Assembly: GCA_964019135.1 (NCBI GenBank)
Contig: OZ025264.1
Location: 36,355,994 to 36,419,993, forward strand
Length of the DNA stretch: 64,000 nt
Direction of reading: 5' to 3'
From: Arenicola marina
Lineage: Eukaryota; Annelida; Polychaeta; Arenicolidae
A program made the position numbers and the translations under genes. This document shows positions 1 to 64,000 of this stretch, in pieces. The stretch's first letter is position 1. The number at the start of each line of letters is the position of its first letter. Below the pieces are notes generated by a model that was given only the letters and a program-made list of their open reading frames with translations, made no database searches and was not told the DNA's origin.

Positions 1-1773
1 ACCGATGGTGAGGTGTTACCGATACAGCACCCGTCAATCATGAGACATACAGACCGATGGTGAGGTGTTACCGATACAGCACCCGTCAATCATGAGCCAT
101 ACAGACCGATGGTGAGGTGTTACCGATACAGCACCCGTCAATCATGAGACATACAGACCGATGGTGAGGTGTTACCGATACAGCACCCGTCACTCATGAG
201 ACATACAGACCGATGGTGAGGTGTTACCGATACAGCACCCGTCAATCATGAGACATACAGACCGATGGTGAGGTGTTACCGATACAGCACCCGTCAATCA
301 TGAGACATACAGACCGATGGTGAGGTGTTACCGATACAGCACCCGTCACTCATGAGACATACAGACCGATGGTGAGGTGTTACCGATACAGCACCCGTCA
401 ATCATGAGACATACAGACCGATGGTGAGGTGTTACCGATACAGCACCCGTCAATCATGAGACATACAGACCGATGGTGAGGTGTTACCGATACAGCACCC
501 GTCAATCATGAGACATACAGACCGATGGTGAGGTGTTACCGATACAGCACCCGTCACTCATGAGACATACAGACCGATGGTGAGGTGTTACCGATACAGC
601 ACCCGTCAATCATGAGACATACAGACCGATGGTGAGGTGTTACCGATACAGCACCCGTCACTCATGAGACATACAGACCGATGGTGAGGTGTTACCGATA
701 CAGCACCCGTCAATCATGAGACATACAGACCGATGGTGAGGTGTTACCGATACAGCACCCGTCACTCATGAGACATACAGACCGATGGTGAGGTGTTACC
801 GATACAGCACCCGTCAATCATGAGACATACAAACCGATGGTGAGGTGTTACCGATACAGCACCCGTCACTCATGAGACATACAGACCGATGGTGAGGTGT
901 TACCGATACAGCACCCGTCACTCATGAGACATACAGACCGATGGTGAGGTGTTACCGATACAGCACCCGTCAATCATGAGACATACAGACCGATGGTGAG
1001 GTGTTACCGATACAGCACCCGTCACTCATGAGACATACAGACCGATGGTGAGGTGTTACCGATACAGCACCCGTCAATCATGAGACATACAGACCGATGG
1101 TGAGGTGTTACCGATACAGCACCCGTCAATCATGAGACATACAGACCGATGGTGAGGTGTTACCGATACAGCACCCGTCAATCATGAGACATACAGACCG
1201 ATGGTGAGGTGTTACCGATACAGCACCCGTCACTCATGAGACATACAGACCGATGGTGAGGTGTTACCGATACAGCACCCGTCAATCATGAGACATACAG
1301 ACCGATGGTGAGGTGTTACCGATACAGCACCCGTCAATCATGAGACATACAGACCGATGGTGAGGTGTTACCGATACAGCACCCGTCAATCATGAGACAT
1401 ACAGACCGATGGTGAGGTGTTACCGATACAGCACCCGTCACTCATGAGACATACAGACCGATGGTGAGGTGTTACCGATACAGCACCCGTCAATCATGAG
1501 ACATACAGACCGATGGTGAGGTGTTACCGATACAGCACCCGTCACTCATGAGACATACAGACCGATGGTGAGGTGTTACCGATACAGCACCCGTCACTCA
1601 TGAGACATACAGACCGATGGTGAGGTGTTACCGATACAGCACCCGTCAATCATGAGACATACAGACCGATGGTGAGGTGTTACCGATACAGCACCCGTCA
1701 ATCATGAGACATACAGACCGATGGTGAGGTGTTACCGATACAGCACCCGTCAATCATGAGGTATACAGACCCA
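1..1773. repeat. 52-bp minisatellite, about 34 copies
   Basis: A near-perfect head-to-tail repeat with a 52-bp period fills the left edge and continues beyond the window. Each unit contains GATGGTGAGGTGTTACCGAT and a TCATGAGACATACAG stretch. The main variation is one base, CAATCATG versus CACTCATG, mixed irregularly along the array, which suggests recent unequal exchange or conversion. The array lies in the intron that follows the third recognised SLC5 exon on the minus strand. A degenerate edge copy reaches to within about 25 bp of that exon's splice donor. Confidence 0.97.
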
Positions 1774-1798
1774 CGGCGAGTGTACAGGGCTGACTCAC

Positions 1799-1903
1799 GT
1801 TGATTTCGTAGAGCGCGGTGCCGATGCCCGCGGCCGCCCCGCTGCCGGCCAGACCCACGAAGTGCAGACTGCCTACATTGCTTGCGAACAGCGACGCACC
1901 GAC
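1799..1903 (-). CDS. SLC5 gene, third recognised exon
   Basis: This exon has 35 codons and is phase 0 at both ends. The acceptor CTGCAG occupies 1904-1909 and the donor GTGAGT 1793-1798 (minus-strand reading). It encodes [12 protein letters not shown], then [20 protein letters not shown], the well-conserved second transmembrane segment of SLC5 proteins. Confidence 0.9.
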
Positions 1904-3359
1904 CTGCAGCAGTCAGGTCAAGACAGACGTTATCATAATTCTTAAAACGACGTGTCGTCAGTAATAATGAAGAGTGTACGGCATTGTGTCGGGCGGCGAG
2001 CAGCCAACATCTGACACATCCAATACCTAATCTAGTTCTCCAGTATTTACCACAATTTTTCTTGGAATTCAGTAAACAAATATAAAGGATGTTTATTTGC
2101 AAGCCAGTTTACATGGCGACGTGTACCTACCGGAACCCAGTGCATGTTACGGCCGGCCAGGAAGTAACCCCCAACACTGCCGCGATTCTGTCGGGAAGAC
2201 TGCCGAAAAAGACGCAAATGAAATGAACATGGTAAGGATCGAGCGATACTGTAAACGTTACTTTCGAGGAGTCTATAACTAACGATATTTCCAGTGCAAA
2301 TATGAAGCCCGTTAATGTCGTGTTGTAATGCCCGCAGGGCCATAGGGTGATGACGTCACACAGGCCGTTCGGCCCTCGTCACAGGGTGATGACGTCACAC
2401 AGGCCGTTTGACCCTCGTCACAGTGTGATGACGTCACACAGGCCGTTTGACCCTCGTCACAGGGTGATGACGTCACACAGGCCGTTTGAACCTCGTCATG
2501 GGGTGATGACGTCACACAGGCCGTTCCGCCCTCGTCACAGGGTGATGACGTCACACAGGCCGTTCGGCCCTCGTCACAGGGTGATGACGTCACACAGGCC
2601 GTTCGGCCCTCGTCACAGGGTGATGACGTCACACAGGCCGTTTGACCCTCGTCAGAGGGTGATGACGTCACACAGGCCGTTTGACCCTCGTCAGATGGGA
2701 TGGCATGCGTCATCCTGGTAGCAGCGCCTCCTGTGACATTTAGGGTCACACAAACCATGTCCATCCAGGTCGTATTACCACCCATCTACGACACGCTTGC
2801 CAGTCGTTATCATGTGAGCCAGTCACACCCAGTTGTCGTCCGTTCATGTTTACTCTCTATTTGTATTAGGTGCTTGGGGCTATATGTATTTATTATATAA
2901 CGGTAACCTCGTTAAATAATGATATAAAGGTGATATAAATATGGTTTATAGAAACAGTCCGTTAGCTAGATCCGTCATACAAGTTTGGCACACGCTGTCT
3001 GCACCGCGCTGCCGCATCCCTAGAGCACAACACGGGTATCCTACTCTAAAGTGGGTGGCTGCCAGGAAAACGCGAGTGAGGGAGGGAGGGTAATCACATA
3101 ACGGAAAGGCATTCAATGTATGACCTATATTGACATTTTTTGAAATACATACCCATAATCCGATGAAGAGAATGAGGACAAAATAGAGACAGATGATGGC
3201 GATGTCGGCGGGGACCAGCTTGGAGTTGCCCACGGTATCCGCCCTTAACGTCACGTGATCTCCGTCGCTGCTACGGGACAACGGGTTACCATGGTAACCA
3301 GAAGGAGAGATCCAATGAGACTTGGACTGGTGGTCGGGCAGCGCCCACCCTCTATCCAT
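1799..3359 (-). CDS. sodium/solute symporter (SLC5, SGLT-like), N-terminal exons, partial
   Basis: Three minus-strand exons encode the start of an SLC5-family Na+-coupled solute transporter, a plasma-membrane protein that usually moves sugars, vitamins or similar solutes. Order: first exon ending at 3153 ([16 protein letters not shown], first membrane helix), second exon 2131..2199 ([13 protein letters not shown], the hallmark GGYFLAGR motif), third exon 1799..1903 ([11 protein letters not shown] then [12 protein letters not shown], second membrane helix). All junctions are phase 0 with donors GTATGT, GTAGGT and GTGAGT, so the exons join without a break. The usual G in the SNxGSGHF motif is Leu here (GSLHF). 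The rest of the gene lies left of the window, past the 52-bp array. The family is secure; substrate and subfamily are not. The true start is unclear: ATG at 3359 is the only in-frame Met, and an upstream exon is possible. Confidence 0.88.
2131..2199 (-). CDS. SLC5 gene, second recognised exon
   Basis: This exon has 23 codons and is phase 0 at both ends. The acceptor TTTTTCGGCAG lies just above 2199 and the donor GTAGGT at 2125-2130. It encodes [20 protein letters not shown] followed by [11 protein letters not shown] is diagnostic of the family, and the sequence runs directly into VGASLFASN of the next exon. Confidence 0.9.
2345..2697. repeat. 39-bp minisatellite with nine perfect CRE sites
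   Basis: There are nine tandem 39-bp units (13 codons each, hence open frames on both strands). Every unit contains GATGACGTCACACAGGCC, which includes the palindrome TGACGTCA, the full cAMP-response element recognised by CREB/ATF bZIP factors. Units differ mainly in the GTTTGACCC / GTTCGGCCC segment, while the TGACGTCA core is identical in all nine. The array lies in the first intron of the SLC5 gene. Confidence 0.95.
3153..3359 (-). CDS. SLC5 gene, first recognised exon (5' end uncertain)
   Basis: The minus-strand frame ends at 3153 with donor GTATGT (3147-3152). Its last 30 or so codons, [19 protein letters not shown] then FIGLW, match the N-terminus and first helix of SLC5 transporters. 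The ATG at 3357-3359 would give a 69-residue N-terminal segment whose first 40 residues look unlike the family. An acceptor-like CCCGTAG near 3276 could instead begin an internal exon just before the [17 protein letters not shown] stretch. Confidence 0.75.
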
Positions 3360-4599
3360 GTCGCGTGGTCGCGTGTCCTGTTGGCTGTTTACTGTGGTAC
3401 CTACACACCCCGCGAACCACTTCTTCAGGTCCTGTGACTACCAAAGTTCTGGATCTTCTCTGAACAGCGGCATATAATGCATTGCTAGACCTATACTTGG
3501 ATCCAGAGTATTGTCTTTGTAAAGGACGGCGGCTCCATTGAGTGTGTCCCTGGACTCCGTTACCTAAGCGTGTGCTGATCGGTCGTGAACTCTGATCATT
3601 ATGTATCTATCTACTGTTTCGGCCTCGGGACATCAATTATGAAAGACACACAAGGCCAAAACAGGTTTGTTTCTGGCCAATAGTTGTTTGCGCTTTTTGT
3701 TAGTTTTCTATTTTGTTTGACCTGGGTTGCCTAATGTTAGCAGGAGAGGGCTGATGGCTTGGAAAGACTGGTGCACACAGCTATTGACATTTTCATACGC
3801 TCATATCATTTACGCCCAATCTATTTTATTATAAAATGCTGGCAAGAAGCAATAATAATACATGTTGTTGGGCCTTATACCTGCCCATAACACGGTACAG
3901 TCGGGTTATCGCGCTGATAGACTCTTGGCTAGGACCATGGATCAAGCACGAGCCTTATCGATGGGTCCAACGGCAAGCACCACCACATGTCCCACGGTCA
4001 CCCTCACTCCCCAAACCCCTGGACTGTTATATCATGACACGGCGAGTAACAAAGCTTTACGCCGGCCTATTCTTATATTAACACAGTTGTTATGTGATGC
4101 TTGATTAAGTCAAGGCTGCCCGGTGTTTTGTGGCCAATTGCTTTGTGTCCATTCGGATACCTGCGGTGCTGACATTGCCACCGTGAAGAGCTTGTCGTAC
4201 CCGCCAAGCCCGGTGCTCAGTATGGCTTCAACTCTTCACTCAGTGACGCCTGTCACTCCAGCCATCGTTCACGCTGTCTCGTATGTGGTTTGCCTCATGT
4301 ATAGCGAATGTCCGTATCAGTGAAGGCTAAAGATCCCGCCCAGTCATTCTGTGATGTGATGAGTCGTTGGTGGTATTTGGGAACATGGATCCTATCTATA
4401 TTAACCATGCCTATATAACGCATATATATTCTACATATAATATATACATATTCTGGAACCTAACAATCTTAACATCACACACGATGACAGCTGTGTGCGG
4501 TTGATGGACCGCCACTAAAGGAAGGTCAATCTGTACATTTTTAAGGGCACCTTACAGGGGCGGAATCAGACTTTAGAGGGTGGGGAGTCTCGCATTTCG
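3360..4599. other. gene-free stretch upstream of the SLC5 exons
   Basis: This is 5' flank or an upstream intron of the minus-strand SLC5 gene. No convincing coding exon, RNA gene or transposon end was seen. A short AT-rich tract with repeated TATATA steps lies near 4400-4450. Any promoter of the SLC5 gene could lie here, but none can be assigned. Confidence 0.5.
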
Positions 4600-5215
4600 C
4601 GATTACAGGGCATACTACAGGGCGATTACAGGGCATACTACAGGGGCGATTACAGGGCATACTACAGGGGCGATTACAGGGCATACTACAGGGGCGATTA
4701 CAGGGCATACTACCGGGGCGATTACAGGGCATACTACAGGGGCGATTACAGGGCATATTACCGGGGCGATTACAGGGCATACTACAGGGGCGATTACAGG
4801 GCATACTACAGGGGCGATTACAGGGCATACTACAGGGGCGATTACAGGGCATACTACAGGGGCGATTACAGGGTATACTACAGAGGCGATTACAGGGCAT
4901 ACTACAGGGGCGATTACAGGGCATACTACAGGGGCGATTACAGGGCATACTACAGGGGCAATTACAGGGCATACTACCGGGGCGATTACAGGGCATACTA
5001 CAGGGGCGATTACAGGGCATACTACAGGGGCGATTACAGGGCATACTACAGGGGCGATTACAGGGCATACTACAGGGGCGATTACAGGGCATACTACAGG
5101 GGCGATTACAGGGCATACTACAGGGCGATTACAGGGCATACTACAGGGGCGATTACAGGGCATACTACAGGGGCGATAAACGATTACAGGGCATACTACA
5201 GGGGCGATTCCAGAC
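4600..5215. repeat. 24-bp minisatellite, about 25 copies
   Basis: Tandem 24-bp units contain GCGATTACAGGGCATACTAC followed by AGGG. Because 24 is a multiple of three, frames stay open on both strands (AITGHTTG repeats and its antisense), which produces spurious proteins of about 190 residues. A few units lack one or more G residues, and one near 5177 carries a short insertion. Confidence 0.96.
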
Positions 5216-6600
5216 TTTAGGGGGTGAGGGGGCAGGGGCGGAACTAAGAATTTGCCAACGGGGGGTTCCTCTCTGAAAACTTCCGACCGGGGGTGTGGGG
5301 TGTGCTCTCTGAAAAACTTGCGACCGGGGGGGGGGCTGCTCGGAGAAGCCGACTTTAACAGTGTATGTTAAGGTTCCCGGGAGGGGGGGGGTGCAACCCC
5401 CGTAACCCTCCCCCCTCCCCTCTAGGGGCTTGAATTTCGAGCTTCCAGTGCATAGGCGGCGGAAGCGAGAGGGTGGGGGGGGGCACTGGTCCTTCTCCAG
5501 CATTAGGTTGCTGCTCGTAAACAGCGATAGGCTGCTTTATTCTCGGGGGCTAAACCTGTCGGTGGGGGGGGGGGGCTTCTGCGGCTTGACCAGGAGGTGG
5601 GGGGCTATATCCGCAGTAGAGGGGGTCTGACGTCTTTTACTGGTCGCAATCATGTTGATTGAAACTCGTTGATCAATCACATTTCAACTACAATTGACTA
5701 CCAAAGAATGACGTGTCTTACATCGAAGAACTGGTTGAGTTAATGACGACGATTATGGCCTCATTTTCTGGTTGAATTCTCGTCAAGTTATTCGCCAATT
5801 ACTTATTAATTCATTACTCAAATACGTACGTCTGACTTCCGAATACTCGTCTTCACGACTTCGATTGACCACGTCTTTATGACGTCAATAATCACCGTTT
5901 TTCAACGTCGGCTTTAAGGCATCGAATATATTACGTCCTTGAAACGTCGAATAATGACGTATTGATGACGTGGAGTAATCATGTGTTTAAGACGTGAAAT
6001 GGTGAAAAAATCATTCAATATAGCATGGTATGTCATGATATATCATGATTTGTCATAATATCATATATCATGCTATATCATAGTATAGACCTGCTATACA
6101 AGTAATAGTAATTTCATGAGTATTGCAGTAATACACTATGTCTTCCTAAGTACAATATAGTAGTGGCTAATATTAAGTATTGCTATGAACACTAGTCATT
6201 ATGGTTGCAGAAGATGTGTGACTATGAAATGAAATGAAAAGCCCGTTCACGAAGAACGTGAATACCGCCCCCCCGCCCCCTTCCCCCGCCACCACCACAA
6301 TATATACGTGGTTTCTAGGCCGTCGTTTTTGCTGATGAAATACTCATACATATGTTTAGCAGATCTCCACGGAACCGTCCACGAAAGTCAGTGGCGAAAC
6401 CCTTATGAAAATATGCCGTGATATACCAAGTATGGCAAGGAATACAGTCACAGTGGTAAGTAGTATGATGTACCATGGTATATCATGAGAAACTATGATA
6501 TACAATGGCTCCGATATACCGTGGTGTTGCTATGATAATATCTCCGCCATTACGTTTAATTTAGTTGTGCATATCAAACAACAATTGCTCGCCATTCTAT
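5216..6600. other. G-rich tract, then AT-rich gene-free sequence
   Basis: From about 5220 to 5630 the plus strand holds many G-runs of 5-10 bases at short spacing, a G-quadruplex-prone, simple-sequence-like region with no supported gene. From 5640 to 6000 the motif ACGTC / GACGT recurs at irregular spacing, perhaps an old decayed tandem repeat. From 6000 to 6530 there are repeated ATATCATG / CATGATAT steps. No gene is supported. Confidence 0.55.
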
Positions 6601-6607
6601 GACGGGC

Positions 6608-8266
6608 TGTGATTGCCCCTGCACGCGTGTAGTTTGTCTGATCGCCCCTGCACGGGTGTAGTTTGTCTGATTGCCCCTGCACGCGTGTAGTTTGTCTGAT
6701 CGCCCCTGCACGCGTGTAGTTTGTCTGATCGCCCCTACACGCGTGTGGTTTGTCTGATTGCCCCTGCACGCGTGTAGTTTGTCTGATCACCCCTGCACGC
6801 GTGTAGTTTGTCTGATTGCCCCTGCACGCGTGTAGTTTGTCTGATCGCCCCTGCACGCGTGTAGTTTGTCTTATTGCCCCTGCACGCGTGTAGTTTGTCA
6901 GATCACCCCAGCACGCGTGTGGTTTGTCTGATCGCCCCTGCACGCCTGTGATTTGTCTGATCGCCCCCGCACGCGTGTAGTTTGTCTGATCGCCCCTGCA
7001 CGCGTGTGGTTTGTTGGATCGCCCTTGCACGCGTGTAGTTTGTCGGATCGCCCCTACACGCGGGTGGTTTGTCTCATCGCCCCTGCACGCGTGTAGTTTG
7101 TCTGATCGCCCCTGCACGCGTGTAGTTTGTCTGATCGCTCCTACACGCGTGTAGTTTGTCTGATCGCCCCTGCACGGGTGTAGTTTGTCTGATCGCCCCT
7201 ACACGCGTGTAGTTTGTCTGATCGCCCCTGCACGCGTGTGGTATGTCTGATCGCCCCTGCACGCATGTAGTTTGTCTGATCGCCCCTGCACGCGTGTAGT
7301 TTGTCTGATCGCCCCTGCACGCGCGTGGTTTGTTGGATCGCCCTTGCACGCGTGTAGTTTGTCGGATCGCCCCTACACGCGGGTGGTTTGTCTGATCGCC
7401 CTGCACGCGTGTAGTTTGTCTGATCGCCCCTGCACGGGTGTAGTTTGTCGGATCGCCCCTACACGCGTGTAGTTTGTCTGATCGCCCCTGCACGCGTGTA
7501 GTTTGTCTGATCGCCCCTGCACGCGTGTAGCTTGTCTGATCGCCCCTACACGCGTGTGGTTTGTCGGATCGCCCCTACACGCGTGTGGTTTGTCTGATTG
7601 CCCCCGCACGCTTGTAGTTTGTCGGATCGCCCCTACACGCGTGTAGTTTGTCTGATCGCCCCTGCACGCGTGTAGTTTGTCTGATCGCCCCTACACGCGT
7701 GTGGTTTGTTGGATCGCCCCTGCACGCGTGCAGTTTGTCTGATCGCCCCTGCACGCGTGTAGTTTGTCTGATCGCCCCTACACGCGTGTGGTTTGTTGGA
7801 TCGCCCCTGCACGCGTGTAGTTTGTCTGATCGCCCCTGCACGCGTGTAGTTTGTCTGATCGCCCCTACACGCGTGTAGTTTGTCTGATCGCCCCTGCACG
7901 CGTGTAGTTTGTCTGATTGCCCCTGCACGCGTGTAGTTTGTCTGATCGCCCCTGCACGCGTGTAGTTTGTCTGATCGCCCCTGCACGCGTGTAGTTTGTC
8001 TGATCGCCCCTACACGCGTGTGGTTTGTTGGATCGCCCTTGCACGCGTGTGGTTTGTCTGATTGCCCCCGCACGCTTGTAGTTTGTCGGATCGCCCCTGC
8101 ACGCGGGTGGTTTGTCTCATCGCCCCTGCACGCGTGTAGTTTGTCTGATCGCCCCTACATGCGTGTGGTTTGTCTGATCGCCCCTGCACGCGTGTAGTTT
8201 GTCTGATCGCCCCTACACGCGTGTGGTTTGTCTGATCGCCCCTGCACGCGTGTAGTTTGTCTGATA
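6608..8266. repeat. 29-bp minisatellite, about 57 copies
   Basis: A 29-bp unit (TGATCGCCCCTGCACGCGTG then TAGTTTGTC) is repeated head to tail. Variants alternate TGCACG/TACACG, GTAG/GTGG and TCTG/TCGG/TTGG. The period is not a multiple of three, so any open frame cycles through all three readings of the unit (an 87-base, 29-residue peptide period). Such frames are artefacts. Confidence 0.96.
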
Positions 8267-8805
8267 TGCTGATCGGTCTCTTAGTTGTATAAAGTTAGTT
8301 CAATAAGAAACAATGATTTTGTCCTAATTGGCGTTCACTGTCTTAAAACAGGCACTGGAGTGTTGTTTTTTATGGAATATTCTGATTGAATAATATAAGG
8401 ATATGATGAGTCCCGGCAGTATCACCATATATGAATATATTTATTGAGGTAAAAATAACGCTAGAATATTATAATAATTGTGTAATGGCAAAATCTTGTA
8501 CATGCAATATAGGGACCTGTAGCACGACGTAACATTTCTACAACTCGACCTATTTCTACACTGCTTATAATGTAATATCAGGGATGTATTATCTCCTTGG
8601 TGGCACCGTAGATTTTTTATATAGGTATTATGCACCTATAAGTATAACACTATTATTCTCACTCATGTCTGATGCAAGTGATTTCAGCTTCATATCCTCC
8701 ATCCGAGTGTAATTCCTTTAATTCTGAAGTGGACAGCAACGTTACAAGTAACCCACAATGCAGTGAGATGTGCAGAGTGCCATAGCCCGCGTAGTCCGCG
8801 AACCC
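8267..8805. other. gene-free spacer between two minisatellites
   Basis: AT-rich unique sequence with short frames only. No exon, RNA gene or transposon terminus was recognised. Confidence 0.5.
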
Positions 8806-10947
8806 GAGCGTCATGCAGTGGCCAGTGCGACACCACGAGCGTCATGCAGTGGCCAGTGCGACACCCCGAGCGTCATGCAGTGGCCAGTGCGACACCCCGA
8901 GCGTCATGCAGTGGCCAGTGCGACACCACGAGCGTCATGCAGTGGCCAGTGCGACACCCCAAGCGTCATGCAGTGGCCAGTGCGACACCACGAGCGTCAT
9001 GCAGTGGCCAGTGCGACACCCCGAGCGTCATGCAGTGGCCAGTGCGACACCCCGAGCGTCATGCAGTGGCCAGTGCGACACCACGAGCGTCATGCAGTGG
9101 CCAGTGCGACACCCCGAGCGTCATGCAGTGGCCAGTGCGACACCACGAGCGTCATGCAGTGGCCAGTGCGACACCACGAGCGTCATGCAGTGGCAAGTGC
9201 GACACCCCGAGCGTCATTCAGTGGCCAGTGCGACACCCCAAGCGTCATGCAGTGGCCAGTGCGACACCCCAAGCGTCATGCAGTGGCCAGTGCGACACCC
9301 CGAGCGTCATGCAGTGGCAAGTGCGACACCCCGAGCGTCATTCAGTGGCCAGTGCGACACCCCAAGCGTCATGCAGTGGCCAGTGCGACACCCCAAGCGT
9401 CATGCAGTGGCCAGTGCGACACCCCGAGCGTCATGCAGTGGCCAGTGCGACACCCCGAGCGTCATGCAGTGGCCAGTGCGACACCCCGAGCGTCATGCAG
9501 TGGCCAGTGCGACACCACGAGCGTCATGCAGTGGCCAGTGCGACACCCCGAGCGTCATGCAGTGGCCAGTGCGACACCACGAGCGTCATGCAGTGGCCAG
9601 TGCGACACCACGAGCGTCATGCAGTGGCAAGTGCGACACCCCGAGCGTCATTCAGTGGCCAGTGCGACACCCCAAGCGTCATGCAGTGGCCAGTGCGACA
9701 CCCCGAGCGTCATGCAGTGGCCAGTGCGACACCCCGAGCGTCATGCAGTGGCCAGTGCGACACCCCGAGCGTCATGCAGTGGCCAGTGCGACACCCCGAG
9801 CGTCAGGCAGTGGCCAGTGCGACACCCCGAGCGTCATGCAGTGGCCAGTGCGACACCCCGAGCGTCATGCAGTGGCCAGTGCGACACCCCAAGCGTCATG
9901 CCATGGCCAGTGCGACACCCCAAGCGTCATGCAGTGGCCAGTGCGACACCCCGAGCGTCATGCAGTGGCCAGTGCGACACCACGAGCGTCATGCAGTGGC
10001 CAGTGCGACACCCCGAGCGTCATGCAGTAGCCAGTGCGACACCCCAAGCGTCATGCAGTGGCCAGTGCGACACCCCGAGCGTCATGCAGTGGCCAGTGCG
10101 ACACTCCAAGCGTCATGCCATGGCCAGTGCGACACCCCGAGCGTCATGCAGTGGCCAGTGCGACACCCCGAGCGTCATGCAGTGGCCAGTGCGACACCCC
10201 GAGCGTCATGCAGTGGCCAGTGCGACACCCCGAGCGTCATGCAGTGGCCAGTGCGACACCCCAAGCGTCATGCAGTGGCCAGTGCGACATCCCGAGCGTC
10301 ATGCAGTGGCCAGGACGACACCCCGAGCGTCATGCAGTGGCCAGTGCGACACCCCGAGCGTCATGCAGTGGCCAGTGCGACACCCAGAGCGTCATGCAGT
10401 GGCCAGGGCGACACCACGAGCGTCATGCAGTGGCCAGTGCGACACCCCGAGCGTCATGCAGTGGCCAGTGCGACACCACGAGCGTCATGCAGTGGCCACT
10501 GCGACACCACGAGCGTCATGCAGTGGCCAGTGCGACACCACGAGCGTCATGCAGTGGCCACTGCGACACCCCGAGCGTCATGCAGTGGCCAGTGCGACAC
10601 CACGAGCGTCATGCAGTGGCCAATGCGACACCACGAGCGTCATGCAGTGGCCAGGGGGACACCACGAGCGTCATGCAGTGGCCAATGCGACACCACGAGC
10701 GTCATGCAGTGGCCAATGCGACACCCCGAGCGTCATGCAGTGGCCAGTGCGACACCACGAGCGTCATGCAGTGGCCACTGCGACACCCCGAGCGTCATGC
10801 AGTGGCCAGTGCGACACCACGAGCGTCATGCAGTGGCCAATGCGACACCACGAGCGTCATGCAGTGGCCAGGGGGACACCACGAGCGTCATGCAGTGGCC
10901 AATGCGACACCACGAGCGTCATGCAGTGGCCAATGCGACACCACGAG
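8806..10947. repeat. 31-bp minisatellite, about 69 copies
   Basis: The 31-bp unit contains GAGCGTCATGCAGTGGCCAG followed by TGCGACACCCC. It has no stop in any plus-strand frame, and 31 is not a multiple of three, so all three plus frames are open across almost the whole array with the same 31-residue cycle. Third-segment variants (CCCGAG, CACGAG, CCCAAG, CAATGCG, CAGGGGG) cluster along the array; the 3' end is richer in CACGAG and CAATGCG forms. Confidence 0.96.
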
Positions 10948-11675
10948 GCAGATTGCGCTGCCGCGTAACGGATATATCGGTTCTAAATTGTACTGCGCAT
11001 GCGTGACGTTTAGAGCTATTTCGGAAAGGCGAGCGGAGTTCTAAGGCATGTGTATACTTATAAGGTTATATTCACGAATATTGCTTATGAATATGAAAAG
11101 TATGTGTTTGTAAATACTATATGCACGTATGAAACACTAGACAAGGTCCCGTTCTGCAGTGGCCGTAGATGTATAATGCCACCAATTGGTAGTGAAATGG
11201 ACGCCCCGGGGGGTGGGGGTGGGGGGGGGGGCACCATTGTACAAATTTGGTGGGGGGGTTCCGCGGGTCTCTTGATGCCTGAGAGCGGATCATTTGTGAT
11301 GAAAAATATACCCCTATAGAGCGGATATGTTAAAACTTGCGACTTGCGACGGGGGGCGGGGGGCTCTGAAAATGTGTGTTCATAGACCGGGTTGCCGCGG
11401 ATTTTGGCGGTAAGACATCCCGACCGAGCAGATTTCGGCGGTGAAAAGGGCGAGGGCTTAACAATGGTCTACTGCTCATGCAAGCTGTGCAGACCATGAC
11501 TTATGTAGGTAGAGACATATGTAAGATGCTAAATACAGAGGTAAAAAAACTCCAACAAACAACACTAGCAAACAAGTGTTTAAAAAACGCAAAGCGGAAA
11601 AGTTTGGATTGTCAACAGCGAGGTCCAGTGTAAAGGGGTAATCAAAAGGGATAGTCCATTACAAGCTCAAGGTCG
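10948..11675. other. gene-free spacer with G-runs
   Basis: Unique sequence with G-runs at about 11206-11260 and 11350-11370 that resemble the G-rich tract at 5.2-5.6 kb. No gene is supported. Confidence 0.5.
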
Positions 11676-13800
11676 TCAGGGAGTGGAGTCGAAGGTCTCC
11701 TCTGGGTCTGGGGGCTCTGGCGTTCGATGAATCGGGTGAGAAGTTGAAGCTCCCCTCTTCTCCCCTTTGGAGGGTGAGGATGTAGTCGTCGTCATCATGT
11801 GACCTTCATCATCCGTCCAATGGCGTACGATGATGTCCTTTGGAGCCTTCAGTCGAAGGTCGCTCGTGGATCCATGGACAACATCACTAGTGGCATGCTC
11901 GCGAACGAGTTGGATCCACCAGCTAGTGTCGTCCGTAGTGTCCACGGCGGCCTTCTTGTGACCTATCTTGGTGGGTTGGCGTCCGCTTGGGCCTGCCTTG
12001 GGTTGAGGGGCTTTGGCGTCCGCTTGGGCCTGCCTTGGGTTGAGGGGCTTTGGCGTCCGCTTGGGCCTGCCTTGGGTTGAGGGGCTTTGGCGTCCGCTTG
12101 GGCCTGCCTTGGGTTGAGGGGCTTTGGCGTCCGCTTGGGCCTGCCTTGGGTTGAGGGGCTTTGGCGTCCGCTTGGGCCTGCCTTGGGTTGAGGGGCTTTG
12201 GCGTCCGCTTGGGCCTGCCTTGGGTTGAGGGGCTTTGGCGTCCGCTTGGGCCTGCCTTGGGTTGAGGGGCTTTGGCGTCCGCTTGGGCCTGCCTTGGGTT
12301 GAGGGGCTTTGGCGTCCGCTTGGGCCTGCCTTGGGTTGAGGGGCTTTGGCGTCCGCTTGGGCCTGCCTTGGGTTGAGAGGCTTTGGCGTCCGCTTGGGCC
12401 TGCCTTGGGTTGAGGGGCTTTGGCGTCCGCTTGGGCCTGCCTTGGGTTGAGGGGCTTTGGCGTCCGCTTGGGCCTGCCTTGGGTTGAGGGGCTTTGGCGT
12501 CCGCTTGGGCCTGCCTTGGGTTGAGGGGCTTTGGCGTCCGCTTGGGCCTGCCTTGGGTTGAGGGGATTTGGCGTCCGCTTGGGCCTGCCTTGGGTTGAGG
12601 GGCTTTGGCGTCCGCTTGGGCCTGCCTTGGGTTGAGGGGCTTTGGCGTCCGCTTGGGCCTGCCTTGGGTTGAGGGGCTTTGGCGTCCGCTTGGGCCTGCC
12701 TTGGGTTGAGAGGCTTTGGCGTCCGCTTGGGCCTGCCTTGGGTTGAGGGGCTTTGGCGTCCGCTTGGGCCTGCCTTGGGTTGAGAGGCTTTGGCGTCCGC
12801 TTGGGCCTGCCTTGGGTTGAGGGGCTTTGGCGTCCGCTTGGGCCTGCCTTGGGTTGAGGGGATTTGGCGTCCGCTTGGGCCTGCCTTGGGTTGAGGGGCT
12901 TTGGCGTCCGCTTGGGCCTGCCTTGGGTTGAGGGGCTTTGGCGTCCGCTTGGGCCTGCCTTGGGTTGAGAGGCTTTGGCGTCCGCTTGGGCCTGCCTTGG
13001 GTTGAGGGGATTTGGCGTCCGCTTGGGCCTGCCTTGGGTTGAGGGGCTTTGGCGTCCGCTTGGGCCTGCCTTGGGTTGAGGGGCTTTGGCGTCCGCTTGG
13101 GCCTGCCTTGGGTTGAGGGGCTTTGGCGTCCGCTTGGGCCTGCCTTGGGTTGAGAGGCTTTGGCGTCCGCTTGGGCCTGCCTTGGGTTGAGGGGCTTTGG
13201 CGTCCGCTTGGGCCTGCCTTGGGTTGAGGGGCTTTGGCGTCCGCTTGGGCCTGCCTTGGGTTGAGGGGCTTTGGCGTCCGCTTGGGCCTGCCTTGGGTTG
13301 AGGGGCTTTGGCGTCCGCTTGGGCCTGCCTTGGGTTGAGGGGCTTTGGCGTCCGCTTGGGCCTGCCTTGGGTTGAGGGGCTTTGGCGTCCGCTTGGGCCT
13401 GCCTTGGGTTGAGGGGCTTTGGCGTCCGCTTGGGCCTGCCTTGGGTTGAGGGGCTTTGGCGTCCGCTTGGGCCTGCCTTGGGTTGAGGGGCTTTGGCGTC
13501 CGCTTGGGCCTGCCTTGGGTTGAGGGGCTTTGGCGTCCGCTTGGGCCTGCCTTGGGTTGAGGGGCTTTCTTGGGGGCGGGTCCAGTGTCACTTGTGGTGG
13601 TGCTCTCCTCCTTCTCCTCCTCGTCAGAGTCTGAGTCGGAGTCGGACTCGATCGCCACCACTTCTGTTGCTGCCTCTTAGGGTTTTGAGGCTGCCTTCTT
13701 CCGCTTCCGCTTCCGCTTCTGTACCCGAGCTGGGCTACAACTCAGGCTTCGGCGACTGGGGTTGAGCAGGGTTGAGTTGCCGCGAACATTTTTGGTCACT
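11676..13800 (-). pseudogene. possible repeat-protein gene or pseudogene (basic/acidic N-part, 37-residue repeats)
   Basis: One minus-strand frame is open from just below 13679 to the TGA at 11676. It begins EAATEVVAIESDSDSDSDEE, a Ser/Asp/Glu-rich stretch, followed by about 14 copies of a 37-residue cycle (KAPQPKAGPSGRQSPSTQG then RPKRTPKPLNPRQAQADA). It ends with a unique tail of about 100 residues (PTKIGHKKAAVDTTDDTSWW, later IVRHWTDDEGHM). In the same frame just upstream is KRKRKRKKAASKP, a nuclear-localisation-like basic block, separated from the acidic block by a single TAA at 13677-13679. The layout resembles low-complexity nucleolar or nuclear proteins, but I recognise no family. The frame has no in-frame ATG at its 5' end, so it is either a pseudogene, joined by splicing, or chance. 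The unique non-repeat ends are the only argument for coding. Confidence 0.35.
11973..13568. repeat. 37-bp minisatellite, about 43 copies
   Basis: The 37-bp unit contains GGCGTCCGCTTGGGCCTGCC followed by TTGGGTTGAGGGGCTTT. Copies are almost identical; the few variants are GAGAGGCTTT and GAGGGGATTT. Because 37 is not a multiple of three, the minus-strand frame reads a 37-residue cycle spanning three units. Confidence 0.96.
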
Positions 13801-16217
13801 CGGAGCTCTCTATGCAACGACATTGGTCACAGCCGATTTTTTATTTTTCCCATAATAATTCCCTCGTCAGTGTTTGTTTCAAGATGGCGCTCAAGACGCA
13901 AGATGTATTGCAAGCTGTACTGTTGGCTTAGTGCCAGTAACGATGAGTCAAGCTCTTGCAGTTCTGTGTTCGTGCCTTTATTGGCGTCCAACGGAAGTAT
14001 TGTGGCTGTGGTTTCACAGTATTGCGTCACCAGCACTCCCCCCAACACCACGCGTGTGTCAGATTACGTTGAGACCGCGGTGTGGACTTTAAGTCACACT
14101 TTCGTATGAAATCCTCAACATTTGAGGCGATCGAGTATCACATTATTAATAACTGCATGTTATGTTATTATAATAAGGTATTTAAGTTTTACGCAGGCGC
14201 AAAGATCAATTGATACAACGCCCACCTATTACATATAAACAGGGTTGAATGCGTATGGAAGCCCCCGCCCCCCCTCTCCTCGTCCTTGGGGACTTCATTT
14301 GAGCCCACACCTATAGTTGTATAGATCTAGTTAGGCTTTGCGATGAATATTCATGGCAAGGGAAATTTTGTACATGCAATCCAATGGTACATGCAAGAGG
14401 AGAGAACTAATTAAAGCTCTTTATTTATATGTAATGATTTAGGCATCGTATCAACTTACTTGAGCGCCTGTACTTACAAGCAGAGTGGGAAGAGGGGAGA
14501 AATGTCCCTCTTACTATACAGGCGCATGCCCCCCGGCCCCCTCCTCCGCTCCAGAACCCCTTCAATCCCCCCATAATGCTGCATTTGTTTCAAATAAAAT
14601 GACAACCATAATTTCCTGGATATAAGTGACACCAGTGTATAAGTCGCATCCGAAGAAATGTGAGATTGTGAGACTGTGAGATTTGCCCGGGTGTTGAAGC
14701 ATCTAAATCATTACTGCCATGTTCTTGGTGTTAGAAGATAGAAAAAGGTATATAGAATACGTAAGCACTATTATTGTACGCGCCCGCATTATAATAAAAG
14801 CTACAGTCGATTCCCTACTAACGTCGAAGGATTTTAACATTGTTACCGTTCTGCCCCTAGAGAAGCGGGCTTGCCTGGGGGCACTTGCGCCAACTGCCAT
14901 GTATGCTCACCATTGTTAACTATTAGCCGTAATTGTGTTTAAAACTCCAGGTTTACACCAACGACAATATCTCTCAGGTAGCAAGTAACTTTGGTGGGCA
15001 CCCAGAGTACAGTTTACCACCTCGCAGATTAGGCATTGTTTATACAGGTCAACGTTGATGCCCCACTTGGTCAGTGGCCAGGGATCCATCGTTATCGGTG
15101 GCTGTAGGGTGTGCAATTTTGACTTTACTTGTACAGTGGCGGGGAATGGTTCGAGAAGCAGCATTCAATGGTGTAACTAGATACAGCTGCCCTCCTAGAC
15201 GAAGTGGGTCAGACAGAAGCCTTGATACTGGGTAGGCACAACAAGACAGTGCTTGTACAATCGGACGCCAGAGTAATTGACTTCATTCGCCGGGTGGGAT
15301 TATGAATGAAGGGGGCGGTGCAAGAACAACACCTGATCTCCCAGCTGGTGAAGGAGGTAAGGGGGGGTCTCAAGAGACAAGCTTGGCCTTTAAGTCGGCA
15401 GCAAGGAAATAAGTGTGACTTATACAATGGAAATTAGTGTAGCAAGTCCATGTCATGTTTACAATATGCTAATACCAAAGATTGTATATATGTATATGTA
15501 ACTGAGGTAGCTGCATGAACAGCTACATAGTAACTTTAATGTTGTCATATAATTTTAGTTACATTCTAATTAATTTCAATAAATGTCTGCAAAGCGTTTA
15601 AAGACTGTTGCACTGTGTAATATGTAAGATTAAGATTATATAGAAAATTCATGTATGTTGTAATTATTTTATTATTAACTAGTAATCTATTTCTATATAT
15701 ATTGCTACTAAGGAATGTATCATTTAGACTAAATTAAACCTCCTTGAGTTAAAAATAACTGTAACCATTGTCTGTTGACTATTAATTATCATTTATCTCA
15801 CTTGTGTGTCACTTTCTTACAACCTCTTTGCACCAAATGACACCACTGTGGAGCACTGGCATCACCAAGCCACACAGGAGCCCCAGTCCTGAGTTATGGG
15901 AAGGAATACTTTTTTGACAATGTCTGCACAGCTTGCAATAAAGTTCACAATTTATGGGTGGTATAAGTTGTGATGGAAGCAACTTGGTGTATGTTTGAAT
16001 AAGTCCTTGAAGATAAAACATTCACATACTTCATACTTTGGCAGCATTGTTTAACAACATACTGGTATTCACTTTGTAATTGTTATCACTGTTTTAACAG
16101 TAAATAAATGTGAGCTTTGGTAGCGTTAGATGGTTATAATTGGAGGACTGTTTTTGCAGGGACTTTGTACAGTTGCAACGGAACAACTAAGTTAAAGGAT
16201 GTCATTTCACATTTTAG
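13801..16217. other. gene-free stretch, AT-rich
   Basis: No supported exon. A transposon end at about 14859-14895 is listed separately. A C-rich run lies near 14262-14285. Sequence from about 15.4 kb to 16.2 kb probably includes the 5' flank and first intron or untranslated part of the Harbinger transposase, but I could not find its terminal inverted repeat. Confidence 0.45.
14859..14895. mobile_element. single end of a MITE family also seen at 27.8 kb
   Basis: AGAGAAGCGGGCTTGCCTGG continuing into GGGCACTTGCGCCAACT is the reverse complement of the left terminus of the palindromic element at 27815-27955. The shared outer bases AGTTGGCGCAAGTGCCCC suggest a common terminal inverted repeat. No partner end was found nearby, so this is a truncated or solo end. 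Confidence 0.5.
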
Positions 16218-16946
16218 ATTCCGTGTCATGCTTTGGCTCCATCGCTAACGGATCGCGGCCAAACCGTGAAAGAGAAAGTGCTGAGTTCGGTGTGGCTGCT
16301 GAGCAACCAGGAGTCCTTCCGCGGGGTGGCCGACCGGTTTGATCTCAACAAAGGGTCTCTGCACCGCATTGTGATGGAGGTGTGTAGTGCGCTGAACGCA
16401 CTTCAAGACACATGGCCGGATAGGGCGGGGATGGAAATTACATCCCAATTCTATGGATTGCCTGGAGTGATTGGCAGTGTTGATGGCACCCATATTGCCA
16501 TACCGGGACCATCCCAGTTTCAGGATTCCTTCATCAATAGGAAGAGATTCCCAAGCATGCAACAACTGCAAGTTGTCGCTGACAGTTACCTCCGCTTTAT
16601 TGACGTTCATGTCGGCTGGCCTGGGGCTGTCCATGATGCTCGGGTGTTCCGCAATTGCCCGCTTCGTCAGCACCTTGAGGGCCATTTGCAAGGACCTTAC
16701 CACCTCTTGGGGGACTCCGCATACCCTTTGCGGAATTACCTCCTGGTGTCATTTCGTGACAATGCCCATTTGTCTGTCATCGAAAATAAATTCAATAAGC
16801 CTCATTCCAGTATTCGTGCTGATGTGGAGAGAGCTATTGGACTTCTGAAATGTAAAATGAGGCGCCTGACATATTTGGACATGCGCAATGTGCAGGATAT
16901 CCCGGTAGTCAAAATGGCGGCATGCATAATGTCATTTAATGTCTGA
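16218..16946 (+). CDS. PIF/Harbinger transposase (HARBI1-like), DDE nuclease exon, interrupted
   Basis: The frame opens at a splice acceptor (CATTTTAG ending at 16217) and encodes about 240 residues of a Harbinger-type DDE nuclease that cuts and pastes its DNA element. Visible features: an N-terminal helix-turn-helix-like stretch (SFRGVADRFDLNKGSLHRIV), the first catalytic Asp in GVIGSVDGTHIAI, the conserved VGWPGAVHDARVF, the second Asp in LLGDSAYPL, and the catalytic Glu in IRADVERAIGLLKCKMRRL. The expected C-terminal HN-type motif after MAAC is missing: the frame runs into unrelated sequence and stops at 16944-16946. The lost tail reappears at about 19062-19187, after a retrotransposon. 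No in-frame ATG lies at the exon start, so at least one 5' exon is missing or unrecognised. The element is probably inactive because of the insertion. Confidence 0.88.
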   Translation: MPCHALAPSLTDRGQTVKEKVLSSVWLLSNQESFRGVADRFDLNKGSLHRIVMEVCSALNALQDTWPDRAGMEITSQFYGLPGVIGSVDGTHIAIPGPSQFQDSFINRKRFPSMQQLQVVADSYLRFIDVHVGWPGAVHDARVFRNCPLRQHLEGHLQGPYHLLGDSAYPLRNYLLVSFRDNAHLSVIENKFNKPHSSIRADVERAIGLLKCKMRRLTYLDMRNVQDIPVVKMAACIMSFNV

Positions 16947-19058
16947 CACGAATAGTGTTTTACGGAGGCGCAACCTCAGTCAACGAAACATTTCTTTATT
17001 TAATGAAAAAATGACAGATTATGATTGGGCAGGAGTAGCAGAGTGTACTGATACGCAACAGGCGTACACAAGGCTACATAATGTCGTGTGTAACATTTAC
17101 GAGTCCTCCTTCCCAGCTTTAAAGACCCGCTCCGGGTATAAAAATAGAAAACCCTGGCTCACATCTGGTCTGAAAACATCAATTGCCATAATAAATAAGT
17201 TATATCATAAAACTAAAACTCAACCCAATGATGAGCATACACGACAATATAAAAACTATAAAAATAAGCTTCTTTTAGTGCTTAGACAGGCCGAGAAACT
17301 ACACTATCAACAATTAATACAAAATAACCAAGGCAATCTAACGAAAACATGGCAAACAATCAAGGAGGTCATCAATAAAAATAAATCTATCCGAAACCAG
17401 ACGCAATTTGTCTATAACGACAAGTTAACTTCAGATGGCTCTCAGATTGCCAACGGTTTCAACCATTTTTTTGTAAATATAGGTTCAACGCTGTCTAAGG
17501 CCATCCCCACGCAGAATGAATCCCCCCTAACATTCGTAACGACAAATAATATTAAAACATTCTTCCTTGATCCCGTGACTGAAACTGAAATTTGTGCAAT
17601 TATCGGTTCCCTAAAAGATAGCTCCCCGGGCTGGGAGTCAATCTCGGCTAAAGTAATAAAATCGGCCTTGCATACGCTTAAGAGCCCGCTGACACACATA
17701 ATAAATCTCTCCTTCAGCCAGGGAGTTTTTCCAGATGAGCTAAAAATCGCAAAGGTAATTCCTGTTTTTAAAAATGGTGATTATAAACTATTTAGCAATT
17801 ATCGTCCAGTATCAGTCCTCTCAACGTTTTCAAAGATATTTGAAAGATTAATGTATAATAGGCTTATCAACTTTATTAATAAATACAACTTGCTGTATGA
17901 ACACCAATTTGGATTCAGGTCAAATCATTCCACTTCGCTGGCCCTTATGCTCCTTGTAGATAAAATTTCTACTGCTATCGACGAAGGAGACTACACCATA
18001 GGATTATTTCTGGATTTGTCAAAAGCTTTTGATACTGTTAATTATGACATCCTGCTCTTAAAATTGGAAAAGTTTGGAGTTAGAGGTATATCATTAAACT
18101 GGTTCAGAAGCTATCTTTACGAACGTAAACAATATGTCGAATATAATAACATTAACTCGTCTACCTCGTCTACCAAATTTTTCATATCGGGTAAAAATAT
18201 CGATCAAATGATCCTGACACTTAATAACGAGATGGATAAAGTAAGGTACTGGCTGCGGTTAAATAAATTAACCTTAAACATTAAAAAGACAAAGTATATG
18301 GTATTTAGGTCTGCCAAAAAGAAACTTCATCATTGTCCTGAAGTTAGGCTTGCAGGAGAGACAATTATGCAAGTATCAAGTCTGAAATTCTTAGGAGTTC
18401 AACTAGATGCTAATTTAACATGGAGTGAACATATCCAATATATTAAGGGAAAGGTTGCTCGGGGAATAGGTATTTTGGTGAAAGCAAGAAAGCTGTTAAA
18501 CAGCGACACCCTACGCACCTTGTACTCCAGCTTAATTTACCCTTACCTTGACTATGCCAACGAAGTTTGGGGCGGTACATGTCATAAATATTTAAAACCT
18601 CTCATTACGTTGCAGAAGAGAGCCATTAGAATATTATCGGGAGTACCATAGCTTTCACACACAAAACCACTCTTCTTAAAGTATAATTTGATACCAATTG
18701 TTTATCTAAATGAATATAAAATAGTTATAACTATGTATAATTACTACCAAGGTACAATTCCCAGGACTATCGCTGATATATTTACTCCAACGTCGCAAGT
18801 ACACAGTTACAATATAAGGGCGTCTACTCATCTGCGGATACATAAACCAAAGACTACTTTATCTGAGAGGGGAATAAGAACCACAGGTCCCAGGATATTT
18901 AATAAATGGCTTAGAAAGGTAAATTTTTGCACGTCAAAATACATGTTTAAGAAAGAAGTTAAACGCATTATATTAAACACGGTCACTGTTGAATAATCTG
19001 TTGCCTTTACATGTGTGTGTGTGTGTGTTCTTTTGGCAATAAACTGATTATTATTTTG
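16930..19058 (+). mobile_element. 5'-truncated non-LTR retrotransposon (CR1/L2/Jockey type) inside the Harbinger gene
   Basis: The insertion starts within a few bases of 16930 and ends near 19058. It carries a reverse-transcriptase frame in the plus orientation, a (TG)n tract, an AATAAA at about 19038-19043 and a TTATTATTTT tail, as in L2/CR1-like elements whose 3' ends are short tandem repeats rather than poly(A). No endonuclease domain is present, in line with 5' truncation during target-primed reverse transcription. I saw no clear target-site duplication. Sequences on both sides read as one transposase protein, which fixes the insertion point to within roughly 15 bp. Confidence 0.8.
16939..18996 (+). 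pseudogene. non-LTR reverse transcriptase, defective (core deletion, in-frame stop)
   Basis: The first 570 codons (16939-18651) include the linker after the missing endonuclease (LHYQQLIQNNQGNLTKTWQT), RT fingers (AKVIPVFKNGDYKLFSNYRP, then EHQFGFRSNHSTS) and motif A (FLDLSKAFDTVNYD, one catalytic Asp). After about residue 405 the text jumps from SSTSSTKF to FISGKNIDQ. The VPQGSxLGP block and the F/YADD catalytic motif, which should lie between, are absent, so an in-frame deletion of roughly 40-50 codons removed the active site near 18170-18190. The thumb (LNKLTLNIKKTKYMVF, later LKFLGVQLDANLTWSEHI) is present. A TAG at 18649-18651 interrupts the frame; the same frame continues for about 115 codons to the stop at 18996 (LRIHKPKTTLSERGIR, later FNKWLRKV), a normal C-terminus. 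The protein cannot be an active polymerase. Confidence 0.85.
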
Positions 19059-19059
19059 C

Positions 19060-19187
19060 AGCAAGAAAATACAGAATTCATGGACATCGCTGAAGAACCC
19101 AATGTCGCAGTGCAGGAAGGGGAGGATGATGGGCCCAACAACGGTGCTGTCATGAAGCGTCGGACACTAGCCGAATTACTAGTTTGA
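19060..19187 (+). CDS. displaced C-terminal tail of the Harbinger transposase
   Basis: Right after the retrotransposon's TTATTATTTT end, a plus frame reads LQQENTEFMDIAEEPNVAVQ, an acidic GEDDGPNN segment and KRRTLAELLV, then TGA. Acidic, hydrophilic tails ending in a KRRxLA-like basic motif are usual for HARBI1-type transposases, and the piece directly completes the frame lost at 16.93 kb. A splice acceptor is also conceivable (TTTTGCAG at about 19056-19063), in which case the retroelement would sit in an intron, but no donor is visible at the upstream break. Confidence 0.6.
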
Positions 19188-19595
19188 CTCTCAGTTATTG
19201 TCCGATGTGATTCAGCCTGTCATTGGCGTAATTTACTCCAAATACTACTACTACTTTTTGCTTGTTACCTTTTCTGAATGGGTAGTTATTGTTTAATACT
19301 CTATCGTTAACTTGTCAGTTCAACGTATCTGTTTGCTTACGTGAGTTTATGTAATCGCTAAACTGTCCATGGATGTCTTTGGATCACACATTATATTAAT
19401 CTCCATTTTGCAAAAAAGCCGGAACACAACGCTGTTGTTCAAGAGTTTCTTTTTCATTACGCATTGCGTAATACCATTGGAGTTGTAGTAAGCGACTTTA
19501 GTCACCAGGTGGTGAAGCCGATACCCACCATTCATGACCCAAACAAATTGTTGCAAAGGAAACCACGAGACAAGGCGCTTGTACATAGTCCAGAT
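19188..19595. other. short spacer between convergent transposon frames
   Basis: Unique AT-rich sequence between the transposase tail and the end of the minus-strand coiled-coil frame. No gene is supported. Confidence 0.5.
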
Positions 19596-22500
19596 TTATT
19601 TCATTTTTTTCTTCAGTTGCAAACTTAATGCCCGCAAGATGTCGTTCCTTTCTTGCTGGATTACGTTGCGGTCGTGCTCCAGCGCTACGGACCGCGTCAG
19701 GAGCTCCTCCAGCCGCTGCTGAGTCTGTCGGTGTTCCTCCAACGGGGCAGCAAGTGGGGCAACACTAGGCTCTCCCAGCACGGATCGAGGGGCATTAAGG
19801 GTGGAGGAGGCAGATGGAGGCAATAAGGCAGTGACAGATGGAGTGGCGGATGAAAAGGGAGCGGCCCGAGTGGCGGATGAACTGGCGTGAGTGGCGGATG
19901 AAGAGGGAGCGGGGCAAGTGGCGGATGAAGAGGGAGCGGGGCGAGTGGCGGATGAAGAGGGAGCGGGGCGAGTGGCGGATGAAGAGGGAGCGGGGCAAGT
20001 GGCGACTGAAGAGGGAGCGGGGCGAGTGGCGGATGAAGAGGGAGCGGGGCAAGTGGCGGATGAAGAGGGAGCGGGGCGAGTGGCGGATGAAGAGGGAGCG
20101 GGGCGAGTGGTGGATGAAGAGGGAGCGGGGCGAGTGGCGGATGAAGAGGGAGCGGGGCGAGTGGCGGATGAAGAGGGAGCGGGGCGAGTGGCGGATGAAG
20201 AGGGAGCGGGGCAAGTGGCGGATGAAGAGGGAGCGGGGCAAGTGGCGGATGAAGAGGGAGCGGGGTAAGTGGCGGATGATGACGGAGCGGGGCGAGTGGC
20301 GGATGAACTGGCGTGAGTGGCGGTCGAAGAGGGAGCGGGGCGAGTGGCGGATGAAGAGGGAGCGGGGCGAGTGGCGGATGAAGAGGGAGCCGGCAAGTGG
20401 CGGATGAAGAGGGAGCGGGGCAAGTGGCGGACGAAGAGGGAGCGGGGCGAGTGGCGGATGAAGAGGGAGCCGACAAGTGGCGGATGAAGATGGAGCGGGG
20501 CAAGGTGCGGATGAAGAGGGAGCGGGGCAAGTGGCGGATGAAGATGGAGCGGGGTAAGTGGCGGATGAAGATGGAGCGGGGTAAGTGGCGGATGAAGAGG
20601 GAGCGGGGCGAGTGGCGGATGAAGAGGGAGCGGGGCAAGGGGCGGATGAAGAGGGAGCGGGGCAAGTGGCGGATGAAGATGGAGCGGGGTAAGTGGCGGA
20701 TGAAGAGGGAGCGGGGCAAGGTGCGGATGAAGAGGGAGCGGGGCAAGTGGCGGATGAAGATGGAGCGGGGTAAGTGGCGGATGAAGATGGAGCGGGGTAA
20801 GTGGCGGATGAAGAGGGAGCGGGGCAAGTGGCGGATGAAGATGGAGCGGGGCAAGTGGCGGATGAAGAGGGAGCGGGGCAAGTGGCGGATGAAGATGGAG
20901 CGGGGTAAGTGGCGGATGAAGAGGGAGCGGGGCAAGGTGCGGATGAAGAGGGAGCGGGGCAAGTGGCGGATGAAGATGGAGCGGGGTAAGTGGCGGATGA
21001 AGATGGAGCGGGGTAAGTGGCGGATGAAGAGGGAGCGGGGCGAGGTGCGGAGGAAGAGGGAGCGGGGCAAGTGGCGGATGAAGATGGAGCGGGGTAAGTG
21101 GCGGATGAAGAGGGAGCGGGGCAAGTGGCGGATGAAGATGGAGCGGGGTAAGTGGCGGATGAAGAGGGAGCGGGGCAAGGTGCGGATGAAGAGGGAGCGG
21201 GGCAAGTGGCGGATGAAGATGGAGCGGGGTAAGTGGCGGATGAAGATGGAGCGGGGTAAGTGGCGGATGAAGAGGGAGCGGGGCGAGGTGCGGAGGAAGA
21301 GGGAGCGGGGCAAGTGGCGGATGAAGATGGAGCGGGGTAAGTGGCGGATGAAGAGGGAGCGGGGCAAGGTGCGGATGAAGAGGGAGCGGGGCAAGTGGCG
21401 GATGAAGATGGAGCGGGGTAAGTGGCGGATGAAGATGGAGCGGGGTAAGTGGCGGATGAAGATGGAGCGGGGTAAGTGGCGGATGAAGAGGGAGCGGGGC
21501 AAGTGGCGGATGAAGAGGGAGCGGGGCGAGTGGTGGATGAAGAGGGAGCCGGCAAGTGGCGGATGAAGAGGGAGCGGGGCAAGTGGCGGATGAAGAGGGA
21601 GCGGGGCGAGTGGCGGATGAAGAGGGAGCCGACAAGTGGCGGATGAAGAGGGAGCGGGGCAAGGTGCGGATGAAGAGGGAGCGGGGCAAGTGGCGGATGA
21701 AGATGGAGCGGGGTAAGTGGCGGATGAAGATGGAGCGGGGTAAGTGGCGGATGAAGAGGGAGCGGGGCGAGTGGCGGATGAAGAGGGAGCGGGGCAAGTG
21801 GCGGATGAAGAGGGAGCGGGGCGAGTGGCGGATGAAGAGGGAGCGGGGCAAGTGGCGGATGAAGAGGGAGCGGGGCAAGTGGCGGATGAAAAGGGAGCCG
21901 GCATATGACGGATGATGACGGAGCGGGGCGAGTGGCGGATGAAGAGGGAGCGGGGCGAGTGGCGGATGAAGAGGGAGCCGACAAGTGGCGGATGAAGAGG
22001 GAGCGGGGCAAGGTGCGGATGAAGAGGGAGCGGGGCAAGTGGCGGATGAAGATGGAGCGGGGTAAGTGGCGGATGAAGAGGAAGCGGGGCAAGTGGCGGT
22101 TGAAGAGGGTGCGGGGCAAGTGGCGAGTGAAGAGGGAGCGGGGCGAGTGGCGGATGAAGAGGGAGCGGGGCAAGTGGCGGATGAAGAGGGAGCGGGGCGA
22201 TTGACGGATGAAGAGGGAGCGGGGCAAGTGGCGGATGAAGAGGGAGCGGGGCAAGTGGCGGATGAAGAGGGAGCGGGGCGAGTGGCGGATGAAGAGGGAG
22301 CGGGGCAAGTGGCGGATGAAGAGGGAGCGGGGCAAGTGGCGGATGAAGAGGGAGCGGGGCAAGTGGCGGATGAAGGGAGAGCGGGGCAAGTGACGGATGA
22401 AGAGGGAGCGGGGCAAGTGGCGGATGAAGAGGGAGCGGGGCAAGTGGCGGAGGAAGATGGAGCGGGGCAAGTGGCGGATGAAGAGGGAGCGGCCCGAGTG

Positions 22501-22613
22501 GCGGATGAAGAGGGAGCGGGGCAAGTGGCGGATGAAGATGGAGCGGTGCGACTGGTGTCACCTGCAACATGAATGACACCAGTCAAATTATGTGAACCAT
22601 CGAATGTGTACAT
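19596..22613 (-). CDS. coiled-coil protein frame carrying a 27-bp array (possible second Harbinger protein)
   Basis: A 1005-codon minus-strand frame begins at an ATG (22611-22613) or, more likely, at a splice acceptor (CATGTTGCAG, just after HNLTGVIHVA). Most of it translates the 27-bp array as SSSATCPAP / LPLHPPLAP / RSLFIRHLP cycles, the phrase changing wherever an indel shifts the frame. Only the last 75 or so residues are unique: STLNAPRSVLGEPSVAPLA, then a charged heptad-like helix (QRLEELLTRSVALEHDRN, then VIQQERNDILRALSLQ) and KKKMK, with TAA lying inside an AATAAA signal (19595-19600). Autonomous Harbinger elements carry a second gene, a Myb/SANT-like DNA-binding protein that often ends in such a coiled coil, and this frame is convergent with the transposase, so it may be that partner. 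No Myb domain was found upstream, so the link is an inference. Confidence 0.4.
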   Translation of the reverse strand: MYTFDGSHNLTGVIHVAGDTSRTAPSSSATCPAPSSSATRAAPSSSATCPAPSSSATCPAPSSSATCPAPSSSVTCPALPSSATCPAPSSSATCPAPSSSATCPAPSSSATRPAPSSSATCPAPSSSATCPAPSSSVNRPAPSSSATCPAPSSSATRPAPSSLATCPAPSSTATCPASSSSATYPAPSSSATCPAPSSSAPCPAPSSSATCRLPLHPPLAPLPLHPPLAPLRHHPSYAGSLFIRHLPRSLFIRHLPRSLFIRHSPRSLFIRHLPRSLFIRHSPRSLFIRHLPRSIFIRHLPRSIFIRHLPRSLFIRTLPRSLFIRHLSAPSSSATRPAPSSSATCPAPSSSATCRLPLHPPLAPLPLHPPLAPLPLHPPLTPLHLHPPLTPLHLHPPLTPLHLHPPLAPLPLHPHLAPLPLHPPLTPLHLHPPLAPLPLPPHLAPLPLHPPLTPLHLHPPLTPLHLHPPLAPLPLHPHLAPLPLHPPLTPLHLHPPLAPLPLHPPLTPLHLHPPLAPLPLPPHLAPLPLHPPLTPLHLHPPLTPLHLHPPLAPLPLHPHLAPLPLHPPLTPLHLHPPLAPLPLHPPLAPLHLHPPLAPLPLHPPLTPLHLHPPLTPLHLHPPLAPLPLHPHLAPLPLHPPLTPLHLHPPLAPLPLHPPLAPLPLHPPLAPLPLHPPLTPLHLHPPLTPLHLHPPLAPLPLHPHLAPLHLHPPLVGSLFIRHSPRSLFVRHLPRSLFIRHLPAPSSSATRPAPSSSATRPAPSSTATHASSSATRPAPSSSATYPAPSSSATCPAPSSSATCPAPSSSATRPAPSSSATRPAPSSSATRPAPSSSTTRPAPSSSATRPAPSSSATCPAPSSSATRPAPSSVATCPAPSSSATRPAPSSSATRPAPSSSATCPAPSSSATHASSSATRAAPFSSATPSVTALLPPSASSTLNAPRSVLGEPSVAPLAAPLEEHRQTQQRLEELLTRSVALEHDRNVIQQERNDILRALSLQLKKKMK
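19836..22555. repeat. 27-bp minisatellite, about 100 copies
   Basis: The plus-strand unit contains GCGGATGAAGAGGGAGCGGG followed by GCAAGTG (or GCGAGTG, GTAAGTG). The strand is strongly purine-biased. Variant units (AAGATGGAG, CAAGGTGCGG, GAGCCGGCAAG) recur in blocks at about 20.4-21.6 kb, showing higher-order duplication. The period of nine codons keeps frames open on both strands; the plus-strand MADEEGAG / KWRMKRERG frames are shadows. Confidence 0.96.
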
Positions 22614-23877
22614 TAAAGCGGGTGACTAACCTAATTTAATCGCGATCTGTACCGAAAGTTTACATCTTTAAATTCAATTGGCGAGTGTTAGCGCTTCGTT
22701 TGGGCCGACTGGTAAATAGAAAAATATTAAGGCAACCCGCCCCCAGCAATGTCAAGCAGAGCGCCATTTTGCCGGGAGCAGTGACGCGTGTGGCACCGCC
22801 TTACGTTATTATTCGCAGTAGCGCAAGATCTTAGTGTTTCAAAACAAATTGATATACGTCTTGCGACGATTGACTCCGCAACAATGCCATGATTGGAGTT
22901 AGAATCGCAGCTCTTTAGATTAGCGATGATCACGCGCTCTTGTTTTGCTCACAAAATAGGCGCAATTTCCGGTTTGAATAAATTAGAGTATCGCCTCCTG
23001 ATTGATCAAGCGCGGACACACCGCCAAAAGGGGCTGCCGCCTGGGTAGGCGGCGAAATCGAGCCCGGCGGTCACTTCTAAATTTTATTGTGAGCTATAGA
23101 TAGGACGAAAAATTCATTTGGAGGATAGACAATTGGGTATTATATGAATCAGTAAAGCAGCGTTAAGGGCCAGGCTGGCGGTTCCCTTTAAATATGAATT
23201 AGTACCAGCCAACTTGTCATTTCAGGATAGCTATACTTCCAGGCTGTAAACAACCCGTACAACCCGAGAAACTCGCATGTGCTGTTGCTAAAAATACAGG
23301 CTAGCGTTTAATTTTTCAATGACCTCATACGGCAGAGAACTTCCATAACACAACTGTGCTGTTAGACCTTTTTTTTAACTCTCTCAGAAGCGTATGGCTC
23401 ACAATGGTATGACAGGAAAGAAACAACATGCCTATGCCATTGCGTCAATTATGACATCTGCACACATGTACTTGCAGTCCTTCAGGGTTTGTAAAATACT
23501 CTAATTCCTAGTCATCCTAATTTCGGATTTACCTGCAGCGAAGGATGACAGCAAGCGCACTGGATGCACTGCTGGGTCGCCGGCCAGAAGGTCTTCCATC
23601 AGGGTGAAGTATTCTCACCGCCGGTGACCGCGCCCAGTTCGGCCGTGATCAATGCCTGTTACATGTGGCGGGTTACATGTGCTGTTATTCATCAGGGGCC
23701 GTGTTCCCACCTACGCTACGCATATGTATTTAGCGCTAAGTGGAACATTTGTCGACCGCTTAACGGCTTTAAAATTAAAAATAATCAGACAAAGAGGGTG
23801 ATTTTCGGAAATAACGAAATGGGGTATACATGGTATTAAAAACTATTTTTTTATCGTGAGCACCACAACAACGAGCA
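22614..23877. other. gene-free stretch
   Basis: Contains no recognised exon. If the Harbinger reading is right, the 5' exon of its second gene and the right terminal inverted repeat should lie here, but neither could be identified. The GC-rich GCCGCCTGGGTAGGCGGCG palindrome at about 23036-23055 can form a short hairpin. Confidence 0.4.
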
Positions 23878-24026
23878 GGGGCCGTATTCAGAAACCTCGA
23901 AGATTTCAGCCTTATGCATGTCAGTTGAAAGAGCCATCAGAGAACTGCTATTAATTAGTAGCTGATTTTCATGTAGGAAATATGAGCATGGCGCTAATTG
24001 ACGAAGTCTTGATGAATATCGGCCCA
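23878..24026. mobile_element. candidate MITE of about 150 bp with diverged terminal inverted repeats
   Basis: The left end reads GGGGCCGTATTCAGAAACCT and the right end, reverse-complemented, reads GGGCCGATATTCATCAAGAC, continuing with similar CTTCG and GCC-ATGC positions. GGGCC-starting termini are common in Harbinger-type elements. The repeats are diverged and no clear 3-bp target duplication is visible. Confidence 0.45.
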
Positions 24027-25095
24027 AAATACTTTGAATTTAGAAACAGAGGGCGTAGAGATGGGTGCCAGTTCAAGGGAAGGGACATTTCCACAAATGT
24101 GTGCAATAATTATTGGTGACGTTGAATCCAACATTTAAATGTATGTCGTTGAGCACGCATACAGCCCCTGCAACGCTGTGACAAACACTTGTGACGTATG
24201 GTATTAGTTGGCAGAGTTAGGTGACAACGCATTCCATTATTACATTACTTACCGATATGCTTTTGACGCTATGGTGCGACTCCAATCTTAAACAAAGTGT
24301 GAAGAAAACAGTGCAATAAGGTATATCTTCAACCTTACCAACGACCATTGTTGTATTTGAACACACGCATTACCGACAATTCATTTCAATGTCGTGATTT
24401 CCAACCCGAAACAGTCTTTGGAATAGTAGGGTGGTTTCTTTACAAGCAATGCTCGTGTATCTTACCGTGCAATGAACGATTGTGGTTACTTATATGCGCA
24501 AAGAACACAGAGAGGTCTCCTGCCGATCACAAACAAGGACGTCCCCGTGCTTTCGGCAATGAGGTACTACTACAAGTCATTTCACTTCTACCCACACTGC
24601 TGGTGGTCGTCCGCTTCAACGTCTATATTGACATGTGCGTCTGGTGTTTCTAAAAGAATGGCAATGAACATGCGTAGAATCGTAATAGGAATCACATAAG
24701 TGCTGGGATATATGTATCAACATATTTCACATAGAGAAAGGACACAACACACATGAATGTCTTTTTTTAACAAGCGGAACAATTACTCACTTCCAATAAA
24801 GCCTTTTTATGCCATCACTGTGGATACATAATTATTGTACATAGCAACCCATCGCCTTCGTGAAAGTACTATTATGATGGGGACAATATGGCAAAAGTAT
24901 ACTAATGTTTCAGCTAATCATATCAATACCTAAGGTGACATTTACAGCAATAGGTAAAATAACATCACAAGTGATGCAATGAAGAAAACAATGCTGTACA
25001 GATGCCTACTTGGTCATAAAGACTGACCGGAAATGTTTGGGAGAAAATCCAAATCGTCCTAGTCATTTGTTTCTTGGTGAAGACCCTTGTTGAGC
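24027..25095. other. gene-free stretch
   Basis: AT-rich unique sequence with short frames only. No exon, RNA gene or transposon end could be supported. Confidence 0.5.
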
Positions 25096-25352
25096 CCTCA
25101 AATATAACAATTTCCCACTAATGTAATAACCCGCAAATGTAACAACTGTTTTCCCTCTAATGTAACAAAACCCACAAATGTAGTAACTTTTTTCCCGCAA
25201 ATGTAACATCGCCTGGAAATGTAACAACAAATTTCCCTCAAATGTAATAAAACCTCAACCGCAAATGTAAAAAAAAAATTCCCTCTAATGTAGTCATTTA
25301 TGTCAGCCACAATTGTAACAACCATTTTTCCCTCTAATGTAATAATTTCCAA
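25096..25352. repeat. degenerate AATGTAAYA-type tandem repeat
   Basis: The phrases CAAATGTAACAAC, CTCTAATGTAACAA, CAAATGTAGTAAC and CCCTCAAATGTAATAA recur about a dozen times at roughly 16-25 bp spacing, alternating with TTTCCC tracts. The units are too diverged for a recent array. Confidence 0.75.
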
Positions 25353-25363
25353 ATCCAATTTAA

Positions 25364-25394
25364 AAGTGTTCCGGAAACAAATTCCGGAACACTT
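25364..25394. repeat. perfect 13-bp hairpin, 5-base loop
   Basis: AAGTGTTCCGGAA and TTCCGGAACACTT are exact reverse complements separated by ACAAA. The hairpin sits directly at the end of the degenerate AATGTAAYA repeat and may mark the terminus of a fold-back transposon. Confidence 0.8.
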
Positions 25395-25666
25395 CGTTTG
25401 TTTACTCACGTGCGCTGGCAAATTCTTTTCGAATGATTTCGAATGTCTGATCTGTGATTCTAATTATGATTGTCGTTAACTGATAGACCGGTGTTTGCAG
25501 TTGCAAGGAACCGAGAAAGGAGCCCCCGACTCTGCCTTAAGAATGACATGTTTAGATATCTGACGGGTCTTAATCGATGATTTAATCTTAATCGTGCGTC
25601 TTTGGACAATTGCATACATTAGAAAACGCTTCATTGGGTGTCAGCGGGACCTGCATGTGCTAGTGG

Positions 25667-25674
25667 TATAAAAG
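25667..25674 (+). promoter_or_regulatory. TATA box candidate
   Basis: TATAAAAG preceded by a G-rich base pair (GGTATAAAAG) stands 37 bp upstream of the ATG at 25711. A TCATTTG that could serve as an initiator lies about 20 bp downstream. This is the expected spacing for a compact TATA promoter, but no family evidence supports transcription. Confidence 0.3.
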
Positions 25675-25710
25675 TGACCTTCTCGTGTCATTTGGTCCAC
25701 TTTCAAATCC

Positions 25711-25965
25711 ATGGACCCTCCATATGACAAGTTACGACATTTGCTTGATAGTTTGGTTTGGGGAATTAACTTTCACCGTTTAAGAGAGAAAGGGACCCAC
25801 GGTAGGATTATGTTTGCATTCTTTATTGAATATGTCACATGGCCATTGTGCATCACCGTTCTCCCAGCTTGGAACCTCGCGATGGGGAGACCAGGTTGCA
25901 AGGAAAGACTTACGAAGATTATCATAAACTATTCGTGCTTAATTAGTAGCCTGCTGTCGGTCTGA
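25711..25965 (+). CDS. weak candidate small gene, 84 residues
   Basis: The ATG frame MDPPYDKLRHLLDSLVWGIN ... SCLISSLLSV ends in TGA. I recognise no family. Its only support is the well-placed TATAAAAG and initiator-like sequence upstream and a mildly hydrophobic middle (IMFAFFIEYVTWPLCITVL, a possible membrane segment). Frames of this size occur by chance in such AT-rich DNA, so the call is tentative. Confidence 0.15.
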   Translation: MDPPYDKLRHLLDSLVWGINFHRLREKGTHGRIMFAFFIEYVTWPLCITVLPAWNLAMGRPGCKERLTKIIINYSCLISSLLSV

Positions 25966-27088
25966 GATTGCAGAGGTCCGCTCATAAGGGTTCAAACATT
26001 TTGTTGCTATGTTGCTTTTTTAAGGACATAAATACCATAATGCCAAGGCATATATATAACAATGACGAGCTTGTTTCAATGACATCCATAAGATATAACT
26101 TTTCCCTTACATCGATGAACATATCCTTTGTTTCATTTTCCTGCGAAATAGGTCATGCGAGATCTCGCCAAAATAATGCCTAGAAGGGACATATCCTTTG
26201 TATCATTTGCCCGCGAAATAGGTCATCCGCGTCCCGCACCCTCTCGGCTTCCTGCTGAAGACCAGACCTTACTATGATATCATAGTGTACCCGTACGTAC
26301 TACAATACAAACTAAGGACCTACTTTATGAAAACCCCAAATATTACACTGCCACCAGGTTTCAATATGCTACTTGTCTTCAGTTTATTTTGACGTGCAAC
26401 ATACTCGACCGAAATCTACGTTACATAACACAGGAACTCGCCATAACTTTGACCCGGTCAAAAGAAACTGACAAAACGTGTGCAACAAGGCTTTGACAAT
26501 TCATCATAACGCACCCGTACATACCGTAACACCCGACGTCACTGAAAGCTACCAGAGCTCATTGAAATATTTCCTCGGCCAAATATTAGGATCTAAATTG
26601 TGTGGCCGTCTTGGTCACATGGTAATGTGTTGACAAACTTTCGCCTGTCACGAGTCTGCGAGTGCATGGTCGCAGTTCAGTGCACAGACAGTTACTTTAC
26701 TGACTTGGGCCACAAGATGTAGGCTACGACAGCTGCAAGTGAAGTACTATTTTTTGACATTTCTTCATCTGCATTTCTGTCGCTAGCGTCAGTAGACAGT
26801 ACGTTGTCGTTGACAGGTGGTTGAAGCTCTGGACTGAAGACAGTTAAGTAAGAATTGCAACTTACTTTGCCTTTGCCTTTGGCTCATTTAGCCTTGAGTT
26901 ATAGAATATAGTCAAATTAATTAATGCCGTTTTATGGTCGATATTTTCGTTAAAATTGGAGTTGGCGCTCAGAAATTTCCAGACAGGCTGCAGAACCCAG
27001 AGACCTAAACAATCCAATCATACTTTCCTTTATGTGCCAGTTTATTCTTCCTATATTTTCCAAATCATTCTTGCACATGATGAAGCCC

Positions 27089-27784
27089 CTGTGCAGAGAT
27101 GCTACCCTGATATAAAATGCGAATCTCAGCTCTACTCTGCTCCAAGTGTCTGTACAGTGCCATTAATGCATTATCAGATTATGATAGATATAAAGTCAAA
27201 GTCATAAATGCCTTAGATACACGTTTTTTGGCCAATATTTTCTGCGAATTTGCCTCAATCACTCTCAAAATCCCTGACGTGAGAAGGCAACACTAGACCA
27301 TTTTAATGATACTAAACTTACATTTGTACTGCGATGTTATCCTCTTTTAAGACACAAACAATATTTCGCCATGCTGACACTCCATTGGCAGCAGACACAC
27401 TTTCGTAAATAAACTAAATCACAGACAATGAAAGGCTCTATAGTTGCCATGGCATCCTTGTGGCTGGTATAAATATAGAGCATGTATTGTTCAAAGCCCA
27501 TTCAGCGCCATGGCAACCATCATTTTATGACGTGTGTTTTAGTATTTTGACGACAGAGCATTTTCTGCCAATGGCATGTCAGCATGCAGAAATATTCTTT
27601 GTATCATAAAAAAGGATAACATCGCAGTATAGACGTACGTTTGGTATCAATAAAATGGGTCTAGTGTTGCTTTCTCATTTCAGGGATTTTGAGAGTGATC
27701 AAGGCAAATTCGCAGAAAATATGGGCCGAAACGTGTGTCTACAGCATTTATGACCTTGACTTTAGGGAGGCATCTCTGCATGGG
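27089..27784. mobile_element. fold-back element, about 0.7 kb, with long inverted arms
   Basis: The left arm (27089 to about 27400) and right arm (about 27560-27784) are diverged reverse complements. Matching landmarks are GTGCAGAGATGC / GCATCTCTGCA, GTCATAAATGC / GCATTTATGAC, TTTTCTGCGAATTTGCCT / AGGCAAATTCGCAGAAAA, ACTGCGATGTTATCCT / AGGATAACATCGCAGT and CCATTGGCAG / CTGCCAATGG. The left arm has about 75 extra bases near 27115-27190. A further inner inverted pair, GTTGCCATGGC / GCCATGGCAAC, surrounds the centre. There is no coding capacity, so this is a non-autonomous DNA transposon or fold-back element of unknown superfamily. Confidence 0.8.
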
Positions 27785-27814
27785 AGGTGTTAGCCAACAG
27801 TGGGTCTCCAGTTG

Positions 27815-27955
27815 GCGCAAGTGCCCCTAGGCAAGCCTGCTTCTCTAGCCTAGTCTAGGCTAGAGAAGCCCAGTCTAGTCTATAGGCCAGGGAAGCCTAG
27901 CTTGGAAAAGCCTAGTCTAGGCTAGAGAAGCAAGCTTGCCTGGGGGCACTTCGCG
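27815..27955. mobile_element. 141-bp palindromic MITE
   Basis: Left terminus GCGCAAGTGCCCCTAGGCAA and right terminus reverse-complemented CGCGAAGTGCCCCCAGGCAA continue through GCTTCTCTAGCCTAG, giving inverted repeats of about 46 bp with few mismatches around a short centre made of CTAGTCTAGGCT repeats. A related single end lies at 14859-14895. No obvious target-site duplication was found. Confidence 0.75.
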
Positions 27956-28690
27956 GGTACCCTTGTACCAAGATCTCCTGTGGTGGATTTCACAAACACA
28001 GTTTAGATGACTACTCTGCTTAGTCGACTAAAGTTACCATGTAAATGATAGGTGAATGTAGCTGACCAAGCACAGTGGCTGGCTAAACGATGTTCATAAA
28101 ATAAGCCCTTAAGGCTAGGGGGGTATTTGCTTATGGGATACCAGCCAGTCCAAGAAGCTTTCTGTATCAGGTTGACTAATTGTGGCCATAAAACCTGGCA
28201 ATAGCTTTGACATCAAAACCCCTACAGGGTAATTTTTGCTGCATTAACAGCCATGAACATGGATAGCCAAGTAAATGATGTCATACTTGCATTGTATGCC
28301 AATTTCATCTGTCAGCTGAATAGATACCATATTCTGCATAGTATGACAGTGTCTTGGTCAGCGGAATAGATGTAGAATAGATCCTGCATCTCTCTGTCAT
28401 ACCCTGCATTCTACGACAGTCTCTTGATCAGCTGAATAAATGTCTTACCCTGGTAGGGTACTAAGATACATGCAGCTTGGTGGTGCAGTGTGAATTGCAT
28501 TTGTTCAGCATTAGGTCAACTTATAGTTACTGACTAGTGGGATCTTTATCTGGTTAAGCCGGGAGTTAATTTGTTATTATCTGTTATATAGCTGGGAGTT
28601 CATTTGTTATTATCTATCATGGTACTCAGAGTCATTGGGATAAAAGGATGAAGACAATTACTGAAGTATCTATGGCATGATTTCTATATG
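27956..28690. other. stretch without a recognised gene, short local repeats
   Basis: Unique sequence with a diverged three-copy repeat (CTGCAT..TATGACAGTGTCTTGGTCAGC) at about 28290-28440 and a two-copy 33-bp repeat (GGGAGTT.ATTTGTTATTATCT) at about 28560-28618. No gene is supported. Confidence 0.5.
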
Positions 28691-29154
28691 CAGGCTGTCC
28701 AGTGATCCTACTTTTTTGTCTCCATCCTAATTTTCCTACTTTTTCTTCAAAATACGTACATTTTCCTACTTTTTCCTACTTTTTGGTATTTGTTTCACCA
28801 GGCGCAATTTCAAAATGTCGTGAATTGCTGTAAAAGTGTGCATATCGCTTCTATTATTGCAAAAGTCAGAGGTATTTTGTTTTTGCGTCCTGATATATCT
28901 TTAAATCTACACTAGTGTCTGTCAAGTTCTAATAATGAAAATACAGGTAGGCTGAGCAGCGTATAAGAAATGTTCTAAAAATGCATTTTCTTAGTAAAAT
29001 AACTTTTTGTCATTTGTTTATCCGGAATAATGTTGTAACATATGCTATTTGAGTCATACTTTTTGCTTCTATTTTCCTACTTTTGTCCTACTTTTTCTGT
29101 ATTTCCATTCCTACTTTTGTCCTACTTTTTCATGAGGGTGTACTGGACAGCCTG
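28691..29154. mobile_element. 464-bp non-autonomous DNA transposon, TATATG flanks
   Basis: The left end CAGGCTGTCCAGT and right end ACTGGACAGCCTG are exact inverted repeats of 13 bp. Both ends continue inward with CCTACTTTTTC-type runs. The hexamer TATATG directly abuts both ends (28685-28690 and 29155-29160), as expected for a target-site duplication. There is no coding frame. The CAG start and sub-terminal repeats suggest the hAT group, although hAT duplications are normally 8 bp. Confidence 0.8.
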
Positions 29155-29160
29155 TATATG

Positions 29161-29784
29161 ATTAGATAGTTGATTATACCAGTAGAATTATTTGTGTGAA
29201 TATAGCCTTCAGTTGTAAGCAAACTGCTTCAAAAAAATTGGAAGGTAGGCCAGCTATATCCAGTCATAAAATGGATGTGTGAGATTGAATACTGAACATA
29301 TATGCATCTCTTTTAGTGCTGTTTCGTTTGACTTCAATGAAACAAATGAAAAGAGACAATCCTGATCTCAGTATATGAAAGCATGTCGTTTTTATTTCTC
29401 TAGTACTTGATATTCCTCCCTCTTAATATTTCAGCTAAGAAGCTGTGAAACTCACTTAGAATATTTCTCCCACTATTCCGGCATTTTTCTTAGGAATGTG
29501 AAGGTAGATACATTTATTTCAACTGTCTGGTTGCTATCATGCGACATCATACCTGTGAACATGTATCAATACCATGCTAACCGTCTATGCAGATCTTATT
29601 TAATTTTTTTGCATAGTTGCCATTAAGGTATATTGTACATCTGCAGATCGGGTACATGTTCTTCTTACTGTGACAGGCATGTCCCACTGTAGGAAGAGGA
29701 ACCAGAAAGGCTGGCCCAAATATATTATGACATGACCTGATGAAATACCATGAAAACCATTTATTTGTAGATCATTTTGGACAC
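29161..29784 (+). other. 5' flank or leader region of the transporter gene
   Basis: AT-rich, no frame. A splice acceptor ATTTATTTGTAG ends at 29770, 14 bases before the transporter's ATG, so a non-coding leader exon probably lies upstream; it could not be identified. Confidence 0.4.
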
Positions 29785-30017
29785 ATGGAGACTGAAGTTT
29801 TGAGGCCAAGGCGGCACAGTGGCTGCTATGCTGTGTATGTGCTTATCATCCTGCTGGTGGCATACCTGCTTAACCAGCTGGACCGGTACCTGCTGAGCGT
29901 GGTGACCAGGCCCATGGCACAGGAGATCCACTATGGAGACCTGCAGTGCCTGCACAACGAGTCGTTCCTGGGAAACCACTCAGATGCTAATTCATGCCAA
30001 AATGGAACAGAAGCAAG
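29785..30017 (+). CDS. transporter exon 1 (coding), residues 1-78
   Basis: The ATG at 29785 follows an acceptor at 29770. The exon encodes METEVLRPRRHSGCYAVYV, helix 1 (LIILLVAYLLNQLDRY) and an extracellular loop with DLQC and three Asn-glycosylation sequons. It ends GAAGCAAG with donor GTAACT, phase 2. An in-frame ATG at 29740 lies upstream of the acceptor and so is probably intronic. Confidence 0.85.
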
Positions 30018-33000
30018 GTAACTGATATAATGGTTGAGGTGATGGTGGCTTACCGGGGTGGGGTGAAGGTGGGTTGCAGGGGCGGGATGATCGTTGGTTT
30101 GTAAGGGTGGAGTGTGGAGGTGGGACAATGGTCTGGTAAGTTTATTATTAATTTCCAAAATTGGGGGTGTTCTAAAACATAGGTACATTTTTGGTGTTCC
30201 ATAACATACGTAAATGACGGTAATTATACTACTCACAATTTGCTAAGGATCACCTCTAATGCTACTATAATACAGATAAACCTTCCCCAATCTGTTACTC
30301 GTGTGCCACCATGCATGGTAAAGGCAAACGTCTTTGTATTATAGTAGAATTACACAGTCACCAGTTATACACTCAGATATCTCTGCATAGAGGTCATCCT
30401 CAGCAAATTGTGAGTAGTATATATTGCAATTTACTTTGCTAAGCTATAACGTAGTATAGCACAATAATTAAATGATATGATCTTATTTTTTTGAATAGGT
30501 TTTATTGATATATTCTTTATTGTATGTATTGTGTTGATACTGTTAAATGCTAGTGTGACTGATGGTTTCCTCGTGTGCCCGTCCCCGGCGTGGCCTGCAG
30601 TTGTAGCGCCATTGTGGACCAGTGGGGTCAGCGGGAGTGCCAGTGGAACTACAACGGCCAGGGCTTCCAGTACCAGCTGCTGGCAGGACCCATCTTCATC
30701 GTCATCTACACGCTGGTCGGCATCCCGCTCGGCTTCCTGGCCGACCTGTACAACAGGAAAGTGCTGCTCGCCGCCTGCGTCGCCTTCTGGTCCCTCATGA
30801 CGCTGCTCACCGGACTGGTGCGGCAGTACTGGCAGCTCGCTCTCCTGCGCTTCGGCCTCGGCATCGGGTCAGTGGCATGGGGCACTGGGTCAGTGGCATG
30901 GGGCACTGGGTCAGTGGGATGGGGCTCTGGGTCACTGGCTAACGACGCTACTCACGAGGCGACCCACCGTCACCCCACCCCTACAGTGCACCGTCACCCC
31001 ACCCCTACACTGCACTGTCACCCCACCCCTACACTGCACCTTCACCCCACCCCTACACTGCACTGTCACCCCACCCCTACACTGCACCGTCACCCCACCC
31101 CTACACTGCCCCGTCCCCCCACCACTACACTGCACCCTCACCCCACCTCTATACTGCACCGTCACCCCACCCCTACACTGCCCCATCACCCCACCTCTAC
31201 GCTGCACCGTCACCCCACCCCTACACTGCACCGTCACCCCACCCCTACACTGCACCGTCACCCCACCCCTACATTGCACCGTCACCCCACCTCTATACTG
31301 CACCGTCACCCCACCCCTACACTGCACCGTCACCCCACCCCTGCACTGCACCGTCACCCCACCCCTACACTGCACCGTCACCCCACCCCTACACTGCACC
31401 TTCACCCAACCCCTACACTGCGCCGTCACCCCACCCCTACACTGCACCATCCCCCCACCCCTACACTGCCCCGTCACCCCACCCCTACACTGCACCGTCA
31501 CCCCACCCCTACACTGCACCGTCCCCCCACCCCTACACTGCACCGTCACCCCACCCCTACACTGCACCGTCACCCCACCCCTACACTGCACCGTCACCCC
31601 ACCCCTACACTGCACCGTCACTCCACCCCTACACTGCACCGTCACCCCACCTCTATACTGCACCGTCACCCCACCCCTACACTGCACCGTCACCCCACCC
31701 CTACACTGCACCGTCACCCCACCCCTACACTGCACCGTCCCCCCGCCCCTACACTGCGCCGTCACCCCACCCCTACACTGCACCGTCCCCCCGCCCCTAC
31801 ACTGCACCGTCCCCCCTCCCCTACACTGCCCCATCACCCCACCTCTACGCTGCACCGTCACCCCACCCCTACACTGCACCGTCACCCCACCCCTACACTG
31901 CACCGTCACCCCACCCCTACACTGCACCGTCACCCCACCTCTATACTGCACCCTCACCCCACCCCTACACTGCACCGTCACCCCACCCCTACACTGCACC
32001 GTCACCCCACCCCTACACTGCACCGTCACCCCACCCCTACACTGCACTGTCACCCCACCCCTACACTGCACCGTCACCCCACCCCTACACTGCCCCGTCC
32101 CCCCACCACTACACTGCACCGTCACCCCACCCCTACACTGCACCGTCACCCCACCCCTACACTGCACCGTCACCCCACCTCTATAGTGCACCGTCACCCC
32201 ACCCCTACACTGCACCGTCATCCCACCCCTACACTGCACCGTCACCCCACTCCTACACTGCACCGTCCCCCCGCCCCTACACTGCGCCGTCACCCCACCC
32301 CTACACTGCACCGTCCCCCCGCCCCTACACTGCACTGTCCCCCCTCCCCTACACTGCCCCATCACCCCACCTCTACGCTGCAACGTCACCCCACCCCTAC
32401 ACTGCACCGTCACCCCACCCCTACACTGCACCGTCACCCCACCCCTACACTGCACCGTCACCCCACCTCTATACTGCACCGTCACCCCACCCCTACACTG
32501 CACCGTCACCCCACCCCTACACTGCACCGTCACCCCACCCCTACACTGCACCGTCACCCCCCCTACACTGCACCTTCACCCCACCCCTACACTGCGCCGT
32601 CACCCCACCCCTACACTGCACCGTCCCCCCACCCCTACACTGCCCCGTCACCCCATCCCTACACTGCACCGTCACCCCACCCCTACACTGCACCGTCACC
32701 CCACCCCTACACTGCACCGTCACCCCACCTCTATACTGCACCGTCACCCCACCTCTACACTGCACCGTCACCCCACCCCTACACTGCACCGTCACCCCAC
32801 CCCTACACTGCATTGTCACCCCACCCCTACACTGCACCGTCACCCCACCCCTACACTGCACCGTCACCCCACCCCTGCCCCATACTCCGGCCTCATACAC
32901 GTCTCGTGTCCTTCCAGCGAGGCGGGCTGCACGCCCTTCGCCACTGCGCTGATCGCCGACTACTTCGGGGAGGAGCGCCGCGGCCTGGCCCTGGGCGTGT

Positions 33001-36000
33001 ATAACTGGGGCATATACGTGGGCTACAGCCTGGCCTACGCCGTCGGCAACTTCGTCACGAAGGCGGACATCTTGGGACAGGCAAGTGACTCTTAGCAAGC
33101 TGCATTTCTGCACATGGCCTATAATGTGCCATGCCACGGGGGCCATGTACTGTCATAACACATGGCCTATAATGTGTGCCATGCCACGGGGGCCATGTAC
33201 TGCCATAACACATGGCCTGTAATGTGTGCCATGCCACGGGGGCTATGTACTGTCATAACACATGGCCTGTAATGTGTGCCATGCCACGGGGTCTATGTAC
33301 TGTCATAACACATGGCCTGTAATGTGCACCATGCCACGGGGGCCATGTACTGTCATGACACATGGCCTGTAATGTGTGCCATGCCACGGGGCCATGTACT
33401 GTCATAACACATGGCCTGTAATGTGTGCCATGCCACAGGGGCCATGTACTGTCATAACACATGGCCTGTAATGTGCGCCATGCCACGGGGGCCATGTACT
33501 GTCATAACACATGGCCTGTAATGTGCGCCATGCCACGGGGGCCATGTACTGTCATAACACATGGCCTGTAATGTGTGCCATGCCACAGGGGCCATGTACT
33601 GTCATAACACATGGCCTGTAATGTGTGCCATGCCACAGGGGCCATGTACTGCCATAACACATGGCCTGTAATGTGTGCCATGCCACGGGGGCCATGTACT
33701 GTCATAACACATGGCCTGTAATGTGTGCCATGCCACAGGGGCCAAGTACTGTCATAACACATGGCCTGTAATGTGTGCCATGCCACAGGGGCCAAGTACT
33801 GTCATAACACATGGCCTGTAATGTGCGCCATGCCACGGGGGCCATGTACTGTCATAACACATGGCCTGTAATGTGCGCCATGCCACGGGGGCCATGTACT
33901 GTCATAACACATGGCCTGTAATGTGTGCCATGCCACAGGGGCCATGTACTGTCATAACACATGGCCTGTAATGTGTGCCATGCCACAGGGGCCATGTACT
34001 GCCATAACACATGGCCTGTAATGTGTGCCATGCCACGGGGGCCATGTACTGTCATAACACATGGCCTGTAATGTGTGCCATGCCACAGGGGCCAAGTACT
34101 GTCATAACACATGGCCTGTAATGTGTGCCATGCCACAGGGGCCAAGTACTGTCATAACACATGGCCTGTAATGTGTGCCATGCCACGGGGGCCATGTACT
34201 GCCATAACACATGGCCTGTAATGTGTGCCATGCCACGGGGGCCATGTACTGTCATAACACATGGCCTGTAATGTGTGCCATGCCACAGGGGCCATGTACT
34301 GTCATAACACATGGCCTGTAATGTGTGCCATGCCACAGGGGCCATGTACTGTCATAACACATGGCCTGTAATGTGTGCCATGCCACAGGGGCCAAGTATT
34401 GTCATAACACATGGCCTGTAATGTGTGCCATGCCACGGGGGCCATGTACTGTCATAACACATGGCTTGTAATGTGCGCCATGCCACGGGGGCCATGTACT
34501 GTCATAACACATGGCCTGTAATGTGCGCCACGCCACGGGGGCCATGTACTGTCATAACACATGGCCTGTAATGTGTGCCATGCTACGGGGGCCATGTACT
34601 GTCATAACACATGGCCTGTAATGTGTGCCATGCCACGGGGGCTATGTACTGTCATAACACATGGCCTGTAATGTGCGCCATGCCACGGGGGCCATGTACT
34701 GTCATAACACATGGCCTGTAATGTGTGCCATGCCACGGGGTCCATGTACTGTCATAACACATGGCCTATAATGTGTGCCATGCCACGGGGGCCATGTACT
34801 GCCATAACACATGGCCTGACATGTGTGCCATGCCACAGGGGCCATGTACTGTCATAACACATGGCCGGTAATGTGTGCCATGCCACGGGGGCCATGTACT
34901 GTCATAACACATGGCCTGTAATGTGTGCCATGCCACGGGGGCCATGTACTGTCATAACACATGGCCTGTAATGTGTGCCATGCCACGGGGGCCATGTACT
35001 GTCATAACACATGGCCTGTAATGTGTCATGCCAAAGGGGCCATGTACTGCCATAACACATGGCCTGTAATGTGTGCCATGCCACGGGGGCCATGTACTGT
35101 CATATCACGTCGGCACTAAACTACAGACTTATATGCTTAATCCTTTAACAGTTTAAGTTAAGCGAATAAGAACAACATAAGAGGTTTATGCTAAAACCGT
35201 TTAGTGCGATGTTTCTCAGCGTCAGTTCTATGCAGTACCTGTGGTTGTGGGGTTGGTATAAAGGTGACTCCCGTGTCTTGCAGGGCTGGCGTTGGGCCTT
35301 CTACGTGGGCGGTATCCCCGGGCTGTTGCTGGGCCCACTCATCCTGGCCACGGTGGCCGAGCCGCGGCGACAGACGCTGAGCGGCCGCCGGGACGCTGAG
35401 GACTTTAAGTCGTTGCTAGGACACCGTGAGGAGGATGCTCGCTGGTACCACAAGCTGCGGGTCGTGGGGGCCACGTTCTGCAGCCCCTCCCTGCTGCTGC
35501 TCTGCCTCGCCGGCTCCGTCCGTAACGCCGGTCAGTGACCATATGGGGGGTGTGTAAGTGGGGGGCGGGCATTGTCTGAACAGAAAGCTCCTGGGCAAGA
35601 AGTCCCAAAGGAGTAATCTTCAGTCTGCTAAAGTCTGACATTTACGCCGCCTTCTGGCGCGGAGTTGTACCGGAATTGTAACTTTTAAACAATGGCGGTC
35701 GAGAAATAGCACACGTTGATTCACACTGCTGGAGAGTACACTGCACTTTTCTAAGATGTATATGACTTGCGCACACGTTACTATGGGAACTTGTTTGGCC
35801 CCTGTCAGGCGTACATAAACCAGTATGGCACCAGGCTCCGAGGACCGCTGTAACTGTTGTTTTACTCTGATTACCCCCCACCCACCGGCATCCTGGCTAC
35901 AGCTGGCTACGTGTGGGCCAACAACACACAGCTGTACTACCGCGGTCTGGGCCAGACACCCGAGCAGATCGCCTACTACATGTCGTGGATCCCGCTGGTC

Positions 36001-39000
36001 GGCGGCATCGTGGGCGTCCTGCTGGGGGGCTTCATCTCCGACAGGGTCGTCAAGAAGGTCGGGCCGCACGCCAGGCTCCTGGTGCTTGTCGTCAGCCAGG
36101 TAGGCACGCCACGTCTCCCCACGCCTCGCCACGCCTCGCCACGCCAGGCTCCTGGTGCTTGTCGTCACCCAGGTAGGCACGCCACGTCTCGCCACGCCTC
36201 GCCACGCCAGGCTCCTGGTGCTTGTCGTCAGCCAGGTAGGCACGCCACGTCTCCCCACGCCTCGCCACGCCTCGCCACGCCAGGCTCCTGGTGCTTGTCG
36301 TCAGCCAGGTAGGCACGCTACGTCTCCCCACGCCTCGCCACGCCACGCCTCGCCAGGCTCCTGGTGCTTGTCGTCAGTCAGGTAGGCACGCTACGTCTCC
36401 CCACGCCTCGCCACGCCACGCCTCGCCACGCCAGGCTCCTGGTGCTTGTCGTCAGCCAGGTAGGCACGCCACGTCTCCCCATGCCTCGCCACGCCTCGCC
36501 ACGCCAGGCTCCTGGTGCTTGTCGTCACCCAGGTAGGCACGCCACGTCTCACCACGCCTCGCCACGCCAGGCTCCTGGTGCTTGTCGTCAGCCAGGTAGG
36601 CACGCCACGTCTCCCCACGCCTCGCCACGCCTCGCCACGCCAGGCTCCTGGTGCTTGTCGTCAGTCAGGTAGGCACGCTACGTCTCCCCACGCCTCGCCA
36701 CGCCACGCCTCGCCACGCCAGGCTCCTGGTGCTTGTCGTCAGCCAGGTAGGCACGCCACGTCTCCCCATGCCTCGCCACGCCTCGCCACGCCAGGCTCCT
36801 GGTGCTTGTCGTCACCCAGGTAGGCACGCCACGTCTCACCACGCCTCGCCACGCCAGGCTCCTGGTGCTTGTCGTCAGCCAGGTAGGCACGCCACGTCTC
36901 CCCACGCCTCGCCACGCCTCGCCACGCCAGGCTCCTGGTGCTTGTCGTCACCCAGGTAGGCACGCCACGTCTCGCCACGCCTCGCCACGCCAGGCTCCTG
37001 GTGCTTGTCGTCAGTCAGGTAGGCACGCAACGTCTCCCCACGCCTCGCCACGCCAGGCTCCTATGGCTTGTCGTCAGCCAGGTAGGCACGCCACGTCTCC
37101 CCACGCCTCGCCACGCCTCGCCACGCCAGGCTCCTGGTGCTTGTCGTCAGCCAGGTAGGCACGCCACGTCTCCCCACGCCTCGCCACGCCTCGCCACGCC
37201 AGGCTCCTGGTGCTTGTCGTCAGCCAGGTAGGCACGCCACGTCTCCCCATGCCTCGCCACGCCTCGCCACGCCAGGCTCCTGGTGCTTGTCGTCAGCCAG
37301 GTAGGCACGCCACGTCTCCCCACGCCTCGCCACGCCTCGCCACGCCAGGCTCCTGGTGCTTGTCGTCAGCCAGGTAGGCACGCCACGTCTCCCCATGCCT
37401 CGCCACGCCTCGCCACGCCAGGCTCCTGGTGCTGGTCAGCCAGGTAGGCATGCCACGTCTCCCCTCGCCACGCCTCGCCACGCAACGTCTTCCCTCGCCA
37501 CGCCTCGCCATGCCAAGCTCAAGATCACTCTCCCTTATTGTCGTTTGACGCCTGTAGCGTCACGGAGAGCATGCTTATTGCACTGTGCACGTCATGACTG
37601 CTGATGTAACTTGTTCTTACGGCCGAGATTTTTCAATCAGTGTAAAGTGTTACTAATGAAAGGACGTAGGACAATAGAAATATAACCTTCCTTGTAAAAG
37701 AAACCCTAGTATATTTAGCAAAGGAAATTAAATGATTGGGTGTTTGAGGCCGCTTTTGTGCACAAACGAGATAATATGCGCCAAGGGACAACACGGGACG
37801 ATGAATAAATAAAACATGCCACGTGATTAGACGCCCAGGTCCGCTTTCAAACCCAGGACCTGTTGGTCTGCGGTCCACTGCGCCATCCACTTCACCAGGG
37901 AATCTCACCTTTCAGAAAACAGCGCTGTGAATTGGTGCATACATGCATATCATGAAGTGCTAGCCATTGGTGCATACATACCTATCATGAAGTGCTAGCC
38001 ATTGGTGCATACATACCTATCATGAAGTGCTAGCCATTGGTGCATACATACGTATCATGAAGTGCTAGCCATTGGTGCATACATACGTATCATGAAGTGC
38101 TAGCCATTGGTGCATACATACGTATCATGAAGTGCTAGCCATTGGTGCATACATACGTATCATGAAGTGCTAGCCATTGGTACATACATACTTATCATGA
38201 AGTGCTAGCTATTGGTACATACATACGTATAATGAAGTGCTAGCCATTGGTGCATACATACGTATCATGAAGTGCTAGCCATTGGTGCATACATAGTTAG
38301 GTCGTATCATGAAGTCCTAACCATTGGTGTATACAGCCTTATGTTTTATGTGTTGGTTTCTTCAGGTTGTGGCTGCCCCCTGTGTTGCCGGCGCTCTATA
38401 TTTCAGCCCGCCGTGGGCCTACCTCAGCCTTATACCTGGCTACATCTTTGGTAAGCAAACACTCGCCATCACACACATGATTCAATCAAATTACAAAGCT
38501 TTGTTTAATACTGTTTGTCGTTGTATTTTGATGTATTCATATATAGATATTATTACTGCCGGGCGCCCTATTCGCTATTTACTTTTATAAATCAAGGTAT
38601 TGATAATAAAGGTTCCTTTCCGCCACAGCGTCTCCAGCACGTAGTGTTGGTGCTTGTATTGTTTTGCTGAGTAGACAGTTTGACTGGGGAAGCCGGGTCG
38701 TGTCTTCTAATCCTTGCCGCACCCCCCACCCCCAGGTGAGATGTGGGTGTCGATCGCGCTGACCGTGCTGGTGGAGCTCGTGCCCACCCCCCTGAGGGCG
38801 TCCTCGGTGGCCGTCTACCTCTTCATCATCAGCAACATCGGCGGCAACTCCACCCTGCTCGTGCCTCCCCTCACCCAGGCCTTCCTCGGCAGCGGCCGTC
38901 ACGCCACAGAGGCCCTCAGAGGTAGGTCCCCTCGTCTCTTAGTGCTCGTGCCTCCCCTCACCCAGGCCTTCCAGGGCAGCGGCCTCCAGGACATAGAGGC

Positions 39001-42000
39001 CCTCAGAGGTAGGTCCCCTCGTCCCTTAGTGCTCGTGCCTCCCCTCACCCAGGCCTTGCAGGGCAGCGGCCTCCAGGACATAGAGGCCCTCAGAGGTAGG
39101 TCCCCTCGTCCCTTAGTGCTCGTGCCTCCCCTCACCCATGCCTTCCAGGGCAGCGGCCTCCAGGACATAGAGGCCCTCAGAGGTAGGTCCCCTCGTCTCT
39201 TAGTGCTCGTGTCTCCCCTCACCCAGGCCTTCCAGGGCAGCGGCCTCCAGGACATAGAGGCCCTCAGAGGTAGGTCCCCTCGTCCCTTAGTGCTCGTGCC
39301 TCCCCTCACCCAGGCCTTGCAGGGCAGCGGCCTCCAGGACATAGAGGCCCTCAGAGGTAGGTCCCCTCGTCTCTTAGTGCTCGTGTCTCCCCTCACCCAT
39401 GCCTTCCAGGGCAGCGGCCTCCAGGACATAGAGGCCCTCAGAGGTAGGTCCCCTCGTCTCTTAGTGCTCGTGTCTCCCCTCACCCATGCCTTCCAGGGCA
39501 GCGGCCTCCAGGACATAGAGGCCCTCAGAGGTAGGTCCCCTCGTCTCTTAGTGCTCGTGTCTCCCCTCACCCAGGCCTTCCAGGGCAGCGGCCTCCAGGA
39601 CATAGAGGCCCTCAGAGGTAGGTCCCCTCGTCCCTTAGTGCTCGTGCCTCCCCTCACCCAGGCCTTGCAGGGCAGCGGCCTCCAGGACATAGAGGCCCTC
39701 AGAGGTAGGTCCCCTCGTCTCTTAGTGCTCGTGTCTCCCCTCACCCAGGCCTTGTAGAGCAGCAGCCTCCAGGACATAGAGGCCCTCAGAGGTAGGTCCC
39801 CTCGTCTCTTAGTGCTCGTGTCTCCCCTCACCCATGCCTTCCAGGGCAGCGGCCTCCAGGACGTAGAGGCCCTCAGAGGTAGGTCCCCTCGTCCCTTAGT
39901 GTTCGTGCCTCCCCTCACCCAGGCCTTCCAGGGCAGCGGCCTCCAGGACATAGAGGCCCTCAGAGGTAGGTCCCCTCGTCCCTTAGTGTTCGTGCCTCCC
40001 CTCACCCAGGCCTTGCAGGGCAGCGGCCTCCAGGACATAGAGACCCTCAGAGGTAGGTCCCCTCGTCTCTTAGTGCTCGTGTCTCCCCTCACCCAGGCCT
40101 TGTAGAGCAGCAGCCTCCAGGACATAGAGGCCCTCAGAGGTAGGTCCCCTCGTCTCTTAGTGCTCGTGTCTCCCCTCACCCATGCCTTCCAGGGCAGCGG
40201 CCTCCAGGACGTAGAGGCCCTCAGAGGTAGGTCCCCTCGTCCCTTAGTGTTCGTGCCTCCCCTCACCCAGGCCTTCCAGGGCAGCGGCCTCCAGGACATA
40301 GAGGCCCTCAGAGGTAGGTCCCCTCGTCCCTTAGTGTTCGTGCCTCCCCTCACCCAGGCCTTCCAGGGCAGCGGCCTCCAGGACATAGAGGCCCTCAGAG
40401 GTAGGTCCCCTCATCTCTTAGTGCTCGTGCCTCCCCTCACCCAGGCCTTCCTCGGCAGCGGCCTCCAGGACATAGAGGCTCTCAGAGGTAGGTCCCCTCG
40501 TCCCTTAGTGTTCGTGCCTCCCCTCACCCAGGCCTTCCAGGGCAGCGGCCTCCAGGACATAGAGGCCCTCAGAGGTAGGTCCCCTCGTCCCTTAGTGTTC
40601 GTGCCTCCCCTCACCCAGGCCTTGCAGGGCAGCGGCCTCCAGGACATAGAGGCCCTCAGAGATAGGTCCCCTCATCTCTTAGTGCTCGTGCCTCCCCTCA
40701 CCCAGGCCTTGCAGGGCAGCGGCCTCCAGGACATAGAGGCCCTCAGAGGTAGGTCCCCTCATCTCTTAGTGCTCGTGCCTCCCCTCACCCAGGCCTTCCT
40801 CCGCAGCGGCCTCCAGGACATAGAGGCCCTCAGAGGTAGGTCCCCTCGTCTCTTAGTGCTCGTGCCTCCCCTCACCCAGGCCTTCCAGAGCAGCGGCCTC
40901 CAGGACATAGAGGCCCTCAGAGGTAGGTCCCCTCGTCTCTTAGTGCTCGTGTCTCCCCTCACCCAGGCCTTCCAGGGCAGCGGCCTCCAGGACATAGAGG
41001 CCCTCAGAGGTAGGTCCCCTCGTCTCTTAGTGCTCGTGTCTCCCCTCACCCAGGCCTTCCAGGGCAGCGGCCTCCAGGACATAGAGGCCCTCAGAGGTAG
41101 GTCCCCTCGTCTCTTAGTGCTCGTGCCTCCCCTCACCCAGGCCTTCCAGGGCAGCGGCCTCCAGGACATAGAGGCCCTCAGAGGTAGGTCCCCTCGTCTC
41201 TTAGTGCTCGTGCCTCCCCTCACCCAGGCCTTCCAGAGCAGCGGCCTCCAGGACATAGAGGCCCTCAGAGGTAGGTCCCCTCGTCTCTTAGTGCTCGTGC
41301 CTCCCCTCACCCAGGCCTTCCAGGGCAGCGGCCTCCAGGACATAGAGGCCCTCAGAGATAGGTCCCCTCATCTCTTAGTGCTCGTGCCTCCCCTCACCCA
41401 GGCCTTCCAGGGCAGCGGCCTCCAGGACATAGAGGCCCTCAGAGGTAGGTCCCCTCATCTCTTAGTGCTCGTGCCTCCCCTCACCCAGGCCTTCCTCCGC
41501 AGCGGCCTCCAGGACATAGAGGCCCTCAGAGGTAGGTCCCCTCGTCTCTTAGTGCTCGTGCCTCCCCTCACCCAGGCCTTCCAGAGCAGCGGCCTCCAGG
41601 ACATAGAGGCCCTCAGAGGTAGGTCCCCTCGTCTCTTAGTGCTCGTGTCTCCCCTCACCCAGGCCTTCCAGGGCAGCGGCCTCCAGGACATAGAGGCCCT
41701 CAGAGGTAGGTCCCCTCGTCTCTTAGTGCTCGTGTCTCCCCTCACCCAGGCCTTCCAGGGCAGCGGCCTCCAGGACATAGAGGCCCTCAGAGGTAGGTCC
41801 CCTCGTCCCTTAGTGCTCGTGCCTCCCCTCACCCAGGCCTTGCAGGGCAGCGGCCTCCAGGACATAGAGGCCCTCAGAGGTAGGTCCCCTCGTCTCTTAG
41901 TGCTCGTGCCTCCCCTCACCCAGGCCTTGCAGGGCAGCGGCCTCCAGGACATAGAGGCCCTCAGAGGTAGGTCCCCTCGTCTCTTAGTGCTCGTGCCTCC

Positions 42001-45000
42001 CCTCACCCAGGCCTTCCTCGGCAGCGGCCTCCAGGACATAGAGGCCCTCAGAGGTAAGTCCCCTCGTATCTTAGTGCTCGTGTCTCCCTTCACCCAGGCC
42101 TTGCAGGGCAGCGGCCTCCAGGACATAGAGGCCCTCAGAGGTAGGTCCCCTCGTCCCTTAGTGCTCGTGTCTCCCCTCACCCAGGCCTTCCTCGGCAGCG
42201 GCCTCCAGGACATAGAGGCCCTCAGAGGTAGGTCCCCTCGTCTCTTAGTGCTCGTGTCTCCCCTCACCCAGGCCTTGTAGAGCAGCGGCCTCCAGGACAT
42301 AGAGGCCCTCAGAGGTAGGTCCCCTCGTCTCTTAGTGCTCGTGCCTCCCCTCACCCAGGCCTTGCAGGGCAGCGGCCTCCAGGACATAGAGGCCATCAGA
42401 GATAGGTCCCCTCGTCTCTTAGTGCTCGTGTCTCCCCTCACCCAGGCCTTGTAGAGCAGCGGCCTCCAGGACATAGAGGCCCTCAGAGATAGGTCCCCTC
42501 GTCTCTTAGTGCTCGTGTCTCCCCTCACCCAGGCCTTCCTCGGCAGCGGCCTCCAGGACATAGAGGCCCTCAGAGGTAGGTCCCCTCGTCTCTTAGTGCT
42601 CGTGTCTCCCCTCACCCAGGCCTTCCCGGGCAGCGGCCTCCAGGACATAGATGCCCTCAGAGGTAGGTCCCTCGTCTCTTAGTGCTCGTGCCTCCCCTCA
42701 CCCAGGCCTTCCAGGGCAGCGGCCTCCAGGACATAGAGGCCCTCAGAGGTAGGTCCCCTCGTCTCTTAGTGCTCGTGTCTCCCCTCACCCAGGCCTTCCA
42801 GGGCAGCGGCCTCCAGGACATAGAGACCCTCAGAGGTAGGTCCCCTCGTCTCTTAGTGCTCGTGTCTCCCCTCACCCAGGCCTTCCAGGGCAGCGGCCTC
42901 CAGGACATAGAGGCCCTCAGAGGTAGGTCCCCTCGTCTCTTAGTGCTCGTGGGTCCCCTCACCCATGCCTTCCAGGGCAGCGGCCTCCAGGACATAGAGG
43001 CCCTCAGAGGTAGGTCCCCTCGTCTCTTAGTGCTCGTGTCTCCCCTCGCCCAGGCCTTCCAGGGCAGCGGCCTCCAGGACATAGAGGCCCTCAGAGGTAG
43101 GTCCCCTCGTCCCTTAGTGCTCGTGCCTCCCCTCACCCAGGCCTTGCAGGGCAGCGGCCTCCAGGACATAGAGGCCCTCAGAGGTAGGTCCCCTCGTCTC
43201 TTAGTGCTCGTGTCTCCCCTCACCCATGCCTTCCAGGGCAGCGGCCTCCAGGACATAGAGGCCCTCAGAGGTAGGTCCCCTCGTCTCTTAGTGCTCGTGT
43301 CTCCCCTCACCCAGGCCTTGTAGAGCAGCAGCCTCCAGGACATAGAGGCCCTCAGAGGTAGGTCCCCTCGTCTCTTAGTGCTCGTGTCTCCCCTCACCCA
43401 TGCCTTCCAGGGCAGCGGCCTCCAGGACATAGAGGCCCTCAGAGGTAGGTCCCCTCGTCTCTTAGTGCTCGTGTCTCCCCTCACCCAGGCCTTCCAAGGC
43501 AGCGGCCTCCAGGACATAGAGGCCCTCAGAGGTAGGTCCCCTCGTCTCTTAGTGCTCGTGTCTCCCCTCACCCATGCCTTCCAGGGCAGCGGCCTCCAGG
43601 ACATAGAGGCCCTCAGAGGTAGGTCCCCTCGTCCCTTAGTGTTCGTGCCTCCCCTCACCCAGGCCTTCCAGGGCAGCGGCCTCCAGGACATAGAGGCCCT
43701 CAGAGGTAGGTCCCCTCATCTCTTAGTGCTCGTGCCTCCCCTCACCCAGGCCTTCCTCGGCAGCGGCCTCCAGGACATAGAGGCCCTCAGAGATAGGTCC
43801 CCTCATCTCTTAGTGCTCGTGCCTCCCCTCACCCAGGCCTTCCAGGGCAGCGGCCTCCAGGACATAGAGGCCCTCAGAGGTAGGTCCCCTCATCTCTTAG
43901 TGCTCGTGCCTCCCCTCACCCAGGCCTTCCTCCGCAGCGGCCTCCAGGACATAGAGGCCCTCAGAGGTAGGTCCCCTCGTCTCTTAGTGCTCGTGCCTCC
44001 CCTCACCCAGGCCTTCCAGAGCAGCGGCCTCCAGGACATAGAGGCCCTCAGAGGTAGGTCCCCTCGTCTCTTAGTGCTCGTGTCTCCCCTCACCCAGGCC
44101 TTCCAGGGCAGCGGCCTCCAGGACATAGAGGCCCTCAGAGGTAGGTCCCCTCGTCTCTTAGTGCTCGTGTCTCCCCTCACCCAGGCCTTCCAGGGCAGCG
44201 GCCTCCAGGACATAGAGGCCCTCAGAGGTAGGTCCCCTCGTCTCTTAGTGCTCGTGCCTCCCCTCACCCAGGCCTTCCTCGGCAGCGGCCTCCAGGACAT
44301 AGAGGCCCTCAGAGGTAGGTCCCCTCGTATCTTAGTGCTCGTGTCTCCCTTCACCCAGGCCTTGCAGGGCAGCGGCCTCCAGGACATAGAGGCCCTCAGA
44401 GGTAGGTCCCCTCGTCTCTTAGTGCTCGTGTCTCCCCTCACCCAGGCCTTCCTCGGCAGCGGCCTCCAGGACATAGAGGCCCTCAGAGGTAGGTCCCCTC
44501 GTCTCTTAGTGCTCGTGTCTCCCCTCACCCAGGCCTTGTAGAGCAGCGGCCTCCAGGACATAGAGGCCCTCAGAGGTAGGTCCCCTCGTCTCTTAGTGCT
44601 CGTGCCTCCCCTCACCCAGGCCTTGCAGGGCAGCGGCCTCCAGGACATAGAGGCCCTCAGAGATAGGTCCCCTCGTCTCTTAGTGCTCGTGTCTCCCCTC
44701 ACCCAGGCCTTCCTCGGCAGCGGTCTCCAGGACATAGAGGCCCTCAGAGGTAGGTCCCCTCGTCTCTTAGTGCTCGTGTCTCCCCTCACCCAGGCCTTCC
44801 CGGGCAGCGGCCTCCAGGACATAGATGCCCTCAGAGGTAGGTCCCCTCGTCTCTTAGTGCTCGTGCCTCCCCTCACCCAGGCCTTCCAGGGCAGCGGCCT
44901 CCAGGACATAGAGGCCCTCAGAGGTAGGTCCCCTCGTCTCTTAGTGCTCGTGTCTCCCCTCACCCAGGCCTTCCAGGGCAGCGGCCTCCAGGACATAGAG

Positions 45001-48000
45001 ACCCTCAGAGGTAGGTCCCCTCGTCTCTTAGTGCTCGTGTCTCCCCTCACCCAGGCCTTCCAGGGCAGCGGCCTCCAGGACATAGAGGCCCTCAGAGGTA
45101 GGTCCCCTCGTCTCTTAGTGCTCGTGTCTCCCCTCACCCAGGCCTTCCAGGGCAGCGGCCTCCAGGACATAGAGACCCTCAGAGGTAGGTCCCCTCGTAT
45201 CTTAGTGCTCGTGCCTCCCCTCACCCAGGCCTTCCTCGGCAGCGGCCTCCAGGACGTAGAGGCCCTCAGAGGTAGGTCCCCTCGTATCTTAGTGCTCGTG
45301 CCTCCCCTCACCCAGGCCTTCCTCGGCAGCGGCCTCCAGGACGTAGAGGCCCTCAGAGGTAGGTCCCCTCGGTCTTAGTGCTCGTGTCTCCCCTCACCCA
45401 GGCCTTCCTCGGGAGCGGCCTCCAGTACATAGAGGCCCTCAGAGGTAGGTCCCCTCGTCTCTTAGTGCTCGTGCCTCCTCTCACCCAGGGCAGCGGCCTC
45501 CAGGACATAGAGGCCCTCAGAGGTAGGTCCCCTCATCTCTTAGTGCTCGTGTCTCCCCTCACCCAGGCCTTCCAGGGCAGCGGCCTCCAGGACATAGAGG
45601 CTCTCAGAGGTAGGTCCCCTCGTCTCTTAGTGCTCGTGTCTCCCCTCACCCAGGCCTTCCTCGGTAGCGGCCTCCAGGACATAGAGGCCCTCAGAGGTAG
45701 GTCCCCTCGTCTCTTAGTGCTCGTGCCTCCCCTTACCCAGGCCTTGCAGGGCAGCGGCCTCCAGGACATAGAGGCCCTCAGAGGTAGGTCCCCTCGTCCC
45801 TTAGTGCTCGTGCCTCCCCTCACCCAGGCCTTCCTCCGCAGCGGCCTCCAGGACATAGAGGCCCTCAGAGGTAGGTCCCCTCGTCTCTTAGTGCTCGTGC
45901 CTCCCCTCACCCAGGCCTTGCAGGGCAGCGGCCTCCAGGACATAGAGGCCCTCAGAGGTAGGTCCCCTCATCTCTTAGTGCTCGTGCCTCCTCTCACCCA
46001 GGGCAGCGGCCTCCAGGACATAGAGGCCCTCAGAGGTAGGTCCCCTCATCTCTTACTGCTCGTGTCTCCCCTCACCCAGGCCTTCCAGGGCAGCGGCCTC
46101 CAGGACATAGAGGCCCTCAGAGGTAGGTCCCCTCGTCTCTTAGTGCTCGTGTCTCCCCTCACCCAGGCCTTGCAGGGCAGCGGCCTCCAGGACATAGAGG
46201 CCCTCAGAGGTAGGTCCACTAGTCTCTTAGTGCTCGTGTCTCCCTTCACCCAGGCCTTGCAGGGCAGCGGCCTCCAGGACATAGAGGCCCTCAGAGGTAG
46301 GTCCCCTCGTCCCTTAGTGCTCGTGCCTCCCCTCACCCAGGCCTTCCTCCGCAGCGGCCTCCAGTACATAGAGGCCCTCAGAGGTAGGTCCCCTCGTCTC
46401 TTAGTGCTCGTGTCTCCCCTCACCCAGGCCTTCCTCGGCAGCGGCCTCCAGGACATAGAGGCCCTCAGAGGTAGGTCCCCTCGTATCTTAGTGCTCGTGT
46501 CTCCCCTCACCCAGGCCTTGCAGGGCAGCGGCCTCCAGGACATAGAGGCCCTCAGAGGTAGGTCCCCTCGTCTCTTAGTGCTCGTGCCTCCCCTCACCCA
46601 GGCCTTCCAGGGCAGCGGCCTCCAGGACGTAGAGGCCCTCAGAGGTAGGTCCCCTCGGTCTTAGTGCTCGTGTCTCCCCTCACCCAGGCCTTCCTCGGGA
46701 GCGGCCTCCAGTACATAGAGGCCCTCAGAGGTAGGTCCCCTCGTCTCTTAGTGCTCGTGCCTCCTCTCACCCAGGGCAGCGGCCTCCAGGACATAGAGGC
46801 CCTCAGAGGTAGGTCCCCTCATCTCTTAGTGCTCGTGTCTCCCCTCACCCAGGCCTTCCAGGGCAGCGGCCTCCAGGACATAGAGGCTCTCAGAGGTAGG
46901 TCCCCTCGTCTCTTAGTGCTCGTGTCTCCCCTCACCCAGGCCTTCCTCGGTAGCGGCCTCCAGGACATAGAGGCCCTCAGAGGTAGGTCCCCTCGTCTCT
47001 TAGTGCTCGTGCCTCCCCTTACCCAGGCCTTGCAGGGCAGCGGCCTCCAGGACATAGAGGCCCTCAGAGGTAGGTCCCCTCGTCCCTTAGTGCTCGTGCC
47101 TCCCCTCACCCAGGCCTTCCTCCGCAGCGGCCTCCAGGACATAGAGGCCCTCAGAGGTAGGTCCCCTCGTCTCTTAGTGCTCGTGCCTCCCCTCACCCAG
47201 GCCTTGCAGGGCAGCGGCCTCCAGGACATAGAGGCCCTCAGAGGTAGGTCCCCTCATCTCTTAGTGCTCGTGCCTCCTCTCACCCAGGGCAGCGGCCTCC
47301 AGGACATAGAGGCCCTCAGAGGTAGGTCCCCTCATCTCTTACTGCTCGTGTCTCCCCTCACCCAGGCCTTCCAGGGCAGCGGCCTCCAGGACATAGAGGC
47401 CCTCAGAGGTAGGTCCCCTCGTATCTTAGTGCTCGTGTCTCCCCTCACCCAGGCCTTGCAGGGCAGCGGCCTCCAGGACATAGAGGCCCTCAGAGGTAGG
47501 TCCACTAGTCTCTTAGTGCTCGTGTCTCCCTTCACCCAGGCCTTGCAGGGCAGCGGCCTCCAGGACATAGAGGCCCTCAGAGGTAGGTCCCCTCGTCCCT
47601 TAGTGCTCGTGCCTCCCCTCACCCAGGCCTTCCTCCGCAGCGGCCTCCAGTACATAGCGGCCCTCAGAGGTAGGTCCCCTCGTCTCTTAGTGCTCGTGTC
47701 TCCCCTCACCCAGGCCTTCCTCGGCAGCGGCCTCCAGGACATAGAGGCCCTCAGAGGTAGGTCCCCTCGTATCTTAGTGCTCGTGTCTCCCCTCACCCAG
47801 GCCTTGCAGGGCAGCGGCCTCCAGGACATAGAGGCCCTCAGAGGTAGGTCCCCTCGTCTCTTAGTGCTCGTGCCTCCCCTCACCCAGGCCTTCCAGGGCA
47901 GCGGCCTCCAGGACATAGAGGCCCTCAGAGGTAGGTCCCCTCGTCTCTTAGTGCTCGTGCCTTCCCTCACCCAGGCCTTCCTCAGCAGCGGCCTCCAGGA

Positions 48001-51000
48001 CATAGAGGCTCTCAGAGGTAGGTCCCCTCGTCTTTTAGTGCTCGTGCCTCCCCTCACCCAGGCCTTCCAGGGCAGCGGCCTCCAGGACATAGAGGCCCTC
48101 AGAGATAGGTCCCCTCGTATCTTAGTGGTCGTGCCTCCCCTCACCCAGGCCTTGCAAAGCAGCGGCCTCCAGGACATAGATGCCCTCAGAGGTAGGTCCC
48201 CTCGTCTGTTAGTGCTCGTGCCTCCCCTCACCCAGGCCTTCCTCGGCAGCGGCCTCCAGGACATAGAGGCCCTCAGAGGTAGGTCCACTCGTCTCTTAGT
48301 GCTCGTGCCTCCCCTCACCCAGGCCTTCCTCGGCAGCGGCCTCCAGGACGTAGAGGCCCTCAGAGGTAGGTCCCCTCGGTCTTAGTGCTCGTGTCTCCCC
48401 TCACCCAGGCCTTCCTCGGGAGCGGCCTCCAGTACATAGAGGCCCTCAGAGGTAGGTCCCCTCGTCTCTTAGTGCTCGTGCCTCCTCTCACCCAGGGCAG
48501 CGGCCTCCAGGACATAGAGGCCCTCAGAGGTAGGTCCCCTCATCTCTTAGTGCTCGTGTCTCCCCTCACCCAGGCCTTCCAGGGCAGCGGCCTCCAGGAC
48601 ATAGAGGCTCTCAGAGGTAGGTCCCCTCGTCTCTTAGTGCTCGTGTCTCCCCTCACCCAGGCCTTCCTCGGTAGCGGCCTCCAGGACATAGAGGCCCTCA
48701 GAGGTAGGTCCCCTCGTCTCTTAGTGCTCGTGCCTCCCCTTACCCAGGCCTTGCAGGGCAGCGGCCTCCAGGACATAGAGGCCCTCAGAGGTAGGTCCCC
48801 TCGTCCCTTAGTGCTCGTGCCTCCCCTCACCCAGGCCTTCCTCCGCAGCGGCCTCCAGGACATAGAGGCCCTCAGAGGTAGGTCCCCTCGTCTCTTAGTG
48901 CTCGTGCCTCCCCTCACCCAGGCCTTGCAGGGCAGCGGCCTCCAGGACATAGAGGCCCTCAGAGGTAGGTCCCCTCATCTCTTAGTGCTCGTGCCTCCTC
49001 TCACCCAGGGCAGCGGCCTCCAGGACATAGAGGCCCTCAGAGGTAGGTCCCCTCATCTCTTAGTGCTCGTGTCTCCCCTCACCCAGGCCTTCCAGGGCAG
49101 CGGCCTCCAGGACATAGAGGCTCTCAGAGGTAGGTCCCCTCGTCTCTTACTGCTCGTGTCTCCCCTCACCCAGGCCTTCCAGGGCAGCGGCCTCCAGGAC
49201 ATAGAGGCCCTCAGAGGTAGGTCCCCTCGTATCTTAGTGCTCGTGTCTCCCCTCACCCAGGCCTTGCAGGGCAGCGGCCTCCAGGACATAGAGGCCCTCA
49301 GAGGTAGGTCCACTAGTCTCTTAGTGCTCGTGTCTCCCTTCACCCAGGCCTTGCAGGGCAGCGGCCTCCAGGACATAGAGGCCCTCAGAGGTAGGTCCCC
49401 TCGTCCCTTACTGCTCGTGCCTCCCCTCACCCAGGCCTTCCTCCGCAGCGGCCTCCAGTACATAGAGGCCCTCAGAGGTAGGTCCCCTCGTCTCTTAGTG
49501 CTCGTGTCTCCCCTCACCCAGGCCTTCCTCGGCAGCGGCCTCCAGGACATAGAGGCCCTCAGAGGTAGGTCCCCTCGTATCTTAGTGCTCGTGTCTCCCC
49601 TCACCCAGGCCTTGCAGGGCAGCGGCCTCCAGGACATAGAGGCCCTCAGAGGTAGGTCCCCTCGTCTCTTAGTGCTCGTGCCTCCCCTCACCCAGGCCTT
49701 CCAGGGCAGCGGCCTCCAGGACATAGAGGCCCTCAGAGGTAGGTCCCCTCGTCTCTTAGTGCTCGTGCCTTCCCTCACCCAGGCCTTCCTCAGCAGCGGC
49801 CTCCAGGACATAGAGGCTCTCAGAGGTAGGTCCCCTCGTCTTTTAGTGCTCGTGCCTCCCCTCACCCAGGCCTTCCAGGGCAGCGGCCTCCAGGACATAG
49901 AGGCCCTCAGAGATAGGTCCCCTCGTATCTTAGTGGTCGTGCCTCCCCTCACCCAGGCCTTGCAAAGCAGCGGCCTCCAGGACATAGATGCCCTCAGAGG
50001 TAGGTCCCCTCGTCTGTTAGTGCTCGTGCCTCCCCTCACCCAGGCCTTCCTCGGCAGCGGCCTCCAGGACATAGAGGCCCTCAGAGGTAGGTCCACTCGT
50101 CTCTTAGTGCTCGTGCCTCCCCTCACCCAGGCCTTCCAGGGCAGCGGCCTCCAGGACATAGAGGCCCTCAGAGGTAGGTCCCCTCATCTCTTAGTGCTCG
50201 TGCCTCCCCTCACCCAGGTCTTGCAGGGCAGCGGCCTCCAGGACATAGAGGCCCTCAGTGGTAGGTCCCCTCGTCTCTTAGTGCTCGTGTCTCCCCTCAC
50301 CCAGGCCTTCCTCGGCAGCGGCCTCCAGGACATTGAGGCCCTCAGAGGTAGGTCCCCTCGTCCCTTAGTGCTCGTGCCTCCCCTCACCCAGGCCTTGCAG
50401 GGCAGCGGCCTCCAGGACATAGAGGCCATCAGAGGTAGGTCCCCTCGTCCCTTAGTGCTCGTGCCTCCCCTCACCCAGGCCTTCCAAGGCAGCGGCCTCC
50501 AGGATATAGAGGCCCTCAGAGGTAGGTCCCCTCGTCTCTTAGTGCTCGTGTCTCCCCTCACCCAGGCCTTCCTCGGCAGCGGCCTCCAGGGCAGGACATA
50601 GAGGCCCTCAGAGGTAGGTCCCCTCGTCTCTTAGTGCTCGTGTCTCCCCTCACCCAGGCCTTCCAGGGCAGCGGCCTCCAGGACATAGAGACCCTCAGAG
50701 GTAGGTCCCCTCGTCTCTTAGTGCTCGTGTCTCCCCTCACCCAGGCCTTCCTCGGCAGCGCCCCCCAGGACATAGAGGCCCTCAGAGGTAGGTCCCCTAG
50801 TCTCTTAGTGCTCGTGCCTCCCCTCACCCAAGCCTTGCAGGGCAGCGGCCTCCAGGACATAGAGGCCCTCAAAGGTAGGTCCCCTCGTCTCTTAGTGCTC
50901 GTGCCTCCCCTCACCCAGGCCTTCCTCGGCAGCGGCCTCCAGCACATAGAGGCCCTCAGAGGTAGGTCCCCTCGTCTTTTAGTGCTCGTGCCTCCCCTCA

Positions 51001-54000
51001 CCCAGGCCTTCCTCGGCAGCGGCCTCCAGGACATAGAGGCCATCAGAGGTAGGTCCCCTCGTCTCTTAGTGCTCGTGTCTCCCCTCACCCAGGCCTTCCT
51101 CGGCAGCGGCTTCCAGGACATAGAGGCCCTCAGAGGTAGGTCCCCTCGTCCCTTAGTGCTCGTGCCTCCCCTCACCCAGGCCTTCCTCGGCAGCGGCCTC
51201 CAGGACATAGAGGCCCTCAAAGGTAGGTCCCCTCGTCTCTTAGTGCTCGTGCCTCCCCTCACCCAGGCCTTCCTCGGCAGCGGCCTCCAGGACATAGAGG
51301 CCCTCAGAGGTAGGTCCCCTCGTCTCTTAGTGCTCGTGCCTCCCCTCACCCAGGCCTTCCTCGGCAGCGGCCTCCAGGACATAGAGGCCATCAGAGGTAG
51401 GTCCCCTCGTCTCTTAGTGCCCGTGTCTCCCCTCACCCAGGCCTTCCAGGGCAGCGGCCTCCAGGACATAGAGGCCCTCAGAGGTAGGTCCCCTCGTCTC
51501 TTAGTGCTTGTGCCTCCCCTCACCCAGGCCTTCCTCGGCAGCGGCCGCCAGGACATAGAGGCCCTCAGAGGTAGGTCCCCTCGTCTCTTAGTGCTCGTGC
51601 CTCCCCTCACCCAGGCCTTCCAGGGCAGCGGCCTCCAGGACATAGAGGCCCTCAGAGGTAGGTCCCCTCGTCTCTTAGTGCTCGTGCCTCCCCTCACCCA
51701 GGCCTTCCAGGGCAGCGGCCTCCAGGACATAGAGGCCATCAGAGGTAGGTCCCCTCGTCCCTTAGTGCTCGTGCCTCCCCTCACCCAGGCCTTCCAGGGC
51801 AGCGGCCTCCAGGACATAGAGGCCCTCAGAGGTAGGTCCCCTCGTCTCTTAGTGCTCGTGTCTCCCCTCACCCAGGCCTTCCAGGGCAGCGGCCTCCAGG
51901 ACATAGAGGCCCTCAGAGGTAGGTCCCCTCGTCTCTTAGTGCTCGTGCCTCCCCTCACCCAGGCCTTCCTCGGCAGCGGCCTCCAGGACATAGAGGCCCT
52001 CAGAGGTAGGTCCCCTCGTCTCTTAGTGCTCGTGTCTCCCCTCACCCAGGCCTTCCAGGGCAGCGGCCTCCAGGACATAGAGGCCCTCAGAGGTAAGTCC
52101 CCTCGTCTCTTAGTGCTCGTGTCTCCCCTCACCCAGGCCTTCCAAGGCAGCGGCCTCCAGGACATAGAGGCCCTCAGAGGTAGGTCCCCTCGTCTCTTAG
52201 TGCTCGTGTCTCCCCTCACCCAGGCCTTGCAGGGCAGCGGCCTCCAAGACATAGAGGCCCTTAGAGGTAGGTCCCCTCGTCTCTTAGTGCTCGTGTCTCC
52301 CCTCACCCAGGCCTTGCAGGGCAGCGGCCTCCAGGACATAGAGGCCCTCAGAGGTAGGTCCCCTCGTCTCTTAGTGCTCGTGCCTCCCCTCACCCAGGCC
52401 TTCCAGGGCAGCGGCCTCCAAGACATAGAGGCCCTCAAAGGTAGGTCCCCTCGTCTCTTAGTGCTCGTGCCTCCCCTCACCCAGGCCTTCCAGGGCAGCG
52501 GCCTCCAGGACATAGAGGCCCTCAGAGGTAGGTCCCCTCGTCTCTTAGTGCTCGTGTCTCCCCTCACCCAGGCCTTCCAAGGCAGCGGCCTCCAGGACAT
52601 AGAGGCCCTCAGAGGTAGGTCCCCTCGTCTCTTAGTGCTCGTGCCTCCCCTCACCCAGGCCTTGCAGGGCAGCGGCCTCCAAGACATAGAGGCCCTCAGA
52701 GGTAGGTCCCCTCGTCTCTTAGTGCTCGTGCCTCCCCTCACCCAGGCCTTCCAGGGCAGCGGCCTCCAGGACATAGAGGCCCTCAGAGGTAGGTCCCCTC
52801 GTCTCTTAGTGCTCGTGTCTCCCCTCACCCAGGCCTTGCAGGGCAGCGGCCTCCAAGACATAGAGGCCCTCAGAGGTAGGTCCCCTCGTCTCTTAGTGCT
52901 CGTGCCTCCCCTCACCCAGGCCTTCCTCGGCAGCGGCCTCCAGGACATAGAGGCCCTCAGAGGTAGGTCCCCTCGTCTCTTAGTGCTCGTGTCTCCCCTC
53001 ACCCAGGCCTTGCAGGGCAGCGGCCTCCAAGACATAGAGGCCCTCAGAGGTAGGTCCCCTCGTCTCTTAGTGCTCGTGTCTCCCCTCACCCAGGCCTTGC
53101 AGGGCAGCGGCCTCCAAGACATAGAGGCCCTCAGAGGTAGGTCCCCTCGTCTCTTAGTGCTCGTGTCTCCCCTCACCCAGGCCTTCCTCGGCAGCGGCCT
53201 CCAGGACATCGAGGCCCTCAGAGGTAGGTCCCCTCGTCTCTTAGTGCTCGTGCCTCCCCTCACCCAGGCCTTCCTCGGCAGCGGCCTCCAGGACATAGAG
53301 GCCCTCAGAGGTAGGTCCCCTCGTCTCTTAGTGCTCGTGTCTCCCCTCACCCAGGCCTTCCTCGGCAGCGGCCTCCAGGACATCGAGGCCCTCAAAGGTA
53401 GGTCCCCTCGTCTCTTAGTGCTCGTGCCTCCCCTCACCCAGGCCTTCCTCGGCAGCGGCCTCCAGGACATAGAGGCCCTCAGAGGTAGGTCCCCTCGTCT
53501 CTTAGTGCTCGTGCCTCCCCTCACCCAGGCCTTCCAGGGCAGCGGCCTCCAGGACATAGAGGCCCTCAGAGGTAGGTCCCCTCGTCTCTTAGTGCTCGTG
53601 TCTCCCCTCACCCAGGCCTTCCAGGGCAGCGGCCTCCAGGACATAGAGGCCCTCAGAGGTAGGTCCCCTCGTCTCTTAGTGCTCGTGTCTCCCCTCACCC
53701 AGGCCTTCCAGGGCAGCGGCCTCCAGGACATAGAGGCCCTCAGAGGTAGGTCCCCTCGTCTCTTAGTGCTCGTGTCTCCCCTCACCCAGGCCTTCCAGGG
53801 CAGCGGCCTCCAGGACATAGAGGCCCTCAAAGGTAGGTCCCCTCGTCTCTTAGTGCTCGTGCCTCCCCTCACCCAGGCCTTCCTCGGCAGCGGCCTCCAG
53901 GACATAGAGGCCCTCAGAGGTAGGTCCCCTCGTCTCTTAGTGCTCGTGCCTCCCCTCACCCAGGCCTTCCAGGGCAGCGGCCTCCAGGACATAGAGGCCC

Positions 54001-57000
54001 TCAGAGGTAGGTCCCCTCGTCTCTTAGTGCTCGTGCCTCCCCTCACCCAGGCCTTCCAGGGCAGCGGCCTCCAGGACATAGAGGCCCTCAGAGGTAGGTC
54101 CCCTCGTCTCTTAGTGCTCGTGTCTCCCCTCACCCAGGCCTTCCAGGGCAGCGGCCTCCAGGACATAGAGGCCCTCAGAGGTAGGTCCCCTCGTCTCTTA
54201 GTGCTCGTGTCTCCCCTCACCCAGGCCTTCCAGGGCAGCGGCCTCCAGGACATAGAGGCCATCAGAGGTAGGTCCCCTCGTCTGTTAGTGCTCGTGCCTC
54301 CCCTCACCCAGGCCTTCCAGGGCAGCGGCCTCCAGGACATAGAGGCCCTCAGAGGTAGGTCCCCTCGTCTCTTAGTGCTCGTGTCTCCCCTCACCCAGGC
54401 CTTCCAGGGCAGCGGCCTCCAGGACATAGAGGCCATCAGAGGTAGGTCCCCTCGTCTGTTAGTGCTCGTGCCTCCCCTCACCCAGGCCTTCCAGGGCAGC
54501 GGCCTCCAGGACATAGAGGCCCTCAGAGGTAGGTCCCCTCGTCTCTTAGTGCTCGTGTCTCCCCTCACCCAGGCCTTCCAGGGCAGCGGCCTCCAGGACA
54601 TAGAGGCCATCAGAGGTAGGTCCCCTCGTCTGTTAGTGCTCGTGCCTCCCCTCACCCAGGCCTTCCAGGGCAGCGGCCTCCAGGACATAGAGGCCCTCAG
54701 AGGTAGGTCCCCTCGTCTCTTAGTGCTCGTGCCTCCCCTCACCCAGGCCTTCCAGGGCAGCGGCCTCCAGGACATAGATGCCCTCAGAGGTAGGTCCCCT
54801 CGTCTGTTAGTGCTCGTGCCTCCCCTCACCCAGGCCTTCCAGGGCAGCGGCCTCCAGGACATAGAGGCCCTCAGAGGTAGGTCCCCTCGTCTCTTTGTGC
54901 TCGTGTCTCCCCTCACCCAGGCCTTCCAGGGCAGCGGCCTCCAGGACATAGAGGCCCTTCAGAGGTAGGTCCCCTCGTCTCTTAGTGCTCGTGTCTGCCC
55001 TCACCCAGGCCTTGCAGGGCAGCGGCCTCCAGGACATAGAGGCCCTCAGAGGTAGGTCCCCTCGTCTCTTTGTGCTCGTGTCTCCCCTCACCCAGGCCTT
55101 CCAGGGCAGCGGCCTCCAGGACATAGAGGCCCTCAGAGGTAGGTCCCCTCGTCTCTTAGTGCTCGTGTCTCCCCTCACCCAGGCCTTCCAGGGCAGCGGC
55201 CTCCAGGACATAGAGGCCCTTCAGAGGTAGGTCCCCTCGTCTGTTAGTGCTCGTGTCTCCCCTCACCCAGGCCTTCCAGGGCAGCGGCCTCCAGGACATA
55301 GAGGCCCTCAGAGGTAGGTCCCCTCGTCTCTTTGTGCTCGTGTCTCCCCTCACCCAGGCCTTCCAGGGCAGCGGCCTCCAGGACATAGAGGCCCTCAGAG
55401 GTAGGTCCCCTCGTCTCTTAGTGCTCGTGTCTCCCCTCACCCAGGCCTTCCAGGGCAGCAGCCTCCAGGACATGGAGGCCCTCAGAGGTAGGTCCCCTCG
55501 TCTCTTAGTGCTCGTGTCTCCCCTCACCCAGGCCTTCCAGAGCAGCGGCCTCCAGCACATAGAGGCCCTCAGAGGTAGGTCCCCTCGTCTCTTAGTGCTC
55601 GTGCCTCCCCTCACCCAGGCCTTCCTCGGCAGCGGCCTCCAGGACATAGAGGCCCTCAGAGGTAGGTCCCCTCGTCTCTTAGTGCTCGTGCCTCCCCTTA
55701 CCCAGGCCTTCCAGGGCAGCGGCCTCCAGGACATAGAGGCCCTCAGAGGTAGGTCCCCTCGTCTCTTAGTGCTCGTGCCTCCCCTCACCCAGGCCTTCCT
55801 CCGCAGCGGCCTCCAGGACATAGAGGCCATCAGAGGTAGGTCCCCTCGTCTCCTAGTGCTCGTGTCTCCCCTCACCCAGGCCTTGCAGGGCAGCGGCCTC
55901 CAGGACATAGAGGCCCTCAGAGGTAGGTCCCCTCGTCTCTTAGTGCTCGTGCCTCCCCTCACCCAGGCCTTCCAGGGCAGCGGCCTCCAGGATATAGAGG
56001 CCCTCAGAGATAGGTCCCCTCGTCTGTTAGTGCTCGTGCCTCCCCTCACCCAGGCCTTCTTCGGCAGCGGCCTCCAGGACATAGAGGCCCTCAGAGGTAG
56101 GTCCCCTCGTCTCTTAGTGCTCGTGTCTCCCCTCACCCAGGCCTTCCAGGGCAGCGGCCTCCAGGACATAGAGGCCATCAGAGGTAGGTCCCCTCGTCCC
56201 TTAGTGCTCGTGCCTCCCCTCACCCAGGCCTTCCAAGGCAGCGGCCTCCAGGACATAGAGGCCCTCAGAGGTAGGTCCCCTCGTCTCTTAGTGCTCGTGT
56301 CTCCCCTCACCCAGGCCTTCCAGGGCAGCGGCCTCCAGGACATAGAGGCCATCAGAGGTAGGTCCCCTCGTCTCTTAGTGCTCGTGTCTCCCCTCACCCA
56401 GGCCTTCCAGGGCAGCAGCCTCCAGGACATGGAGGCCCTCAGAGGTAGGTCCCCTCGTCTCTTAGTGCTCGTGTCTCCCCTCACCCAGGCCTTCCAGAGC
56501 AGCGGCCTCCAGGACATAGAGGCCCTCAGAGGTAGGTCCCCTCGTCTCTTAGTGCTCGTGCCTCCCCTCACCCAGGCCTTCCTCGGCAGCGGCCTCCAGG
56601 ACATAGAGGCCCTCAGAGGTAGGTCCCCTCGTCTCTTAGTGCTCGTGCCTCCCCTTACCCAGGCCTTCCAGGGCAGCGGCCTCCAGGACGTAGAGGCCCT
56701 CAGAGGTAGGTCCCCTCGTCTCTTAGTGCTCGTGCCTCCCCTCACCCAGGCCTTCCTCCGCAGCGGCCTCCAGGACATAGAGGCCATCAGAGGTAGGTCC
56801 CCTCGTCTCCTAGTGCTCGTGTCTCCCCTCACCCAGGCCTTGCAGGGCAGCGGCCTCCAGGACATAGAGGCCCTCAGAGGTAGGTCCCCTCGTCTCTTAG
56901 TGCTCGTGCCTCCCCTCACCCAGGCCTTCCAGGGCAGCGGCCTCCAGGATATAGAGGCCCTCAGAGATAGGTCCCCTCGTCTGTTAGTGCTCGTGCCTCC

Positions 57001-60000
57001 CCTCACCCAGGCCTTCTTCGGCAGCGGCCTCCAGGACATAGAGGCCCTCAGAGGTAGGTCCCCTCGTCTCTTAGTGCTCGTGTCTCCCCTCACCCAGGCC
57101 TTCCAGGGCAGCGGCCTCCAGGACATAGAGGCCATCAGAGGTAGGTCCCCTCGTCCCTTAGTGCTCGTGCCTCCCCTCACCCAGGCCTTCCAAGGCAGCG
57201 GCCTCCAGGACATAGAGGCCCTCAGAGGTAGGTCCCCTCGTCTCTTAGTGCTCGTGTCTCCCCTCACCCAGGCCTTCCAGGGCAGCGGCCTCCAGGACAT
57301 AGAGGCCATCAGAGGTAGGTCCCCTCGTCTCTTAGTGCTCGTGCCTCCCCTCACCCAGGCCTTCCAGGGCAGCGGCCTCCAGGACATAGAGGCCCTCAGA
57401 GGTAGGTCCCCTCGTCTCTTAGTGCTCGTGTCTCCCCTCGCCCAGGCCTTCCAGGGCAGTGGCCTCCAGGACATAGAGGCCCTCAGAGGTAGGTCCCCTC
57501 GTCTCTTAGTGCTCGTGCCTCCCCTCACCCAGGCCTTGCAGGGCAGCGGCCTCCAGGACATTGAGGCCCTCAGAGGTAGGTCCCCTCGTCCCTTAGTGCT
57601 CGTGCCTCCCCTCACCCAGGCCTTCCAGGGCAGCGTCCTCCAGGACATAGAGGCCATCAGAGGTAGGTCCCCTCGTCTCTTAGTGCTCGTGCCTCCCCTC
57701 ACCCAGGCCTTGCAGGGCAGCGGCCTCCAGGACATAGAGGCCCTCAGTGGTAGGTCCCCTCGTCTCTTAGTGCTCGTGCCTCCCCTCACCCAGGCCTTGC
57801 AGGGCAGCGGCCTCCAGGACATTGAGGCCCTCAGAGGTAGGTCCCCTCGTCCCTTAGTGCTCGTGCCTCCCCTCACCCAGGCCTTGCAGGGCAGCGGCCT
57901 CCAGGACATAGAGGTCCTCAGAGGTAGGTCCCCTCGTCTCTTAGTGCTCGTGTCTCCCCTCACCCAGGCCTTCCTCGGCAGCGGCCTCCAGGACATAGAG
58001 GCCCTCAGAGGTAGGTCCCCTCGTCCCTTAGTGCTCGTGCCTCCCCTCACCCAGGCCTTCCAGGGCAGCGGCCTCCAGGACATAGAGGCCCTCAGAGGTA
58101 GGTCCCGTCGTCCCTTAGTGCTCGTGCCTCCCCTCACCCAGGCCTTCCAGGGCAGCGGCCTCCAGGACATAGAGGCCCTCAGAGGTAGGTCCCCTCGTCT
58201 CTTAGTGCTCGTGTCTCCCCTCACCCAGGCCTTCCTCGGCAGCGGCCTCCAGGACATAGAGGCCCTCAGAGGTAGGTCCCCTCGTCCCTTAGTGCTCGTG
58301 CCTCCCCTCACCCAGGCCTTGCAGGGCAGCGGCCTCCAGGACATAGAGGCCCTCAGAGGTAGGTCCCCTCGTCTCTTAGTGCTCGTGTCTCCCCTCACCC
58401 AGGCCTTCCTCGGCAGCGGCCTCCAGCACATAGAGGCCCTCAGAGGTAGGTCCCCTCGTCTCTTAGTGCTCGTGTCTCCCCTCACCCAGGCCTTCCTCGG
58501 CAGCGGCCTCCAGCACATAGAGGCCCTCAGAGGTAGGTCCCCTCGTCTCTTAGTGCTCGTGTCTCCCCTCACCCAGGCCTTCCTCGGCAGCGGCCTCCAG
58601 CACATAGAGGCCCTCAGAGGTAGGTCCCCTCGTCTCTTAGTGCTCGTGCCTCCCCTCACCCAGGCCTTGCAGGGCAGCGGCCTCCAGGACATAGAGGCCC
58701 TGAGAGATAGGTCCCGTCGTCCCTTAGTGCTCGTGCCTCCCCTCACCCAGGCCTTCCAGGGCAGCGGCCTCCAGGACATAGAGGCCCTCAGAGGTAGGTC
58801 CCCTCGTCTCTTAGTGCTCGTGCCTCCCCTCACCCAGGCCTTGCAGGGCAGCGGCCTCCAGGACATAGAGGCCCTCAGAGATAGGTCCCGTCGTCCCTTA
58901 GTGCTCGTGCCTCCCCTCACCCAGGCCTTCCAGGGCAGCGGCCTCCAGGACATAGAGGCCCTCAGAGGTAGGTCCCCTCGTCTCTTAGTGCTCGTGTCTC
59001 CCCTCACCCAGGCCTTCCTCGGCAGCGGCCTCCAGCACATAGAGGCCCTCAGAGGTAGGTCCCCTCGTCTCTTAGTGCTCGTGCCTCCCCTCACCCAGGC
59101 CTTCCTCGGCAGCGGCCTCCAGCACATAGAGGCCCTCAGAGGTAGGTCCCCTCGTCTTTTAGTGCTCGTGCCTCCCCTCACCCAGGCCTTCCAGGGCAGC
59201 GGCCTCCAGGACATAGAGGCCCTCAGAGGTAGGTCCCCTCGTCTCTTAGTGCTCGTGCCTCCCCTCACCCAGGCCTTGCAGGGCAGCGGCCTCCAGGACA
59301 TAGAGGCCCTGAGAGATAGGTCCCGTCGTCCCTTAGTGCTCGTGCCTCCCCTCACCCAGGCCTTCCAGGGCAGCGGCCTCCAGGACATAGAGGCCCTCAG
59401 AGGTAGGTCCCCTCGTCTCTTAGTGCTCGTGCCTCCCCTCACCCAGGCCTTCCAGGGCAGCGGCCTCCAGGACATAGAGGCCCTCAGAGGTAGGTCCCCT
59501 CGTCTCTTAGTGCTCGTGCCTCCCCTCACCCAGGCCTTGCAGGGCAGCGGCCTCCAGGACATAGAGGCCCTCAGAGGTAGGTCCCGTCGTCCCTTAGTGC
59601 TCGTGCCTCCCCTCACCCAGGCCTTCCAGGGCAGCGGCCTCCAGGACATAGAGGCCCTCAGAGGTAGGTCCCGTCGTCCCTTAGTGCTCGTGCCTCCCCT
59701 CGGCCTCAAGGCGCATGGAAGCATCATGACCGTCGCTGGCATGTTTTGGTTCTTATGCCTCAGGGTGTCCGAACAGGTGCTTTCAAATTTCTGTATCTGA
59801 TTAAAATTTTCACAACATTCACGACTTTCCAAAATATTTGGATTTGTCTGCTGAACGGATAATTTCCCGCTTCTTAAACGCTAAATAACACGTACTTCGA
59901 GACCGTAGAGAAATATCTATCTATGCGCCATATCTTAAGTAATACCCGAAGCAACAAGAAGGTTCTATGATTGTCAGTATGTTAAAACCTAATACACATC

Positions 60001-62213
60001 GACAATGGTGTGAATTATTTTGTAATTTAGTTTGATTAAAAATTAAATTGATGTGTGGTGTTGGCTGTAGCCGGTCAGACTGTGATATGTGACTGGTGTT
60101 GGCTGTAGCCGGTCAGACTGTGATGTGTGGTTGTGTTGGCTGTAGCCGGTCAGACTGTGATGTGTGGTGGTGTTGATTGTAGCCGGTCAGACTGTGATGT
60201 GTGGTGGTGTTGATTGTAGCCGGTCAGACTGTGATGTGTGGTGTTGTTGGCTGTAGCCAGTCAGACTGTGATGTGTGGTTGTGTTGGCTGTAGCCGGTCA
60301 GACTGTGATGTGTGGTGTTGTTGGCTGTAGCCGGTCAGACTGTGATGGGTGGTGGTGTTGGCTGTAGCCGGTCAGACTGTGATGTGTGGTGGTGTTGGCT
60401 GTATCCGGTCAGACTGTGATGTGTGGTGGTGTTGGTTGTATCCGGTCAGACTGTGATGTGTGGTGGTGTTGGCTGTAGCCGGTCAGACTGTGATGTGTGG
60501 TGTTGTTGGCTGTAGCCGGTCAGACTGTGATGTGTGGTGGTGTTGGCTGTAGCCGGTCAGACTGTGATGTGTGACTGATGTTGGCTGTAGCCGGTCAGAC
60601 TGTGATGTGTGGTGGTGTTGGCTGTAGCCGGTCAGACTGTGATGTGTGAGTGGTGTTGGCTGTAGCCGGTCAGACTGTGATGTTTGGTGGTGTTGGTTGT
60701 ATCCGGTCAGACTGTGATGTGTGGTGGTGTTGGCTGTAGCCAGTCAGACTGTGATGTGTGACTGGTGTTGGCTGTAGCCGGTCAGACTGTGATGTGTGGT
60801 GGTGTTGGCTGTAGCCGGTCAGACTGTGATGTGTGACTGGTGTTGGCTGTAGCCGGTCAGACTGTGATGTGTGGTGGTGTTGGCTGTAGCCGGTCAGACT
60901 GTGATGTGTGAGTGGTGTTGGCTGTAGCCGGTCAGACTGTGATGTGTGGTGGTGTTGGTTGTAGCCGGTCAGACTGTGATGTGTGGTGGTGTTGGCTGTA
61001 GCCGGTCAGACTGTGATGTGTGACTGGTGTTGGCTGTAGCCAGTCAGACTGTGATGTGTGAGTGGTGTTGGCTGTAGCCGGTCAGACTGATGTGTGACTG
61101 GTGTTGGCTGTAGCCGGTCAGACTGTGATGTGTGACTGGTGTTGGCTGTAGCCAGTCAGACTGTGATGTGTGACTGGTGTTGGCTGTAGCCAGTCAGACT
61201 GTGATGTGTGGTGGTGTTGGCTGTAGCCGGTCAGACTGTGATGTGTGACTGGTGTTGGCTGTAGCCGGTCAGACTGTGATGTGTGACTGGTGTTGGCTGT
61301 AGCCAGTCAGACTGTGATGTGTGGTGGTGTTGGCTGTAGCCGGTCAGACTGTGATGTGTGACTGGTGTTGGCTGTAGCCAGTCAGACTGTGATGTGTGAG
61401 TGGTGTTGGCTGTAGCCGGTCAGACTGATGTGTGACTGGTGTTGGCTGTAGCCGGTCAGACTGTGATGTGTGACTGGTGTTGGCTGTAGCCGGTCAGACT
61501 GTGATGTGTGGTGGTGTTGGCTGTAGCCGGTCAGACTGTGATGTGTGACTGGTGTTGGCTGTAGCCGGTCAGAATGTGATGCGTGACTGGTGTTTGCTGT
61601 AGCCGGTCAGACTGTGATGTGTGAGTGGTGTTGGCTGTAGCCGGTCAGACTGTGATGTGTGACTGGTGTTGGCTGTAGCCGGTCAGACTGTGATGTGTGG
61701 TGGTGTTGGCTGTAGCCGGTCAGACTGTGATGTGTGACTGGTGTTGGCTGTAGCCGGTCAGACTGTGATGTGTGAGTGGTGTTTGCTGTAGCCGGTCAGA
61801 CTGTGATGTGTGGTGGTGTTGGCTGTAGCCGGTCAGACTGTGATGTGTGACTGGTGTTGGCTGTAGCCGGTCAGACTGTGATGTGTGGTGGTGTTGGCTG
61901 TAGCCGGTCAGACTGTGATGTGTGACTGGTGTTGGCTGTAGCCGGTCAGACTGTGATGTGTGGTGGTGTTGGCTGTAGCCGGTCAGACTGTGATGTGTGG
62001 TGGTGTTGGCTGTAGCCGGTCAGACTGTGATGTGTGGTGTATTGGCTGTAGCCGGTCAGACTGTGATGTGTGGTGGTGTTGCTTGCAGCCGCCCTGTACG
62101 TCCTCTACCCCGGGCTATACGCGCTCGGGGCGGTCCTCTTCCTCGTCACGATGTTCTCCCTGAGGCGTGACCTTGAGCGGGTGCGCAGAGACGGCTACCA
62201 GCAGATGGAGTGA
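29785..62213 (+). CDS. spinster-like major facilitator superfamily transporter, 8 exons, 500 residues
   Basis: Joined exons 29785..30017, 30601..30867, 32918..33080, 35284..35530, 35903..36099, 38366..38450, 38736..38921 and 62089..62213 total 1503 nt; all phases match (2,2,0,1,0,1,1). The product is a typical 12-helix MFS carrier: helix 1 with NQLDRY, an outside loop with three N-glycosylation sequons (NES, NHS, NGT), the MFS loop motif GFLADLYNRK after helix 2, GIGEAGCTPFATALIADYF in helix 4-5 (the GEA signature of spinster/SPNS-type lipid and solute carriers), GQGWRWAFYVGGIPG at helix 6, the second-half loop motif GGFISDRVVKK, and a cytoplasmic tail RRDLERVRRDGYQQME. The family is secure, the spinster assignment is probable and the substrate is unknown. 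Five of the seven introns are mainly minisatellite, expanding 1.5 kb of coding sequence to 32 kb. An AATAAA at 62891-62896 is the likely poly(A) signal. Confidence 0.88.
30225..30421. mobile_element. 197-bp MITE in transporter intron 1, TA flanks
   Basis: The left end TATACTACTCACAATTTGCT and the reverse complement of the right end are identical over 20 bp and stay similar to about 36 bp (AGGATCACCTCT / AGGATGACCTCT). A second inner inverted pair, CTACTATAATACA / TGTATTATAGTAG, follows. TA at each end fits a Tc1/mariner-type target duplication. Confidence 0.8.
30601..30867 (+). CDS. transporter exon 2, residues 78-167
   Basis: The acceptor GTGGCCTGCAG ends at 30600; the exon runs phase 2 to phase 2. 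It encodes CSAIVDQWGQRECQWNYNG, helix 2 (GPIFIVIYTLVGIPLGF), the MFS motif ADLYNRK, helix 3 (AACVAFWSLMTLLTGL) and the start of helix 4 (LRFGLGIG). It ends GGCATCGG with donor GTCAGT. That border is triplicated immediately downstream. Confidence 0.9.
30856..30943 (+). repeat. 21-bp repeat copying the exon 2 donor, 3-4 copies
   Basis: From the exon end CATCGGGTCAGT the phrase GGGTCAGTGGCATGGGGCAC is repeated at a 21-bp step: two near-identical copies, one variant (GGGATGGGGCTC) and a decayed fourth (GGGTCACTGG). Each carries G|GTCAGT, the same donor as the authentic splice site at 30868. Because 21 is a multiple of three, read-through stays in frame (SVAWGTG). Confidence 0.85.
30964..32880. 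repeat. 24-bp minisatellite in transporter intron 2, about 80 copies
   Basis: The unit is CACCGTCACCCCACCCCTAC then ACTG, strongly pyrimidine-rich on the sense strand. It extends to within 40 bp of the exon 3 acceptor. The eight-codon period keeps both strands open (PTPTLHRH / GGVTVQCR), giving spurious ORFs of several hundred residues that fuse to real exon 2 codons. Blocks of variant units (CCGCCCCTAC, CCTCTATAC) recur at about 31.73-31.95 and 32.26-32.48 kb, showing segmental duplication within the array. Confidence 0.95.
32918..33080 (+). CDS. transporter exon 3, residues 167-221, followed by a GC donor
   Basis: The acceptor GTGTCCTTCCAG ends at 32917, phase 2 in and phase 0 out. It encodes GEAGCTPFATALIADYFGEE then RRGLALGVYNWGIYVGYSLA, the helix 4-5 signature region of spinster-like carriers. 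The only donor that keeps the frame into exon 4 is CAG|GCAAGT at 33081, a GC-AG intron with an otherwise perfect consensus. Confidence 0.88.
33110..35105. repeat. 50-bp minisatellite in transporter intron 3, about 40 copies
   Basis: The 50-bp unit contains CATGCCACGGGGGCCATGTA, CTGTCATAACACATGGCCTG and TAATGTGTGC. Variants (CACAGGGG, CCAAGTACT, GTGCGCC) recur in the same order at steps of 4 and 7 units, so blocks of several units were duplicated. The array starts within 30 bp of exon 3. Confidence 0.95.
35284..35530 (+). CDS. transporter exon 4, residues 222-304
   Basis: The acceptor GTGTCTTGCAG ends at 35283, phase 0 in and phase 1 out with donor GTCAGT. It encodes GWRWAFYVGGIPGLLLGPLI (helix 6), the central cytoplasmic loop (EPRRQTLSGRRDAEDFKSLL) and helix 7 (SPSLLLLCLAGSVRNA). 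Confidence 0.9.
35903..36099 (+). CDS. transporter exon 5, residues 304-369
   Basis: The acceptor CTGGCTACAG ends at 35902, phase 1 in and phase 0 out. It encodes AGYVWANNTQLYYRGLGQTP, helix 8 (MSWIPLVGGIVGVLLGG), the second MFS loop motif FISDRVVKKVG and the start of helix 9 (ARLLVLVVSQ). The donor CAG|GTAGGC is the first copy of a repeated border. Confidence 0.9.
36064..37515 (+). repeat. minisatellite duplicating the exon 5 end and its donor, about 20 copies
   Basis: The unit (mostly 73 or 62-64 bp) holds the last 30 or so bases of exon 5 (CAGGCTCCTGGTGCTTGTCG then TCAGCCAG), the donor GTAGGC and an intronic CCTCGCCACG-type short repeat. The exon-derived part is nearly identical in all copies, with rare variants such as TCACCCAG and CTATGGCTTG. 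Length variation comes from the number of CGCCTCGCCA sub-repeats. Each copy presents the same donor as the genuine exon end at 36099. Confidence 0.93.
37836..37910 (-). mobile_element. tRNA-derived SINE fragment or tRNA pseudogene
   Basis: On the minus strand TGGCGCAGTGG (37875-37885) matches the polymerase III A box, and GGGTTTGAAAGC (37843-37854) resembles the B box within a perfect 6-bp T-arm-like stem (AGGTCC / GGACCT). The acceptor stem and a normal anticodon arm cannot be folded, so this is not a functional tRNA. Confidence 0.5.
37931..38332. repeat. 35-bp minisatellite in transporter intron 5, about 11 copies
   Basis: The unit contains CATGAAGTGCTAGCCATTGG then TGCATACATACGTAT. The last copies are diverged (AAGTCCTAACC, GTGTATACAGCC) and end about 35 bp before the exon 6 acceptor. 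Confidence 0.93.
38366..38450 (+). CDS. transporter exon 6, residues 370-398
   Basis: The acceptor GGTTTCTTCAG ends at 38365, phase 0 in and phase 1 out with donor GTAAGC. It encodes VVAAPCVAGALYFSPPWAYL then SLIPGYIFG: the rest of helix 9 and the start of helix 10. Confidence 0.88.
38736..38921 (+). CDS. transporter exon 7, residues 398-460
   Basis: The acceptor CCCACCCCCAG ends at 38735, phase 1 in and out. It encodes EMWVSIALTVLVELVPTPLR, ASSVAVYLFIISNIGGNS (helix 11) and LLVPPLTQAFLGSGRHATEA with LR at the end. The first donor AG|GTAGGT is at 38922. The 3' part (from about LLVPPLTQAF) and this donor form the seed of the 87-bp array. Confidence 0.88.
38862..59702 (+). repeat. 87-bp minisatellite duplicating the exon 7 end and donor, about 240 copies, 20.8 kb
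   Basis: Each 87-bp unit reads, in the exon 7 frame, LVPPLTQAFQGSGLQDIEAL, R, then the donor GTAGGT and intronic CCCCTCGTCTCTTAGTGCTC as GRSPRLLVL. The first unit is exon 7 itself (GSGRHATEALR). Nearly every copy keeps CAGAG|GTAGGTCCC; some have lost the GT (CAGAGATAGG) and at least two improve it to GTAAGT (42053 and about 52094). Each copy also has CCCCTCACCCAG, an acceptor-like sequence. Occasional units are 75 bp, lacking GCCTTCCAGGGC-like bases. TTGTAG variants at about 39755, 40108, 42279, 42452, 43319 and 44537 break the plus frame. Frames are open on both strands for up to about 1500 codons because 87 is a multiple of three. Confidence 0.97.
59703..60050. other. unique spacer inside transporter intron 7
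   Basis: About 350 bp of unique, AT-rich sequence separates the donor-copy array from the acceptor-like array. No gene was seen. Confidence 0.6.
60051..62080 (+). repeat. 37/38-bp minisatellite with acceptor-like units, about 54 copies
   Basis: Units contain GGCTGTAGCCGGTCAGACTG then TGATGTGTGG and TGGTGTT (37 bp), or TGACTGGTGTT / TGAGTGGTGTT (38 bp); the two lengths are interspersed. The phrase GGTGGTGTTGGCTGTAG|CC aligns with the genuine exon 8 acceptor GGTGGTGTTGCTTGCAG|CC, which directly follows the last unit, so each unit carries a TAG version of the 3' splice site. Confidence 0.94.
62089..62213 (+). CDS. transporter exon 8, residues 460-500 and stop
   Basis: The acceptor TGTTGCTTGCAG ends at 62088. 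Its first two bases complete a GCC Ala codon with the last G of exon 7. It encodes ALYVLYPGLYALGAVLFLVT (helix 12) and MFSLRRDLERVRRDGYQQME, then TGA. The short basic/acidic tail is typical of a cytoplasmic C-terminus. Confidence 0.88.
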
Positions 62214-62915
62214 CGCAGCATCGTCGCATGCCAGTGAAAGCCAGGGTGAAAGCGGAACGTACACAGCGACTGTGATTACTGTATCTCACGACTGTATAGT
62301 TAGTGTACCATTGGTGTTGTGCTCAGTGATCAAGGGTGTGGGTGCCGTTTGATACGAACTAATCCATAACGTGTGTCGTTCATTGCGCGATGTTTCTTTA
62401 GGACCCGCGGGCTGCAGGTGGTGCTCTAGTCCTAGGGGGGTAGGGGGGTGGGGTCCTAAAATTGGTGGGTTAGGTCGTAATGCCGGGGAGTTGGCAGCCG
62501 CACCAACATCACGGTTGGACTGTCAATTTAACCTGATCTCTCACTTTAGAATTAATGGGAATCCAAGTTAATTTACGTATTAAATACCTTATTTATTGTG
62601 TAAAAACTAGCAATTCTTTGATATACACCTCCATCTCCAGATCTTCGACTTGATCGTACTACAGAGCTATGGGTGAAACTGATTTTCATCCAGTTATGAA
62701 ATCAAAGATTCTTTTACCAAATTATGATTATGTAAGAGTATGTGGTGGTTCTGTTTCGTGAAATAACCTCGGAATAACCTCTTATGCCGTTGAATCGTTG
62801 TCCAGAGCTTTATGAGGTTTAATTAGCACGAAATATATGTGTACCATTTAAATAATGTTTGAGACAATATAACGTTGTATTTTCATTACAAATAAACACT
62901 TTTTACTTGTGTTAA
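62214..62915 (+). other. 3' untranslated region of the transporter gene
   Basis: No coding frame. It ends with AATAAA at 62891-62896; cleavage would be expected at about 62910-62920. A G-rich patch lies at 62434-62452. Confidence 0.55.
62891..62896 (+). terminator. poly(A) signal, transporter gene
   Basis: AATAAA on the plus strand, followed by a T-rich stretch (CACTTTTTACTTGTG), as expected for a cleavage signal with a downstream U/GU-rich element. Confidence 0.6.
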
Positions 62916-62924
62916 ACACCTGGT

Positions 62925-62930
62925 TTTATT
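62925..62930 (-). terminator. poly(A) signal, chitin-binding protein gene
   Basis: TTTATT on the plus strand reads AATAAA on the minus strand, about 240 bp past the stop of the minus-strand gene. The signals of the two convergent genes are only 28 bp apart. Confidence 0.5.
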
Positions 62931-63169
62931 CACTCTGTCGTACAATTTAGAGATTGGCGTATATTATTTAACATTGTGATGTATACTTATAGTCTACTGT
63001 AATTACTGCTTACTTTATCGTTGTTAAACCTTGCATACACCTGTTCAGAGCCCAGTATCGCCCCAGTGTGACAGCACTGCGCGACGGTCGCTATAGAAGC
63101 CGGCTACAGTGACTTCATCACGTCGGCGATGCTCCAGCAGGCCTGTTCTGTGTCTGTGCCAGGTCGGCG

Positions 63170-63642
63170 TCAGGGGTAGTTGCACGTGTACGCCGCCTCG
63201 TCCCAGACCAGGCCGGGAGGGCAGTCCATGACGTAACACTGGCCCCACTCGCTGCACTGGACGAACTTGGTCGCGTCATGGTGCGGGAAGTAAAACTGTC
63301 CATTCATAGTGTTTTCTGGCGTGCACGGATTGTTTTCATCACAGTCGTAGCCCCCTGCACTGGAGGGAGGGGTTGGTGTCGGGGTTGTAGTCGTTGGCTT
63401 CGGGGTTGTCGTCGTTGGCTTCGGGGTTGTAGTTGCCGGTGTCGGGGTTGTAGTCGCTGGTTTCGGGGTTGTAGTCGTTGGTTTCGGGGTTTCAGTTGCC
63501 GGTTTCGGGGTTGTAGTCGTTGGTTTCGGGGTTTCAGTTGTTGGTTTCGGGGTTGTAGTCGTTGGTTTCGAGGTTGCAGTTGTTGGTTTCGGGGTTGTAG
63601 TCGTTGGTTTCGGGGTTGTAGTTGAACGTGGTGTCGTTATCA
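63170..63642 (-). CDS. secreted chitin-binding protein (chitinase-like), last exon, partial
   Basis: This minus-strand exon starts after the acceptor CTTCATTTCAG (ending at 63643) and stops at TGA 63170-63172. It encodes about 85 residues of Thr/Pro-rich linker (TTTPKPTTTTPKP repeats, an O-glycosylation-prone mucin-like spacer). A single peritrophin-A type chitin-binding domain (CBM14) follows, with six cysteines in YDCDENNPC, KFVQC, WGQC, VMDCPPGLVWD and YTCNYP. A mucin-like linker plus one C-terminal domain of this kind is the usual tail of animal GH18 chitinases, but the catalytic part lies outside the window, so a mucin or other chitin-binding protein remains possible. The protein would be extracellular. 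Confidence 0.85.
63368..63625 (-). repeat. 18-bp coding repeat (Thr/Pro linker)
   Basis: About 14 tandem 18-bp units encode TTTPKP-type hexapeptides with T/A, T/E and K/T substitutions. This is an in-frame coding minisatellite; unlike the others in the window it encodes a conventional mucin-like spacer. Confidence 0.85.
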
Positions 63643-64000
63643 CTGAAATGAAGATAACGTTCCCGGTAAGTGCCTGCTAACTATCCAGCACCCTTTTCCA
63701 TGACAGTTACAATCAATGCTAAACGTTGGAACCTGTCTAAAGCAATGCCAATAGTTAGAACAAAGACGTGCCTGAAGATATCACACCTAATATCACCCAA
63801 AAGCTCTATATCACAAACAAATATCACCCACAAGCTCTATATCACAAACAAATATCACCCACAACCTTTATATCACAAAACACACCACCCTCACAACAAA
63901 TGTCAAAGACTCCCTCACGCAACAAGGAACTTCTTGTTAGGGCTAAATGACGGAGTATGCAAACTGAACGAACTCTTCAAACATTGCAAATCCCACACTC
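63643..64000 (-). other. intron upstream of the chitin-binding exon
   Basis: AT-rich sequence with the 31-bp repeat. No further exon is recognisable before the window ends. Confidence 0.5.
63790..63882. repeat. 31-bp repeat, three copies
   Basis: AATATCACCCACAAGCTCTA then TATCACAAACA is repeated three times with few changes, in the intron upstream of the chitin-binding exon. Confidence 0.8.

Follow-up and report, generated by a model that had tools for sequence, protein, structure and literature searches.

Minisatellites whose repeat unit spans an exon–intron boundary, known as mirages, have been described in amphioxus, where the available accounts place them in the genes for Adh3, the globins BflGb6 and BflGb9, PGBD5 and troponin C, with 2–7 copies in the globins and PGBD5 and, for the globins, at both boundaries. 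Two further systems come close: Rogers' model of intron gain by tandem duplication of AG|GT proto-splice sites (cited in PMC3087553), and earthworm metallothionein genes, documented with repeat-filled introns, duplications of the fourth exon and minisatellite arrays in intron 1 (PMC12783039). Exon-boundary minisatellites outside amphioxus genes were absent from the literature matches listed, and copy numbers were small where given.

The window analysed here, 64,000 nt of the lugworm Arenicola marina, contains a gene whose eight-exon model could be reproduced from the window DNA with consistent phases (Table 1), in agreement with the 500-residue product from donor 38922 proposed in the first-pass annotation. 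The predicted protein carries a Pfam MFS_1 domain (8.8e-42), and its best PDB matches are 6e8j (E 2e-27; deposited as 'Major facilitator family transporter') and SPNS2/SPNS1 chains. With this domain and with spinsters among its solved relatives, the predicted product classifies as a spinster-like MFS transporter.

Table 1. Exons of the spinster-like gene and tandem arrays in the window (window positions)
Feature	Coordinates	Strand	Basis
Exon 1, from ATG	29785..30017	+	gene model; start codon inferred
Exon 2; donor GG|GTCAGT at 30868	30601..30867	+	gene model
21-bp array, 3.5 copies, spans exon 2 donor (2 nt exonic)	30866..30939	+	TRF
24-bp array, after the 21-bp exon 2 array	30965-32876	+	TRF
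Exon 3; GC donor CAG|GCAAGT	32918..33080	+	gene model
50-bp array, intron 3, begins 30 nt past donor; no splice site spanned	33111..35108	+	TRF
Exon 4	35284..35530	+	gene model
Exon 5; donor CAG|GTAGGC at 36100	35903..36099	+	gene model
73-bp array, spans exon 5 donor (33 nt exonic)	36067..37487	+	TRF + pattern search
Exon 6	38366..38450	+	gene model
Exon 7; donor AGAG|GTAGGT at 38922	38736..38921	+	gene model
87-bp array, 240 copies; first copy = exon 7 end	38856..59701	+	TRF + donor positions
37-bp array, 54 copies, unit holds TGTAG|CC	60055..62081	+	TRF
Exon 8 incl. stop codon	62089..62213	+	gene model

At the end of exon 7, TRF detected an array with a period of 87, 240.2 copies and 94% matches, and 240 donor positions were counted in it, bearing out the earlier claim of an exon end amplified, together with its splice donor, about 240-fold. 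The unit comprises the last 66 nt of exon 7 and the first 21 nt of the intron (GT...AG), not the roughly 60 and 27 bases first proposed, while the leading donors lie at 38922, 39009 and 39096 as annotated. Donors follow one another at exactly 87 nt in 226 of 239 cases, the remaining spacings being 78 (six), 86 (four), 88 (two) and 92 nt (one). GT is retained in 227 of the 240 copies (GTAGGT in 225, GTAAGT in two) and replaced by AT in 13 (ATAGGT). With a longest exact internal repeat of 812 bp and 107 distinct units among 239, the array is not a product of chance. Its flank (59702–59962) matched a single place in the assembly, itself, and a second haplotype was not seen.

Exon 7 is not the only exon of the gene affected, as arrays also lie at the exon 2 donor, at the exon 5 donor and at the exon 8 acceptor, into which a partial copy of the 37-bp unit extends. 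The exon 5 array comprises 20 copies by pattern, spaced by 63, 70, 73 or 78 nt (mostly 73) and hence not frame-preserving; all 20 carry GTAGGC, a hexamer that was itself part of the search pattern.

A tandem unit that spans the exon–intron boundary, in copies that carry the splice signal, is what defines a mirage. The worm array does not share the cephalochordate origin of those described in amphioxus, which is the place of their description and not part of the definition; beyond being annelid, it differs in scale (240 copies vs. 2–7 in the reported globin and PGBD5 cases), and arrays are seen here in three gene families and are donor-biased in our sample, whereas amphioxus globin mirages are reported at both boundaries. 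Tandem AG|GT copies are shared with the intron gain model as cited, but here the intron seems to have been enlarged rather than created: homologue P0007, inspected by eye, contains an apparent unspliced intron at the same place, which suggests that the exon 7 boundary is old. The earthworm metallothionein genes have intron minisatellites, and the annelid setting, in common with our locus, but splice-donor arrays are not described in the accessible part of that report (PMC12783039). Arrays of mutually exclusive or cassette exons likewise place many exon-like copies in a row; the worm copies, however, show no coding constraint by distinct variants and are separated by just 21 nt of intron.

We consider it probable that the exon 7 array is an extreme mirage, a minisatellite derived from the boundary in which splicing starts from the first donor and the 239 later copies are lost as intron. 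The minisatellite would have grown from the exon–intron boundary of an annelid spinster-like MFS gene; in a minisatellite-rich genome, tandem amplification would draw in donors no less readily than the rest of the intron side. Where equally strong donors stand in tandem, the one transcribed first, here 38922 beside the exon, would be used, the remaining copies would be removed with the 23.2-kb intron 7, and unequal exchange, not codon selection, would shape the array. First-donor use, unequal exchange and a selective reason for the donor/acceptor asymmetry are proposed steps of this account. A human-cell splicing library offers a precedent, since the first of two equal donors was predominantly used while two acceptors showed no such preference (PMC6783452). 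Donor amplification would be tolerated because the first of equal tandem donors is used; as the intact donors are about equally strong, some leakage to later ones is to be expected.

The array had been called in frame throughout, with a TAG at 39755 as the first stop; this stop was confirmed and the array start is indeed open, but beyond it the claim fails, with a next stop at 40103 followed by further ones, and a first frame break after donor 42663 (the 44th). Given these stops, only the first ten donors allow an uninterrupted product (500–761 aa). Along the whole array, the exon frame meets 188 stops and changes seven times, so that it lacks the continuous frame of protein-coding tandem repeats such as those of mucins; that 87 equals 29 codons would be chance.

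Codon variation was assessed by counting distinct variants across the exon-derived 66 nt of 226 full-length copies. The 35 nonsynonymous, 14 synonymous and one stop variant compare with 34.4, 14.0 and 1.6 expected without selection, as if the array codons varied near-neutrally. One measure dissents: by variant frequency, the exon-derived part is least variable at its second codon positions (0.015 vs. 0.042 and 0.036), which hints at coding constraint, but the rest of the unit, its intronic part, shows the opposite pattern (0.044 at the second position).

This low second-position variation would fit an alternative that we regard as unlikely, in which splicing uses donors 2–10, either exclusively or to some extent, and inserts one to nine 29-residue blocks into the loop that joins helices 11 and 12; the number of blocks might vary between individuals with array length. 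Donors 1–10 are in frame and stop-free, and TTAGTG follows a pyrimidine-rich stretch in 230 of 239 units, such that in-frame 66-nt cassettes can be drawn. The exon's own copy departs from the array copies at five sites within 10 nt (positions 42–51 of 66); judged by the five residues that distinguish the two versions, 49 of 53 homologues are closer to the array consensus than to the exon (junction peptide GLQDIEALR in the array, GRHATEALR in the exon). The array-like loop of relatives speaks somewhat for length variants from the first ten donors: were a later copy to abut helix 12, the first would be free to drift, whereas, were the first donor the one in use, conservation would rather be expected of the exon's copy. 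Against this, the 53 homologues are not independent of one another, array copies themselves vary (L/Q) at one of the five positions scored, and the clustered exon changes could be a single event. Distinct codon variants match the expectation without selection, the human-cell library as reported favors the first of tandem donors (PMC6783452), and most donor arrays examined would break the frame. The first two donors lie a multiple of three nucleotides apart in five of 16 donor arrays (5.3 by chance), i.e. their units ignore the frame, and use of donor 2 would shift it in the other 11, among them arrays in myosin and CCT genes. Among the options named in the first-pass annotation (transporters of variable length, a decoy for splicing, exclusive use of the first site), the last is thus favored over the others by near-neutral codons, the recurrence of donor arrays in other genes, the mostly frame-shifting spacing of donor arrays and spared acceptors.

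That the array might function as RNA or DNA, with more than 200 strong donors acting as a sink or delay for U1 snRNP or as a regulatory intron, appears very improbable: GT is kept in most donors, but AT replaces it in the 13 copies noted above, many other unit positions are equally invariant (219 aligned rows, which include merged units), and many arrays in the genome lie away from any known exon. An assembly artefact, affecting the array or its copy number, deserves equally little credence: an 812-bp exact repeat could be mis-assembled, but 107 of 239 units are distinct, array boundaries are clean and like arrays occur at other exons on other contigs.

In sampled exons of other genes (myosins and CCT), boundary-spanning repeats were found at 12 of 77 donors and one of 59 acceptors (Fisher p=0.0067), an asymmetry based on small numbers. 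For myosin heads, a 30-nt donor-centred window was required to recur (at least 24 of 30 nt) within the next 200 nt, with a mirrored test for acceptors; 10/57 donors and 1/49 acceptors scored (p=0.010), as did 12/57 and 9/49 of the respective intronic controls. With a 150-nt search range, acceptors (1/49) showed no significant difference from their own control (7/49; p=0.059). CCT genes contributed 2/20 donors and 0/10 acceptors, the latter judged by eye (p=0.54 alone). Since arrays cover donors at about the same rate as deep intron (10/57 vs. 12/57), the idea that they are specially drawn to donors was rejected, and donors are just not avoided; covered donors and spared acceptors fit the prediction of the first-donor rule. 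It is an even call whether this amounts to a natural saturation experiment, with about one donor in six lying in an array of identical donors and acceptors spared, showing, in an intact animal, that the first-transcribed donor wins and that introns can grow by multiplying their own donor at no cost. Annelid arrays of up to 240 copies in three gene families offer a repeatable test of how a spliceosome picks one of many identical donors, and of why multiplication is open to donors and closed to acceptors; automatic gene prediction is probably misled at such exons.

TRF overlap flagged 15 of 60 myosin exons at the donor end, of which 11 (L080 being weak) remained after reading, while L040, L059, L062 and L096 were dropped with repeats that were unrelated or started past the donor; the window test misses L082, which has only 4 exonic nt. 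By TRF alone, arrays reach 3 of 60 myosin acceptor ends. Amphioxus as the source, first suggested by the published mirages, was rejected on mitochondrial gene order; a lack of GFP hits carries no weight here, as 14 control genomes likewise yielded none. The first 9 kb of mitochondrial sequence in the assembly read nad4L-nad4-rrnS-V-rrnL-nad1-nad3-nad2-cox1 (rRNA genes putative), which we take to be the annelid ground pattern.

The transporter gene was modelled as eight exons in consistent phases encoding a 500-aa protein, with all junctions GT-AG except for intron 3 (GC-AG). The protein carries an MFS_1 domain (8.8e-42), and its best matches among solved structures were 6e8j (entered as a major facilitator family transporter) and chains of SPNS2 and SPNS1. 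The surroundings of the exon 7/8 junction were conserved in homologues (12 of 54 inspected). As one homologue (P0007) reads by eye as containing an unspliced intron exactly at this point, the position of intron 7 looks old.

The array at the exon 7 donor (38856–59701) comprises 240 copies of an 87-bp exon/intron unit, which the first-pass annotation had recognized but divided into ~60 exonic and ~27 intronic bases; the actual split is 66 nt from the end of exon 7 and 21 nt from the start of the intron. The donor dinucleotide is GT in 227 copies and AT in 13. The proposed ~240-fold in-frame amplification holds for copy number but not for frame: the exon frame is open across the first nine extra units, up to the TAG at 39755, and the frame of the array itself breaks after 42663, so that at most 10 donors are compatible with an uninterrupted protein (500 to 761 residues). 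In the 226 units that are 87 nt long (13 units of other lengths were dropped), the exon-derived part carries 35 nonsynonymous and 14 synonymous variants plus 1 stop, against 34.4, 14.0 and 1.6 expected from mutation only. Variant frequency is the one measure at odds with this: second codon positions were the least variable in the exon-derived part (0.015 vs. 0.042 and 0.036) and the most variable in the intronic part (0.044), which may reflect a few common variants spread by copying.

Exon 7 itself ends in GRHATEALR where the array has GLQDIEALR, a difference of five nucleotides confined to a 10-nt stretch. These exon-specific nucleotides were common to none of the 219 aligned array rows, and the closest unit differed at 5 positions. 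At the five differing residues, one of which (L/Q) is variable inside the array, the array consensus fitted the non-independent relatives better than the exon in 49 of 53 cases, worse in 2 and equally in 2 (one of 54 was dropped for gaps). From this comparison, the exon copy looks like the changed one, and the array seems to have kept the older state, a result that does not sit easily with first-donor use. The exon's differences may stem from one clustered event within a variable loop; or, though we consider this improbable, a later copy rather than the first may abut helix 12 in the real protein.

Within the introns of this gene, four of the seven arrays of more than three copies reach a splice site. 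A 21-bp array with 2 exonic nt takes in the exon 2 donor, and one of 20 copies, mostly spaced by 73 or 63 and with 33 exonic nt, takes in that of exon 5. A 37-bp array (54 copies; 60055–62081) ends in a partial copy that reaches the exon 8 acceptor; exon 5 and exon 8 copies were found by patterns containing the splice site. In the 37-bp array, the pattern search returned AGCC in 51 copies and ATCC in three. This array is an acceptor-side counterpart to the 87-bp array, both lying in intron 7.

Genome-wide location of myosin-head exons gave 77 matches, the first 60 of which were taken with flanks; a fixed rule assigned positions to 57 donors and 49 acceptors. A site was scored positive when the 30 nt centred on it recurred at ≥24/30 identity within the next 200 nt (mirrored for acceptors). 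This held for 10/57 donors vs. 1/49 acceptors (p = 0.010). Donors did not differ from intronic control windows 150 nt away (12/57; p = 0.81), whereas acceptors were depleted relative to theirs (9/49; p = 0.016; with a 150-nt range, control 7/49 and p = 0.059). Donor-side recurrence was approximately flat up to the donor and then faded over the last 60–80 nt of the exon, while the acceptor-side profile dropped within the intron. TRF arrays lay ≤12 nt from the match start in three of the 60 exons (L069, L079, L080), of which only L079 was positive in the window test, L080 having no placed acceptor. In G000:C4:367768-384767, adjacent myosin-head matches to the same profile parts (~110–154 and 590–640) resemble alternative-exon clusters of a myosin gene.

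Clear examples of donor arrays in fetched myosin stretches (L numbers; copy numbers cover only the stretch that was fetched) and open frames in the window
Feature	Position or stretch	Strand	Unit	Copies	Remarks
Myosin donor array	L045		62 bp	11 further	up to 49 exonic nt
Myosin donor array	L068		42 bp	16	CAG|GTAAGA
Myosin donor array	L082		28 bp	23	
Myosin donor array	L070		85 bp	8	GC donor
Transposase-like and reverse-transcriptase-like frames	16218–18648	plus			named by eye
Open frame, Thr/Pro repeat then Cys-rich end	63173–63676	minus			

As a second family, CCT chaperonin exons yielded 49 matches, from which 20 donors and 10 acceptors were examined, leaving out two matches ending inside unbroken frames (C5:36718893, C10:11072973). 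Two of the 20 donors were positive (L101, L110), with L104 and L112, where no proper donor was placed, counted as negative; L100 scored 23/30 and appears by eye to span the boundary, and L116 scored 18. No acceptor (0/10, by eye) lay in an array, that of L122 stopping just short of the site. The difference was not significant for CCT alone (p = 0.54); joined with myosin, 12/77 donors vs. 1/59 acceptors were positive (p = 0.0067). Across 16 donor arrays (11 myosin, 2 CCT and 3 of the transporter gene), the first spacing was a multiple of three in five, as by chance; in the other 11, myosins and a chaperonin among them, using the second donor instead of the first would break the frame.

Tandem amplification in A. 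marina seems blind to donors, and selection most likely tolerates donor arrays because the spliceosome, given equal donors, picks the first. In a designed library in human cells, the first of two consensus donors was predominantly used, and two acceptors showed no preference (PMC6783452). Under such a rule, donor copies added downstream would cost little and acceptor copies added upstream would rival the genuine site, predicting the asymmetry found in the sampled genes. By analogy, first-donor use most likely applies to the transporter gene. Tandem repeats crossing exon–intron boundaries are described in amphioxus genes as mirages, and Adh3 data and globin RT-PCR suggest that splicing is undisturbed by them (PMC3087553, PMC3902484). 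Among the literature matches listed, which mostly do not cover subscription papers, none described donor-spanning arrays in an annelid or on a genome-wide scale.

The window lies near the end of C19, a contig of 38.2 Mb in the 867-Mb assembly, and tandem arrays occupy 39.8 of its 64 kb (sum of non-overlapping array rows). In 20 pieces of ~10 kb (four adjoining the window), between 2% and 100% of the sequence was array; three (L012, L014, L019) were tandem repeat throughout, with units of 56, 34 and 139/414 bp, respectively. A 21-bp repeat (63372–63622) falls within the minus-strand open frame, whose Cys-rich end presumably resembles a chitin-binding domain.

The last contig of the assembly is a 15,942-bp mitochondrial genome. 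The 9 kb read, with protein genes named by eye and rRNAs placed from the gap around tRNA-Val, ran nad4L, nad4, rrnS, tRNA-Val, rrnL, nad1, nad3, nad2, cox1 on one strand, which we take to be the annelid ground order; the organism was therefore taken as an annelid. Six small contigs (C443, C465, C504, C330, C652, C497) gave high-scoring protein kinase matches despite in-frame TAA/TAG, and possibly derive from an organism living in or on the worm, a ciliate or another, that decodes these codons as residues.
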